Program-made: the position numbers and the translations under genes
From: Mesostigma viride
Taxonomy: Eukaryota > Streptophyta > Mesostigmatophyceae > Mesostigmatales > Mesostigmataceae
Assembly: GCA_009746045.1 (NCBI GenBank)
Contig: RPFO01000072.1
Span: forward strand, 5,514,507-5,578,506
Direction of reading: 5' to 3'
DNA: 64,000 bases
The notes under the pieces: model-generated
Database searches by the model: none
What the model was told of the DNA's origin: nothing
What the model saw: only the letters and a program-made list of their open reading frames with translations
Part shown: piece after piece, positions 1 to 64,000 of the stretch
How the letters are laid out: the number at the start of each line of letters is the position of its first letter
How positions within the stretch are numbered: the stretch's first letter is position 1

Positions 1-595
1 TGTAATTTTGATGTGCCTTTTGCTATACGTATACATCAAAAGGCACGGTGGTGTTTACACGAGGTTCAAGGTTTTAGGTGCCCTTCAAATGCATTCCGTG
101 ATTCTAAGAAATCGGCAGGAGCACTGCTGCAGGCGCATGACCCTGGGCATCAAGAATGTGACCTGGTGAATTTCGATAAGATGGTGAATTGCCATATAGT
201 CACTGTAGGAACAATAAAGCTGCTGACATTCGTGTGGCCAGCGACGGATCCTTCGGCCGCATTCTTACTTGTGTGAATTTTCGCTTGTGCGCCTTTTCTC
301 TAACGGGCACTCTTTATTCGCACGGTCGTCGAATTTGCGATCTTAAAATGGGGGACCAGTCACAGGGATCTGTCGATCACTGAAATGCCTGGTATTGTTC
401 TAACGCTGCTGTTGATGCTTTCATCCACCTAATCATTTTTCCTGGTCGTGACACTATCCCTCCTTGTGTTGGCGTTCTATGTGTGCCCCCTTCTCTCCCC
501 ACACCCACCCACCCACCCACCCCACCCCCTCCCCACCCACGCCCGTCCCACCCACCCACGCACACCCCCAATTCTCATGGGCATGCGCACTGCAG
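1..595. other. upstream stretch, no assignable gene
   Basis: No coding segment is recognisable here. A C-rich run with CCCACC repeats lies at about 495-560, just before a possible acceptor site at 594-595, and would suit an intron end. The 5' exons of the sialyltransferase-like gene that follows, including its expected membrane anchor, may lie upstream of the window. Confidence 0.4.
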
Positions 596-660
596 GCAGC
601 GCGGATGGCGAGGAGGTGGTCGCCCAGGAGAGCCAGGAGGTGACAGTTGTGGAGGAGGGG
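596..660 (+). CDS. possible upstream exon of the GT29 gene
   Basis: A short acidic open stretch (SADGEEVVAQESQEVTVVEE) sits between an AG acceptor at 594-595 and a GTACGT donor at 661. It ends in phase 0, which fits the next exon at 1350, and its acidic, Glu-rich composition matches that of the following exons. Similar Glu/Val-rich fragments recur in the introns at about 725, 2420 and 2810, so this could also be one of several duplicated exon remnants. Transcript evidence would decide. Confidence 0.35.
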
Positions 661-916
661 GTACGTGCCGGGCGTGGGCCTATATGTATGCTAGGTACTA
701 GATAAATTAACTAATGGTGCATTAGAGCCAGGAGGTGACTGTGGTGGATGATGGGGTACATGCTGGCGATGGTAGATGACGGGGTATGTGCGGGGCCTTT
801 AGATATACACCTAGCAGGCCATTTTGAGCTTTGGCTGCTCAAGCTTCTCTTTCGCGGTCCCCGTTGACAGGATGGGGTTCGCAGTATGTGCTCCGTATTT
901 GCCGCACAGCCAACTG

Positions 917-1073
917 CGGGTGGGCCCAGTTGATAGGATGGAAACCAAGCGGCCCCTTTTGCCTTCTGTGGGTGGGCCCAGTTGATAGGATGGAAACCAA
1001 GCGGCCCCTTTTGCCTTCTGTGGGTGGGCCCAGTTGATAGGATGGAAACCAAGCGGCCCCTTTTGCCTTCTGT
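917..1073. repeat. 52-bp tandem repeat, three copies
   Basis: Three near-identical 52-bp units beginning GGGTGGGCCCAGTTGATAGG lie in the intron before the exon at 1350. No coding role is apparent. Confidence 0.85.
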
Positions 1074-1349
1074 GGGTGGGCTTGAGATCCCCTAGACCGG
1101 GTTCATGGTCTCATCACCAGCCACACACTGGCCCTAACTCTTTTACTTGCTATGGTCATCTTGTCCTTCATTTTTTTTTCATAGTTTTTAAACTGGCGGC
1201 TTCATCCCCGCCCCGGCTGCTGGTATTAATACGCGGTGGCCCATCTTGGCGCCCGTCCTGTCCTGTTTTAAAAACCTTGTTTCTGAAACTCATGAGTGTC
1301 TGCCGTCCTCTTGTTCTTCTATTTTTAATCACTGTCAACTGCCCGACAG

Positions 1350-4300
1350 CCCGTGAATCAATCGGACGAGACGTCCTCCAACGAGGACCAAGGGAGTGGC
1401 GACGCGGCCAATGAACCCTCCAGCGACCCCAACGATGACGGCTTTGGCCACCTGGCCAGTGACAGCGGTGATGGCGCGTCGAGTACGCCATCCGAAGAGA
1501 CGGTGGACGGCGTGCCCATGTCGGTGGTGGAGCAGCTGTCCGACGGCACGGGCATCCCGGTGGAGGAGGTGAGGGCAGTTCATGGCGGGGAGTGCTTGTG
1601 CTGGCAGCATATGTAGAGCCTCGAGGATATGTAGAGCCCGGTGGAGGCGGTAACCAACCGTAGTTACCGCCTGCATCACCAAGCACGATGAGGGCGCCGC
1701 ATCCTGTGGGAGCAGCTTAGGGCACCCTCAGGTGATGGGAATTACTTATGCTGGCACAGGGTGTGTGGGCAGGTAATGCTGGCAAACGTTCATGCGGGCG
1801 CAATGCTGGCACGCTTTTTCTCGCTGGCACGCTATTTGTGGGCGCATCCTGCTGGCACACTCTCATGGGCATGCTTGTAAGGTCGCATGCTGCCGGCACA
1901 CTCATGTGGGCGCGCTTGTAAGGGCGCATGCTGCTGGCGCACGGTACTGCTGGCTGGTATAATTGCGCGGGCATGTGATGCGGTCGCATGGTTGACAGAG
2001 GGGAGGGGAGGGGAGGGAATACGTTTGATCCGGTACGTTCTGTTCATGCTATTCATACGTTTCTGGATGCGTTTGATCTGGTACGTGCGGTTCACTTTAT
2101 TCATACGTTTCTGGATGCGTTTGATCTGGTACGTTCTGTTCACTTTATTCATACGTTTCTGGATGCGTTTGATCTGGTACGTGCGGTTCACGTTATATAT
2201 GTTTCTTGTCATGGATGCCTGCCTAGTCCCGTCCAAGGGTTGGGTCAAGTTATATCTTGCATTCTTACTTTTCCAAGGGGTCAACGTGCTGATAACGTCC
2301 ACCGTGCCTTCCTGCGTGGTATGCATTGGAGAGTAGACGTGATACATGGAAGAGTCTGTAGTTGATTGTGTCATATTTCCCATCATTTATGTGTTGTGCT
2401 GGGTGCCACCACCAGGCTGTCGAGGTAACGGTGCCCATGCGGCCTGCGTGCGTGCCTGTGTGTCGTAGGACAGTGACACGTGATGGTCCTGTGACGTGAG
2501 ATGCCTTCCATCTTTTTCGAGCATGAATAGGAGTGTTGTAGTAATAGCATTTAGTATCGTGTGATAGTTTCTTTTGTGCCGTGAGCCAGGTCAGTGAGGC
2601 AATTGAGGAGGTTTGCTTGTGTGCCGTGCACCAGGTCATCAAGGCAATTGAAAAGGCGGAAAACGGATGGTAGGCATGTCGTAGGTGTGGCAAGCCCTTT
2701 CCATGACGGCTTTTGTGGTCTCCCCACCTAATGGGAGACCTTACTAATTATTAATTAATGTGGTTTCCCAACTCATTTGTGGGCTCGTGTGCTGTGTGCC
2801 AGGCGGTCGAGGTCACTGTGCCCGTCCTGCGTGTGCCAGGTAATAACTTCTTATATTCACTTATAATTACCATCACTCGTCACGTGCCGTGTGCCAGGTG
2901 ATCGAAGAGATCGAGGAGGCCGCACATGCGGGCAGTGATGCACCGCCCCAATGCTCCACGCTTCACCTGCTGTCAGACCTGATGAAGTCGCGCTTCCCTT
3001 CCAAGCGGAGGCAGCACCGCCGCCTGCTGGGGGGGGAGCAAGAGACCTCCCATGGCTACAGGTGCGTGGTCTTGATGGCTAGTTCTAGTCAAGGACTTTA
3101 GGGAGAAACAGGGCCTGTGCCCTATCTATGGGCTTGCCTGCGCGTGGTCTTGATGGCTAATGCTAGTCGATTACTATAGGGAGCAGGAGGGCCTGTGCCT
3201 ATCTATGGGTGGGCTTGCCTGCGTGTGGTCTTGATGACTATTTCTTGTCGATTACTATAGGAAGCAGGAGGGCCTGTGCCCTATCTATGGGCTTGCCTGC
3301 GCGTGGTCTTGATGGCTAATGCTAGTCGATTACTATAGGGAGCAGGAGGGCGTGTGCCCTATCTGTGGGTGGGCTTCTTGTTGAGCATCAGTCCGGTAGG
3401 GAAGGTACCTAGATATCGAAGCCATCAGTCCGGTACATATCGAAGCCATCAGCTCCCTATGACTCTCCCAACAGAGGGTCGTGAGTGAACGAATGGGCGG
3501 GGGAGCATGCTCCAGTTACACAATTGAGGATTAAAACTCACCAAGTCCTCACCAAATCCTAGCCATAATCTCTGCAGCAGATATATTTCTGCATTATTCG
3601 TCGATTCTTGGCACGTGTAGAGGAGGTGGCGAGGATGTGGCGAGGATGTGGCGAGGATCTTGTCAGAGGTTTCAACCTCAACTCGGCATGCCTCCCATAT
3701 TTTGTCTGACAAATATTCCTAAATTTCTAAAAAAGTTGTCTCTACGTTATCTGGTGCCCGGCGCCTTTACTCACCATTTCTGCCCCATTCTTTGTACCCT
3801 CCACCCCTTTGGCATTGTTCTCCCTCCCATCCCTTGCTGCCTCCGTTCCCCTTGGATCCCTTTCGCCAATCCCTTCTGCTTATTCCTTGTGCCTGTCCCT
3901 TCTGCTTATTCCTTGTGCCTGTCCCTTCTGCTTATCCCTTGTGCCTGTCCCTTCTGCTTATCCCTTGTGCCTGTCCCTTCTGCTTATCCCTTGTGCCTGT
4001 CCCTTCTGCTTATCCCTTGTGCCTGTCCCTTCTGCTTATCCCTTGTGCCTGTCCCTTCTGCTTATCCCTTGTGCCTGTCCCTTCTGCTTATCCCTTGTGC
4101 CTGTCCCTTCTGCTTATCCCTTGTGCCTGTCCCTTCTGCTTATTCCTTGTGCCTGTCCCTTCTGCTTATCCCTTGTGCCTGTCCCTTCTGCTTATCCCTT
4201 GTGCCTGTCCCTTCTGCCTATCCCTTGTGCCTGTCCCTTCTGCTTATTCCTTGTGCCTGTCCCTTCTGCTTATCCCTTGTGCCTGTCCCTTCTGCTTATC

Positions 4301-7300
4301 CCTTGTGCCTGTCCCTTCTGCTTATCCCTTGTGCCTGTCCCTTCTGCTTATTCCTTGTGCCTGTCCCTTCTGCTTATTCCTTGTGCCTGTCCCTTCTGCT
4401 TATCCCTTGTGCCTGTCCCTTCTGCTTATCCCTTGTGCCTGTCCCTTCTGCTTATTCCTTTGTCTATCCCTTATGCGTATCCCTTGCGTCTATCCCTTCT
4501 GCTTATTCCTTTGTCTATCCCTTATGCGTAGCCCTTGCGTCTATCCCTTCTGCTTATTCCTTTGTCTACCCCTTATGCGTATCCCTTGCGTCTATCCCTT
4601 CTGCTTATTCCTTTGTCTACCCCTTATGCGTATCCCTTGCGTCTATCCCTTCTGCTTATTCCTTTGTCTATCCCTTATGCATATCCCTTGCGTCTATCCC
4701 TCATGCCTCGTCGCGCCGTTCCCTGCACCCAGTGTGCCCGAGCGGCGGCTCTCCCTCGGCCGCATGGGCGCCCGCCACGCGGCGACACCTGCTGGCCACA
4801 CGTCGCGCCACCTGCTGGTCAAGCCGTACCCCTTTGTGGACTATGTCCCCCAGGACGCAATCAACACATTCCATGCGCCGGTAGAGGACAAGCTGCTGGC
4901 GGGCCGCATCATGAAGTGGGTGGTTTCGACGGTGTCACCGTGTGGTCTCTGTGTCATTATAGTGGGAATGATAATGAGTAGGACGAGCTGCTGGCGGCCG
5001 CATCATGCAGTGGGTGGTGTCGACGGTGTCACCGTGTGGTCTCTGTGTCATTTTAGTGGGAAATATTATGAGTAGGACGAGCTGCTGGCGGCCGCATCAT
5101 GCAGTGGGTATCACTCTGTGAGTATGTGGTCATTACAGTTCATGATCATGAACAGGACGAGCAGCTTGCATGAGAAGAGGTCGGTGGTCGCTGTATAATG
5201 ATATGGTGTATAGTGTGCAATGCCCTGAATAGGTCAAGCCTCCCTCCCACGTTTCCCCCTCTTCTTCCCTTAGAGCCCCCCACCCACCTTTCATCTTTGA
5301 CCCTCTTGTCTCCCACCTGTCCTCCCCCATCCCTTCCTGAAACGCACACGCAAACGCACACGCACACGCACACGCACACGCACACGCACACGCACGCGCA
5401 CGCGCACGCGCACACGCACACGCACACGCACACGCACACGCACACGCACACGCACACACGCACACACCTTCCAAGCCACCTTCCCCCCTTCCCCCCCCCC
5501 CACACCTCTTCAACCGGTCTCCAGTCTCCTCCACTCCACTCCTTGCCCCAACCCTGACCCCGGTGAACCCTGAACTCCCAACCATCGTTGCAACCCTACA
5601 TCATACCTCTCGCCTGCCCCCCCTGTCCGCCCCCCCCCCTCCCTGCTTCAACCCCCCTAACCTGCGCCCTATCCCCTCCCTTCCCTCCCCCCCAGGGCAA
5701 TCAAGCCCGGCTACTGCTCCTGCAAGAAGACCGCCGTCGCGTGCGGCCCCGAGGGCGAGCGCTACGGCCTGCGCCTCAAAGCCGGATCCCTCGGCACCTG
5801 TGCGGTCGTGGGCCTGGGCCGCAACCTTCTCGACAAGGAGAAGGGTGTCGAGATCGATGACCACAAGACGGTCATCCGCCTCGGCCGCGCCCCGCTTGAG
5901 CGCTACATGCGCCACGTCGGGCGCAAGACGTCGGTGCTGTTTGTGAGGAGTATCGGCGATCTGGGGACCGACTTTTGGGACACGGCGAGCGAGCACCATG
6001 GGGAGCACATGACGACGATCCACCCGAGTCTCTTCTTCTGGATGGGGGACCCTGTGCTGGCTGACGACGAGAGTGAGTGGGAGGGTTAGGAGAGCTTGAT
6101 TGGGGGGTGGGATCAAAGGAAGTCATGTCTCAAGTAAGCAAATTCACTGCTCATCAGCCTATTCTCTGGAATCGCCAATTCGCTATGGCATGCTGTACTA
6201 ATAGATAGTTGCGATCGCGACCCTAAGAGCACGATGTGCCGAGGACGGCGGTGAGTGGGAGGGGCAAGGTCTTACGTGCGGGGGGAAGGGAGTAAGTTTG
6301 ACCTGTCCAAGGACGAGCGTGAGTGGGAGGGGTTGGACAGAGGAGTCGGGGGACCGTGACAGGAAGGCTTGTCGCATGACTGCTGTGCCAAGGATGAGAG
6401 TGAGTGGAGGGGCAGTGATGTGAGTGAACGGCCAGGAGGGGGATTGGGAGGCGGAGGCGGAGGCGGAGGCGGAGGTGGAGGCGGAGGCGGAGGCGGAGGC
6501 GGAGGCGGAGGGGGAGCGGGAGCGGGAGCGGGAGCGGGAGCGGGAGCGGGAGCGGGAGCGGGAGCGGGAGCGGGAGCGGGAGCGGGAGCGGGAGCGGGAG
6601 CGGGAGCGGGAGCGGGACGGGGAGGGGGGACTCATCGGCCGTTCAGCTTTCTGGTCGGGAGAGCCAGAAAACGGGAACCGGGATTGCCTTGCGAAGCGGC
6701 AGGGACATGCGCTGTTATAGAAATCATGCAGCCGGAACTGAAAACAAAATCCTTTCCTTTCCTGCCCCTCCCCATCCAACCGGCCCCTCCCCCATCGCCC
6801 CTCCCCCCCCACCCCCTGCCCCTCGCCCCCCGCCCCCCGCCCCTCCCCCCCTTGCCCCATGCCCCATCCTACCCCGCTTACCCACCCACCACGTGTCCTC
6901 GCTCCCCCTCTTCCCCTTGACCACCCCACCATGGCTTTCCCACCCCCCTTCCCCTTGCAGACCCATACCAAGCAGTCCCCCCCACGGGCAAGATGGTGGG
7001 CATGCCGTACGTGCGCAGCGAGGGGCTCAGCAACACGACCGCGCTGTCGGACCTGCTCTCAGTGCTGAACGCGTACGTGAGGCGGCAGGGGCGCGCCGCG
7101 CAGGAGGGGACGGAGATGAAGGCGTCGTCAGGATTCACTGTGGTGACCACGCTCATCCAGGTAGGAATGAAGGGTCTCGGGGGGACCGCTGACGTTATCG
7201 GGAGCCAGCCCGGTTTTACGAAGGGCTTGTCTTGCGAAGCCGTAGCAGTATAGGGTTTTTCCTTATTCGTCATGCAGACAACATTATCAGAAGCCAACCC

Positions 7301-9222
7301 CTTTGAAAAGGGGTTCCCTTGCAAAGCCGTAGCGGTATAGGGTTTTTCCTTATTCGTCATGCAGACAACATTATCAGAAGCCAACCCCATTGAAAAGGGG
7401 TTCCCTTGCAAAGCCGTAGCGGTATAGGGTTTTTCCTTATTCGTCATGCAGACAACATTATCAGAAGCCAACCCCTTTGAAAAGGGGTTCCCTTGCAAAA
7501 ACATCTTGCTGATCCAGGTACGAGGTGGCCCTATGTAATGTGACTAGGATCTGTGTTTCATGCGGATGTCAGGTGGCCCTATGTAATGTGACTAGGATCT
7601 GTGTTTCATGCGGATGTCAGGTGGTCCTATGTAATGTTACTAGGATCTGTGTTTCATGCGGATGTCAGGTGGTCCTATGTAATGTGACTAGGATCTGTGT
7701 TTCATGCGGATGTCAGGTGGCCCTATGTAATGTGACTAGGATCTGTGTTTCATGCGGATGTCAGGTGGTCCTATGTAATGTGACTAGGATCTGTGTTTCA
7801 TGCGGATGTCAGGTGGCCCTATGTAATGTGACTAGGATCTGTGCTTCATGCGGATGTCAGGTGGCCCTATGTAATGTGACTAGGATCTGTGTTTCATGCG
7901 GATGTCAGGTGGCCCTATGTAATGTGACTAGGATCTGTGCTTCATGCGGATGTCAGGTGGCCCTATGTAATGTGACTAGGATCTGTGCTTCATGCGGATG
8001 TCAGGTTGCCCTATGTAATGTGACTAGGATCTGTGCTTCATGCGGATGTCCCCACACGCATGGGGTCTGCATGCTTGGGCGTAGATTGAGCCTGAATGGT
8101 TATCCTAATGTGCGCTTGGTGGCGTGGCTAAATGTCTCATAGGCTTAAAGGATACAAGCACGGTCATCCAGGTACGAGGGCGCTTTGGGTGATTCGTGCT
8201 CATCCAGTATGAGGGGATTCTCGTATGGGACGAGGGAATTCTCCTATGGGACGAGGGGATTCTCCTATGGGACGAGGGGATTCTCCTATGGGACGAGGGG
8301 ATTCTCCTATGGGACGAGGGGATTCTCCTATGGTACGAGGGTATTCTCTTATGGGACGAGGGGATTCTCTTATGGGACGAGGGGATTCTCCTATGGGACG
8401 AGGGAATTCTCTTATCTTTGTTGCAAAGTGAACCCCAAAGCCCTGGGGCCTCTCTCCAAAGGCAGGATTTTCTCGATAAGCAGAACCCTTTTCCGAATAT
8501 TCAGGCTGTGTTAATGTGTTGCTGCTGACAGTTTCGCATCAGAGCACTCGTGGCATTTGAGAAGGATCGCAGAATATTCATTACGGGAAGCTGATGAGAT
8601 AGACTCTTGCAGTTGCTTCTGTGTCGTGATGGTCCTGTCGGACAGTCAATCTGATGCGAACAAAGGGAGTACCAGCACAATCGCACACGTGTTCAAACGG
8701 CAGACTGGCCACGCAGTGTGCGCCTTTCCATTTCATCAATGCAGGCAAAAGTAAGTCACGCAGGCACGTTGGGGATCCACGGAGCATGAACCCTTACGAT
8801 GAGCCTCGATCGATCGGGGCTATCTAATGACCTGTCATTCCTACTGGTTCACCAAGTTTGCTATCTAATGACCTGTCATTCCTACTGATTCACCAAGTTT
8901 GCTATCTAATGACCTGTCATTCCTACTGGTTCACCAAGTTTGGGACACTGCACATTCTCAGGTGTCTGGCCCCACCTAATGCACTGTGATGTGCAACCGT
9001 CTATTGCTCTCCGTCCCACCAAATGCCCTTGCCGGGCCCCAGGCTCAACTCTGCTCGCGCATCGACCTCTATGGCTTCAGCCAGGATGGCGTTGGCCATT
9101 ACTTTGACGAGGGCGCCAACTACCGCCCAGGGGGCGGCTTCTCACACCGCAACGTGGCTGGGCTGGAGCATTATGTCTACAAGGTGGCGCAAGCGAACGG
9201 GCTGCTGTGCCTCTACGACTAA
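1350..9222 (+). CDS. GT29 sialyltransferase-like protein, multi-exon gene
   Basis: Six exons join in consistent phase: 1350-1568, 2898-3061, 4733-4915, 5696-6072, 6961-7160 and 9043-9222 (stop TAA), all with GT-AG introns. The first two encode an acidic, low-complexity stem. The exon at 5696 carries sialylmotif L: GTCAVVGLGRNLLDKEKG, then IDDHKTVIRLGRAPLERY and GRKTSVLFVRS. Motif S (SSGFTVVTTLIQ / AQLCSRIDLYGF) is split by the last intron. HYFDEGANY and SHRNVAGLEHYVYK supply the region of motifs III and VS. Family members are Golgi type II membrane glycosyltransferases. Plant and algal members are sialyltransferase-like by sequence, and the donor sugar is not certain. No N-terminal membrane anchor is seen, so the 5' end is incomplete here. 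The introns are largely minisatellites. Confidence 0.8.
2027..2200. repeat. 48-bp tandem repeat, about 3.5 copies
   Basis: Units begin GATCTGGTACGTGCGGTTCA or GATCTGGTACGTTCTGTTCA and end CTGGATGCGTTT. They lie inside the intron 1569-2897. Alternating GTGCGG and TTCTGT variants suggest growth by duplication of a two-unit block. Confidence 0.8.
2582..2912 (+). repeat. degenerate copies of the acceptor/exon junction at 2898
   Basis: The real junction is GTGTGCCAG followed by GTGATCGAAGAGATCGAGG. Related copies occur at about 2582 (GTGAGCCAG, then GTCAGTGAGGCAATTGAGG), 2625 (GTGCACCAG, then GTCATCAAGGCAATTGAAA) and 2797 (GTGTGCCAGGCGGTCGAGG). They look like decayed duplications of the 3' splice site plus the start of the exon. 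Confidence 0.55.
3063..3375. repeat. about 79-bp tandem repeat, four copies, starting at the splice donor
   Basis: Copies of GCGTGGTCTTGATGGCTA start at about 3065, 3143, 3221 and 3301. The first is the actual 5' splice donor of the intron (CTACAG|GTGCGTGG), so the array grew from the exon-intron junction. Confidence 0.75.
3868..4446. repeat. 26-bp minisatellite, about 22 copies
   Basis: The unit is CTTCTGCTTATCCCTTGTGC followed by CTGTCC, on a C/T-rich strand. Because 26 is not a multiple of three and the unit lacks stop codons, all three forward frames stay open, producing long false Leu/Cys/Pro reading frames. It lies in the intron 3062-4732. Confidence 0.9.
4447..4705. repeat. 52-bp higher-order derivative of the 26-bp minisatellite
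   Basis: About five copies of a two-unit block (TTTGTCTATCCCTTATGCG then TATCCCTTGCGTCTATCCC) directly continue the 26-bp array. A diverged dimer was evidently amplified as a new unit. Confidence 0.8.
4887..5160 (+). repeat. 93-bp tandem repeat containing an exon end and its splice donor
   Basis: The first copy (4887-4979) includes the last coding bases of the exon ending at 4915 and its GTGGGT donor. Copies two and three (4980-5073 and 5074-5152) repeat AGGACGAGCTGCTGGCGGCC and a CAGTGGGT donor-like site, and a fragment of a fourth follows. The gene therefore offers several competing 5' splice sites. Using a later one would not obviously preserve the frame. Confidence 0.75.
5341..5468. repeat. 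(CACACG)n microsatellite
   Basis: About 125 bp of CGCACA-type hexanucleotide repeat with a short CGCG-richer centre, in the intron 4916-5695. Confidence 0.9.
6061..6415 (+). repeat. four copies of an exon-donor junction
   Basis: The real junction GACGACGAGA|GTGAGTGGGAGG at 6063-6084 is echoed at about 6242 (GGACGGCGGTGAGTGGGAGG), 6313 (GGACGAGCGTGAGTGGGAGG) and 6392 (GGATGAGAGTGAGTGGAGG). Each echo keeps a strong GTGAGT donor. Confidence 0.65.
6440..6626. repeat. G-rich hexanucleotide repeats (GGAGGC)n and (GGGAGC)n
   Basis: Two adjoining arrays, GGAGGC at about 6440-6510 and GGGAGC at about 6511-6615. Dense GG/GGG runs on the plus strand could form G-quadruplexes in DNA or in the intron RNA. 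The Gly/Ala/Glu-Arg frames they create are not genes. Confidence 0.85.
7238..7498. repeat. 87-bp tandem repeat, three copies
   Basis: Units begin GCCGTAGCGGTATAGGGTTT and end TTCCCTTGCAAA, in the last intron. Each contains the small hairpin CCCCTTTGAAAAGGGG. The length, a multiple of three, explains a false reading frame on the minus strand. Confidence 0.85.
7520..8050. repeat. 48-bp tandem repeat, about 11 copies
   Basis: The unit is GTGGCCCTATGTAATGTGAC through TTTCATGCGGATGTCAG. It begins directly after a copy of the exon-end/donor sequence (GATCCAGGTACGAGG), and every unit carries CAGGT, a minimal donor-like string. Units are near identical with no unique spacers, so this is not a CRISPR array. 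Confidence 0.9.
8206..8416. repeat. 21-bp tandem repeat, about ten copies
   Basis: The unit is GGGACGAGGGGATTCTCCTAT. It starts next to another copy of the junction sequence (TGCTCATCCAGTATGAGG), so it too seems to derive from the splice-donor region. It lies in the last intron of the GT29 gene. Confidence 0.85.
8820..8945. repeat. 41-bp tandem repeat, three copies
   Basis: The unit CTATCTAATGACCTGTCATT through CACCAAGTTTG lies shortly before the final exon. Confidence 0.85.
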
Positions 9223-9587
9223 CTTTCGCTGCATTTAGATAGCATTTGGTGAGGTGTAAGCAAGGCTACTGACAACAGTTGCTCATGCGGTTGCATATTT
9301 ATGCCCCTGCATTGCCAGACTGTTTGTTTCTACTGTTGGCTCGACGCGTAAATTTCTCATTTCTCGAAGTAAACCAGAAAAGTGATTTTCAAATTAAAAT
9401 ATAATTACAGCATGACAATAACATCATCTCATGGCACCCATTGCCTGGCACAGTGGCAGTGGGTCTACTAGTTTGCCGATATCGCAGTCATGGACAATGT
9501 TCACAATCAAATGACTTGGTATCACTGCAGTCACCATGGTAAGTCTATTGTGTCGCGATCTTGCTGTACATTTGCCATTAAATTAAA

Positions 9588-10858
9588 TTAAATTACAACA
9601 TGACTCCGTTGGGAGATCAAGTAGCACGTATTCCCTTGCTGGATGGATGGCTTGAGGTGTGCAAAGCCGCGAAACCGAACTGTGCTAACTGTAAGCTAAT
9701 CTAGTCAATTCTAACTACTCTACTCAGCAAAGCGCCCCTTGGCCTCCTGGGGGGGGGGGGGGGCTTGCCCGCAGGGGCTGGCGTGTGAGCCTGGACAACC
9801 GTCTTCCACCTCTTCTTGTTCCATGTATATCAGTCCAAGCAAGAGAGAGGGAGGAAATGCGGTGTTCAAACTGGGCTGGGACAACTAGGTCGGCCAGCAA
9901 CATCTGGATGTAGTTCATGGCAGGTTTACCTAGCTTCCTCGGAATGTCCTTGGGGCCAGGCCAGGTCAAGATATGCCGCCCTGGTTGGCCAAGCCGCTGG
10001 GGGCCGGCCAGACCAAGGGCGGTGTCAACCTGGCTGGTGCGAGCAAGATGTCCTACAAATGCTATTCTACGCTGCCTAATCTCGTCCGAAATACGAGGCA
10101 TACCCTGATACAAAGACTCTCATGACCTACGCTGGGAAAACCCTACATTCAGGACCTGTCGGAGCATCCTGTAAACCGTGCCGTCTACATAGCTGAGCCG
10201 CCAGTGTGTCCGTGAGTGTCCATGCCTCGGCGCCATACGTACTTAGCACCGTGAGGACGAGGACCTTGAAGAGCATGGGCTTACGGTGCTCGCGCCCAGG
10301 TTCTTCGAGCGCCAGTAGGTGTTGAGCGATCGGAGCCGGGCCCAGGGCAGGCCGATGCGGATGTCCACATCGTCGGCGGTGTCGGGGAGCATGCTCCCTA
10401 ACAGTTTGAAGCGATTACGAAACGGGACCTCCGTCCCGTCGAGCAGGCGCGGCAGCGGCGGGCGACTGGAGGCCCCAATCACCATCCGACGCCTCAGTCT
10501 TGACACTAATCTCCAACCCCACCGCCCTCGCCTCCAAGCCCAGACAGTCCAGCCAGGTCTGAATGTGCTCGGGGCGCGCGATGAGGGTGGTGTCATCCGC
10601 ATAAATCAGGTCGGCCAGGCGGTAGCCAGTGCCACCCCCGCCGTGCTCGCGCTCATACCCTGATACAAAGACTCTAAAGACCTATGGAAAACCCTACATT
10701 CAGGAATCAGGACCTGTCCAAGCATCCTGGTAACGTGCCGTCAAGCCGGGTGGCCAGCGTGTCCGTGAGCGTCCATGCCTCGGCACCATAGGTGAGCACC
10801 GTGAGGACCAGGGCCTTGAAGAGCACGCGCTTGCGGCCCTTGCCCAGGTACTTCAAGT
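9588..10858 (-). mobile_element. 5'-truncated LINE fragment (ORF2 C-terminus and 3' tail)
   Basis: The minus strand encodes the C-terminal part of a LINE ORF2: RQRRIAFVGHLARTSQVD at 9724-10113, and further upstream a decayed RT piece around 10243-10640. The 3' end carries the stem-loop CTCC-CAAC-GGAG (9604-9615) and an A/T tail of TTTAA units. The stretch 10655-10858 repeats the sequence of about 10096-10300, a duplication within the fragment. Reading frames are broken, so it is a dead copy. A related plus-strand copy lies at 60.4-61.0 kb. Confidence 0.75.
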
Positions 10859-10859
10859 G

Positions 10860-12536
10860 CCAGTAGGGTTTGAGCGAACGAAGCTAGCCTGGCTAAATAG
10901 TCCAGTTCTTAGCACTGGAACGCAAGCTCCTTGGGCCCGGTGGGCCCATCCCCTACGAGAACCTGTCCAGAAAGGTTCCTCGCCCGGCCAGTGCACAACC
11001 ATCGCCTCGCTATCCTGTGCAGCTTCTTCCATGCAGCCAACTGAAGATGACCTCACCGCTAAGCTCCGCAACCCAGCCCGGCCTGCGCAGCCGGCAGCCA
11101 CATCGGCTTCCTCCCTCTGCAAGGATGACGCCCGGCCGAGCGCGCAGTGCTGGAGGAGCACGTACGTGACCTGGCTGCTGCATGGCTGATCTCGCTGAAC
11201 ACGACGCTCAACACGGTGGAGGCCCGGGTCTCCCATATGGAAACCAAGTTCGTCCGCAAGCTCCAACCTCAGTAACTTCACGGCTCTGCAGACCGCGGTA
11301 CAGGCATCTTCGAAAAGGCCGCATGCTGCACTTGTCTCGCGCAGTAAATCAGGTGGAGGGCAAGTGCGGCCTGCTCGTCAAAAAGCTCGAAGCCATCACC
11401 GCCCGAACCGACGTCCTGGCCACGCAGGTCCCGGCAATTGCAGCGCAGATGCCAGGCCACCATCGCAGCCCAGCCCACTCGGCCGGCAGATGATAGCCTC
11501 TCGCCGCACTCCTACGCGGACCTGCTGCGGTCAGCGACCCGGCCTCGACTACTCGGACGCCATCGCCACGAAACTCCAAGAGCTTGAAGACCTTAATCGC
11601 CTGAGGCAAAACAATGGGAGGCCACCGACCGCGCTCGCTGCGACTGCCGGGTGGTGCTGCGTCGCTTCCCCCAGAAGCCAGGTGAGACGTCAACCACCGG
11701 CCTTGCCGACGAGCTCAAGGACCAGCTTCTTACCCTCATCATGGGCCTCGGGTAGGTGAGGTGGAACTGCGTGGCGGTGCATGCCACGGCCGCCTTCCCC
11801 ACTCACGGGACGAGGCGGCTCTCCCACCAGTCCTGCTCACCTCAGACCTCAGTTCCCCTCCCCTGAGGACAAGCAGCGGTTCCTTTCTCGTCATAAGAGG
11901 TCGCACGACCTCACCTGGACGCTCAGGGAAGACGACCTGAACCCCGCTTAGCAGCAGCAGCGACGCGACCTGTGGCCTGAATACCGGCTCCGCCCGACAA
12001 GCAGGACCCCCATGCGCAGAAGCCCAAGGTGTCAGTACTGGAGGGGCGGGGACCTGATGATCATGCAACCACAAGATGTGGACGCGCCCCCTGCGGCCGG
12101 CTATAGAATAGCCCTAGCTTGTAATCATTGGTAGTAGTCACTGCCGCCATGGCAGCCATGCCTAGCTAGAATGTTTGCCTAGCCTTGCCATCATACCTAG
12201 TGCATGCACCGCTAACGCACGGTACACAACCTGCCATAGCCTTAGCTTAATAGCCCTTGTACAGCCAGCCATGCTACGTCCTGGCTATGCTTAGCTTCCT
12301 TGCCCACGCTCCTTGTTATGGTATGCTCACGCGGGTCTTATTGCACCCACAGACCTTGCCAGATCGTCTAATAATCGTGTCCGATTGCTGCTGTGGCATG
12401 CCTTAGCTAGGCATGAAGGAGAAAGGGGGTCTCTGCCCTTTCTTCCTGTTGTGCACATATACAGGGATGAAAAGCACTCCGGTGCTCCGTGACTCCCCAA
12501 AGGGAGCACGAGTTTAATTAATTGATTAATTAATTG
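10860..12536 (+). mobile_element. decayed ORF1-only LINE derivative
   Basis: The plus strand keeps scattered pieces of a LINE ORF1 (for example GLADELKDQLLTLIMGLG near 11705). It then passes directly into a 3' untranslated region from about 12090 and a TTAA-type tail at 12513-12535, with no ORF2 between. The same ORF1-end to 3' UTR fusion occurs at 21.2-21.9 kb. The 3' UTR ends in a hairpin with GTGCTCC (12482-12488) pairing to GGAGCAC (12503-12509). Many stops and shifts show it is inactive. Confidence 0.6.
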
Positions 12537-12722
12537 AAGCGATCACGGAACTCGACCTCCTTCCCGGCGATCGCAGCCGGGGCTTCGGCGGGCAACTGGT
12601 AGCCCCAATCACCATCGCCTCAGTTTTGACACTAATCTCCAACCCCACCGCCCGCGTCTTCAAGCCCAGACAGTCCAGCCAGGTCTGAATGTGCTTGGGG
12701 CGCCCGGCGATGAGGGTGGTAT
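12537..12722 (-). mobile_element. short LINE reverse-transcriptase fragment between TTAA repeats
   Basis: This 186-bp piece closely matches the RT segment at about 10420-10610 on the same strand, including ATGAGGGTGGT next to the YADD-coding region. Both sides are TTAA-type repeats, as if it were inserted in or recombined at the tails of neighbouring elements. Confidence 0.6.
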
Positions 12723-12723
12723 C

Positions 12724-14720
12724 ATTAATTAATTAATTAGGAACATAACTCCGTTGGGAGTATATGTAGCACATAGTAGCCCAGAGAAGGGGCATATTGC
12801 CTATCATACATTCTAAGCTACTTCCTGCAAGGGTGGGAATCATTGTAAAGGACCCTTGCTCTAGGTGCACCAGGGCACTTGCATCCCCATGATCTTCAAG
12901 CTATGCCCAGCGAAGGGGGAGCCTGTCATGGGGGGGAAGATCAGCATGCATGGCTATACAAAAAGCTAGGGCATGGCATCTCAGCAGAGAGTTACTCCCT
13001 GCATGGGCACAACATTACTAAATAAGGCTAGGCATCATCTGGAGTGTGGCACATCATAGGCACACATGTACATGGCTAAGGGAGACTCGTGAGTCAGCTG
13101 GTATAGAGCCTGTAGGAGGCTTACATGTACATGGCCACGGTCTATCTATTCTACACTACTATACTGCTGTATTCCCCTATTAAAGCTGGGGCGTCTGGAG
13201 TCGTTGGGGCCGCGCGGGGGTCGCCTGCCAGCCGCTTGTGGCCGACGTAGATGACCGCCCCCTTCCAGTACACCAGCTGCCCCGCCTTGGTCTGCCGGAG
13301 CTGGAGGTAGGTCGGCCATAGCTCCCGTCGCCGTTGTTGCTGCGCCAGGGTCAAGTCGTCGTCAAGATTGAAGAGAGTCTTCTCGAGCCGCTTGCGGCGT
13401 CGGAGAAAAGAAATCTTGTCCGCCGGGGTCTTAAAGGTGAGAAGGAGCGGGGGCGGCCCTGCCTTACCCCGCGCGCGGGGAAGGCGGTGGGCGACCAGCT
13501 CGATCTCACCAGTAAGGCCCATGTGACTAAGAATTTCTCTCTCAAACGCACGTGCAAGCTTCTCGGAATTCTCACCTTCCTCCATGTCGAGGTTCTTGAC
13601 AATGACGTTAAGGCTGCGCTTGGCAAGCTCGGCCTCCTCGCGGAGGTCAAGCGTCTGCCGCTGGAGCTGGGCTGCGACGGCGGAGGTGGTGGAGGTGGCC
13701 GGTGTGCTGCTTAAGCATGTCCGCCCAGGTCGTGATGGGAGGAGCATCGCCGGCCAGGCCAGCAGAGGCTGGCTTGGTGGCAATGTCCTTCACCCGGCCT
13801 GGGCGGTGAGGCCCGCGGTGTTCTGCAGGATCGACCTCGATAGCGATGGCATTATCCTTAAGACGCTGGTCAATGTCGCGGAGCTGGGCGGTGATGGAGT
13901 CGGTGGAGGCGGAGGGGGGGGGGGGGGGCGAGGAGGGTGGCGGTGGCGGTGGCGGTGGGGATGGTGGGGAGCTCAGCAGCCAGCGTGCGACCCACAGCTG
14001 CCACATCTGCAGCTAGGGGCGTCACGTGCTGTGAGATGGTTTCTTGGAGGTGGAGTCCTGAGGAAGGTGGATTTGGTCAAGGGGGAGGGGGTCCAGAGGT
14101 CCGTGACAGAGCGCTGAAGGATGGAAAAGAGGGCGGCGAGCTGAAGACGGGGGCGAGACCAGCGGGCCAGGTTCTCAGCATGTTGTCGGACTGTAAACCG
14201 GCCGTCAGGTCCAGTGCGGAGGCGGCTATGGCTTTGAAGGCGCTGGCACAGGTCGAAAATGGAGGCGTATGACCCATAAAACACGAGCTCCAGTATCTTG
14301 ATGGGTGGCATGTCGAAAAAGCCGGGTCTGGCATCGTCGAAGGTGGAAAATAACCCGTCAACGTCAAAGTCGCGCTCAGACCAGCTCGGTTCGGTTGGGC
14401 GGCTGCGTTTTGGCTCAGGCGAGGCTGAGGGCGAGGCAGGAAGCCCGGGAGGGTGCTGGACGACCACCAGTGCGCGACTAGTGTCATCATTGCCTGCCGG
14501 ACCTGAGGGCGAAGCTGCAGCCGGAGCTGCAGACGTATTTTCATTGCCGAGCGCAGCCGTCAGGCTGCGTTGCGTCGATAAGCGTTTGCTGGTCGTATAT
14601 TGCGTGATAGCTGCGGAAAATTAGATCAGCATGTGCGTCCTAGAAAGACGCGCCGATTGTGATATTCACGGCTGAATTCGGTGCTCAAACGTGAAAGTTA
14701 TGAGCTCCGCCGTCGATCAG
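12724..14720 (-). mobile_element. ORF1-only LINE derivative with 5' UTR, ORF1, 3' UTR and TTAA tail
   Basis: Element sense reads leftwards. A 5' UTR at about 14560-14710 resembles the 168-bp monomers at 59.5-60.0 kb (shared GTGATAGCTGCGGAAAATTA-like and AGTTATGAGC strings). An ORF1 with frameshifts follows (14560-13151), then a 3' UTR, the hairpin CTCC-CAAC-GGAG at 12749-12760 and a TTAA tail at 12724-12738. There is no endonuclease or RT, so it resembles a half-LINE that would depend on enzymes from a complete element. Confidence 0.6.
13151..14560 (-). pseudogene. LINE ORF1 protein (nucleic-acid-binding type), frameshifted
   Basis: Three overlapping minus-strand frames make up one ORF1. An N-terminal part (about 14467-13973) contains FDMPPIKILELVFYGSYASI. 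A Pro-rich linker with a G10 homopolymer at 13915-13928 follows. The C-terminal part (13783-13151) contains a probable coiled coil, NVIVKNLDMEEGENSEKLAR, typical of an RRM-like ORF1 fold, and FNLDDDLTLAQQQRRRELWP. Such proteins coat the LINE RNA. Two frame changes, one at the homopolymer, break it. The first could be a sequencing error. Confidence 0.6.
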
Positions 14721-14739
14721 CCATGGCTACCTCGTGGCT

Positions 14740-15200
14740 CGTATCATGCATTGACAGACGTGGCCATGCACATAATTAAAAAGATGGTATCATCCATGGC
14801 CATGCACATAATTAAAAAGGTGGTATCATCGATCCGCATAATAAATCAGGTAAGACAGGCGGTAACCCGATCGAGGGCCACCGCCGTCGTATTCGCGATG
14901 TCCAAGCCAGGCTCGAACCCCGGCCTTATTTAGAGTAGTGAAGCGCGCGCACGTGCCCGGCGCATGATGTGATCGGTCCACGTCAACAATGAACAGATAT
15001 GGGGACAGGACACAACCTTGCCACACCCTGTGGTGATCGAAGGGGGAATATGGTGGGGTGGTGCACCTTCCGCAGTCCGCACTACTGCCTATGATCGGGC
15101 TCATATACAGCCGGCGAACGGCAGCAATAAATGCTGGGGGCACATGATCCAGAGCTAGGATGGCCCAAAGATCGAGCCTCCCAGAGGACCGTCTCGATGG
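14740..15200 (-). mobile_element. LINE reverse-transcriptase fragment
   Basis: Minus-strand frames encode the RT block VWQGCVLSPYLFIVDVDR (about 15030-14980) and LIYYADR-like remains of the YADD motif near 14830. A 40-bp direct duplication (CATGCACATAATTAAAAAG...) lies at 14764-14826. The right side is cut by the REL-type LINE inserted at about 15203. Confidence 0.6.
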
Positions 15201-15202
15201 CC

Positions 15203-18200
15203 TTGATATATACTAAAAATATAATTACTTACAGCAGAGTGAAATCACTCAATTAAACCAAAGCAAACGCCCAGCTATAAACCTATATACAGAGCCATGT
15301 CAAAGCTCTATACTAGGATAAGACCAATGGAAACTCCTAACGGGAGGAACCTAATAGCCCTGCTGCACCGCAAAATCAGCCCACGTACGGCGGAGCATGA
15401 TGTCAGCCATGGCCCGAGTCAGCGCCACCGACAAGCGCGCTGACGCCAATATGACGTCCAGGTCCGCGCCGACCATGGGGCCCGCTGGCCCTCCAGGTCC
15501 AGCCGGTCCTCCCGGAGCCGGCAACACTCCTTGCATGAAGAAGGCGGAGGTCAGGGGCCCCATGGCCCCAAACTCCTCCACTGAGGACAAAGGGCACCAC
15601 ACGATGGTGCCCGACGTCGCCGTAGGCCTGAGGAGCTTGGCCCGCTCCGCCCGGTCCGCCGTGTAACCTGCCGTGAGGGAGGCCCCAGCCACGTGGCTAA
15701 GAGCCAAGGGCCGCGCCAACGCACCGTCAATAAGCAGATGCCGGCCACCCCCCTCAAATTAAGTCCAGCACCACGATGTCAGGCCGGTGGTTGGGGGACT
15801 AGAAGGCAGCGCCATCCGCATCCTCGGACCAGATGTTCGCGTCACTGGGGGAAAACCGACCGAACCATGGCGAGCACCACCGTCAGGAGGACATGCAGTT
15901 TGCAAATACAAATACCAATTCTGATTCTGTTGGCCCCCCATGCAGGCAAGGTAGTGAGTCCCCGTGGGATCCAGCGGCTGCCCACAGCTACCACAATTAA
16001 GGCCGCCAGGCCGGAACAAGAGGCTGCGGGGCGCAAATAGCTGGTGCCGGAGCGCCACCGCGAGTAGTGGCTGGGAGCTAAGGCGAATGGGGGGGCCATG
16101 GGATCGAAGAGCACGAAGGTACGCCGAGCCCACACTCCGCGCAATGAAAGCGAGAACAGCCACGCACGTCCCTGGGCGTTGAGGTCCGCGAAAAGAGCCA
16201 TCCAATCAGCCGTGTGCAGAATACCCACGTAGGTTTTCTGGTGTTTATCGATGACGCGAGCAGCTAGGGAATGCGGCGGGAGATTGAACGGAGGCAACCG
16301 AGGGAGTGCCGCGAGGGAGGCGGCACTGTACCGCCTGAGCGGCACGGCCGGACAGGAGAACAGGCCTGCTGGATCTCAGCATAGGCCTCCTGGATGGCGG
16401 TGACGAAGGGCAAAGGGCTGCTGGGGTCCAGGAGGTCAGGCGCTGCCGTTGCCAAAAGGCCGGGGCAGGAGCCGGCAGCTTTCCGCCCACGACTGAGCGA
16501 CGGAGCCCAAAAATGCTGCTGGGGCCAGCCGGGCGGCACGAGTCAGACCACAGCCACCCATCCGTGCAGGCAGGGAGCTGCAATGCGAATATAGCATGTG
16601 GCGGGAGGTCGGGGCCCGGGACCAGCTGCGCCATTGAAGGCCGACTGGATGCGTTCGTCGTGGCCCTCGGCGGCCAGCCGGACCTGAGCCGGAAGAGCGC
16701 CCCGGAGCCAGTGAACGACGCGAGGGTGAGCGCAAAACCACAGAAGAGACCCTTGGTCTGCGAATCATGAATTAATTCATTCATTCCTTGGTCTGCGAAT
16801 CATGAAGGCGCGCAATCAAGGGCAGTACCTTAGTGCGTGCCTCGAGGGCGGCCCGCAGAGTATCGATGACAAACTCGGGGTCGCCAACCGGAACGCCGAG
16901 GACATCCAACCCATGGAGGCGCTCATCCCGGCCCAAGAGCTGGGCGGAAAGCCGGATCGAGCAATCACCTTGCATGGGGCGAGTACACCGCGCACTTGGC
17001 CAGGGTCAACTGGAGGTTGATGTCGGCCACCGCGGTCTGCAGTGCCAGCAGAGCCGCGGTGGTGTCCGGCACAGGGCCCATGAGGTAGTAGATATCATCC
17101 AAGTAGGCCTGGATAGCTACCGCCGGGTGCATGGGCAGCATGGACCGCTTGGAGGCAACCCTGAAGGGGGGCGGCAAAGTACAGGGGTCCCAGGGGGTCC
17201 CCTTGCTGCATGGGTGCCCGACCGCGACAGCAGGCCGCCGCGAGTGCCGTCCTCCATGATGTGAACCAGTTGGCCGGGCTGGCCGTAGCACACGGCTGTT
17301 CAAGCCGGTACAAGTCCTCGAAGGACTCCATGACTGCCGCAAACATGCTTGCGCCGGCGGGACAGACTGTTGAACGCGTTGAGGCAGTCGACCTTGACGA
17401 CAGCGTGGGTGGGGTGGGCCTCGAGGTAGGCCTGCACCGAATGCATGGATGAGGATATCCGCCCTGCCTGGAGTCGTCACCCCCAGCTGGGCCGCCACCG
17501 AGGTCTCACCCGCTGCGAGGGCGGCCGGGCGGGCAGAAAAAGGCACGGAGCTCGGGCGCCTTTTGGCGGCAGATCACTTTGCCCACGAGCTTGCGGAGCA
17601 CCTCACCGCAGGCGATCGTCGGGCACACCTTGCCCTCGATCGGGGGGGGGCAAGACACCCTCATGAGCAGAGCGAGGAGGCGAGCGCCCGCTAACCACTC
17701 GATCACGCGCAGCGGGAGGAACGCGACCAGCCGCCAGGTCAATGAGGGTGTCAAAGAGAATGTCCTCGCCCCCATGCCCCACCAGGACCTCCAAGTGCTC
17801 GTAGCGCCAGCCCGACGGCCCGGTAGAGGAAGCCCGCGGGACCGCACGCATCACCTCCAGGAAGCAGTCGCGGTCCAGCCGGAGGGGCCGGGGCCGGCAG
17901 GGGGTCCGGCACGGGCAGCTGGAATCCGGGCTCCGCAGGGTGAAGAGCCTCCAAGGCCGCCAGGGTAGCCGCATTGGCTGGGGCCAGCTTGGCCATGTCC
18001 AAGCGGGTCATGGCCCGGCTGAGCTGCCCTTCGCGGACGAGGCGGATGACGTCGGCGGCCACCCGCTCGAAGGAGACCTCCCCCGACAGCCGGGCCGTGC
18101 GCGGGGGCGGCACGCCAAACAGCCCCTCCCAGTCCCCCTGCAGAAAGCGTCGGCAACGGGGAATGACCGCACCGTGGAGGCCGCGCACACCACGCCCGAG

Positions 18201-19200
18201 AGGTCCGAGTGAGGAGCAGGCGGGGGGTCACCATGTGCAGTTTAAAGCCCAGCGGGTCGTCCGGAGCGGCGTGCATGCGCCGGAGAGAATTAAACGATTG
18301 CACATTGCGCGATAAGGCTACGCGCGCGGTGGGGGACTCAGGTCGGTCAGGGTAGACGTCGGGTTGATGGCGCATGCATCCCAGGGAACCGTGTCAAGCC
18401 AACGCCAACCGGCCGAGTAGTCGGGCGGCGGGGGCTGGGAACCGGTGGGAGCCGAGGCGGGAGGGGGGGAGGGGGCCGGGACGGCTGGCCGGTTGAGGGG
18501 CCGTTGAGCAACACAGGCGCCGCGCGTGCTGCCGAGCGCGCCCGTGAATGGAGTACACCCGCTGGCAGTGAGCTTCCGGGCGCCGGTAACAGCTCATGGC
18601 CTGCAGATCCGCCGCGCCGAGATCGGGGTGCACAGCGCGAAGGTGCATGCTGGCAGAGGAGGTTACGGTTGTGGAACACACCAGCACACGGGGACCCCGT
18701 GGGAAGCAGCACGGCACACCGGTGAAGGCCGTCGGCGGGCGCTGAGTGGCGGGGACGGCGGCGCCAGCAAAGGCAGGTGGGGCCTGCGGCGTCTCCCCAG
18801 CCGGCGGGCCGGCAGGAGCGCGCACCACGACCCGACCAGCGCCCGGCATGCCCGCCGGGGCCACGGAGGAGGCAGTGCCCACCAGGGAGACCCCCAGCGG
18901 AGGGGGATCGAGAACGCCGGCGCCCCTCCCAGGGGATCGACTCGCCAGCCGCGCGCCCGCGACCACCCCAGGCCCCGGCAACGAGGCCGGGGGAGGCAGC
19001 CGAGGGGCCGGGCCGGCAGCTGGCCCGGCCCGGGGCCCGGGGGGGACCCTGCGGGGGACCCAGCGAGACCGGGGGCGGGCCGAGAGGAAGCGCAGTCCCA
19101 GGGCCGACACAACAGCCCGACACAACAGCCCGGCACAACGCATTACAATTCGTTCAAGTGGCCCGCCGGAGCGGCTGTACAATTTTTCCCAGTGAGCGCG
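15203..19200 (-). mobile_element. longest copy of an REL-type non-LTR retrotransposon
   Basis: Minus-strand element of about 4 kb ending in a 3' UTR shared by five copies in this window (GTAAGTAATTATATTTTTAA end). From 5' to 3' it shows Pro/Ala-rich sequence with degenerate C/H clusters near 18700-18560, an RT, a CCHC motif (CGSCGQPLDPTGTHYLACMG at about 15990-15930) and a PD-(D/E)XK-like endonuclease region. This order is that of R2/Utopia-type LINEs, which have one ORF and a C-terminal restriction-like endonuclease. The clade name is inference. Many frameshifts make it inactive. Confidence 0.65.
15359..18420 (-). pseudogene. RT/REL polyprotein of the non-LTR element, frameshifted
   Basis: RT motifs are visible in successive frames: VVKVDCLNAFNSL (motif A, about 17410-17372), MQQGDPLGPLYFA (motif B region, about 17215-17175) and AYLDDIYYLMG (YLDD catalytic box, about 17105-17070). 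The thumb region follows (LPLIARLHDSQTK at 16830), then the CCHC finger, then RPDIVVLD-type and LIDVSV-type strings of the endonuclease, ending MLRRTWADFAVQQGY at 15359. At least six frame changes separate these blocks. The intact version of the 3' third is at 27492-28028. Confidence 0.65.
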
Positions 19201-19299
19201 CTGCCAAGTGTACTTGTGGGCAAATTTTTAGGTGCCCCGTCACTTCGAGGTACTAAAAATTAGGCTACGGTACGAATTCAGCGAATTTCAGCGAATTTT

Positions 19300-19835
19300 C
19301 AGTCGAGCCAAAGGAAGTGACGCCAACTACCAAAAAGTTTCCGTTACGAATTTTCAGCCCAACACTCGCGCAAAATGAAGTGACGGCAACTACCAAAAAG
19401 TTTCCGTTACGAATTTTCACTCCCACACGTTTGCACAAAAGGAAGTGACGGCAACTACCAAAAAGTTTCCGTTACGAATTTTCAGTCCCACACTTCGCGC
19501 AAATTTTAGTAGGGCTGCACGCAAGCTACCTTTCAAAATTTTGCGCTAGTATGGAACGCATTTCATTCGTCTGGAGGAACGCTGCCCGCCAACTACCCCC
19601 GTTCAGAAAGTTCCGCCGAAATTTACCCGAGATTTGGAAATCTGAACGTCCGCGCAAATTTTAGTAGGGCTGCACGCAAGCTACCTTTCAAAATTTTGCG
19701 CAAGTATGGAACGCAATTCATTCGTCCGGAGGAATGCTGCTCGTCAACTGCCCCCGTTCAGAAAGTTGCGCCGAACTTTACTTGAGATTTGGAAATCTGA
19801 ACGTGCGGTTGGAGTTTCGCGGGGAAACCCAAGTT
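19300..19835. repeat. two families of tandem repeats in an AT-richer intergenic block
   Basis: About three copies of a ~64-bp unit with CAACTACCAAAAAGTTTCCG occur at 19310-19500, followed by two copies of a ~155-bp unit with GTAGGGCTGCACGCAAGCTA at 19498-19830. Sequences at about 19150 and 19910 containing GGAGCGGCTG are inverted relative to each other and flank the block. I see no gene here. Confidence 0.6.
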
Positions 19836-19879
19836 CCCAAGTAATTCACCAATGACGCGCTTCGAACACTTGTCCGCTA

Positions 19880-20202
19880 AAACCTAAGCAGCCGCTCCGC
19901 CTGGCCACTTAAACGAAACTTGATGGGGCAGCGCGGCGCGGAGTGGAGCAAGCTGCGCGCGATGCACGCTTGATGGAATGTGTGGCCGCACGCGGGCAGC
20001 TGCGACACAAGCCATCCCCCTGCCGGAAGGGCTCGAGGCAGATGGCACAGGAGCCCGACTCGGGGTCGTCCCCCTCGATCCAGATGAACACACATGAAGA
20101 ACAGCCGAAAACCATCCTGGGGCAAATGCGACGCACCTCCTCCATCAACCGGACCACCACAAATATACAGCCATGACATTTGCCATCACCTTCCGAGTTC
20201 AC
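19880..20202 (-). pseudogene. RING-H2 finger fragment, frameshifted
   Basis: The first zinc-binding half (SCAICLEPFRQGDG, about 20060-20018) lies in one minus-strand frame. The second half (LPACGHTFHQACIARSLL and RCPIKF, about 20000-19915) lies in the next frame, so a single-base shift separates them. The combined spacing C-x2-C ... C-x-H-x2-H-x2-C ... C-P matches RING-H2 ubiquitin ligases. Only the domain and a short upstream part are seen. It may be a decayed host gene, a captured exon, or a real gene with a small intron or sequencing error at the junction. Confidence 0.5.
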
Positions 20203-20592
20203 AGTTACACTGTTACAGGGCAGATTCGGACTTCCTCAAGTACTGGATAGTACCACTCTATGATCCATGTGCAAATACCGATGATCCGGCACTGAATCAA
20301 TTGGCTCTACAATATTCTTATATATTATCCAGCTAGTTGGGCACGTTGATAGTTCACTCTCCTTGGTTTGTTGGCAGACAAGCTAGTGGCCAGCCTTCAT
20401 CATGTGTGACAGCATCCTAATAAGGTTTAGCTCGCGACTAATCCTCGCATGATGCTTGAACCAGTACACAGCTGCACTTAAACTAGAAAGTTGTACGCAT
20501 TGAGACACAATTTGCGAGATCCATGCAACATACTCTATCTCCTATGTTTTCCTTTCTCTTCTTTGTCAATACAATGATGTTCATACATCTAC
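20203..20592. other. intergenic, nothing recognised
   Basis: No coding, RNA or repeat feature could be supported in this stretch. Confidence 0.4.
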
Positions 20593-20604
20593 ATGTATAT
20601 CTCC

Positions 20605-20934
20605 TGACCTCCGCCTTCTTCAAGGAGTGTTGCCGGCTCCGGGAGGACCGGCTGGACCTGGAGGGCCAGCGGGCCCCATGGTCGGCGCGGACCTGGACGT
20701 CATATTGGCGTCAGCGCTTGTCGGTGGCGCTGACTCGGGCCATGGCTGACATCATGCTCCGCCGTACGCGGGCTGATTTTGCGGTGCAGCAGGGCTATTA
20801 GGTTCCTCCCGTTAGGCGTTTCCATTGGTCTTATCGTAGTATAGAGCTTTGACATGGCTCTGTATATAGGTTTATAGCTGGGCGTTTGCTTTGGTTTGAG
20901 TGATTTCACTCTGCTGTAAGTAATTATATTTTTA
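20605..20934 (+). mobile_element. 5'-truncated REL-LINE copy, 330 bp
   Basis: Contains only the last 70 codons of the REL polyprotein (ending FAVQQGY) and the complete 3' UTR. It is flanked by a 12-bp target duplication ATGTATATCTCC at 20593-20604 and 20935-20946, which fixes both ends. Confidence 0.85.
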
Positions 20935-20961
20935 ATGTATATCTCCTTGATCCAAGTAAAT

Positions 20962-21215
20962 AAATCAATTAATTAATTAATTAAGAACATAGAGCTCCGT
21001 GGGGAGCATATGTAACACATATCCCTGCATGAGAAGGGGCATACGGGTTTTTAATACAGTCTGGGCTACAACCTGCAGGCGGAGGATGTAGACTGCCACC
21101 TACACCGAATGTGATCCTGCACCACCATGATGGTTCATACCTAAAAGAAGGCCTGCATGACATGTGGGGTGGAAGATGATTATGGCTTGGCTCAGTATTA
21201 TATCTGGTGCTTGGC
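20962..21215 (-). mobile_element. LINE 3' end fragment with TTAA tail
   Basis: A minus-strand 3' UTR related to 12740-13000 ends in a (TTAA)n tail at 20962-20983, with the tail-proximal hairpin GCTCC-GTGG-GGAGC at about 20991-21004. No coding sequence remains. Confidence 0.55.
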
Positions 21216-21890
21216 ATCTCAGCAGACGATTGACAGCTGGACGACGACCTGCTGACCCCCGCTGAGCAGCAGCAGCGACGCGACCTGTGGCCCGAATACC
21301 TCCGCCACAAGCAGGAGCCCCATGCAGAAGCCCAAGGTGTACTGGAGCCGGGGCGGGACCTGATGATCAACCACAAGATGTGGACGCCTGCTGTGGGCTA
21401 GAATAGCCCTAGCTTGTAATCATTGGTAGTCACTGCCGCCATCGGCATTAATTCGGCAGCCATGCCTAGAATGTTTGCCTAGCAGAGCCACCATACCTAG
21501 TCATGCCGGTACCACACGGTACACAACCAGCCATAGCGCTAGCTTAGCCCTAAGTTGTACAGCCATGCTACGTCCTGACTATTACTACTTGATGGCTATC
21601 AAGGAGACAACCAGCGCAGGCCAGAAATCGGGAGAATCCGGCTATGATCAGCTTACTTGCCCACGCTCCTTGTTATAATATGATCACACGGGTCGCATTG
21701 CACCCACAGAACTTGCCGGATCCTCTATCGTGTCCGATTGCTGCTGTGGCATGCCTCTGGCATGAAGGAGAAAGGGGGTCTCTGCCCTTTCTTCCTGTTG
21801 TGCACACAGCCACACACAGGGATTAAAAGCACTCGACCGGTGGTCCGTGACTCCCCAACGGGGCCACGAGTTTAATTAATTAATTAATCT
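21216..21890 (+). mobile_element. ORF1-end/3' UTR LINE derivative with TTAA tail
   Basis: The plus strand encodes the ORF1 C-terminus (LTPAEQQQRRDLWPEYLRHK at about 21256) and a stop near 21400. A 3' UTR nearly identical to that of the 10.9-12.5 kb copy follows (GAATAGCCCTAGCTTGTAAT shared), then a tail at 21872-21887. The terminal hairpin GTGGTCC (21840-21846) / GGGCCAC (21861-21867) differs from the other copy by a compensating change. Confidence 0.6.
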
Positions 21891-22174
21891 CAGCAGAGAG
21901 TAACTCTCTGCATGGGCAAAGCATGACTAAATCCTCTAACTAAAGCTAATGCATTGGCGGGTGTGGGCCCATCACGTAGGCATACACGGCCACGTCACTA
22001 AGCTTTACCAGTCTACACTACTGCTATATAGTCCCCTACTAGGCTGGGGTGGCTGGCCGGGGTGGCTGAGGCGGCAGGGGTCGCCTGCCAGGGCTTGTGG
22101 GCGATATAGATGTCCGCCCCCCTCCAGTAGACCGGCTTCTGCCCTGCCGTCTGCCGGAGCTGGAGGTAGGTCGG
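21890..22174 (-). mobile_element. 3' part of an ORF1-type LINE interrupted by the gag-only LTR element
   Basis: Minus-strand ORF1 C-terminus (TYLQLRQTAGQKPVYWRGAD at about 22165-22105) runs to a stop near 22013, and a 3' UTR leads to the TTAA tail shared with the neighbouring plus-strand copy. The upstream half resumes at 31430 after the LTR element, with GTCGG duplicated on both sides. Confidence 0.7.
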
Positions 22175-22860
22175 TGTAACGAACCCAGATTTACACCTAA
22201 ACCTGAGCGTTCGTCGCGAAAGATCAACTGTGCCGGTAAGAGGAAGAATCAAGGTGGCCTAATGCAGATTGCGCTTCACGACTGGGGTCGTGAGATATCT
22301 GGCACCGCGACTTGATGCCAAGCTAATTAATACACACTTATAATAATGGCTAGCAAGACCAATTACAAATGGATAAGTGCCCCAGGTTCAATGTGTAGGC
22401 TTCATCGCACTTTACATTCATCGAACCAAGAGGACGAGACTCTCGTCCTCGATCGGACCAATTTCACCTAGGTCTGCCACCAAGCTGGCAAGTGGCGCCG
22501 ACATGGCGCCGACCTTCCAGAGAATTACGAAGCATGCAGTCCACACAAGATCCTCGGGTCGACATCGACCCTCGCCAGACTACAGAATCCACGCATGAGT
22601 ACAATATCTCAACCAGCTATAAAGTACGCAGCGAGGCGCGACTGCACCGGCCCCTAGAAGATCGCATACATCAACCTAGGCCCAAAATAACTGGTCCGAA
22701 TCACACAAACTATCATAATTCCATACAAAAGTCCTGACCAAGGGACAATTCCCAAATTAAGTCCCGAAATGAGTCCCAAAGTCCTACGGACTATGACAAC
22801 AAGCCAAAATACATAATTTATTCCATTGTTGCGCCCGTTCCAAGGGTCGGGTTCGCAACA
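22175..22860 (-). repeat. 3' LTR of the gag-only element
   Basis: Matches 30747-31424 apart from a few small indels and substitutions (for example AATAAT versus AAT, and CTCGATCGG versus CTCGG). It carries TG...CA ends and terminal inverted repeats of the type TGTnnCGAACCC. Confidence 0.9.
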
Positions 22861-22880
22861 CTCCTCCCCCTCCCCGGGGG
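22861..22880 (-). promoter_or_regulatory. polypurine tract of the gag-only element
   Basis: On the minus strand the sequence GGGGAGGGGGAGGAG ends exactly at the first base of the 3' LTR, the expected position for plus-strand DNA priming. Confidence 0.8.
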
Positions 22881-24334
22881 ACGGTAGTCCCTACCGTCAT
22901 GCAGGTAAGGACCAACAACGAAAGGGAGAAAGCACACAACAAACATACTACTAACCACGCAGGGTTACTCTACTTGCCACGCAGGGCAAAATCAGATTGA
23001 CCATAGGGGTACTATGTCCCAGCCCTTGTTCTCCAACGGGCCAGTAAAACCAATTCCCCCAAAACTCGCCACACAAGGACAAGTCTTGACGTAGTCAACG
23101 TATCTCCCTACTATAGGCCGAAGGGAGGAAACCAGATCCTATCACGTGAGGGCTTTCGGGTTTTGACCACAGAAACTTCTCCGCGTGGGTTAACAGTCGC
23201 CTGAATGAACAGCTCGTTTGACTTTTTCGCCATGGCGGGGCTTCCATGACTAGAGACTGCTCCAGACGGCGGGGATATTCCCAGTACTGACGGTACAGGG
23301 CATCCATTGGCATTATAGGTGTGGGGCGCTCCACCTTGCCTGCTGGCTGTCTTCCCACCACGAAGTCATTCCTATAGTGTCCACCTTCCGACTCCCACGT
23401 TTGTCCTATCTACCGGGACCTTACACCAAGAACCAGGTCCAGGTTGGCCTAAGGCCGGCTGCCTACCCCAGGTCAAGTATGATATTTCCCGGTCGACTCA
23501 AGCAACATAATACCGTGCCCTCATCACATGAGGCACCACTGGAAATTGGAACAAATCACAGGGCAATGTGACTGGAAACTCCGGATCTCTGGACTGGAAC
23601 AACAGGAACAGAACCCCATAATCCTTCCTGGAATCTCCCCCACTTCCCACAAATCCATCAATCTCCCTCTCACCGCTGCCCTCCCTGGCGACCGCGCTAG
23701 TGCAGGGCTGCGGCAGCATATAAAATTCCGCCAATGCTTATCACAACTGGGATAGTAATACGCGCGTGGCGGACACGTTGCGCGCGACCATGCACAGCTA
23801 GTGGCGCGGGCACGCAATAATTGGGGTTCGCAACAGTGGTCCGCGGGGCGCGCACGCGCCATCATGTGACAGCGTTGTAAACGCCACAGCCGAGCAAAGG
23901 CAAAAATATGGATCACCGCAGTCGTCATCAACGACTACGGGAGGTGCTCGCGTGCAGAACTGACCAATGCAGTCGATGCAGGGTGGACCACCAAGCTGAA
24001 TCACGTCTTGCTTGTGCGGAGATGCGCGCGCAAGCGCTGAACTCGCCATCCCGTCTGCAAGACCCTTGATGTCGAGTCAACCACAGCGGAAGGCCACCTC
24101 CAGGTAAGGCAGAAGGCGGGGAGACCTCTGGGGCCTGCCCGTCGTTCCTATCTACGTTATTGGCCTCTGGGGCCGACGCGTCTGTCTGCATCTGGTGTGG
24201 GCGTCTGTTCTACCTGGTTGACTAACTCTACTCCTCCCTTCCCCCGATCGTCCGAAGATGTCGTCCGGGAAACGTATGAGCGAGAGGCACCAATGGCCTG
24301 CAGCTAGTTTGGTAGAATGACACAGGCACCAATA
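22881..24334. other. non-coding part of the gag-only element downstream of gag
   Basis: No pol motif could be found on either strand in this 1.45 kb. A TTGGCCTCTGGGGC-like string at about 24160 resembles one at 29480 in the leader. Confidence 0.5.
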
Positions 24335-25975
24335 CTAGAGCTCTGCGACCATCACGTCTCCCGGGGGAAGTGACCGTGTATACGTCGGCCTCCTCCGCCT
24401 CCTCCTGCTGGTCACGTGCCTGGTATAGGTACTCCGCCACGACCACAGGAGGGCCGAGAGGTTCCAGCGCACTGAGGGATCAAACCCGAGTGTGGGATCC
24501 CTCCCCTTCCCCAGGGGACCGCGCGTCCGCGCGCTGGTCGTCGTCATCCGGGGGCCTTGCTGGAACTTGTGGGCCCACGCTGGAACACGTGTGCGCGTCT
24601 TGAGTCGCGGGCAGTCCTTCTTGAGGTGTCCGATCTCGTTGCACCTGAAGCAGCGGGCCTTGGACACGTCGATGGTGTGTAGCTGTGTGGCGGGCACCTC
24701 ATCGTCCTCGGATTCCTCCTCCCGGACGGGTTCAACTTCCCGTGGGCTGGCTGAGCCCTGGTGCGTGATGATGTCGGCCACTTGGAGAAGGTACTGCTGG
24801 ACGGCGTGGATGTCAAGATTCGCCCAGGGCACCTCCGCGTAGTGCTTCTTAACCTCGTCCAGGAGGTCAGGGTGAATAGCCTCCAGAAACCGAATCTTGT
24901 ACTCGGTCCACGTCAGGTCGCCGGTCAGCCGCGCCGCAAAGGAGTCAAAGGTGGTGAGGAACTCCGCCAAGTCAGTGTTGCCTTGACGTAGGCGGCCGAA
25001 CTCAAACCGCTCGGTCAGTCGATAGCCGGGAGGGATGAGCTTGCGCCGGATGCGCTCCAGCAGTTCCTCAACCGTCTGCGGGTATGACTGAGCCGCCACA
25101 CTCTCGACGTTAAGCATCCCGACTACTGATGGGTCCATGCACTTCACCACCACGTACGGGATCAGCACCTTGGTAGCCAGCTGCCACTCGTTGTGTTCAC
25201 ACCATACTGTGTACAGCTGCTGCCACATACGAGCCCACTCGTCGATCTCGCGGGGACTCATGCCCGCGTGGAGCTTGGGCACCGCCTTGAAATCTGGCAG
25301 GGGCGGGGCCTTGACCGGCTCTCCCAGGGGCCCGCCCGTCTCGCAGTACGCGGGACTGGAAAAGGTGGGGGGCTGTTGGCGCCTCGCCCACGCTTCATAA
25401 TGGGACGGTCCATGGGAGGGGGCATACGGGGCAGACTCGCGCCGGGATACAAGAGCGTCCGCGCCGCGCCAAGCTGGATAGTCGCCAGTCCCACGTCGGG
25501 GCGCGTAGGCGTCAGATTGCCGCCGAAAGGCGAAGCGGTCCGACTCACGCCGCACGCGGACCGACGTGGGATGCTCGTAGCCAGGGTCGTCCAAGGGCAG
25601 CCGACTGAAGTTGACATTCGTGGGCGCGCTCCTGGCGGGTGTGTATGGTGGTACGGTGGGGAATGGGCTAGGAGGAGCGTGTCCATCGTCCCATGGGTCG
25701 CCGTGGACGTAGGCCGACGATCCTGGCACTCTAGGCGGGGACCTGGACTCTCGCTCGTAAGACCCGAAGGATACCCGACGAGGGACCCGCCCGGGCTCCG
25801 GCCTCGACCCCCCCCGTCCACGCCCGGCCCATGCATGGGTCAGACGCGTGCTCCCGCGCGCGTACGTCGCCGGGTAGTACCGATCCATGCGAGCAGCAGG
25901 CGGGGGTACGAACGGAGAGCTGGCTGTTGAGCTACCTGCGTCCTCTACATCCTCCTCCTCCTGCGCATCTTCCAC
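24335..25975 (-). CDS. gag: Gag protein of the gag-only LTR element
   Basis: A 546-codon minus-strand frame. The first 230 residues are Arg/Ser/Pro/Gly-rich and basic. The middle (about 245-400) is a retrotransposon Gag fold (DEWARMWQQLYTVWCEHNEW, then PQTVEELLERIRRKLIPPGY, then LRQGNTDLAEFLTTFDSF). A CCHC zinc knuckle CFRCNEIGHLKKDC follows at about 455-468. The open frame begins with GTG, and no ATG is obvious. A Gln-rich stretch in another frame at 25945-26187 may belong to the same protein through a shift. The C-terminal 60 residues run past the knuckle without protease motifs. It would form the particle and bind RNA. Confidence 0.8.
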   Translation of the reverse strand: MEDAQEEEDVEDAGSSTASSPFVPPPAARMDRYYPATYARGSTRLTHAWAGRGRGGSRPEPGRVPRRVSFGSYERESRSPPRVPGSSAYVHGDPWDDGHAPPSPFPTVPPYTPARSAPTNVNFSRLPLDDPGYEHPTSVRVRRESDRFAFRRQSDAYAPRRGTGDYPAWRGADALVSRRESAPYAPSHGPSHYEAWARRQQPPTFSSPAYCETGGPLGEPVKAPPLPDFKAVPKLHAGMSPREIDEWARMWQQLYTVWCEHNEWQLATKVLIPYVVVKCMDPSVVGMLNVESVAAQSYPQTVEELLERIRRKLIPPGYRLTERFEFGRLRQGNTDLAEFLTTFDSFAARLTGDLTWTEYKIRFLEAIHPDLLDEVKKHYAEVPWANLDIHAVQQYLLQVADIITHQGSASPREVEPVREEESEDDEVPATQLHTIDVSKARCFRCNEIGHLKKDCPRLKTRTRVPAWAHKFQQGPRMTTTSARTRGPLGKGRDPTLGFDPSVRWNLSALLWSWRSTYTRHVTSRRRRRRPTYTRSLPPGDVMVAEL

Positions 25976-25979
25976 GGAA

Positions 25980-26585
25980 GGGGGTCGCTGCGTAGGAGGT
26001 ACCCTGTCCCAGTACGTTGCCCATATGCTGGGTCAATAGCGTTCGCGGCTGCTGCTGCGTCTGCTGTCGCTGTCGCTGAGCACTGGTGCTGCTGCGGCTG
26101 TCGCGACGGCGGAGACTGCTGAGACTGAGGCTGTCGCTGCGGCGACTGCTGAGACAATTGCTGCCGCTGCGGCGACGGCTGAGGCACATGCTGTCGCTGC
26201 GGCGACTGCTGAGGCTGATGCTGTCGCTGCGGCGACTGCTGTTGCTGATCAAACCCTAGGGCAGCTTGTTCTATCTACGACTCCAGAATAGTCTGCCGTT
26301 GTGCGGTAACCCTAGCGGCTGCATCGGATCTCCGGGAGCCTCTGGACGTGCTAGATCTTCTGGAACCCTGACTGGACGTGCTGGATCTTCTGGAACCCTG
26401 ACTGGACGCGCTAGCCGCGTCTTCTTTCTCTCTATTGTCCTCTGGGGACTGTCACTGCAGTACCTGTACCTCGCCTCCTATGCCTCCGGGGCATTTAGGC
26501 CGTTGTACCTTACCCACACCGTACACTGCAAGCAACACCTCCCCAGTGTGTGTGAGAGAGAGAGAGAGATGACAACCGCGTAATG
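25980..26585. other. leader of the gag-only element with CTG/CGG-rich repeats
   Basis: CTGCTG/GCGGCGACTG repeats at about 26040-26245 and three copies of a 30-bp GGACGTGCTGGATCTTCTGG unit at 26340-26412. The short Gln- and Ser/Arg-rich frames they generate are most likely repeat artefacts. Confidence 0.5.
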
Positions 26586-26601
26586 TATATATATTAATAA
26601 T

Positions 26602-28162
26602 TGTCATCGATGCTCTGCGGGCCGCCCTCGAGGCACGCACTGAGGTACTGCCCTTGATTGCGCGCCTTCATGATTCGCAGACCAAGGGTCTGCTTCTGTG
26701 GTTTTGCGCTCACCCTCGCGTCGTTCACTGGCTCCGGGGCGCTCTTCCGTCTCAGGTCCGGCTGGCCGCCGAGGGCCACGACGAACGCATCCAGTCGGCC
26801 TTGGCGCAGCTGGTCCCGGGCCCCGACCTCCCGCCACATGCTATTCGCATTGCCTCCCTGCCTGCACGGATGGGTGGCTGCGGTCTGACTCGTGCCGCCC
26901 GGCTGGCCCCAGCAGCCTTTTTGGGCTCCGTCGCTCAGTCGTGGGCGGAAAGCTGCCGGCTCCTGCCCCTTTTGGCAACGGCAGCGCCTGACCTCCTGGA
27001 CCCCAGCAGCCCTTTGCCCTTCGTCACCGCCATCCAGGAGGCCTATGCTGAGATCCAGCAGGCCTGTTCTCCCGTCCGTGCCGCTCAGGCGGTACAGCGC
27101 CACCTCCCTCGCGGCACTCCCTCGGTCGCCTCCGTTCAATCTCCCGCCGCATTCCCTGCTCGCGTCATCGATAAACACCAGAAAACCTACGCGGGTATTC
27201 TGCACACGGCTGATTGGATTGCTCTTTTCGCGGACCTCAACGCCCAGGGACGTGCGTGGCTGTTCTCGCTTTCCTTGCGGAGTGTGGGCTCGGCGTACCT
27301 TCGTGCTCTTCCCATGGCCCCCCATTCGCCTTGGCTCCCAGCCACTACTCGGTGGCGCTCCGGCACCAGCTATTTGCCCCGCAGCCTCTTGTTCCGGCCG
27401 GGCGGCCTTGTGGTAGCTGTGGGCAGCCGCTGGATCCCACGGGGACTCACTACCTTGCCTGCATGGGGGCCAACAGAATCAGAATTGGTATTTGTATTTG
27501 CACACTGTCCTCCTGACGGTGGTGCTCGCCATGATTCGGTCGGTTTTCCCCCACGCGAACATCCGGTCCGAGGATGCGGATGGCGCTGCCTTCTATTCCC
27601 CCAACCACCGGCCTGACATCGTGGTGCTGGACTTTGAGGGGGGTGGCCGGCATCTGCTTATTGACGTTTCGGTGGCGCGGCCCTTGGCTCTTAGCCACGT
27701 GGCTGGGGCCTCCCTCACGGCAGGTTACACGGCGGACCGGGCGGAGCGGGCCAAGCTCCTGGCCTACGGCGACGTCGGGCACCATCGTGTGGTGCCCTTT
27801 GTCCTGGAGGAGTTTGGGGCCATGGGGCCCCTGACCTCCGCCTTCTTCAAGGAGTGTTGCCGGCTCCGGGAGGACCGGCTGGACCTGGAGGGCCAGCGGG
27901 CCCCATGGTCGGCGCGGACCTGGACGTCATATTGGCGTCAGCGCTTGTCGGTGGCGCTGACTCGGGCCATGGCGGACATCATGCTCCGCCGTACGCGGGC
28001 TGATTTTGCGGTGCAGCAGGGCTATTAGGTTCCTCCCGTTAGGCGTTTCCATTGGTCTTATCGTAGTATAGAGCTTTGACATGGCTCTGTATATAGGTTT
28101 ATAGCTGGGCGTTTGCTTTGGTTTGAGTGATTTCACTCTGCTGTAAGTAATTATATTTTTAA
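26602..28162 (+). mobile_element. 5'-truncated REL-LINE copy, 1.56 kb
   Basis: Flanked by a 16-bp target duplication TATATATATTAATAAT at 26586-26601 and 28163-28178. It carries the C-terminal third of the polyprotein in two frames (from ARLHDSQTK at about 26654, then 27492-28028) and the complete 3' UTR. It is the best preserved copy for the endonuclease region. Confidence 0.85.
27492..28028 (+). CDS. C-terminal endonuclease region of the REL-LINE
   Basis: A 178-codon open stretch with RPDIVVLDFEGGGRHLLIDV, an arrangement like the PD-(D/E)XK restriction-like fold of R2-type elements. A basic helical tail ends MLRRTRADFAVQQGY. In the related copies the CCHC finger CGSCGQPLDPTGTHYLACMG lies just upstream. 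Here it is damaged (about 27390-27470). In the family this domain nicks the target to start target-primed reverse transcription. The final catalytic Lys is not evident. This is a fragment of a larger protein. Confidence 0.6.
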   Translation: MYLHTVLLTVVLAMIRSVFPHANIRSEDADGAAFYSPNHRPDIVVLDFEGGGRHLLIDVSVARPLALSHVAGASLTAGYTADRAERAKLLAYGDVGHHRVVPFVLEEFGAMGPLTSAFFKECCRLREDRLDLEGQRAPWSARTWTSYWRQRLSVALTRAMADIMLRRTRADFAVQQGY

Positions 28163-28178
28163 TATATATATTAATAAT

Positions 28179-28852
28179 ATAATTACTTACAGCAGAGTGA
28201 AATCACTCAAACCAAAGCAAACGCCCAGCTATAAACCTATATACAGAGCCATGTCAAAGCTCTATACTACGATAAGACCAATGGAAACGCCTAACGGTAG
28301 GAACCTAATAGCCCTGCTGCACCGCAAAATCAGCCCGCGTACGGCGGAGCATGATGTCAGCCATGGCCCGAGTCAGCGCCACCGACAAGCGCTGACGCCA
28401 ATATGACGTCCAGGTCCGCGCCGACCATGGGGCCCGCTGGCCCTCCAGGTCCAGCCGGTCCTCCCGGAGCCGGCAACACTCCTTGAAGAAGGCGGAGGTC
28501 AGGGGCCCCATGGCCCCAAACTCCTCCAGGACAAAGGGCACCACACGATGGTGCCCGACGTTGCCGTAGGCCAGGAGCTTGGCCCGCTCCGCCCGGTCCG
28601 CCGTGTAACCTGCCGTGAGGGAGGCCCCAGCCACGTGGCTAAGAGCCAAGGGCCGCGCCACCGAAACGTCGATAAGCAGATGCCGGCCACCCCCCTCAAA
28701 GTCCAGCACCACGATGTCAGGCCGGTGGTTGGGGGAATAGAAGGCAGCGCCATCCGCATCCTCGGACCAGATGTTCGCGTCACTGGGGGAAAACCGACCG
28801 AATCATGGCGAGCACCACCGTCAGGAGGACAGTGTGCAAATACAAATACCAA
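28179..28852 (-). mobile_element. 5'-truncated REL-LINE copy in opposite orientation
   Basis: Nearly identical to the neighbouring plus-strand copy but inverted and joined tail to tail through an AT-rich linker. It encodes the last 135 codons (stop near 28308) and ends within sequence corresponding to 27486. An AATATATATA string on both sides is a likely target duplication. Confidence 0.8.
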
Positions 28853-29584
28853 TATATATACTTTAATAGTACTTATTACTGATCAGAATATACTTTAATA
28901 GTACTTATTACTGATATTAACTATTAGCTATTAACTATTAACACTAGGCTATGACCAGTAGTGCTATAGAGCTGCTGTATCAAACAATATCTAGTGCTTA
29001 TGACCTAAAGGAGGTGCCCAGGTGGAGCTGCTCTAGTGCTCGCAACACATCATGTGCAGGTAGCTGTGTGAGATACCTAGTCTGGTGCAGCCCTTATGGG
29101 AGTAGTATATTATCCCTAATAGACTAACCTGCCTCTGTGATGAATACGTCTATAACCTCCGTCATTATTACGTCTATTGCGAGAGGTTCCCATGAACTAC
29201 CGATTAGGTATAAAGCAATATCACACGGTATTGAAGCATGAAATGCAGGAAGGGAAAGAAAAGGAGGACAGCCCACCCAGGATACCTCTACGTGCAGGTG
29301 ACGTGCTCACAGCGAGAGAGAAACACAAGGCAGAAACAAAACGTTCACAAACAGTACGAAGAACGTTGAGGTACAGCCACCGGCAACACAGTAAGGCAAC
29401 GGCCAGCCGGTGACTACCCTCGAGCCGTTGGCAGCGTTGCCCTCTGGGGGTCCGCCCACGGCTCACGAACGTTGGCCTCTGGGGCAACGTGGGTACCAAC
29501 AGACACGAACATGAAATCGGACACGACAGAAAACATATACCCCGTTGCTACGCGCGTGGGTAAGACAGGGGATAAGAAGGACTT
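28853..29584. other. AT-rich and unassigned part of the gag-only element leader
   Basis: Begins with two copies of TATACTTTAATAGTACTTAT, then unique sequence. No coding region could be assigned. Confidence 0.4.
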
Positions 29585-29595
29585 ATATATATATT

Positions 29596-30367
29596 AAAAA
29601 TATAATTACTTACAACAGAGTGAAATCACTCAAACCAAAGCAAACGCCCAGCTATAAACCTATATACAGAGCCATGTCAAAGCTCTATACTACGATAAGA
29701 CCAATGGAAACGCCTAACGGGAGGAACCTAATAGCCCTGCTGCACCGCAAAATCAGCCCGCGTACGGCGGAGCATGATGTCAGCCATGGCCCGAGTCAGC
29801 GCCACCGACAAGCGCTGACGCCAATATGACGTCCAGGTCCGCGCCGACCATGGGGCCCGCTGGCCCTCCAGGTCCAGCCGGTCCTCCCGGAGCCGGCAAC
29901 ACTCCTTGAAGAAGGCGGAGGTCAGGGGCCCCATGGCCCCAAACTCCTCCAGGACAAAGGGCACCACACGATGGTGCCCGACGTTGCCGTAGGCCAGGAG
30001 CTTGGCCCGCTCCGCCCGGTCCGCCGTGTAACCTGCCGTGAGGGAGGCCCCAGCCACGTGGCTAAGAGCCAAGGGCCGCGCCACCGAAACGTCAATCAGC
30101 AGATGCCGGCCACCTCCCTCAAAGTCCAGCACCACGATGTCAGGCCGGTGGTTGGGGGAATAGAAGGCAGCGCCATCCGCATCCTCGGACCGGATGTTCG
30201 CGTGGGGGAAAACCGACCGAATCATGGCGAGCACCACCGTCAGGAGGACAGTGTGCAAATACAAATACCAATTCTGATTCTGTTGGCCCCCCATGCAGGC
30301 AAGGTAGTGAGTCCCCGTGGGATCCAGCGGCTGCCCACAGCTACCACAAGGCCGCCCGGCCGGAACA
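29596..30367 (-). mobile_element. 5'-truncated REL-LINE copy, 0.77 kb
   Basis: Flanked by an 11-bp target duplication ATATATATATT at 29585-29595 and 30368-30378. It encodes 188 codons of the endonuclease region (30294-29728) in one open frame and ends with the shared 3' UTR. The 5' end falls just upstream of the CCHC finger. Confidence 0.85.
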
Positions 30368-30379
30368 ATATATATATTG

Positions 30380-30640
30380 CTTTACCGATGCCTTACTGCC
30401 GTCAGTATCGTTGAAAACCCTGAGTTCTGGCCGCCACCTGGTGTCGTTGAAAGCCGGAGCTCTGGCCGCCACCGGGTGTCGTTGAAAACTGGGGCTTTAG
30501 CCGCTACCGTCGGCAGCCCAACACCACGGGATCGCTGCTGACCCCGCCGAGTATTCCTTACTGGCCGCTCGCCGTCTAGGTCGTCGTTGAATCCCTTGCG
30601 GGATTGCCGCCAACCTGTCCAGCGGTCGTTGAATAATGGA
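30380..30640. repeat. short imperfect tandem repeats with TCGTTGAA core
   Basis: Four to five imperfect units of about 50 bp (TCGTTGAAAnCC, then TCTGGCCGCCACC) in the leader of the gag-only element, between the primer site and the nested LINE. Confidence 0.5.
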
Positions 30641-30731
30641 ACCTCTATCTACACCAAGCTCCGCCTTGGTCTTCCTAACTGGCTACACTAGCTCTCTCTG
30701 CGAGAGTTAGCTAACCTTGCCAGCAACACAA

Positions 30732-30745
30732 ACCTCCGATAACCA
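30732..30745 (-). promoter_or_regulatory. primer binding site of the gag-only element
   Basis: On the minus strand TGGTTATCGGAGG lies one base after the 5' LTR. The TGG start matches the complement of a tRNA CCA end. The primer tRNA is not identified. Confidence 0.6.
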
Positions 30746-30746
30746 G

Positions 30747-31424
30747 TGTAACGAACCCAGATTTACACCTAAACCTGAGCTACGTCGCGAAAGATCAACT
30801 GTGCCGGTAAGAGGAAGAATCAAGGTGGCCTAATGCAGATTGCGCTTCACGACTGGGGTCGTGAGATATCTGGCACCGCGACTTGATGCCAAGCTAATTA
30901 ATACACACTTATAATGGCTAGCAAGACCAATTACAAATGGATAAGTGCCCCAGGTTCAATGTGTAGGCTTCATCGCACTTTACATTCATCGAACCAAGAG
31001 GACGAGACTCTCGTCCTCGGACCAATTTCACCTAGGTCTGCCACCAAGCTGGCAAGTGGCGCCGACATGGTGCCGACCTTCCAGAGAATTACGAAGCATG
31101 CAGTCCACACAAGATCCTCGGGTCGACATCGACCCTCGCCAGACTACAGAATCCACGCATGAGTACAATATCTCAACCAGCTATAAAGTACGCAGCGAGG
31201 CGCGACTGCACCGGCCCCTAGAAGATCGCATACATCAACCTAGGCCCAAAATAACTGGTCCGAATCACACAAACTATCATAATTCCATACAAAAGTCCTG
31301 ACCAAGGGACAATTCCCAAATTAAGTCCCGAAATGAGTCCCGAAGTCCTACGGACTATGACAACAAGCCAAAATACATAATTTATTCCATTGTTGCGCCC
31401 GTTCCAAGGGTCGGGTTCGCAACA
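30747..31424 (-). repeat. 5' LTR of the gag-only element
   Basis: Partner of the LTR at 22175-22860, followed directly by the GTCGG target duplication at 31425-31429. Confidence 0.9.
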
Positions 31425-31429
31425 GTCGG

Positions 31430-31750
31430 CCATATAGCTCCCGTCGCCGTTGTTGCTGCGTCAAGGTCAAGTCGTCGTCCAGCGTGGAGGTCCCCCCAAG
31501 CCGCTTGCGGCGCTTGAGGAACTCCATCTATAAATCCGCCATGGTGTCTAAGGGGAGGAGCACTGGGGAGGGGCCAGCCTTACCCCGCGAGCGGGGAAGG
31601 CGCGTCACCCCCCGCGGCTTGTCCTTACCAGTGAGAGCCATGGGGACAAGGATTTTGTTCTCAAACGCCTTGGCAAGGGTCTCGGAGGTCTGGTCCTGCA
31701 GCTGGTCGAAGTGCTTGAAGATACAAAATGTACTACAATCAAATCAAGTT
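31430..31750 (-). pseudogene. upstream part of the LINE ORF1 interrupted by the LTR element
   Basis: The minus strand keeps ORF1 strings homologous to 13350-13560 (GKAGPSPVLLPLDT-like and TLDDDLTLTQQQRRREL). Joined to 22174 across the GTCGG duplication it gives a continuous ORF1 C-terminus. The 5' part beyond 31750 is missing. Confidence 0.65.
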
Positions 31751-32760
31751 GATTGATACAAAAGGTCATACCCATCCTAATTTTCCGATTTCAGGGGTAC
31801 CCAAACCTGCCAGAAAATTGGTCTTGTGAGGGGCGCTTTGTACCATCCCTAGTTTTAATGCGTGGTTTCTTGCTAAATGCTGATTGGAGAGGTATTAAGT
31901 CTCCCCTACGTCATCGACCGCGTCATCTTCATCTTGCATGAGCCTCGTCCACGTCCACCTCGATCGCCTCACCCTTGATATCTTGTCGTACAATACTACA
32001 CATTTACGCAAATAGAAGCTCGCTTTCAATCATATATCTTGATAGAGGCATGCCTCTTAGTGAATTTCAACCAACCTCTGATTTAATCTCTGAGATCGTG
32101 AAATTTTAGGCACGGAGCCAAATTTTCAACGACTGTAACATATATAGCCTGGTTACTTTGGAGTACATCTTCACGGTCATGAGACTTTTTCTGACAGCAT
32201 CTGCGAAGCGCTTTTTGATACTTGCCATTGGTTAAAAACTTAACGGCATAGACACATTTTGAGCGTATCAGCTGCTCAGTTCCTTTGCCTAAAAGGACAT
32301 TTCGATCAATCAATAGATTGTTAGCTGTGCATGCTACAATTCATACATCTTCAAAAACGAGAATAAAAGACATACATTCACTTGGCCGCTGCATCAGGAA
32401 TTTTTTCCATTGCCGACCTTTTTATCATTGTATATGTACATGCAACATAGTTCATATGAGCAACCACAGAATGTATAGGGGTATGTCTCATGCATATGGT
32501 CGATGCACCACCTGGGCGCAGGATCAACTGGCTACTAGGTACAGTCCCCCATGCCTGGCTTGCTCGCGGTTTATCAATGAGACAATCAGCGCAGGCCAGA
32601 AATCTGGAGTATCCGGACCATGGTGGTTTATGCCTTATTGGTTGGCTTGCCACGGTTTGGGCGGCAAATCCGGTTTGATCATGAGCGATAGAAGTTAGAA
32701 GCGACAGTCTCATTGTGAAAAGCTGCTTTAGTGGACAATGACTCCATAACAAGACTGCTG
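31751..32760. other. intergenic, no gene recognised
   Basis: AT-richer sequence that contains the 3' flank of the ATP-grasp gene. A string GCAGGCCAGAAATCTGGA at about 32592 is nearly shared with 21616. It may mark a small dispersed repeat. Confidence 0.4.
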
Positions 32761-34275
32761 TCACCCCTGCAGCGGAAGCTGGCTACGTGACCCCTCCAAT
32801 CCTGCATTCCCCTGGCTGAGAAGCTGCAGGGCCTGATCTCGTAGATCCAGGCACTGGGCCTGGGTCGCACCCACACAGACAAACACAACGGCGATCCCCC
32901 GCAGATACAGCAAGGGAAACACGCCACCCGAGGGCATGGAGGCTGAAGACGATGTAGATACCGCAGCCGGCACCGCTGTTTTTACCGCTGGGTTTACTGC
33001 TAGGTTTACCGCTGGGTTTACCGCCGGGTTTACCGCTGGGTTTACCGCTGGGTTTACTGCTGGGTTTACCGCTGGGTTTACTGCTGGGTTTACTGCTGGG
33101 TTTACTGCTGGGTTTACTGCTGGGTTTACTGCTGGGTTATTTTCACATCTGGGTATCAAAGCGATCCCCTTCTCCCGTAAGCACGACCAAAAGGTGGCTA
33201 CATCTACGTCATGCCCCACCAGCTTGTGCTTCAAGCAGTACGACGCGGCAGCCCCCAGGACAAACCTCTCTAAAAATAGCTTATACTGATGGGCGCCGTT
33301 GAAGCGGGCGGTGTTGACATCCGACAGAACCGGCTCGCCCCTCACGCTCAGGAAATCAAACCCGCCGGGACCCTCCGGCTGGATGTGCTCAATCAGCTTC
33401 CTTGTGATTTCTAATGCTTTGTGCCGGTATGGTTCGCTCGAGTGGCACTCGTTCCAGCCGACATACGTCGTCCCAGCCATGATCTGCTCGACTAGATCCG
33501 GCGGCAGCAGCTCCTGGCCCATGTAGTGGACTGCGGGGGACACCGCGCTGCCACCTGGCGCAAGATCCAGATCCAGCTTGACCTCAAGCACGACCTCGCC
33601 GTGGGGAAAAGCATAAGCACGCAGGTCGGCAGGGCTGGAGAGGAATTCGATCCCCAGCCCGGCGCAAGTGCCCAGCGGCTTGATGACAACGTCCGCCACA
33701 CCCAGGGCCGCGTAGGCGTCCAGTAGGTGCTGATTGGTCGAGCACACAAACCCGGGGGCGATGGGGATGGTGGGATCGATGGTCTCTAGCACGCTGGGGA
33801 TCTCTGGCGTCGCCATGTGGCGATGAAGAATGCCCTTGTGGCCGAGTTTTTCCACCCAGTGGGGCGCCTCGCCGCAAATATCGATGGGTCCTGAGGATTG
33901 GAACCGGGTCGCCCATTCGAAGAACTCGGGTGTGCTGCTGTACGGGATGAAGAGGACTTTGCCGTTCCCTGGGGCCGCCCTGATGATGTTCGTTATTGCA
34001 GCTGTCGTGGTGTAATCCATGTCATCCAACAGGCAGAAATTCTGCCCGCTCGTGTAGATGACCTGCCAGGGCTCGATCCCGAAAATAGACATGCAGAACT
34101 TTGCAAACTCGAGGGTAGGGGGGTGGCCTCCCGGGAGCAAGATGTAGTCCCTCATCGGGCGCACCATGTACATGAAGCGGGCTGGAAGGGTGTACTGCCA
34201 CTCGGGGATGGGCTGCCATCCCCTGGGGGCGCTGCACACCCAGATGCATGTGCACGCCTCCCACTTGCGAGGCAT
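32761..34275 (-). CDS. ATP-grasp domain protein with NPAV tetrapeptide repeats
   Basis: Minus-strand frame of 504 residues from the first ATG (34275). The open frame extends slightly further upstream without an ATG. An N-terminal pre-ATP-grasp-like region (about 40-150) is followed by an ATP-grasp fold: VVIKPLGTCAGLGIEF (Lys and Gly-rich nucleotide loop, about 197-212), an acidic EVVLEVKLDLDLAPGG strand and FDFLSVRGEPVLSDVNTARFNG (metal and phosphate ligands, about 306-327). Such enzymes couple ATP hydrolysis to ligation of a carboxylate with an amine or thiol. The substrates here are unknown. Residues 380-431 are about 12 NPAV repeats. The tail after them is hydrophobic and unrelated to the family. 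No intron is evident. Confidence 0.75.
   Translation of the reverse strand: MPRKWEACTCIWVCSAPRGWQPIPEWQYTLPARFMYMVRPMRDYILLPGGHPPTLEFAKFCMSIFGIEPWQVIYTSGQNFCLLDDMDYTTTAAITNIIRAAPGNGKVLFIPYSSTPEFFEWATRFQSSGPIDICGEAPHWVEKLGHKGILHRHMATPEIPSVLETIDPTIPIAPGFVCSTNQHLLDAYAALGVADVVIKPLGTCAGLGIEFLSSPADLRAYAFPHGEVVLEVKLDLDLAPGGSAVSPAVHYMGQELLPPDLVEQIMAGTTYVGWNECHSSEPYRHKALEITRKLIEHIQPEGPGGFDFLSVRGEPVLSDVNTARFNGAHQYKLFLERFVLGAAASYCLKHKLVGHDVDVATFWSCLREKGIALIPRCENNPAVNPAVNPAVNPAVNPAVNPAVNPAVNPAVNPAVNPAVNPAVNLAVNPAVKTAVPAAVSTSSSASMPSGGVFPLLYLRGIAVVFVCVGATQAQCLDLRDQALQLLSQGNAGLEGSRSQLPLQG
32980..33145. repeat. 12-bp coding minisatellite (NPAV repeats)
   Basis: The plus strand reads ACCGCTGGGTTT with ACTGCTGGGTTT variants, about 12 units. 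On the minus strand it encodes Asn-Pro-Ala-Val. Synonymous GCG/GCA variants alternate in blocks, as expected from unequal exchange or slippage. Confidence 0.9.
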
Positions 34276-35593
34276 TTGCCGCGTTATAACAGGCCACGCC
34301 TGCAGCCTGTTCAACCCCGGACGCGAGTTCAACCCTTTTGTGCGTGTATTAAGGGCTTGCTAGTGGGAAAAAATTGGCGAATGTCGCTGCACTCACGTGC
34401 AAACGTCACAGTTTCGTGCAGCAAGGGTGACTAGGCAATCAGGTAAACAGAATGGCGACATCAGGCCCGCCGTTGGTTTTAGAAAAAGTCTGTCCACATG
34501 CGCCCATCCGTCACCCTGCCATGAAACTACAAGACATGGTTAATTTGGCCTGCATTAGATGGCCGCCTTTGGATGATCATAGTTGGATGCCTTTACGCAC
34601 GCTGGCCTATTTCGACTGAATCATGCGCCGGTACACGCGCGCACATTACTGTACATGATCGGCCGCTAATCATAATTAACGCATCCAAACCATGGTGATG
34701 CACAGTCCGCATTTGGGAATGCAGCCGAATGGACACTGACGACGACGGCACCATGCGTCAGAGTCAGACAACGCTGTTAGGATTTAGGTTTGACGCCGGG
34801 ACTTTGCTTATGATGAAAAGCCCCGCAGCGTTACTTGACATGCTGCGAACAATAAAGGATTGCAATAACAATGAAGGCAACATTATTGCTCCCGCTCCAT
34901 ACCCCGTCGGGCATAAATATGGTCTCCAAGGGAACCTCGCGTAAATTCCCACGAAGTCTCACCTGCATCATCGCGCGAGAAATGGAATTTGGCTTCGTGG
35001 CATGGCGCAGTGAAGCAGCTGCCACGCCGCGCCAGCTGGCGGATTTTCGCAATTTCCGCGGGACGGGAGGATGCTGTCATCCGACACCAAACCCGCTTCA
35101 GTTCACGGCAATATGGCGGGATCCACTCACGTGACGATCGCCCCCCCGCTCGCGTCTTGCTCGATTATGGCCGCATACAGTGATAAAACCCTAAACATCC
35201 TCTATTTAATTAACATCATTGTTGCAGAAAAAGACGTTTACCATCGTCCAACGTGCATACCGATTAAAACATAACCAATTTTACCGATCGAAATGCCACT
35301 CACGAGGTCACGCACGCTTACCTGCTTGAAGTTGGGTACGTGCGTTTGCCATCATTCCATCGCTGTTTTCTGGCATTAAATCAAGAAACACCCGATTCCA
35401 GGTATTTTGAAAGTTTAAGGCAACAGGAGGAATTTACACCTCCCAATGCAAGCACGGGGCTCGGATATGACATGATGATCGGTACCCGGCAGGGAACAGG
35501 TTGTCGGCCACGAGGGGTAATGTCCACCCGCCTGATCTGACCTGCAATCCTAGACAAAGGCGATTCGTTTGAGAACTTGCCACTGCGAGTTAG
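34276..35593. other. shared upstream region of two divergent genes
   Basis: 1.3 kb between the starts of the ATP-grasp gene (-) and the methyltransferase gene (+). Short open stretches at 34729-35180 have no recognisable features. Promoters for both genes are expected here, but no box could be assigned with confidence. Confidence 0.4.
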
Positions 35594-37493
35594 ATGGCCG
35601 GTGAGCGGGCTTCCTGGCTGTACGATGACATCCAAGTTGAAAGTGCAGCCTTGAACACAACGGGCGGCCGCGTTTGGGGCGCCGCCAAGCGGCTTTGCCA
35701 GTATTTAGAAGCCACCGCGGACGCGATCGGGATGTCGAAACCAGGTGTTAGAATCCTAGAGCTGGGATCCGGGACAGGCTGGCTGGGCTTGATGCTGGCT
35801 CGGAACTTGCCGCAGGCGGACTTGGTAGCTGTGTCCGAGCAACCCTCGGGCAGAGGGCTGGCATGGCTTCGGCACAACGTGTACGCCAACCAACGGCGGC
35901 TGCCCTCCCGGCTCGACCACGTGCGGGTGGTCGCGTGTGATTGGAGGGATCCCTGCCAGAGTCTCCTCCGAGAGGACGCCCCTGTCGCTGCCGTCCTCTG
36001 CAGGCGTTGCCACGAGGACGCGCAGGGCAGCGGACCGGGGGTGTTTGACCCGAATGTTGTGTTCCTTGACGTTGGTGACGTGCAGCCAGACACAGCCAAC
36101 GGCGTGGGTAGCACTGGCGGCGCTAGCACTGGTTGCTGCTGCTGCCCCACGTCACGGCCACGAGCTGCCTCGACCTCCGCGGACCCTGCTGGCGAAGACC
36201 AATGGGATTTTGTCATCGGCTCCGACCTCGTGTAAGTGCGATGCCTGTTTGTGTGAGTGTGATGTCTGCGTGGGGTGACCGTGGTGAGCAGAGAGTGGTG
36301 TGTCGGGTGGCATTGTAGAGTAGATGAAGTGTAGTGCAGACTCCATCATGCGGTCCATCTGTAAACACTTGGCAATGGTGGTTAGTTGTTACTAGTTACT
36401 TAATATTCAGTAGCTAGTCAAGGGTATTTGATGCCGTGATGTCGTCTGGGAGTCGCTTGGATTCTCTGGGGTGACCGGTTTATGGCTTGATGTACAAGAT
36501 CAATGTGATGGGCACTGTAACGGGGACCCGAGGCTTGTAGGTGTATGCCTAGCATCTACCCTTACTATCGTTTTCGATGATGTACGACCCAAACGAGAAC
36601 CATCATCTAGTTGTCCTTTGTTTTGTGCAGAAGGAGTTACTCTGGAACTCGCCGCAACCAGGGAAAGTTTGTAAGGTCTTATTATCCACAGCATGCCTTT
36701 GGCTTATCATATATCCGCACACATGGTGACGGCTGTGACATGGTGGCAACAGAGCTATCACAATGAAAGAAAAGTGTACTCCCTCGCCTCTCTTGGTAAC
36801 CAAGTGAATAAAAAAATACTATAGCACCTACTACCCACCCCCTTTTATTTGCCAGCCCTTTGAGGGTGATAGGGGAAAAAAATCGCATTGTAGCCTACAC
36901 TAGTGCCTTGGTACCCTTGATCCTAATGGAGGCAAATGCTACAGTTTGTTCAGTGGAACCCAATGCTGCCTAGTCCTACCGAGGCACGGCTTCCTAGTCC
37001 GTATGGTTGAGGACATTACAGCTGCACTGACAGGGCGTGTCTGCTCTTCTCTCCTCAACACATCCGTGAATAAGCCTATCGCTAATTCTTTTCCTGTGCA
37101 CCCTCCCTGCATGCTCCCGTTGCCATATTGTTGTGGTCAAATGTATACCTATTCGATGTGATGTAAACAAAATGCATATAAATACATAATACTATGAATA
37201 GGTATGACGATGCAGGAACCAAGATGCTGCCAAAGGTGCTGCTGCACCATGCCCAGAGAGGGTCGTACATCCTTTATGCCCACACGCTTTTCCGTTACGA
37301 GGACCGCGACTATGAATTTTTGGACGCTCTGAGCGCCCTGGGGATGTCGTATACGGAGGTGTGGGAGCCGGGTGCCCCAGCACCTCCGTCACCTCCACCA
37401 AGGTTTGAAGCCCTCTTTCCAGAGATGAGGGTGGCTATTTATTCAATCGCTCTAAAACCACGGCCGGACAATGCACAGGACCAAGTATTATGA
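35594..37493 (+). CDS. METTL21/FAM86-type protein methyltransferase, two exons
   Basis: Exons 35594-36231 and 37202-37493 (GTAAGT donor, AG acceptor) join within a Val codon to give 309 residues. The seven-strand methyltransferase fold is clear: GGRVWGAAKRLCQYLE, motif I ILELGSGTGWLGLMLARN (about 54-71), the acidic strand LVAVSEQ, RVVACDW and the post-motif signature FVIGSDLVYDD, whose second half is in exon 2. The family transfers methyl groups from S-adenosylmethionine to lysines of chaperones, elongation factors and similar proteins in the cytosol. The target is not predictable. A Cys/Gly/Ser-rich insertion of about 45 residues precedes the DLVY motif. The 970-bp intron is unremarkable. 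Confidence 0.8.
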
Positions 37494-37590
37494 AAGGTCA
37501 TGATAGGTGTTAGAATGTAGAACTGCAATATCTGGATGCTTTGAAGCTTTCTTGCATGGGGTTGAAAAACAATGTCGGCATCGTTTGCGC

Positions 37591-38212
37591 TCATTTATTG
37601 ATGCCCGTCATCACCGTGCATGCGGTAAGTGGCATGCCTAAGTACAAAGTCCTCCTTGCGGACGGTGTGCAGCATAGCCCACACGGAATATTGACCGCAG
37701 CATGATGGTGACCGCCATCCAGCTTTTTGGCCGGCAGGTCGGCTGTGAGGGTCCATGTCTCGGCCCCGGCCATACGTGAGAACAGGAAGGACCAGGACCT
37801 TAAACAGGTCCTGAACATTTATCTAGCTTGCCCAGGGGCTTGCGCCACAGGGCCCGGTATATATTGGCGTAAAGCGTGCCAGGCCGGCGAGGGAGATACA
37901 GTGGTCCACGTCGGCCTCGCAGCTGGGGAGTGAGCTACCCAGCAGCTTGCCGCGGTCCCGATACTGGACGCGAGAGCCATCAAGAAGGAAGAGGTCGGGT
38001 GGTGGCTGAATGAGCCCAACCGCCAGGGCCTCTGTCTTCTTGCTGACTTCGAGTCCCACCACTCGGGCCTCGATTGCCAGGCAGGCAAGCCATGTCTGCA
38101 CGTGCTCCGTGTCCTCGAAGAGGGTGGTGTCATCTGCATAGATTATTTCCGCTAGCCGAATCTCCGTGTCCACCCCGCTGTGCCAGAACTTGTTGGCGAC
38201 CTTCACCCCTGG
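37591..38212 (-). mobile_element. LINE reverse-transcriptase fragment
   Basis: The minus strand encodes EIIYADDTTLFEDTEHVQTW (the YADD box, about 38150-38090), then EARVVGLEVSKKTEALAVG and GKLLGSSLPSCEADV, all typical of APE-type LINE ORF2. It stops abruptly at 38212, where a 269-bp terminal repeat begins with TGTCACG. Confidence 0.7.
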
Positions 38213-38481
38213 TGTCACGTCCGTGATCATTTACATCCGTGCACTCAAGAAGTTACGCGGTTGCCGTAATCGGAATCGTTACCGACGTTTGGTTGGTTCC
38301 GATTCAGTAGGCCGCAGGCTTTGTTCCTTGGGCCGGTGTGGAGCGCCGCGCCGGAAAGGCCTGAATTTCTAGAGTGACAGTCTTAGGTGACCTGACTTAG
38401 GTTCAGGCGCAAGACTTTGGGGCGCAAAGCCTTGGTGGCTTGCGCAATATTCCGGTGCGTGACATTTGGCAGTTATGAATC
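38213..38481 (+). repeat. 269-bp terminal repeat, left copy
   Basis: Identical to 63365-63633 except for one base. It begins TGTCACGTCCGTGATC directly at the end of the LINE fragment, like the outer end of a retroelement. TGTCACG is also how the DNMT-bearing gypsy element begins. Confidence 0.8.
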
Positions 38482-41400
38482 TTTTGTATTGTCCAGACGG
38501 AATGATGTTCAGTCCATCTGACAAAGCTAGATACGCAGATTGTAGTGTGCGGTGTGCTGGCTCGCACGTGGTTGTCGAACAGACTTGCTCTGCATTTTGC
38601 TGGCAGTCTAACTGCACGTCAGGCGGCTTGCTGGCAAATGCGACAGCGCATGGATGCCGGGATTTTTGGAGGTATTTAGGAGCAGCGCAGCGGCCATGGT
38701 GGTCGTTGTTCGCTCGTTTCTCTCCCTCACAACTAGTTTGTTGTCTTCATGGGGTTAAACTTCTCGAACAGCCCGGAGCAGCCCCCGTGAGTGGTTGCAT
38801 GTCGTTGCCATGACGATGGTTGATAGGATTGACAGCTAGTGGTTTGATCCGGTTGGGATGTTGTTGGCATTGTGGACGAGAAACGTTCTGCTGACCCGGG
38901 AACAGTCCCGGGAAAGGGCCGGTACGTTCGTCGTTGGCCAGTGTGCCAGTAACTGGGACATGAGCGCAGAGTCACACAGTTGATATAGATTATGACGTAA
39001 GTAAACACTGTTGCGCCACAGTGGCGTCATGGTCGGTCTGTGGTGATTTCGATGGGTCTCAAGGATATGTAGTTACTCTTACAGTTGCGGCAGCACAACT
39101 CGGCATTCATTGTAATTTTTCAAATGTTATGGAATGAATGGTTCGGGCATTGCTTTCATCATAAAGCATTATTGCAATCTTCATAATATAATCGGCTGGC
39201 TGCGCTGCCTGTCATGAAGGTGGTGGTGCCGTCAAGGACACAACGGTACGAGCCGCGCCAAAGTCCGACCTCGTAAGCGGTACCCGAAAAGTGGCGCCAA
39301 ATGCAAATTTTGGTGTGCGGGTGCACGACGGTGACCGAATTCCGGGCGACAGGCATGGCGGTCTGGCAGGCGATGTTGAGCGCGTAAAAAGGCATTATCA
39401 AGGCTGAAATTTTTCGCTCATCCTCCTAAGGAGTTATTTTGTCCACCAGTATTTTTTTTTCGGCAGAAACTTTGCGGAATCGAACAGCATATTGCGTCAT
39501 TCACAGGTGGGTGCCTGTTTGGTCGCAGATTTTCTCTCGACCCCACCTGACTGCAGCAAAAAAATTTCCCGATGAAGTGCGCCCTAAGATCGAGTTTATG
39601 ATCATAAACGACGCATTTTTTAATTCTAAAGACTTTGACCGAACGACTTTTTTCAATACCGCTGCAATTTTTTTTTCCCGAGCTACCGCATATTTCCGAC
39701 CAATTTCAAGGCTGCGTCAGGCTTGGCAAACCGATAATCCATATATATTCGCGTTTGCCCCAAACGTCATGTTTAATGCAGGCTTTCTTGGCACTAACGA
39801 CGCCCACGGCGTCGGGGTTGTTATTAACCTCCCGACATGCACAACCTGCATGCCAGCAGGTGCATGCCGCAACGAATTTCTGCTGCGGGGTGTGCGAAAC
39901 CGACCTCAAATGCAAGAGAGTCATGGTTATCGACTAGCGGTACGTTCTCATATTCATATCTAGGTGCCAATTTACTCCTTGACGAAGCCCTGGCCTTTCG
40001 CGGATGAATGTTGTACCATTCCCCGTCTTCCGAGTCCCTTTGTGTCATCGTACTCCTATTTTACAGGAAGTGCGCCATTCAGCGAGCGACAGTTTGATGG
40101 CGAGCTGTTTCCTCACACGAGCGATGTGCAGCCTAGTTTAGAGACTAGGGATATCAAGAAGCAATTCTTCACACGGATGTTAGGGAGAGGCCGTGCTGGG
40201 TTGCGTGCAATCTATATTGCCGGCTGGCTGGCCATTGCCGCCGATGACAACATTGATGTCGACGCAGTCAAGGCTATGGATAACAAAGCTGCTGCTTTGT
40301 TATATATGGTTGTGCGTGGTACAAAATATGGGCAGTTTTCTTGCATGGCATGGCTGACCCTTAAGTGGCAAAGAAATGAAAGAATGTTGATGGCAACCCC
40401 AGAGGTATGGGTGGCCTCCTTTAACGGTTGATGGCAGCGCGTGCTTTGATGAGTCCATCCAACCCATTGCATACATGCACGCCATTTCTCTTACGCATCC
40501 ACAAAGCATCTACCCTGACGCATGTGTAGGACATGCCTGTACATGAAAACTATTCATCATGGTTTGTGGAGCGGGTGTGATGCCATAAGAGCAGGGAGAG
40601 AGTCAATTGCTGGGCTAGGTCTGCTACCTGTGCTGCGGCCACATGGCGGCTTAGTGCACATGATGCCTTCCATGCCAGCACCCAAGCTGCCTTCATCACC
40701 CACGGTGACACCATGACTGATGAGCCGAGGGCGTCATCATGGACGCCAACGTTCATGCAGTTCAGGCTGTGCGTGCTGGCGAAGGGCACGGGTAAGCCAA
40801 TTACTACGCACGCTGCCACCAACGCCAATGAAGAAACCCAAAACCTGCCCTTCAGATAGGTATGTGCAACTTGGTTTCTCATTTCTTGTGGCCTACCAGC
40901 AACTCCTGATTTTCCTATGATGCATGTTGGCAGAATTTTGGTGACATTACGGCAGTGTGCATGGCCATACATCCACAATGCCAGGGGTGCAAGGGTTCAA
41001 TTGCCAAGAGAACCACAGACACATGCACATGCTCAACGCCTCTTACTCCAAGGCCACTGCCACTCACCCAGAAAGACAGGCACACATACGAACCATTGCT
41101 GAGATGCAAGCCAGACTTCGGGTCCTTACGGCAATGAGAGATGGGATGAGGCACCATCTAGTTTGACAGTTTAGCTGAGGAAGTGCAGTAGTTGGGAGAC
41201 AGTCAAGGATGGCTGGGAGAAGCATGGCACAAGGTACAAGGATGCCTGACAGTTGGCAAGCGTAAGGGCAAGGGCAAGAGCAAGACCACAATGAGAAAAG
41301 GCCATGGAGAGTTGGCCTCATGCAGCATGTGTTAATGTGGACCGTGGTACGCCTGTGGCCAGGCAGCTGACTGATATTGTGCAGTGGTCACTTCATGCTA

Positions 41401-43146
41401 GGTATGATAATAGTGGCCAAGTTTATTTAGTTGCTTAGGGCAAACCTTGAGGCAGCAACAGGGGGCGGGGCTTGATTTGTCACTGGCTACTCAATGCCAC
41501 CATGCTCAGTGGCTGAGAAGTTGGACGTCCAACATGGAAGCTGCGTGGCCAGCAAGGCAGGCCCAGGCTGAGAGTCTAGGCAGGAGCATGAGGTATGCAA
41601 GTTGAGGAATGGGGGATGAGGTGTGACAAGGTCAGGCAGGCCTTGTCAAGGGATATACCACTACTTACACTTAGCGACGCCACAACAATGGTGCGCAAAC
41701 GCATCGTCGCCATGCCGCCTGCCGAGTGACTTTCAACCCTCACGGCTGGTACGTGATGATTGCTGCATATCCAGGTTGGGTTTAGGTCTACTTTGCATGC
41801 TGTGGGTGTAGAATAGACCTTCTAGCCCCTGTGACAGCTGCGAGTGGTATTTTCAGCAAGCCCATCAATAGGAATCGCCTCAGCGTGGCCACTTGGGCAT
41901 ATAGCCAGCTGGGTCCAGCCAATGTTTAGATGAACAAAATTTTCTTTGTATGTCACAAAAGTCGTATTACATAATGGATGAAAGGATTTTATAGTTAGCA
42001 AGCCATATAAATGGGAGTTTGCCATATTTCACTTAGGAGGTTTGCTCAATCAGTGAGCGTCTTAGAACCGAAACTGACATGTATTGCATGTATTACTCAA
42101 CCAAATGACACCTGATTGACCTGGATTTTTGTGCATTGTCTCAACTAGCGATTTAAAGCCTGCCTGCAAAGTTCCAACCTCAACTGAGCACACCTATGAA
42201 AACTGCAATGAGTTGCATGTGGTGAAAATGGCGAAAATCGCGCTGTTTTGGTAACATTTGCTTACAAACTGCCATCAAATGACACCTGGTTGACCTGGAT
42301 TTTTGTGCATTGGCTAAAATAGCGATTTCAAGCCTGCCTGCAATTTTCCAGCCTCAATTGTTCACACCTTCTATGAAAACTGCAATGAATTGTGGGGAAA
42401 AAGGCGAAAATCGCGCACTTTTGGTAACATTTGCTGACAAACTGCCATCACATGACACCTGGTTGACCTGGATTTTTGTGCATTGGCTAAACTAGCAATT
42501 TCAAGCCTGCCTGCAATTTTCCAGCCTCAAAAGTTCACAACTTCTATGAAAACTGCAATGAATTGTGGTGAAAAAGGTGAAAAACGTGCGTTTTTGCTAG
42601 CATTTGTCAGCAAAATGTCACCACACGAAGTGTTAAGGACCTGAATTTTTTCACAATGTCTAAAATAATGTTGTTTAGCATGCATGCAGAGATCCAGCCT
42701 CAACTGGGCACATCTTGTATGGAAACTGCAACATTAATTGATGAAAAACGTGAAAAACGCGCGTTTTTGCTAGCATTTGGTGGCAGTTTGTCACTAAATG
42801 GGGTCAGATGACCATGGGACCTGGTGCACAGTTGGTAGTCATGAGCACCAGTCTCCTTGCAAGCAGCCAGGCCAGGAGCTCTTTATTTGCATATTATACG
42901 GGATTTGTTTATTATAAAACCTGAAATTTTGCTAAAAATAGATTTGCCAAAAATAGACCAACCGAGGTCAGAAAAATCTGGAAAGTTCAATTCCTTCTAG
43001 TGGTGTCCCAAACATGCTGCCTGCACATATCTAGCATGTTTGGACTTAATCTGTTCCACGTAGGGCTTATAAGGTAGGTTTTTGGCACTTTCATACCGTT
43101 GTGGATCACACCTATCATTTCCACTTAATTTAAACGAGCGAACAAC
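38482..43146. other. possible internal region of the enclosing element, no recognised gene
   Basis: Plus-strand open stretches at 39439-39963, 39964-40431 and 40957-41166 have no motif I can name. Together with 60054-63258 this forms about 7.9 kb that was continuous before the LINE inserted, as shown by the LINE's target duplication. It may be the interior of a non-autonomous element bounded by the 269-bp repeats. Confidence 0.4.
42100..42795. repeat. about 173-bp tandem repeat, four diverged copies
   Basis: Copies of ATGACACCTGGTTGACCTGG followed by ATTTTTGTGCATTGNCT start near 42102, 42275 and 42449, with more diverged units near 42621 and 42795. Each includes GAAAACTGCAATGA and GCGAAAATCGCGC palindromic strings. 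It looks like a satellite-type array. Confidence 0.7.
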
Positions 43147-43158
43147 CCTTGGCGGGTT
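43147..43158. repeat. 12-bp target duplication of the LINE, left copy
   Basis: CCTTGGCGGGTT, repeated at 60042-60053 on the other side of the LINE. Confidence 0.85.
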
Positions 43159-43250
43159 AATTAATTAATTAATAGACACGTGACTGCGTCACGTAAGCAT
43201 AAGTCCTCAGTGGGAGGGGAACATGGGATGGAATGGATGGTATAAGCTAT

Positions 43251-46200
43251 CTAGGTCCTAGTTACAGGGGTGTGGGCACCGCGGCCCGAATCGCTATGAA
43301 TGCCATACTTGGTCACACGCGGAGCCCCCACAGGCTTGGGGGTGGTCTCCTTCATCACTACTTGCCATCTATCCTTGCGCACCATCTGCCTCCATATTAC
43401 AGACAAACCAGGAGGCTGCCCGGGGGTGAGCCCGTCACGTCTAGCTAGTGTAGCACATGTCCATGCCGAGTCTATCACGAAAAGTCCACGGGTGGCGGCC
43501 CTGCCGCGCGCGGCCGGGGGCACGCCAGGTGAGGACATATCGCCCAGGCTGGGCGGGCTTGGTGCCAGCTAGTCTATCTGATGTATCTACCTGATCTGTG
43601 CGGGCCAGATGCCCGGCTAGGCCCAGGCGCCTGTGCCTAATAATGTGGGAAACATAGGGCAAATCAGCGTACAAATCCTCATTACTATAATGTGCAAACC
43701 AAAGGGGATGTTAAGGGCCTTGCGCAGCATCTTGGTAACGGCGCCGTCGAGTCGTTGCTCCAGCTCCTGCATCAGTGTCCACGTCTCGGCGCCGTAGGTC
43801 AGGATCGTCAGAATGACGACCTTGAAGAGGTCACGCTTGACGATCCGGGGTAGGGCGGGGTTGCTCCACCAGCGGCGGTGGTCATGGAGGTGCGCCCACG
43901 CCATGCCGATCCGTGTCGTCATGTCGTCCTCGCAGTCGGGAAGCCAACTGCCGAGCAGCTTGAAGCGGCCTGAAGGAGGGTAGTTGACCTCGGCATCGTC
44001 TAAGAGGCTGAGTGTGGGTGGGGGCCCTGCCATGCCGAGGGCCAGGGCCTCCGTTTTGGGGCTGATTTCTAGACCAACCGCCCGAGCCTCGAGCGCCAGG
44101 CAGTCCAGCCAAAGTTGGGCAGACTCCGGCTTCTCGATGAGCGTGATGTCGTCGGCGTAAATGAGGTCAGCTAGTAAATTCTGCTTGTTAGTCGGCCCCC
44201 CTTCCCCAAGCTCGTTCGTGATCGCTAGGCCAGGGGCACGGCCTGCAATGCTAGGAAAGCGAGCACGTGCCTGGCGCATAACATAATCCACTACAATTAT
44301 AAACAGGTACGGCGACAGGACGCAACCCTGCCAGACGCCGGTCTGCAGTGGGCATGGCGGGGTAATGCCGTGTTGAGTGCGCACCGAAGTGGTCGACCCC
44401 TCATACAGCGTGCGGATGACGGTAATCAGGGGAGTGGGGACGCGAGCGCGAGCAAGTACAGCCCATAGAGCGTCCCAGAGGACAGAATCAAAAGCCTTGA
44501 TGAAGTCGACGAAGAATCATCAAGATTGCGGGAAACTCACCAGGTTGCAGGAGAGCGATTTCCTCGAAGAGGCGACGCGCGACGAAGATGGCCATGACGG
44601 TGTTGCGCCCAGGATGGAAGCCCGTTTGACTTTCCCCAAGGTGACAGTCGAGAGCAGAACGAAGGCGGTTGAGGATCATGCGCATGAACAACTTAAGTGC
44701 GGCGCTCTGGATGCATACTCCTCTGTAGTTGGCGGGGTCGTCAGGGGAACCTTTGTTTTTGTACAGCATAATACGGTAGCTGTGCTGCCACTCAGGAATC
44801 GGCGGCGCGTCGGCAAGCAGGATCCGGTTGCAGACGTCAAGCAGGAACCCCGTGAGCGCCGTCAGCTTAATCACCGGGGCTGGGAGCTGGTCAGGTCGAT
44901 CCAACGGTGGCATAGAAGCGGAGTTGCTTGGCGGCGGTGCTCAGCTCGAGCTCGGTGAACGGCGGGAGCTCGTTGGGGTCGGCCAGGGGTTCCGTCAGGG
45001 CTGGGTTCGTGTAGTCCTGCTCAGCGGCGGGCGGCGTGGGCGGCGCAGGGACGTCCGCAGGCGCTACTGCCAGGCGTGCGGCCGCCAGAGGGCCAAGCGG
45101 CGGAGGCGGCGGGGGGGCGCCGAGCAGCCGGGACTGGGAGGAATACCACTGGTCTAGCTGCTGCTGCGGTGAGCCAGCGAGCGTCCGCGGCGCCGGCTGC
45201 GCGCCGCCGGCGGGCCGTTGGGCGTGACGCAGGCGGGTCCAGGCGTACTTGCCGTGCTGGTCCTTGAGGTGGGCGAAGTACTCGCGGACAGGAAGGTCCT
45301 CCTGCTCCTTGGTCGCCTGCCGGATGGCCGAGTGGTAATCGGCTTTGAGGCGGGCGTAGCGGGCGGGGTCGTTGTTGTCTCGCAGGGCTTGCCGGGCGTG
45401 GATGATGGCGGGGAGCCGGTGCAGGCTGGTGAACCGGGGCGGGCGGCGGGGGGGCAGCAGGGCCCCGGCCGCGGGCAGCTTGTCAGCGAGGTGCCGAAGG
45501 GCCGATGCCGGGCCGGCAGCGAACAGCTGGGCGTGGCTGGCCGGGATGTCCAGCGCGTCGACGAACGCCTCTGCCGCGCGCTTGTGGGCGCGTTTTTCAG
45601 GGAAGTCCTCCAGAGCGTCGTCAGATTTCTCAAGCAACTGAAGTGTGCGCAAATCAGGTGGTGCCACGTGCTTACGAAAGGGCGAGGGGAATCGCAGGCG
45701 GATGCGGGCGGTGACGATGCGATGATCGGAGCGCACCAGGGGGATCACATGCGAGCGAGCAGCTAGTACAGAGCCTTGATGACGCTTGCATGCGCATTAC
45801 AACATAGTCGATGCAGCGTTCAGTGCCAGTTGGCGAGGTGTGTGTGACCAAAGCATCTGGACTATGTGGAAAGCGGGTGTTGGCAGTGACCAAATCGCAT
45901 GTCATAAGCAAATCAGCAAAAAGTTCAGTGTTGGCATTGGAGATCGTACCGTTGGGGGCGTGCTGACATCCGCCAGTACCCGGTGGTAGCGTGGCGTTGG
46001 CGTCCAACAGCAGAGCGAGGTAGTTGCGACCAGGGATGCCGTTCGCCAGGTTCTCCAGCGCTGCAAAGAAGTCGTTGCGGTCTTGTTCTGGGTGGCCGGA
46101 GTGGGGTGCGTAACCAACGCCCACCGTCAGGGCGTAGGTCGAGTGGCCCTCCATCGAATGAAAAGTGGCCACAAGGAGCCGAGCGTTGACCAGCTGGGGT

Positions 46201-46900
46201 TCGCCCATGTGGCGTACGGCGAGCGGGGAGCAGAGGAGACCGACGCCCCCGTTCCCAGTGCCGTCGCCGCCTCCGTAGTAGAACCGCCAGCCGTCGATGT
46301 CGTCAGCCGCAAGGGCAGTTGATCCGCGGGCCGATGCAGTGCGCCTGTGTTCTTGGATTCCCAGGATGGCGATATTATTGTCGATGCAGAAACCAATAAG
46401 ATTGGAGACTCGATGGCACTGACAGTCGTCACTGCGCAGGCAGTGACAGCGGTCAGCGTCGGGCTGGAGCGTGCGGGCGTTGAAGGTGGCGATGACCAAG
46501 GGCGCGCGTTGACCGAAAAGGGGGGTGCAGGCGGGGGTGGGGGCGGAGATGGAGCAGGGTGGTGATGGGGTGGGGGTGGAGGTGGTGGGGTAGGGGGGGC
46601 GGGTTGGGGACTTATGCTTTCAATCACCGTTTCGATTCTTCCTGCCAACGCGTCGAGGCGACGCTGACGGTTGGCTCGGGTGGCCAGGTAGAATGAGTCT
46701 GCGTCTGCACGCATAAGAAATGCGTGCAGTCTGAGGAGGTTTCGGAGGCGGCCGCGCGAGGCGGGGCGAACCTGGCTCACTGCCGACCCGGTGCTCTCTC
46801 TCCGACAGCCCGAGGGCTGCGAAGGCAAAGGGGCGGGAAGGGGAGTTAGGCAGATCCCACTGCTAGAGCCGCGGAGCCGCGGGGCCGCGAGCGTCGTCAT
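43251..46900 (-). pseudogene. LINE ORF2: APE endonuclease plus reverse transcriptase, frameshifted
   Basis: Starts with ATG at 46900, overlapping the ORF1 stop as ATGA. Endonuclease block (46499-45700): VIATFNARTL, LGIQEHRR, LLLDANATLP and SDHRIV, so the Asn, Glu, Asp-x-Asn and His catalytic positions are kept. RT block: FVDFIKAFDSV (about 44515), VWQGCVLSPYLFI (about 44330) and LIYADDITLIEKPES (about 44165), then the C-terminal GLAGHLARTDQVD. The frame changes at least five times, one at a C6 run near 46530. The conserved KAPGPD-type region near 44920 is damaged. The protein would nick DNA and copy the LINE RNA at the nick. Confidence 0.75.
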
Positions 46901-47351
46901 TGATAGGAGAGAAGGGTTCGCAGCGCGGGCTCCGGCTCAGGTGCAAAGCGAACGAATTTATTAGGGGGACGGCCAAGCCTGGCAGCCATACCTGAGTTGA
47001 AGTTGCCCCGGCGGATCCCCACACGTGCTGGGGAGCAGGTGACCGTCGATGCCGGTGGCGATGGCGGTGACGGCGGGGGCCGAGCAGGGGGCTGGGGCGC
47101 TGGCACGGCGGTATCCATGGGGGTCGCCGTCATTGGAGGAAGGTCCTGGCCGTTAATGCGGACGATGAAGACGCCATTAAAGAGACGGGCATAGATGCTG
47201 CACCGTAGTTGCGGGTTGGCCTGCTTGGCTGCCCGAGCCTCATGGACCTCCGGCCGGTTCAGGGCGGCAGCCCGGGCCTCAAGCTGCTCCGGGGTATAGT
47301 AATCGTCGATGCTCAGTTGGGTATCGTGGAGGTTCCGGCGGGCCTTCTGCA
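46897..47351 (-). CDS. LINE ORF1, C-terminal part (after the gypsy insertion)
   Basis: Continues ORF1 from residue 339 or so: QKARRNLHDTQLSIDDYYT, RCSIYARLFNGVFIVRING, then a Pro-rich tail, ending in TGA at 46897-46899. The segment joins in frame to 58468-59482 once the gypsy element and one CCTG copy are removed. The complete product would have 489 residues. Confidence 0.75.
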
Positions 47352-47355
47352 CCTG
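47352..47355. repeat. CCTG target duplication of the gypsy element, left
   Basis: The same four bases occur at 58468-58471. A 4-bp duplication is typical for Ty3/gypsy integrases. Confidence 0.8.
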
Positions 47356-47496
47356 TGTCGCGTCTGCGTGCCACAATCTCCGGCGCCACCATGGCGGCTG
47401 GCCACTCAGCTTAATTTGGTAAAACCCAAATGAGCTGAGCTGGTGCCTGCCTTAACTGCATGCCCTGTGGGGTGGGCGAGGACCTGTCCCATGATT
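47356..47496 (-). repeat. repeat B2, outer end of the gypsy element
   Basis: 141 bp, from AATCATGGGACAGG to ACGCGACA in element sense. It matches B1 (48750-48892) except for a 2-base difference near 47441, and it forms the 3' terminus of the integrated element. Confidence 0.85.
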
Positions 47497-47497
47497 G

Positions 47498-48747
47498 AAT
47501 GAAAAGAGGGCTCTCAGCCGAGGACAAGGAACTGTCCCTCGTGCCTGATGACCACCTTCTTGATCCCCTTGTGTACCGTCGCGTGCCGCGTTTGAATATC
47601 CTTGCTGGGGCGTTAGCTAGACGCTCCAACTACTCTAATTGCGACAATATGATGGTGCAAGAGGGTGCTTTTGCCTCCCCTGCTATAGAACAATGCTTTC
47701 ACAACACACACTTTGCACAGTCTGATGATGAAGCCGCATATGCGGAATTTATTGAGAAAGTTAATACAATTACAACACGTTGATAGTCTCAATATCGATG
47801 CACTCCATGCTCACGAGCCCGCAGTTAGGCAGCGCTCCATGACATGCTACCGGCCTTGCTCCCAAGGAAAGGGAGAAACACGAAGGCCACTAACGAGAGA
47901 CTCGAAGAGACTACACGCTGCGTGAGAGTCCTCTTCGACTATGAACCAAACCATTCGTCATGCCACACGCATGACACACGCCACACTTGTCAGTCCAGCC
48001 AGGAATGCCAAAACTATCTTGCTGCCTGAACCATGCAAATAGAAACCGCATTCCAGTTGCCGTCCTGGCTTTCTACCACACATGCCAACAAAAGCAGGAA
48101 GGCATCCCGACAAATCTAAATTGCTACCCTGTTGCCGATCTCATCTCCTAGAGGCTCCGGCATTTCTGTCCCTGGGAATGTCCGGCATTGAGTCACGTCC
48201 ACCAAGGTCGAAGCATAATATCCTTCAGACAATCTGCACGCTCACACCTTGCGTGTGAGTGGCCCAGCAAACATTGCGTCTAATCGTTCCTTTCTAGAAG
48301 AAATCCCTTTGTAGGGCTGCCAGCGATTTCGCATTCATTCCAGCGATCTGGCTCCGCACCGCAAATTGTCCTTTTCCATTTTCTGTCCAGTCCTCATAAC
48401 GTTGACCCGCTATTCTACACCACAAAGACACCTGGCCTGTCAATAGCCTCGGCGCTGTTGAAGTCCAGCAGTCCAGCTTCAGCTCCAGCTGTCCACTAAC
48501 ACGCGTATGATCCTCTCGACGCTGCGCACTTGTGCTGCCGTCCGCTCAAGTCAGTGCTGCGCGCCCAGCTGTGCCTGGCCCGGCGCGCGTGCACGTACAC
48601 TTTCGTCCGCTCTTATGCTGCAAGTGCTAGTGTCCCCCCCGGTCACTAGCCTTTGTCGAAAATGCGTAGAAAACAAATTCCTTGCGCACGTCACCGGTCT
48701 TGTGCATAGTGGGCGCCGCCCGGATGACATAGCTCGCGTCCGTGACA
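47498..48747 (-). repeat. repeat A2 of the gypsy element
   Basis: 1250 bp, nearly identical to A1 at 57217-58467. Differences seen are single bases (for example CATATGCGG versus CACATGCGG) and one C in a homopolymer. It contains the hairpin and the 14-nt primer-like segment at 47900-47913. Confidence 0.9.
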
Positions 48748-48749
48748 GC

Positions 48750-48892
48750 TGTCGCGTCTGCGTGCCACAATCTCCGGCGCCACCATGGCGGCTGGCCACT
48801 CAGCTTAATTTGGTAAAACCCAAATGAGCTGAGCTGACGTGCCTGCCTTAACTGCATGCCCTGTGGGGTGGGCGAGGACCTGTCCCATGATT
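48750..48892 (-). repeat. repeat B1 of the gypsy element
   Basis: 143-bp copy of B2, located between the polypurine tract and A2 and separated from A2 by GC. In reverse-transcription terms B1-GC-A2 would be the complete LTR (1395 bp). Confidence 0.85.
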
Positions 48893-48902
48893 CCCCCCCT
48901 CG
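48893..48902 (-). promoter_or_regulatory. polypurine tract of the DNMT gypsy element
   Basis: On the minus strand GCGAGGGGGGG is followed by AATCATGGG, the first bases of B1. This is the position where plus-strand DNA synthesis should start. Confidence 0.75.
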
Positions 48903-48918
48903 CTGGCGACCGGCCCCA

Positions 48919-50427
48919 TCACGAAGACAGCGATCGTACCAAGACAAGGGCAGCGGTGACCGCAGTCAAGCTGCGGGAGGTAAACTGCGCAGCGGTGCAC
49001 ACTGGACAAAACCAATCCCCCTCCGGAATGCTGGTGACCACTGGCTGCAAGCACTGCATGTGCCAACCACAGTTACACTGATCACACAATAACATGGACT
49101 CCGCCTGATCGACCCGGTGACAAACCTGACACTGGGCGTCCTTGACTCGGCGAGACGTGTGCGGTTGGAGGTCGTGGACCAAATTGGGCAGCGAGCAGGG
49201 ACTGAGATTGCTGAGGTTGTCAGTCGTACGGCTCCCGTCGGCGCCCTCCAAAATTGCCACTCCCGATGGTTTGATAGCCACAATGCGCAAAATGGTGGGC
49301 CCCGCCTCCACATCCAAAGTGTGCTTCAGCTGAGTGCGCAGGAAAACATACTGCCCTGGCCTAAACCGCAGCTGGCGAGCCATGTATGCGCCCCCCCGGC
49401 GCTGAGCGTAGCGCAGGGAGTCCCTGTGCTGAGCAATGAACAAGTTGTTCATCGCGATGGGCATGACCTTCTTAAAAGTCTCTGCCCTGGCCAGCACCTC
49501 AACCAAAAATTGCTGAGCGTTGTCGAAGGCCATGGGTTCGGGGTGCGCAACCTGTGCCTCCGTAGGCAAAAGAGGATTACGCCCGAACAGAAGGAAATAC
49601 GGGGAGAAGGTAGCGAGAGACTCCTGGGGAGACATGCGATAACCCATGGCAATCCATGCCAACTCGCGATCCCACCTGGCCGACTCCGGCACCTGCAGGC
49701 TCCACTTGCGCAGCGCCTGCTTGACGGTCTGCACCAATCTCTCAGCCAAACCATTGGCCTGAGGATGCTCCCGAGAAGTGCGACGGTGATCAATAAGACA
49801 TCCATCCAGCAACTCCTGGAACTCACCCCTGAACTCACCACCCTGGTCCGTGACTACCTCCGCGGGAGCCCCAAACCTGGTGATGTCCGCAAAATGCTTC
49901 GCTGTGGTAGCGGCATGCTTGTCAGCAATGGGGATCAACTCAACCCATTTGCTAAAGCTCTCCACGCATACCATGACATAGAGGTTGCCGTCAGGGCTCT
50001 CCTGAAACGGCCCGCACAGATCGACGTGCCAGCGATAAAACAAGCCCTTGATGGGAAGCGACATCAGCTCCTTGGCACCATGATCTGCGCTAAAGTTAGC
50101 CTTGGTTCGAGCACACGGGACACAGCTGGCCACTACCTGGGCCACCGTGTGTCGCATGTTATTCCACCAATAGCTGGTCCGTACGAGGCTGAGCGTGCGA
50201 TTGCCACCCAAGTGACCATACCGCTCGTGGTACGCCTGCACTATAGCAACGCGCTTGTCAGGCGGTGGGACGACCACCCTACGCTTGCCCAACAGCTTGT
50301 ACAAAACCCCATCTTCCCAACCATAGGTTGCAGCCCTGTGCTGCACCCTGTTCAACTCCGTCGCCTTCTGAGCAGGAGTCCAATCGACTGGAGTAGGAGT
50401 CAAGACAGCACCCTGCACTTGCTCCAA
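48919..50427 (-). CDS. gypsy integrase with C-terminal PHD finger
   Basis: 502-residue frame overlapping the RT frame by 28 nt in the -1 frame. The HHCC zinc domain lies at 67-105 (HERYGHLGG to CVPCARTK). The catalytic core has HVDLCG (D135), VTDQGGEF (D194) and HPQANGLAERL (E229), so the DDE triad is complete. After a basic DNA-binding region the C-terminus carries CQVCHRVDQAESMLLCDQCN through DWFCPVC (433-477), a C4HC3 PHD finger. Integrase inserts the cDNA into chromosomes. PHD fingers often read histone H3 tails, so this one may steer insertion, as chromodomains do in chromoviruses. Start codon uncertain (no ATG at the frame start). Confidence 0.9.
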   Translation of the reverse strand: MEQVQGAVLTPTPVDWTPAQKATELNRVQHRAATYGWEDGVLYKLLGKRRVVVPPPDKRVAIVQAYHERYGHLGGNRTLSLVRTSYWWNNMRHTVAQVVASCVPCARTKANFSADHGAKELMSLPIKGLFYRWHVDLCGPFQESPDGNLYVMVCVESFSKWVELIPIADKHAATTAKHFADITRFGAPAEVVTDQGGEFRGEFQELLDGCLIDHRRTSREHPQANGLAERLVQTVKQALRKWSLQVPESARWDRELAWIAMGYRMSPQESLATFSPYFLLFGRNPLLPTEAQVAHPEPMAFDNAQQFLVEVLARAETFKKVMPIAMNNLFIAQHRDSLRYAQRRGGAYMARQLRFRPGQYVFLRTQLKHTLDVEAGPTILRIVAIKPSGVAILEGADGSRTTDNLSNLSPCSLPNLVHDLQPHTSRRVKDAQCQVCHRVDQAESMLLCDQCNCGWHMQCLQPVVTSIPEGDWFCPVCTAAQFTSRSLTAVTAALVLVRSLSS

Positions 50428-52943
50428 ACTCGACCATCTAGCCAGATATCAGCGGTGTAGCAATCAGCAAGAGAGCTACGCGCTAAGAGAGCCTGCACAG
50501 CGATCAGCTGCTGCAGAGAAGGATCAATGTCAAAGGACAGAGACCTACCCTCTTCCATAGCGCACACAGCTTTGGATGGCGTGAATGGCGACGGCCGCAC
50601 CGGGTCGTCGCTGATGCCGAAGTCCGCCACAGAGTACTCGACACTGCGCCACCACGCCTCCTCCTCATCGTCGGCCGCATACCCAGCAGCGTTCACAAAG
50701 ACCACAGAACCAGACGAGCCCTCGGCACCCATGGCCCGGGCTCCAGTGTGGTCAACAGTGGTAGGCATGGCGTATCGGGATAGCACATCGGCGTTGACAT
50801 GGTCCTTGCCGGCCCGATGCACAATGGTCATGTGGTACTCCTGGATAATCATGGCCCATCGGGCGAGCTTACCCGTCAGGTTGGTGTTGGTCATTAGCCA
50901 CTGAAGCGGCTGGTGGTCTGTCACCAGAGTAAACACGCGCCCAAATAAATACGGGCGAAAGTGCTTGATGGCCCACACCACAGCCAGTGCCTCCCCCTCA
51001 TAGGAAGAATACCGGCTCTCCGCTGGGTTGTTGCTGCGACTAGCATAAGCAATAACGTGCTCGCGCCCATCACCATCCTTTTGCGCCAAGACCGCACCCA
51101 GTCCTACCTTGGACCAGTCGGTATATAACACAAATGGCAAAGCATAGTCAGGGGCGCGCAGAATCGGTGCCGACGTGAGCTCCTGCTTGATTGTCTCGAT
51201 GGCGCGTTGCTGTGCGGGACCCCACGCCCACACGCACCCCTTCTTGAGTAACTCGGTCAAGGGCTTCACCTTGCTGCTGAAGTTCTCAATGTAACCTCGG
51301 TAATAGCCAGCCAAACCCAAATACGCCCGCACCCCTGAGACATCCGTGGGTACGGCGGCCTGCGCAATGGATTCGACCTTGGCGGCATCAGGCGTCCGGC
51401 CACCCGGCACAATCTGATGACCAAGGAATGAGAGGGTCCGCTGGGCGAACTTGCACTTCTCAGGGTGCAGCCGCATATTATGCTCCTCGAGAGCCAAGCG
51501 AACCTGCTCCAAGTGCGCCAGGTGCTCCTCAAATGTCGCGCTAAAGACGATTACATCATCAATGTAACAAGCGGCGAAAGGAAGACCTGCAAGCACTTTG
51601 TCCATAGCTCGTTGGAAAACAGCACTAGCGTTGCGGTGCCCAAAGGGCATGCGCACCCACTCATACAAATTGCCGCCCCCCCAGAATGCAAGCTTCCGCT
51701 GATCCTCCGGCGCAACTGCGATCTGATGAAAGCCGCTACGCAGGTCCAGCGAGGACACAAACTTCACATGAGGAGATATCTTATCCAGGACATCATCCAC
51801 ACGTGGCATGGGGTAACGGTCCACGGGTGTGTGTGCATTCAGCAACCGCAGATCGGTGGCCATGCGCATACCCGTCCATGCCCCGGTGATAGCGTCCTTC
51901 TTGGGCGCAACGACAACGGCAGCAGCATAGCTGGAGGAAGATTGCCTGATGATACCGGCATCCTCTAACTCCTTGCATTGCTCGGCTACAAAATCCAACT
52001 CGGCCTGACTCAGGCGATGCTGGCGTCGGAACAAAGGAGTGTCAGTGTCCAATGGAACACGCATGGTCCCACCATTGAAACACCCCAGTTCATCACTTGT
52101 GAAAGCGAAGGCCCCCCTTGCAGTGCCTAGCCACTTTAGCATGGCTGAGCGCTGCGCATCAGAAAGGTGTTCGCCAATAGCCCAGGGGTGCGTATCCGCG
52201 GGATCACCCACAGCTACCGCATGTGCCTCAAGATGCGGCGCCCTAGCCGCATCGTCGTGGAACAAGGAAAAGGCTGCCACACCTGGTGTGACACCCACCG
52301 CCGGAGCCTCGCGTGCCGCACGGTGTATTACCCGATGCAGCGTGGGCTCGCCGGCCAGCACGGTGCTGGTCAGCAGGGCGGTCATGAGAATGATAGTCCA
52401 CACCTGTCGCAGACGCCACCCCCATGCTGATGAAGTCCCCGTCGCTGCAGGGCGCTTCAGTTTGGCTGCGCGCGCCTCAACCTGCTGAGGCGGATTGGCT
52501 GGGGACGCCCCCCCAGACTGGCGCACGGCAACCGATGCAAGCAGCACATACCCGACCTGCAACACCGACATAGCCTGGCCTATCAAAGACCAGCGCTCAC
52601 TCTCGAGCACGCCCGGCAGCGCCGAGGCCCCGACATGAAAACCCATGCTGGCCTCACGAAATTCTGCGGGTGGCTGCACCAACAGACCGGTGGTAGTGTC
52701 CCAAACGAGACCCTTACCCCGATCACGGTATGCTGTCGACCCTTGGTAACTGACCAGGGTCGGCAGTGCACACATGGGGCTCCCGACCCGGTTGACGCGT
52801 GCATACGGTGGGCGATCCTCGCTATCCACCTTCTGCGTGACTAGGTGGGAAGGCAATGCTACCTCCGCAGACACACTCGGATGCTGCCTTGCTACGGCCC
52901 CAAGACCGCCTGCACACCGGTCGCACACGCCACGTTGGTCCAA
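50400..52943 (-). CDS. gypsy reverse transcriptase and RNase H, with the DNMT C-terminal part
   Basis: 847-residue frame. Residues 60-135 resemble the end of a C5-cytosine methyltransferase (TLVSYQGSTAYRD, FREASMGF, then ERWSLIGQAMSVLQVGYVL as motif X). A hydrophobic stretch WTIILMTALLTSTVLAG lies at 182-198. RT spans about 290-510 with LDLRSGFHQI and the active site YIDDVIVFS (460-468). RNase H spans about 600-730 with LYTDWSKVGLGAVL, YEGEALAVVWAIKHFRPY and VTDHQPLQWL, all acidic residues present. It begins 52 nt inside the preceding frame, shifted by -1. RT copies the RNA and RNase H removes the template. Confidence 0.9.
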   Translation of the reverse strand: MDQRGVCDRCAGGLGAVARQHPSVSAEVALPSHLVTQKVDSEDRPPYARVNRVGSPMCALPTLVSYQGSTAYRDRGKGLVWDTTTGLLVQPPAEFREASMGFHVGASALPGVLESERWSLIGQAMSVLQVGYVLLASVAVRQSGGASPANPPQQVEARAAKLKRPAATGTSSAWGWRLRQVWTIILMTALLTSTVLAGEPTLHRVIHRAAREAPAVGVTPGVAAFSLFHDDAARAPHLEAHAVAVGDPADTHPWAIGEHLSDAQRSAMLKWLGTARGAFAFTSDELGCFNGGTMRVPLDTDTPLFRRQHRLSQAELDFVAEQCKELEDAGIIRQSSSSYAAAVVVAPKKDAITGAWTGMRMATDLRLLNAHTPVDRYPMPRVDDVLDKISPHVKFVSSLDLRSGFHQIAVAPEDQRKLAFWGGGNLYEWVRMPFGHRNASAVFQRAMDKVLAGLPFAACYIDDVIVFSATFEEHLAHLEQVRLALEEHNMRLHPEKCKFAQRTLSFLGHQIVPGGRTPDAAKVESIAQAAVPTDVSGVRAYLGLAGYYRGYIENFSSKVKPLTELLKKGCVWAWGPAQQRAIETIKQELTSAPILRAPDYALPFVLYTDWSKVGLGAVLAQKDGDGREHVIAYASRSNNPAESRYSSYEGEALAVVWAIKHFRPYLFGRVFTLVTDHQPLQWLMTNTNLTGKLARWAMIIQEYHMTIVHRAGKDHVNADVLSRYAMPTTVDHTGARAMGAEGSSGSVVFVNAAGYAADDEEEAWWRSVEYSVADFGISDDPVRPSPFTPSKAVCAMEEGRSLSFDIDPSLQQLIAVQALLARSSLADCYTADIWLDGRVWSKCRVLS

Positions 52944-54115
52944 TAGGCACGCAAACGATGCGTGAGCCCACCCAGCCCTGCGTTGTCACACACGATGGGC
53001 TCCCCCAGGAGTGCCACGATTGTAGCCCAGTCCTCCCGCACCGCCTGATGTGGGCTGTCACCCGCCACAACGTTCTCAAACAGATACGCAGGCGGATGGG
53101 GCTGACGCGACTGCAACAGTCCCACCACACGCAACAGTTCCCAGAACAGCGCGCTACGCGGATCGGCTAGCCCCCGCCCTTGCCCTGCCTGGCTCAGGCC
53201 CTGGCACTCCCAACCCGCAATTACCAAGTCGATGGCATGATGCCTGCGCAACAACTGCTGCACCTGCACCTCACCGATGGCTCGGATATCTTGAGGACAT
53301 TCCCCAAACGGGTCACGCCATGCTGATGGCGGAAACTGCGCGGGATACTCTCGCGACAACACGCCACAGTGACTGAAGTACACCTGACGCGCCTTGTGCG
53401 ATGGCTCTACCGCGATGAGTTTACGGCACACGCCGCCTGCGGCCAAAAAGCCTGCAATGCCCCCTCCGATCCCCGCAAACAGTTCCAACACTACCGCACC
53501 CTTGGCAAAATCAGGGGCCTGCGGTAAGATTGCAGCAGAAAAATTACCTTGGGCCTCCGAGACACCCGGTTGCACCAAAGTGAGGCCATGGCTGGCCATC
53601 TGAGGAATGGTGATGACGGCTTCAGTCACCCGCTTGCGCATAGCCAGCTGCCGCGTGGACGTCACAGCATCCAGCGACCACTGCGTGCGCATCTTGGCAA
53701 TGCTCGCCGTTGGCTGAGGCAGCACCGTCCGATGCTTGTCCCACGCCGATGAGCCCGCCGCCCGTACCTCCACCATGCTGACCTCCACCACGCCCGCAGC
53801 CGCGGAAGGGTTGAGGCGTGCAGCCCCGGCTGAAGAACTGAAGCATGAGACCGGCACACTGGCCCGCTTCAGGCCAGCCCCATCCCAATCAGGGATGTAA
53901 GATGCCTCCTCCGCCCTATAGTCCACCTGAACCATGGCGCGAGCAAGGACATCCACCCCGAGTAGTGCGGAATATCCACACTTGTTGACCACCAGCGCAT
54001 ACGCGGACACGGTGGTCATGCTAGAGGCGCGCAACGGATTGAAAATCACGTTGACTTTAACCGCCGTCATAGCGTACGGCTTACTAGCCGGACCCTGCCA
54101 ACCTGACACAGACAC
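52892..54115 (-). CDS. retrotransposon-borne C5-cytosine DNA methyltransferase (motifs I-VIII), after the protease end
   Basis: 407-residue frame. Residues 1-75 complete the aspartic protease begun at the end of gag (VNVIFNPLRAS, SALLGVDVLARAMVQVDY). The methyltransferase follows: motif I VVLELFAGIGGGIAGFLAAG (208-227), motif IV DLVIAGWECQGLSQAGQGRG with the catalytic Cys304, motif VI AYLFENVV (344-351) and motif VIII HRLRAYWTN (386-394). Motif IV has Glu where the family usually has Pro (PCQ/PCN). Motifs IX and X lie in the next frame. The enzyme would methylate cytosines, perhaps to protect or silence the element's own DNA. The frame break leaves the activity of this copy open. Confidence 0.85.
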   Translation of the reverse strand: MSVSGWQGPASKPYAMTAVKVNVIFNPLRASSMTTVSAYALVVNKCGYSALLGVDVLARAMVQVDYRAEEASYIPDWDGAGLKRASVPVSCFSSSAGAARLNPSAAAGVVEVSMVEVRAAGSSAWDKHRTVLPQPTASIAKMRTQWSLDAVTSTRQLAMRKRVTEAVITIPQMASHGLTLVQPGVSEAQGNFSAAILPQAPDFAKGAVVLELFAGIGGGIAGFLAAGGVCRKLIAVEPSHKARQVYFSHCGVLSREYPAQFPPSAWRDPFGECPQDIRAIGEVQVQQLLRRHHAIDLVIAGWECQGLSQAGQGRGLADPRSALFWELLRVVGLLQSRQPHPPAYLFENVVAGDSPHQAVREDWATIVALLGEPIVCDNAGLGGLTHRLRAYWTNVACATGVQAVLGP

Positions 54116-57069
54116 GGGGCTTTCACTAAGCCACCGTTCTCGTAGGTCAGGTTCAGCATGGTGGCCAAGTCTGTGCTGATGACTAGCGGCTGAGCACCGC
54201 TATCAAGCTTGACTGCGCCAACCAACGGACATGTCACCATGTCGCTCCATACATCTCCACAGGCTCCAACTGCTTGGAACGCTATGGACGGCTCACCATT
54301 GGGGTATGGAACCACCGTGGGAACCTGGGGAACTGCACTAGTGCGCTGCTGGCTACTTGTGCTGACCACTCCCGCTTGCACCACGGGCACTGCGGCTTCT
54401 ACCGGCTGACGCCCGTAGGTGACGGACTCAGAATTGCGCAAGGTGCGCACATCATGCCCATCTGCGAACAACTGGATCTCGGACACAACCGACCCCAGCC
54501 ACTCAACCCCCTTCTGCCCGAAGGTGTCGACCACCTGCCGTGCTGAAAACATGGGTACGTCCACAATGAACGGCATTGGGTACACAGGCGCCAATCGCCT
54601 ACGCTGCTCCAGCCCAGCAGGGTTCGCATGCTCAAAAGCAGATTGCACCCCAGCCAGCGGCATGGAAAAGGACGCGGGCAACTGCCCGGCAGGCAACATG
54701 GGTGCCTGCTGAAAAGAAAGCGGGCTGCGTGCCTGCTTGCCTTTGGTAGCCTCCGCAGCGTTGATCTCGACGTCACCCGGCATGGGCGCCCAGAATGGGT
54801 CCTCCCGGTACACCGTCGCGAATTGGTTGGGGGGCGCCGTCGCCTCCTCACCATGCTTGATGGCAGCCACCTGGGCTTCCATCGAGTCGGTCTTGCCCGC
54901 CATCTCGGCGAAGTGGACCGTCTTGATGCCCGCGGCTGGACACTTGTTCATCAGGTGCCACTTCGTGTCTGCCCCATGCGGCTTCGTGCAGCGGCTTGGA
55001 CACTCGCGACTAAGGTGCCCATCCTTGTCGCAAAGGTAACATTTACCGCGTGACGGGGTGGGTGCGCCCAGCGCGCCTTGCACGCCCTGCGCCTCCTGAG
55101 TCCCATCCGATGACGGCGGACGACCGCCTCCGCCTCGACCACCACCGCGACCCCGACCACCGTAGCCACTGCCGCCGCCACCACGACTGACACCGCCGCT
55201 GCCACCCTGACCGCCACCGCCGCTGCCCCCGTGACCGGCGTTGCCACCACCCTGAGTGCCGACATATTCACCGCGCCCCGCACCAGGCAGCCGCTGGCCA
55301 CCCTTGACCGCGATGGCCTTCTCCATCTCAGCCATCTTCTTGCGCATCTCAGCCAGCTCAGACGAGATACCCTTCTCGCCTTCCGCACGCTTCCTGAGCA
55401 GCCGCTTGAATGCTGCACAGAGAGTCACCAAAGTCCACTCCCCACCGGGCGGCTCCGGAAGATCGATGGCCAGCAGGGGCACTGCACTCCGCCATAACCG
55501 GCAAGCCTTGGTCTGCGTATAATCAGGCACTTTGCCCGCAAACGCGAGAAGCCGGTCAAGGGAGAAAGCCGGATCCTCACCCTCGGCGACGGTGAACGCT
55601 CCATTCCATTCCGCGATGGCCTTGACGTGCTCAACTGGGTACTCCAGCCGCAGTTGCTGCCACAGCTGCTCTGCCGGGTCGACATCGAAGATGATCGAGT
55701 CGAGATCCGGTGTGCCCATGTCCGTGAGCGCAAACCATATGTCCGTGCGATGACATCGGTCCACGAGCGCTCGGTAATGCTGGACCAAAACCTGGACCTT
55801 CTTCTTGGTCAGGTCATGGAAAAAAAGGTGAATAAAATCCATCACCATCTCATGGCGAAGAGGATACCCCGAGGCATAACGATAAGTGTTACAATGAGCT
55901 CGGAAGAGCTCATAGGCTTCCTCTAAAGTCGCACCCGTGCCTGCTGAGGTGAACTTCTCGCGAAGCTCCACCTTGGGCAGCGATGGCACACGAGTGGATT
56001 CGCCATGCACGCCGTACGGCATGCGGTGGGGTCGCTGGACGTCGTCGCCCTCACCCCATGGTATGCTGGCTACCTCCCGATCGACTTGGCCCCAGCCGAA
56101 GTCTGACCGAGTGCCGCCAAGCCTGGGCCGCCCTGCGGTGCCACCCAACGGCGTTGCTGCCGCCGTCATGGGTGGCCGACCTGTGCTAAACAAGCCACCT
56201 GATGCTCCCCCCCTGGGGGCTGCACCATACCCGCCGCGCCACGATAACGTGCCTTGGTTGGGTGCCCGTAGGTTCCCCCCCAGCGTATAAGATGCGTCGG
56301 CAGTCGACCGGGTGCCTACCCGACCGACGTTCGGCTGCAGCTCGTCATCCTGCGCCATTTCCCCGTCGCCCCGCCGTTGACCGCTTGGTCCGACGCGTGG
56401 CTGACTGGGCTCAACGTTGCGTAGTGGACCTGTCCCACTGCGCTCTTCGTCGAAGTGTCCGCGTTGGTCGCGCAGCGCCTCATGTCGCCGCGCTTCCTCG
56501 GCAGCGGCCTCCTCGTCGGCAGCCTGCCTGGCCTCGGCGTCGCGTTGGGCCGCAGCTTGGCAGGCGCGTGCAGCTTCCGTGGTTGCCTCCGCCTGCCGCC
56601 GTTGCTCAGCGCGCTCCGTAGCACGCCTCGCTTCAGCCGTAGATTCCGCGCGCTCCAAAGCAAGTCGCACAGTTTCTTCAACAAGCGTCGCCTGTTGCGA
56701 TAACTGCGTCGCTTGCTGAGCTCGGAGTGCCGCCAGCTCTGCCGCTTGCTCTTGCAGCAGGCGCAGCACTTGGGTAAGAGCACCACCGTCCCCTGCCGAA
56801 GAAAGGGAAGGCGCTCCATTACCTAACAAAGCGGTGTCCGCACTAGTGCCGAGACGACCGCTGGGCGGGTCAGTTGCTTGACCGCCCGTAGCTGCCGGCG
56901 CTGACCCACCACTGCCTGATGCTGTGGGGTCAGTTCCTGACATGTTGATGGTGGTATCGACCCTGGAGAGCTCCTGCCCGTCGGTGTCGACGCCCGTGTT
57001 GGCACAGCCTGCGTGGCTTGCCAAAAACGCTGTGACCGACCTAGTGTGATATGACATAAACTGCCACAA
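54067..57069 (-). CDS. gag: Gag and protease N-terminus of the DNMT gypsy element
   Basis: A frame of 1000 codons. The likely ATG is at 56943 (MSGTDPTASG), giving about 958 residues. It has a long Ala/Glu/Arg coiled coil (roughly residues 95-205), a Gag fold (EAYELFRAHCNTYRYASGYP, RHEMVMDFIHLFFHDLTKKK), a Gly/Arg-rich segment with RGG boxes and a CCHC knuckle CYLCDKDGHLSREC (about 55045-55005). The end holds the protease active site VKLDSGAQPLVIS (DSG). The frame stops at 54067 while the protease continues in the -1 frame. It builds the particle and packages RNA. Confidence 0.85.
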   Translation of the reverse strand: MWQFMSYHTRSVTAFLASHAGCANTGVDTDGQELSRVDTTINMSGTDPTASGSGGSAPAATGGQATDPPSGRLGTSADTALLGNGAPSLSSAGDGGALTQVLRLLQEQAAELAALRAQQATQLSQQATLVEETVRLALERAESTAEARRATERAEQRRQAEATTEAARACQAAAQRDAEARQAADEEAAAEEARRHEALRDQRGHFDEERSGTGPLRNVEPSQPRVGPSGQRRGDGEMAQDDELQPNVGRVGTRSTADASYTLGGNLRAPNQGTLSWRGGYGAAPRGGASGGLFSTGRPPMTAAATPLGGTAGRPRLGGTRSDFGWGQVDREVASIPWGEGDDVQRPHRMPYGVHGESTRVPSLPKVELREKFTSAGTGATLEEAYELFRAHCNTYRYASGYPLRHEMVMDFIHLFFHDLTKKKVQVLVQHYRALVDRCHRTDIWFALTDMGTPDLDSIIFDVDPAEQLWQQLRLEYPVEHVKAIAEWNGAFTVAEGEDPAFSLDRLLAFAGKVPDYTQTKACRLWRSAVPLLAIDLPEPPGGEWTLVTLCAAFKRLLRKRAEGEKGISSELAEMRKKMAEMEKAIAVKGGQRLPGAGRGEYVGTQGGGNAGHGGSGGGGQGGSGGVSRGGGGSGYGGRGRGGGRGGGGRPPSSDGTQEAQGVQGALGAPTPSRGKCYLCDKDGHLSRECPSRCTKPHGADTKWHLMNKCPAAGIKTVHFAEMAGKTDSMEAQVAAIKHGEEATAPPNQFATVYREDPFWAPMPGDVEINAAEATKGKQARSPLSFQQAPMLPAGQLPASFSMPLAGVQSAFEHANPAGLEQRRRLAPVYPMPFIVDVPMFSARQVVDTFGQKGVEWLGSVVSEIQLFADGHDVRTLRNSESVTYGRQPVEAAVPVVQAGVVSTSSQQRTSAVPQVPTVVPYPNGEPSIAFQAVGACGDVWSDMVTCPLVGAVKLDSGAQPLVISTDLATMLNLTYENGGLVKAPCLCQVGRVRLVSRTL

Positions 57070-57202
57070 CCACTACCAAGTAGCAACGGTCTAATCTGAA
57101 AGACTTAATGGTTGATCAGGCCACTATGTGTGCTAGTCTTCCCCAGAAAACTGCACACCGTCTCTCTTTGCTGAAATGAAAATGTTCCTTTGCAGATGGA
57201 GC

Positions 57203-57216
57203 TAGTCTCTTCGAGT
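57203..57216 (-). promoter_or_regulatory. probable self-priming primer binding site
   Basis: In element sense ACTCGAAGAGACTA starts at the base directly after repeat A1. It is perfectly complementary over 14 nt to TAGTCTCTTCGAGT inside A1 (57632-57619). It lacks the usual TGG of tRNA-primed sites. The arrangement recalls Tf1/sushi-type self-priming. Confidence 0.65.
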
Positions 57217-58467
57217 AATGAAAAGAGGGCTCTCAGCCGAGGACAAGGAACTGTCCCTCGTGCCTGATGACCACCTTCTTGATCCCCTTGTGTACCGTCG
57301 CGTGCCGCGTTTGAATATCCTTGCTGGGGCGTTAGCTAGACGCTCCAACTACTCTAATTGCGACAATATGATGGTGCAAGAGGGTGCTTTTGCCTCCCCT
57401 GCTATAGAACAATGCTTTCACAACACACACTTTGCACAGTCTGATGATGAAGCCGCACATGCGGAATTTATTGAGAAAGTTAATACAATTACAACACGTT
57501 GATAGTCTCAATATCGATGCACTCCATGCTCACGAGCCCGCAGTTAGGCAGCGCTCCATGACATGCTACCGGCCTTGCTCCCAAGGAAAGGGAGAAACAC
57601 GAAGGCCACTAACGAGAGACTCGAAGAGACTACACGCTGCGTGAGAGTCCTCTTCGACTATGAACCAAACCATTCGTCATGCCACACGCATGACACACGC
57701 CACACTTGTCAGTCCAGCCAGGAATGCCAAAACTATCTTGCTGCCTGAACCATGCAAATAGAAACCGCATTCCAGTTGCCGTCCTGGCTTTCTACCACAC
57801 ATGCCAACAAAAGCAGGAAGGCATCCCGACAAATCTAAATTGCTACCCTGTTGCCGATCTCATCTCCTAGAGGCTCCGGCATTTCTGTCCCTGGGAATGT
57901 CCGGCATTGAGTCACGTCCACCAAGGTCGAAGCATAATATCCTTCAGACAATCTGCACGCTCACACCTTGCGTGTGAGTGGCCCAGCAAACATTGCGTCT
58001 AATCGTTCCTTTCTAGAAGAAATCCCTTTGTAGGGCTGCCAGCGATTTCGCATTCATTCCAGCGATCTGGCTCCGCACCGCAAATTGTCCTTTTCCATTT
58101 TCTGTCCAGTCCTCATAACGTTGACCCGCTATTCTACACCACAAAGACACCTGGCCTGTCAATAGCCTCGGCGCTGTTGAAGTCCAGCAGTCCAGCTTCA
58201 GCTCCAGCTGTCCACTAACACGCGTATGATCCTCTCGACGCTGCGCACTTGTGCTGCCGTCTGCTCAAGTCAGTGCTGCGCGCCCAGCTGTGCCTGGCCC
58301 GGCGCGGGTGCACGTACACTTTCGTCCGCTCTTATGCTGCAAGTGCTAGTGTCCCCCCCCGGTCACTAGCCTTTGTCGAAAATGCGTAGAAAACAAATTC
58401 CTTGCGCACGTCACCGGTCTTGTGCATAGTGGGCGCCGCCCGGATGACATAGCTCGCGTCCGTGACA
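57217..58467 (-). repeat. repeat A1, 5' terminal repeat of the gypsy element
   Basis: 1251 bp, beginning TGTCACGGACGCGAGC in element sense directly at the CCTG duplication and lacking the B segment. It presumably holds the promoter. A weak TTCATAG lies about 25-31 nt upstream of the possible RNA start at 57632. Confidence 0.9.
57619..57659. other. imperfect hairpin inside repeat A
   Basis: ACTCGAAGAG-ACT pairs with AGTCCTCTTCGACT around an inner perfect stem CACGC-T-GCGTG. The same occurs in A2 at 47900-47940. The outer arm is the segment complementary to the primer site. Confidence 0.6.
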
Positions 58468-58471
58468 CCTG
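58468..58471. repeat. CCTG target duplication of the gypsy element, right
   Basis: Matches 47352-47355. Confidence 0.8.
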
Positions 58472-59482
58472 CAGTTTGTCCTCCTTGCGGTGGAATTCCA
58501 CCAAGACAGGGGCGGTGGTGCCGCCGAGCCGTCGTGCCGTTTTGATGACGACGCTTTGGGCCACGCCGAGCTTCCCCAGGAAGGGGTCGCCTCGGAGGTA
58601 GGTGCCCAGGCGTGCATCGTTGACGTTCGAGGGGACGCCACGTACCACAATACTGCATGAGCGAATGGGTTCGTGCATAGCATCCCTTGTGCTGGCCTTG
58701 ACGGCTGTTTTGATTTCGTTGATGAGCTCCGTAGGGTTCTGAAGCGTGGCGGCATAGGTGGTCTTGGCAGGAGTTATGGAGGCAAGTTGTTGCTGGAGCT
58801 GGTGGAGGAGCTGCTGCTGCTGCTGCTGCAGCCCTGCTGCAATGTGGGTGATGGCGGAGTGGATGGAGGTGTCGGCGTGTGAGGAATGGGCGTGGTGGGT
58901 GGCGAGGTGGTTGTGGACAGGGTTGAGGGCAGCGTTGAGGAGGGGAGGGAGGCGATCGAAGCAGGTATTGGCGACTTGCTTGGCGGTGATGTTGATGGCG
59001 GCCGCAACAGTGGGGTCGGCTCCCAGGTCCAGAGAGGCCATGACAAAGCTCTCAAGGGCGCTGTCGGAAAGACGGGAGCACGTCCACCAGACTGCGAGGC
59101 AGAGGTCAGTGTCGTCGGGGTCGTCGTGGAGAAAGTCCGACAGGTGGGTAACCTGTTGGTTGCAGTCCCGGATCTCGCACTTTTTCTCGGCAGCCAGGTG
59201 CAGGATGGTGAGGGCGGCAGCTCGGGACAGGCGCATGATGGCGTTAAGGCCTGGCCATTTGCCAGGTAAAAATGCGGCAGCTTCCTCGGCAGAAAAGGCC
59301 TCCTCGCGGGTATCCATGGCAGGGTCGCTGTTCGGCGGAGCGGTGGAGTGGAGCGGCTGGATGCTGACAGTGGCGTCCGGCATAGCGTGCAAGGGTGTTT
59401 CCAACGACGCCATGGCTTCATCAGCGAGTTGGTGCAGGGCCGCGGACGCTTGTGATTGCTGGGATGAGTCGTATTCCGCCAT
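58468..59482 (-). CDS. LINE ORF1, N-terminal part (before the gypsy insertion)
   Basis: Starts with ATG at 59482. The first 230 residues are helical and Ala/Leu-rich (PGKWPGLNAIMRLSRAAALT). A Gln tract lies in LQQQQQQLLHQLQQQL (about 230-250), then an RRM-like segment RSCSIVVRGVPSNVNDARLG (about 288-307) ending VLVEFHRKEDKLQ at the insertion point. Such ORF1 proteins bind the LINE RNA. The gypsy element separates this part from its C-terminus at 46897-47351. Confidence 0.75.
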
Positions 59483-59495
59483 ATCGAGCTGAAAA

Positions 59496-59999
59496 AACAG
59501 CGATATTTGCTGGGCAGGGCGGTGGCGGTATCTTCGAAAATATTGAGCGATAGTTGTAGAAAATTATATCAGCGTGTTCGTCTTTAAAAGACGAGTCTAA
59601 TGCAACCAACCCGATGAAATTTCATGGCCGGAGTCAAAAGTTATGAGCATTCTCGTATATTGCAACAGCGATATTTGCTGGGCAGGGCGGTGGCGGTATC
59701 TTCGGAAATATTGAGCGATAGCTGTAGAAAATTATATCAGCGTGTTCGTCTTCAAAAGACGAGTCTAATGCAACCAACCCGATGAAATTTCATGGCCGGA
59801 GTCAAAAGTTATGAGCATTCTCGTATATTGCAACAGCGATATTTGCTGGGCAGGGCGGTGCCGGTATCTTCGGAAATATTGAGCGATAGCTGCAGAAAAT
59901 TATATCAGCGTGTTCGTCTTCAAAAGACGAGACTAATGCAACCAACCCGATGAAATTTCATGGCCGGAGTCAAAAGTTATGAGCATTCTCGTATATTCG
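59496..59999 (-). repeat. three 168-bp 5' UTR monomers of the LINE
   Basis: Units start AACAGCGATATTTGCTGGGC at 59496, 59664 and 59832 with few differences, just upstream of ORF1. Tandem promoter monomers at a LINE 5' end are known from mouse L1. A diverged single unit precedes the ORF1-only element at 14.56-14.71 kb. Confidence 0.85.
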
Positions 60000-60041
60000 T
60001 AGAAATGTACTATATCGGTTGCAAATCCAGTTAACGTAAAA

Positions 60042-60053
60042 CCTTGGCGGGTT
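60042..60053. repeat. 12-bp target duplication of the LINE, right copy
   Basis: CCTTGGCGGGTT, matching 43147-43158. Confidence 0.85.
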
Positions 60054-60399
60054 CAGTTCGGACAGCCTGAGCCGGAGATATACCCAAGCTGCTTGCAGAA
60101 TCAAACACTTGGAAGAGTATTAAGCTTATCCTTTTAAGGGGAGGGGATATGCCTAAATAGCACATTTCTGGAAACCATACCTATGCATGTGCTAAAAATC
60201 CAATTATGATTGGGAACCATAAATATGATTTAAAAAAAATTTTCCAACCACTTGGGGGGGGTACTAGCCCCCACCAGATGCCGGTTACGCGCTAAAAATA
60301 GAAAAAGACGCTACTTTTGGCATATTTTCCCTAGGACAATGGGCAAACATATTTGGACCAAATCATATATTTCCATCCCGGATGCTCCCGGATCATATA

Positions 60400-60985
60400 T
60401 TTCCCGGATGCTCCGACAGGTCCTGAATGTCGGGTTTTCTCAGCGTAGGTCCTTAGAGTCTTTGTATCACGGTATGCCGCGTATTTCGGACGAGATTAGA
60501 CAGCGTAGGATAGCATTTGTAGGACATCTTGCTCGCACCAGCCAGGTCGACACCGCCCTTGGTCTGGCCGGTCCCCAGCGGCTCGGCCAACCGGGGCGGC
60601 ACATTTTGACCTGGCCTGGCCCCAAGAACATTCCTAAAAAGGTAGGGAAACATGCCATGACCTATACCTAGATGTTGCTGGACGACCTAGTGGTCCCAGC
60701 CCAGTTTGAGTACCGCATCCACTCTCTCTCCCGTCTTTGGACTGCCATGCAGGACAAGACGCGGTGGAAGAAGATTGTCAAGGCGCACACGCCAGCCCCT
60801 GTGGGCAAGCCGCCTCCCCCCAAGCGGAGGAGCCGTTTTGATGAGTAGCGTAGATAGGCTTTTCTAGACTAGATATAGCTTAGAGTTAGGTTAGTTCGAT
60901 TACGCGGCTTCCTCCACACCACCCATCCAACCTGGAATATGTGCTACATGATCTCCCAACGGAGACATGTTATAATTTAATTTTT
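60400..60985 (+). mobile_element. 5'-truncated LINE 3' end
   Basis: The plus strand encodes the ORF2 C-terminus: HGMPRISDEIRQRRIAFVGH from about 60470, a stop near 60671, and the end KAHTPAPVGKPPPPKRRSRF with stop at 60846-60848. The 3' UTR has the hairpin CTCC-CAAC-GGAG (60953-60964) and a short T/A-rich tail. It belongs to the same family as 9588-10858. Confidence 0.75.
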
Positions 60986-63258
60986 TAATATATTTCCATA
61001 TAGTTCCCCCACTTTTGAGAAAGTCTGCCTAATTTTGAGCACAAAATAATGATGTTTAGACACATTGATGGATTTTCTCGCAAAAAGGGTACTTTTTTTC
61101 ACCAAAAAAAATAAAACAAATCATAAACACATAGAATCATGCCATATCTTATATTTTCAAATACTAGAGAGGGGGGGACATGCAGCCCCAAATTTTCAGG
61201 TCATTCTGACAAGCGCAGCCCTATTTGATGGATATTCCCAGATTGCCACCTGTGATGACGCTGACGGAGGTTTTAGCTAGTATTTAACCACACTAACACC
61301 CCTTTATACATCTAAGCCACGTGAAAACTGGCCAAACCACACACTACCATCCTCTGCACATATGGTACCTCCTATGTTCCAGGTTTGACGACGTTCCGAC
61401 AAGAACTGCCCAAGTTACAACCATTCCAAGACGGCCACCCATGTAGACACTACAAGGAAATTAAAGTAACCATTCAGCCACACTAGCACCTCCTTCTTCA
61501 TCAAAGACATCTGCAAACTGACCAAAGCACACATATAATTAACTCTTGCACGCTGACGGCAACGCATGCTCAACGTGGGGGTCATTGTGACAAGAACTAC
61601 TCAAGTTGATGGGTTTCCTATATGACCTCCTGACAAGGCGCTAAGGACCACTCAGTAAGTTAGTAACCCCACAGTACTAGTGCCACTTCTTATGCCACCC
61701 AACATGCACCAAAACCATGCTGAGTATGTTTACAATGTACAAAGGGGTGGCCACGCACCTCATATGTCTTCATCATCCCTCCAGCATGGCCAGCCTTGTA
61801 AATATGTTCATAGCCTTGACGATGGTAGCCCTAATACGCCTAAGCAGCATTTCCTATGTTTCTCCCAGGTTAGAGACAGAATAATGTAAGGTTGATGCCA
61901 ACCAAGCTAATCAACTCAACAACACCTCCTAAACTGTCCTCCCCGGCATGGATGACAAACTGGGACTATGGAGGGCGAGGAACCAAGCAGGAACATGGTA
62001 TATATAGCTTGCATGCAGTCATGCATGTCAACCATGGTTGGCTCAGCACATTGTAGTCTTGTCACATCATCATAACAAAGGAAAGCTCAAACAACCATTG
62101 GTGCCAGCTATCTACATGCAGTCACACAAATGCAATATCTCCAACATCATCATCACTAAAACACTTCCATCCCTGCACGATAAAATGCAAAGAAACCACT
62201 GGCGGCCCTTCAGTGCATGAGCGCTGTGATGCCGCTGTGGCCTGCGAAGAGAGGGTGCGTCACTCTCAAACAACAAGAAGCGTCCATACGCACAACATCC
62301 TTGCCGGAACGCGTTTTATGAAATGCCTTATACCTTCCCAAAGAGCTATAGGCTGCGACTGAAGCGGCCCTGACCACGGCATCAACGAAAACAATCTAAA
62401 GCTGCCAGGTATTCGACAACACAACGGCAAGCGACGGCGAGCTAGCTGGCGGAAACTGCCCAAAAAGAACGCAAAAAACCTCGAACGATGAGCTCATAGA
62501 AGAAAGCACTGATAGCAGATAACATTCGCGACAAATCTGTACCTCGCCCTCGTAAATCCCTCACCCAGGCGCGCAACAACAGCCGTTCTTCCATGGACAG
62601 GTCAGACACGCACTGCGCAGGTCTGAACAATTACTTACCGATAATGGCCGAAAATCTGGCAAAAAGCACCAGATCGGTTTAGAATTCGATGCAACCAATA
62701 TTAACGCCTGCTTCACGGTCAGAACAACCCTTAAAACCGCGATTTTACAGCCGCTATCATGAATTCTATTTCATTCCGCGCGACCAAAAAATTCAGATTA
62801 CCCCCCATGCCGATGGCATAAAAAAACAACAGCGATATTGTCAACCAGCTGATTTCCGCCACAAACTAACATCATAAACGCATCTTCTTTTAGATTCGAG
62901 TAAAAATTTTGCATTTCGCCTGCCCTGGTGTGGTAGTTTCGCCTGAACGCAGTCGCCATGGCCACTTCCGCAAGGGGTGCGCGCACCGTGCACGTGAAAT
63001 TTATGACCTTCGGTTCCGGCGCGAATTTTTTGGCGCCAAAAAATTCGGGCATGTCCCGTCCCCTTAAAAAGCTATGAAGAGGATTCGGCTTATCCTTGAA
63101 AAAGCCATGAAGAGGATTATGCTTATCCTTGAAAAAGCACTCAAGAGGTTATTGCTTAGCCTATTTGAAAAGCATGTGTGGTCCTGCCGTGGGAATATTT
63201 TTTTCCCTATGTGATCCTCTTTTTTTATTTACTTTTTGGCTCTTCCCATTTTCGAGCT
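60986..63258. other. unassigned, possible interior of the enclosing element
   Basis: No gene recognised on either strand. Near the right end three short direct repeats around CTTATCCTTGAAAAAGC lie at about 63085-63180. Confidence 0.4.
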
Positions 63259-63364
63259 AAAAAGTGGGGGGGAATATAGTGGATCACACACAAGAGTACT
63301 CTAGTGCTATGGATATGCCTTCCAAGTGATAGGCTAGGATATAATGGCACGCAAACGCGACAGC
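63259..63364 (+). repeat. polypurine tract and B-like segment before the right 269-bp repeat
   Basis: AAAAAGTGGGGGGG (63259-63272) is followed by AATATAG and a 90-bp segment ending ACGCGACA-GC directly before TGTCACG. The same order (G7 tract, AAT..., GCGACA-GC, TGTCACG) occurs in the DNMT gypsy element at 48901-48741 on the minus strand. Confidence 0.6.
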
Positions 63365-63633
63365 TGTCACGTCCGTGATCATTTACGTCCGTGCACTCAA
63401 GAAGTTACGCGGTTGCCGTAATCGGAATCGTTACCGACGTTTGGTTGGTTCCGATTCAGTAGGCCGCAGGCTTTGTTCCTTGGGCCGGTGTGGAGCGCCG
63501 CGCCGGAAAGGCCTGAATTTCTAGAGTGACAGTCTTAGGTGACCTGACTTAGGTTCAGGCGCAAGACTTTGGGGCGCAAAGCCTTGGTGGCTTGCGCAAT
63601 ATTCCGGTGCGTGACATTTGGCAGTTATGAATC
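63365..63633 (+). repeat. 269-bp terminal repeat, right copy
   Basis: One mismatch to 38213-38481 (CATTTACGTCCG versus CATTTACATCCG). Similarity ends at ATGAATC in both copies. It may be only the start of a longer terminal repeat running beyond the window. Confidence 0.8.
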
Positions 63634-64000
63634 AGTTGAGAATGACTTTGGAAGGGTTTGGTTGCAATGGCTGCGGCCCCTTGGCCGCTGTTTATTGCTT
63701 TAATTTATACATTTACAGCGTCAACCTTCTAGAGATGCCTAGAAACCTTGTCCTGCACTGTCGTTACAAGTATGGCAATGCAGTATGCGTTGTGCACATG
63801 GAACCTTCTCGACACCAGACGCCAAACTTAAGTCTGCCATGGTTATATCTTAACAACCCGTGGCAAGACTGCAACCATTTTGGCAACCATTTTGGCCAAC
63901 GACATGAGTCGCGCCGGATTCATTGTCCGCATCCAGGTAATCAACATCACGTGCGGCAAACTGATATATTGCATAACAGAAAACCTGGACAGAATAATGC
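63634..64000. other. window end, nothing recognised
   Basis: No coding or repeat feature could be supported. If the 63.3-kb repeat belongs to a split-repeat element, its outer B copy would have to lie here or beyond the window. I do not see it. Confidence 0.4.

Follow-up and report, generated by a model that had tools for sequence, protein, structure and literature searches.

The genome of Mesostigma viride harbors a Ty3/Gypsy family in which the integrase attachment site very probably lies inside the long terminal repeat (LTR), with the cDNA's own ends being joined to each other. This view is derived from the comparison of genomic copies at the sequence level. The reference copy is located on the minus strand (58467-47356) of a 64,000-nucleotide stretch of contig C113 (positions 5514507-5578506), referred to here as the window. 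The genome searched for further copies comprises 440 Mb in 2243 contigs.

In the sense direction, the repeats of the window element are arranged as A-internal-B-GC-A-B. The full sense order is CAGG, A, primer site, Gag, methyltransferase, RT-RNase H, integrase-PHD, polypurine tract (PPT), B, GC, A, C, B, CAGG. The features, with coordinates in the window, are:

58468..58471, minus strand: target-site duplication, 5' copy; CAGG on the sense strand (CCTG on the plus strand)
57217..58467, minus strand: A repeat, 5' copy, 1251 bp; starts with TGTCACG, and its end ...CATT is the U5 end as defined by reverse transcription
57619..57632, minus strand: putative self-primer stretch in A (positions 836-849), 14 nt, perfect complement of the primer site
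57203..57216, minus strand: primer-binding site ACTCGAAGAGACTA, adjoining the U5 end on its 3' side
54067..57072, minus strand: Gag frame, stop-to-stop, 1001 aa; CCHC zinc knuckle
52892..54199, minus strand: C5 cytosine methyltransferase frame, stop-to-stop, 435 aa; PF00145, E 2.8e-12
50400..52985, minus strand: reverse transcriptase (YIDD) and RNase H frame, 861 aa
48919..50448, minus strand: integrase frame, 509 aa; H2C2 zinc domain, rve core, C-terminal PHD finger
48893..48901, minus strand: polypurine tract GAGGGGGGG, immediately 5' of the U3 start
48750..48892, minus strand: B repeat, internal copy (B1), 143 bp; starts with AATC, the U3 start as defined by reverse transcription, and ends with CGCGACA
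48748..48749, no strand assigned: GC spacer of the palindrome CGCGACA-GC-TGTCACG, where integrase is proposed to cut
47498..48747, minus strand: A repeat, 3' copy, 1250 bp
47497, minus strand: extra C at the joint of the U5 and U3 ends (CATT-C-AATC)
47356..47496, minus strand: B repeat, terminal copy (B2), 141 bp; ends with CGCGACA
47352..47355, minus strand: target-site duplication, 3' copy; CAGG on the sense strand

The integrated ends are TGTCACG...CGCGACA (TG...CA type) and are accompanied by a 4-bp duplication. Identical LTRs at both integrated ends are absent, the 5' end having A alone and the 3' end B-GC-A-B. The two copies of A differ by one 1-bp gap and three substitutions, the terminal B lacks 2 bp which are present in the internal B, and the C at 47497 is part of neither repeat. 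The coordinates confirm the repeat order, the TG...CA ends, and the CCTG duplication, all of which had been given in a preliminary description of this DNA.

Coding capacity and the LTR defined by reverse transcription

The window element has the Ty3/Gypsy order Gag - RT - RNase H - integrase, the last with H2C2 and rve domains, and its coding parts are spread over different reading frames. There are 39 frames of at least 100 aa in the 46-60 kb region of the window, and 18 element frames were scanned with Pfam. In the integrase (P0031), the putative catalytic DDE residues, assigned by motif, are D143, D201, and E236, with 34 residues between the last two; the usual spacing is 35. Among the candidates scored for the RT frame, the best relative comes from Closterium; this protein shares the RT, RNase H, and integrase domains and is 44% identical over 59% of the query. 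The methyltransferase has weak matches in the PDB, to 4onj ("DNA methyltransferase", E 0.0013) and next to HaeIII/HhaI enzymes.

A primer-binding site after U5 and a PPT before U3, as found in Ty3/Gypsy LTR retrotransposons, are both present. An assignment of the primer site as a tRNA TGG site was rejected; instead, its 14 nt are perfectly complementary to a stretch of A in the element itself, a match length which was reached in 0 of 2000 shuffles of A. This suggests that the element RNA may prime itself near the RNA 5' end. In Tf1 of fission yeast, the element's own folded-back RNA likewise serves as primer at a site beside U5; Tf1 has ordinary LTR ends, unlike the M. viride element. Because the primer site adjoins the U5 end and the PPT adjoins the U3 start, the LTR of the cDNA is B-GC-A, with the ends AATC... 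and ...CATT. Primer site and PPT thus bear out the earlier view that this is the reverse-transcribed LTR and that the internal B/A border is where the integrated ends are located.

Recurrence of the permuted form in the genome

A DNA query representing PPT-B-GC-A-c-B was compared to the genome, which resulted in 760 candidates; the best 40 were scored and 42 matches were listed. The whole query is spanned to within 2 bases by 35 of the 42 listed matches. Of the rest, four reach only as far as 1403, where A ends, two rows belong to a single divided copy, and one row is a fragment beside L020. Identical borders (PPT/B-GC-A-joint-B/flank) were found in 30 of 30 loci taken from the top of the match list. 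Since the permuted form recurs in all of these top-scoring loci, the window element is not an aberrant insertion. Flank pairs were tried for 27 copies, and in 21 of them both flanks were readable. The 4-bp duplication is identical in 19 of the 21, a count which includes both L006 and L013 although these are one site; in L016, the duplication is one base off, and in L003 there is no match. These counts bear on the question, raised in the preliminary description, of whether the permuted ends and 4-bp duplications are shared across copies.

In the whole genome, there are 501 exact B starts, 253 exact occurrences of PPT/B, and 173 of TTTCNTT-joint-B; when up to 2 mismatches are allowed, A/primer site occurs 259 times and PPT/B 281 times. 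Among the first 100 of the 501 exact B starts, 56 are preceded by the PPT, 35 by an A end of the type searched for, and nine by neither. These nine, when read, proved to be two PPT variants, one A-end variant, four truncated or inverted right ends, one ordinary 5' end (on contig C133), and L145. After B, the exact sequence GC-A follows at 77 of 100 listed PPT/B sites and not at the other 23; 14 of these 23 run from B into other sequence (A-internal-B), one of the 14 being the end of the odd copy L070. Class frequencies of this kind cover only parts of the genome because they are from the first 100 listed places.

Shorter forms also carry duplications. Solo A-B copies with both ends read have them in six of six cases (GGCA, TACC, CCTG, ATAG, GCCA, AGGC), and A-internal-B copies read at both ends in three of three (ATTC, TTAC, TATT; the TTAC copy is in a repetitive flank). 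Terminal repeats are wholly absent from the A-internal-B copies. Two of the four matches which stop at 1403 (L031, L032) are tandem. A tandem on contig C111 consists of two units with a common B-GC-A and has a CAAT duplication outside. Unequal exchange after insertion can explain the tandems.

Proposed mechanism

From the repeat order, the ends, the duplications, the joint with its variants, the positions of primer site and PPT, and the coding domains, all read in the genomic copies, we infer the following course of events. The RNA would start in A and prime itself on the site beside U5. Reverse transcription would then produce the usual two-LTR cDNA, B-GC-A-internal-B-GC-A, with the ends AATC... 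and ...CATT, and the DDE integrase would ignore these ends. It would make a staggered cut at CGCGACA-GC-TGTCACG in the left LTR, with GC being removed as a 2-base overhang. This single cut would provide both integration ends, TGTCACG of A and CGCGACA of B, which would be inserted with a 4-bp duplication. The U5 and U3 ends would be end-joined together, either in a circle that forms before the cut or at the insertion site once the cut has been made, and the A-B scar would be left behind. We consider it likely that in this lineage, an LTR-internal palindrome has replaced the cDNA ends as the place of integrase attachment, so that host end joining of those ends, whether in a circle or where the element inserts, has become obligatory for integration.

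Where its flanks are exact, the spacer is GC in 99 of 100 listed sites (of 239 in total); the remaining one is TGCAGC. Cutting CGACA^GC on both strands would result in 2-base 5' overhangs, like normal 3' processing. The duplications found adjoin the ends at the GC site. Retroviral-type integrases need a CA before the U5 end. At the U5 end defined by reverse transcription, the bases vary (CATT, CTTT, CGTT, CGTC, CGCT) and CA is not kept. The sequence GCGACA-GC-TGTCACG had been proposed as the junction to be looked for in circular cDNA. It lies inside the LTR, however, and the junction of a circle is that of U5 and U3, CATT/AATC.

Two copies, L033 and L034, do not fit the mechanism. In these, A runs on into the primer site for 15 or 7 bases and then into other sequence, and B is absent.

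One-sided opening and the possible order of cutting and joining

If a two-LTR circle were opened freely at either of its two equal GC sites, the mirror form A-B-GC-A-internal-B would be expected in half of the cases. This form was not found among the copies examined. When 50 A-joint-B sequences outside the array L140 were read past B, none continued into GC-A (L001-L030; L035-L040; L095; six solos; L103, L104; and five more). The exception, L140, consists of arrayed A and B pieces and lacks an internal region; here, B-GC-A occurs after a joint. Among 85 listed B-GC-A sites (contigs up to C1429), 77 are after a PPT and none is after a listed joint; the other eight were read as one ordinary 5' end, three PPT variants, one site in the L140 array, and three rearranged sites. 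Only the left LTR has been opened in the copies examined. Random opening of two-LTR circles was thus rejected, as opening at the right LTR is not seen, and the lack of the mirror form calls for a further asymmetry. Of the original idea that a circle or tandem LTR form is opened inside the LTR, the part which stands is the opening of end-joined cDNA at this position, while free opening fails.

In standard reverse transcription, minus-strand extension completes the left LTR, and the right LTR awaits plus-strand synthesis across the internal region. Our guess is that opening might be one-sided because the left LTR is double-stranded before plus-strand synthesis gets to the right LTR. A copy on contig C1 (L141/L152) would fit such a left-LTR-first completion. 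Its internal region is cut off within the integrase gene, at element position 8248, and is joined to the exact U3 start, with a GAAC duplication on both sides; the 6.8 kb span fits, the middle having been inferred from its length.

The cut and the joining may have occurred in either order. If the circle came first, U5 and U3 would be joined into a two-LTR (or one-LTR) circle which integrase then opens at GC, and A-internal-B copies would be opened one-LTR circles. We regard this as a serious possibility that falls somewhat short of an even chance. The 14 right ends of A-internal-B type among the 100 listed PPT/B sites, with the duplications in all three copies read, are in line with it, as is the cutting of the two-LTR junction palindrome by foamy virus integrase with loss of 2 bases, according to the section of PMC1180852 on these junctions. 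The missing mirror form speaks against it. Moreover, recombination of B1 with B2 after insertion yields A-internal-B equally well; the product is identical, and one-LTR circles need not be the sole source of these copies.

If the cut came first, integrase would open the left LTR of the linear cDNA and insert both ends, and the free U5 and U3 ends would be end-joined in the chromosome. This order is plausible as well, without being one we would call probable. Provided that the left LTR is completed before the right one, it would explain why opening is one-sided, and it fits L141, where the right LTR is absent, as well as joints with filler or truncation. On the other hand, two chromosome-bound cDNA ends must be held together, and we know of no precedent.

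In five copies (L028-L030, L036, L037), B1 is from one subfamily and A-B2 from another, which is not expected from one cDNA without later recombination. A one-LTR circle recombining with an old solo A-B might account for them. In eight copies compared, the 5' A ranks 1 to 5 among 37 copies of the 3' A in closeness to its own 3' A; this pairing was considered as proof of concerted copying and is not decisive.

Variation at the U5/U3 joint and alternative explanations

Two patterns were used for the joint, one for CATT-type ends (45 joints) and one for CTTT/CGTT-type ends (108 joints, of which 100 were listed). At the A/B border of the 3' repeat, the exact U5 end and U3 start meet bluntly in 133 of the 145 listed joints, the patterns being blind to deletions. 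The other 12 have one or two extra bases (A in four, G in five, C, CA, and TT in one each), where inserts of the CTTT/CGTT type were counted per copy, ignoring kinship. Among the ten single-base inserts, nine are either A, with which the primer site begins, or G, with which the PPT ends, and both occur in more than one subfamily. Of 37 aligned copies, six have an indel exactly at the A-B joint; other columns of the alignment have at most three, except for two subfamily differences of 7-8. As the spacer is constant whereas indels are found at the joint, GC appears to be copied and the A-B joint to be remade.

These data bear on the alternative that the whole A-internal-B-GC-A-B unit moves as DNA, in a Ginger-like manner, or is copied end to end, the joint being inherited. 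Integrase-type ends with duplications and mostly identical joints would be compatible with it, and in some copies the 5' A or B2 groups by subfamily and not by copy. We nevertheless consider it very unlikely, given the concentration of indels at the joint, with both +A and +G recurring across subfamilies, and the position of primer site and PPT exactly at the A and B borders. Truncated right ends fused to the exact U3 start within perfect duplications are also against it: besides L141/L152, a copy on contig C689 (L151/L153) has an A which falls short by about 100 bp and is fused to the exact U3 start, with a GCCA duplication. In L149 and L144, a truncated or inverted A is fused to U3.

A further argument against movement as DNA is the presence of a cDNA-like copy. 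On contig C133, the order is flank/B-GC-A-primer site and, 10 kb on, B-GC-A/flank, which are the predicted cDNA termini. This copy is without clear duplication (5' flank ...cattattta, 3' flank AATATAGTGG); a TTTA repeat is possible only with loss of three U5 bases. It does carry B-GC-A at both ends, as would be usual if the window element were a single aberrant insertion among copies with ordinary B-A LTRs, but that explanation can be set aside with near certainty, as the permuted form was present in every one of the 30 loci and C133 has the only ordinary 5' end among the first 100 of the 501 exact B starts.

PAT and Ngaro elements are not known to make target-site duplications. It is scarcely conceivable that a tyrosine-recombinase element of the Ngaro/PAT type has been mistaken for Gypsy: A-internal-B-A-B is indeed the repeat order of PAT and Ngaro (PMC4157794), but Pfam gives an H2C2 and rve integrase and no tyrosine recombinase in the 18 element frames scanned, there are 4-bp duplications at TG...CA ends, and the joint varies like a DNA end joint.

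Relationship to known systems

No retrotransposon with an LTR-internal integrase site was described in the titles and abstracts listed from the open-access literature searched. Circle junctions of the IS3 and IS30 families consist of abutted inverted ends with a 2-3 bp spacer and are opened by a DDE transposase; these are similar abutted-end junctions, but IS3 and IS30 are DNA transposons without reverse transcription.

PAT, Ngaro, and TOC3 are split-direct-repeat retrotransposons with the order A-internal-B-A-B (PMC4157794), which agrees with the statement in the preliminary description that such repeats are known from tyrosine-recombinase elements such as Ngaro. They have a tyrosine recombinase where the M. 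viride element has a DDE integrase and 4-bp duplications. The same description knew of no such element with a DDE integrase. This is contradicted by KnitGypsy-Dnmt3 from Klebsormidium nitens, for which the section by de Mendoza et al. (2018; PMC5890265) describes Gypsy domains, the DIRS repeat order, and a cytosine methyltransferase within Pol. The repeat order in a methyltransferase-bearing Gypsy element is, going by that section, already in print. The M. viride element resembles KnitGypsy-Dnmt3 in its Gypsy domains, its methyltransferase, and its DIRS-type repeat order, and both hosts are charophyte (streptophyte) algae; the likeness is one of description, the section in PMC5890265 being without ends, duplications, primer site, or mechanism. 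An account of the mechanism behind the repeat order of KnitGypsy-Dnmt3 was not found in the open-access literature searched, and PMC5890265 was the sole entry listed there when subsequent papers were sought by the element's name. No Klebsormidium protein was among the 8000 candidates scored in each of two protein searches.

The closest parallels to the proposed cut are from retroviral integrases. For foamy virus (PFV), the section of PMC1180852 on two-LTR junctions reports that 36 of 40 sequenced junctions matched blunt ends, and HIV-1 integrase is reported to cut its own U5-U3 palindrome in vitro (PMC1905944). As with these enzymes, one reaction at an internal palindrome would generate both processed ends (PMC1180852, PMC1905944). 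PFV also resembles the M. viride element in the loss of 2 bases and the predominance of blunt U5/U3 joints (same section of PMC1180852). In PFV and HIV-1, as described there, the palindrome is the U5/U3 junction, whereas in M. viride it is inside the LTR and the U5/U3 joint is a mere scar.

Under the proposed mechanism, the ends made by reverse transcription would be separated from those used by integrase, which are normally one thing. The family shows that a tyrosine recombinase is not required for split direct repeats to occur. The genomic copies would record host end-joining events, so that a family of more than 200 copies would be a natural data set on the repair of cDNA ends. For one lineage, the question of end-joined or circular cDNA as a road to integration is reopened. 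The circle-junction model of retroviral integration is old and has been set aside for retroviruses; if the circle route is true, the family would be a living case of it. LTR finders which expect LTR-internal-LTR may misread such families. A testable explanation is also offered for the repeat order noted in 2018 in the Klebsormidium Gypsy element (PMC5890265, section as above).

Additional observations

A few copies have individual peculiarities. The A-B joint of L070 contains a 118-nt insert, the last 77 nt of which correspond to the stretch immediately preceding the PPT; the same appearance would result from a deleted tandem copy. The 5' region read at L076 holds the start of another copy. 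A seventh solo A-B candidate, L102, has its end outside the region read, and in L145 the sequence upstream of B is neither PPT nor A end. Common flanks on different contigs were seen for L003/L022, L023/L027, and L005/L104, and these contigs may be alternative haplotypes. B1 is nearly invariant across the copies found by the search; this was dropped as a biological signal, word-based match selection by the query being the likelier reason.

The EukProt protein P0026 (jgi/Mesvir1) matches window positions 55719-52719 in three pieces of 152-411 aa with 99-100% identity and in a fourth piece of 101 aa with 72% identity.

Domains encoded by the retrotransposon

The cytosine methyltransferase region carried by the retrotransposon (55719-52719) is, in its main pieces, 99% identical to the predicted Mesostigma protein P0026. 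This protein also has a protease-like LDSGAQ motif. In the integrase frame (48919-50448), the C-terminus is fused to a PHD finger (PF00628, E 2e-9), possibly a chromatin-targeting module.

Atypical copies of the family

Five copies (L028, L029, L030, L036, and L037) are chimeric, with the inner B from one subfamily and the A-joint-B portion from another. At loci L033 and L034, the 3' A is followed by primer-site bases (15 or 7) and then by other sequence, without B. At locus L140, pieces of A and B form an array of LTR sequence only, with no internal region; it contains three A-B joints. Directly after copy L020, part of the A repeat of another family copy is found together with its primer site (L041), an apparently nested arrangement. 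A related B-like end, ATGGCACGCAAACGCGACA, is followed by other sequence at L048, L050, L033, and L139, suggesting that there is another family whose ends are similar.

Other repeats in the window

A tandem repeat with a unit of 168 bp is present in three copies (95-98% identical to the first) at 59496-59999, 1 kb beyond the element insertion. Several near-identical copies, both direct and inverted, occur at 15206-16771, 20603-20942, and 26667-30368; among these is a 1.37-kb stretch (27484-28853) that shows 98.5% identity to its own complement.
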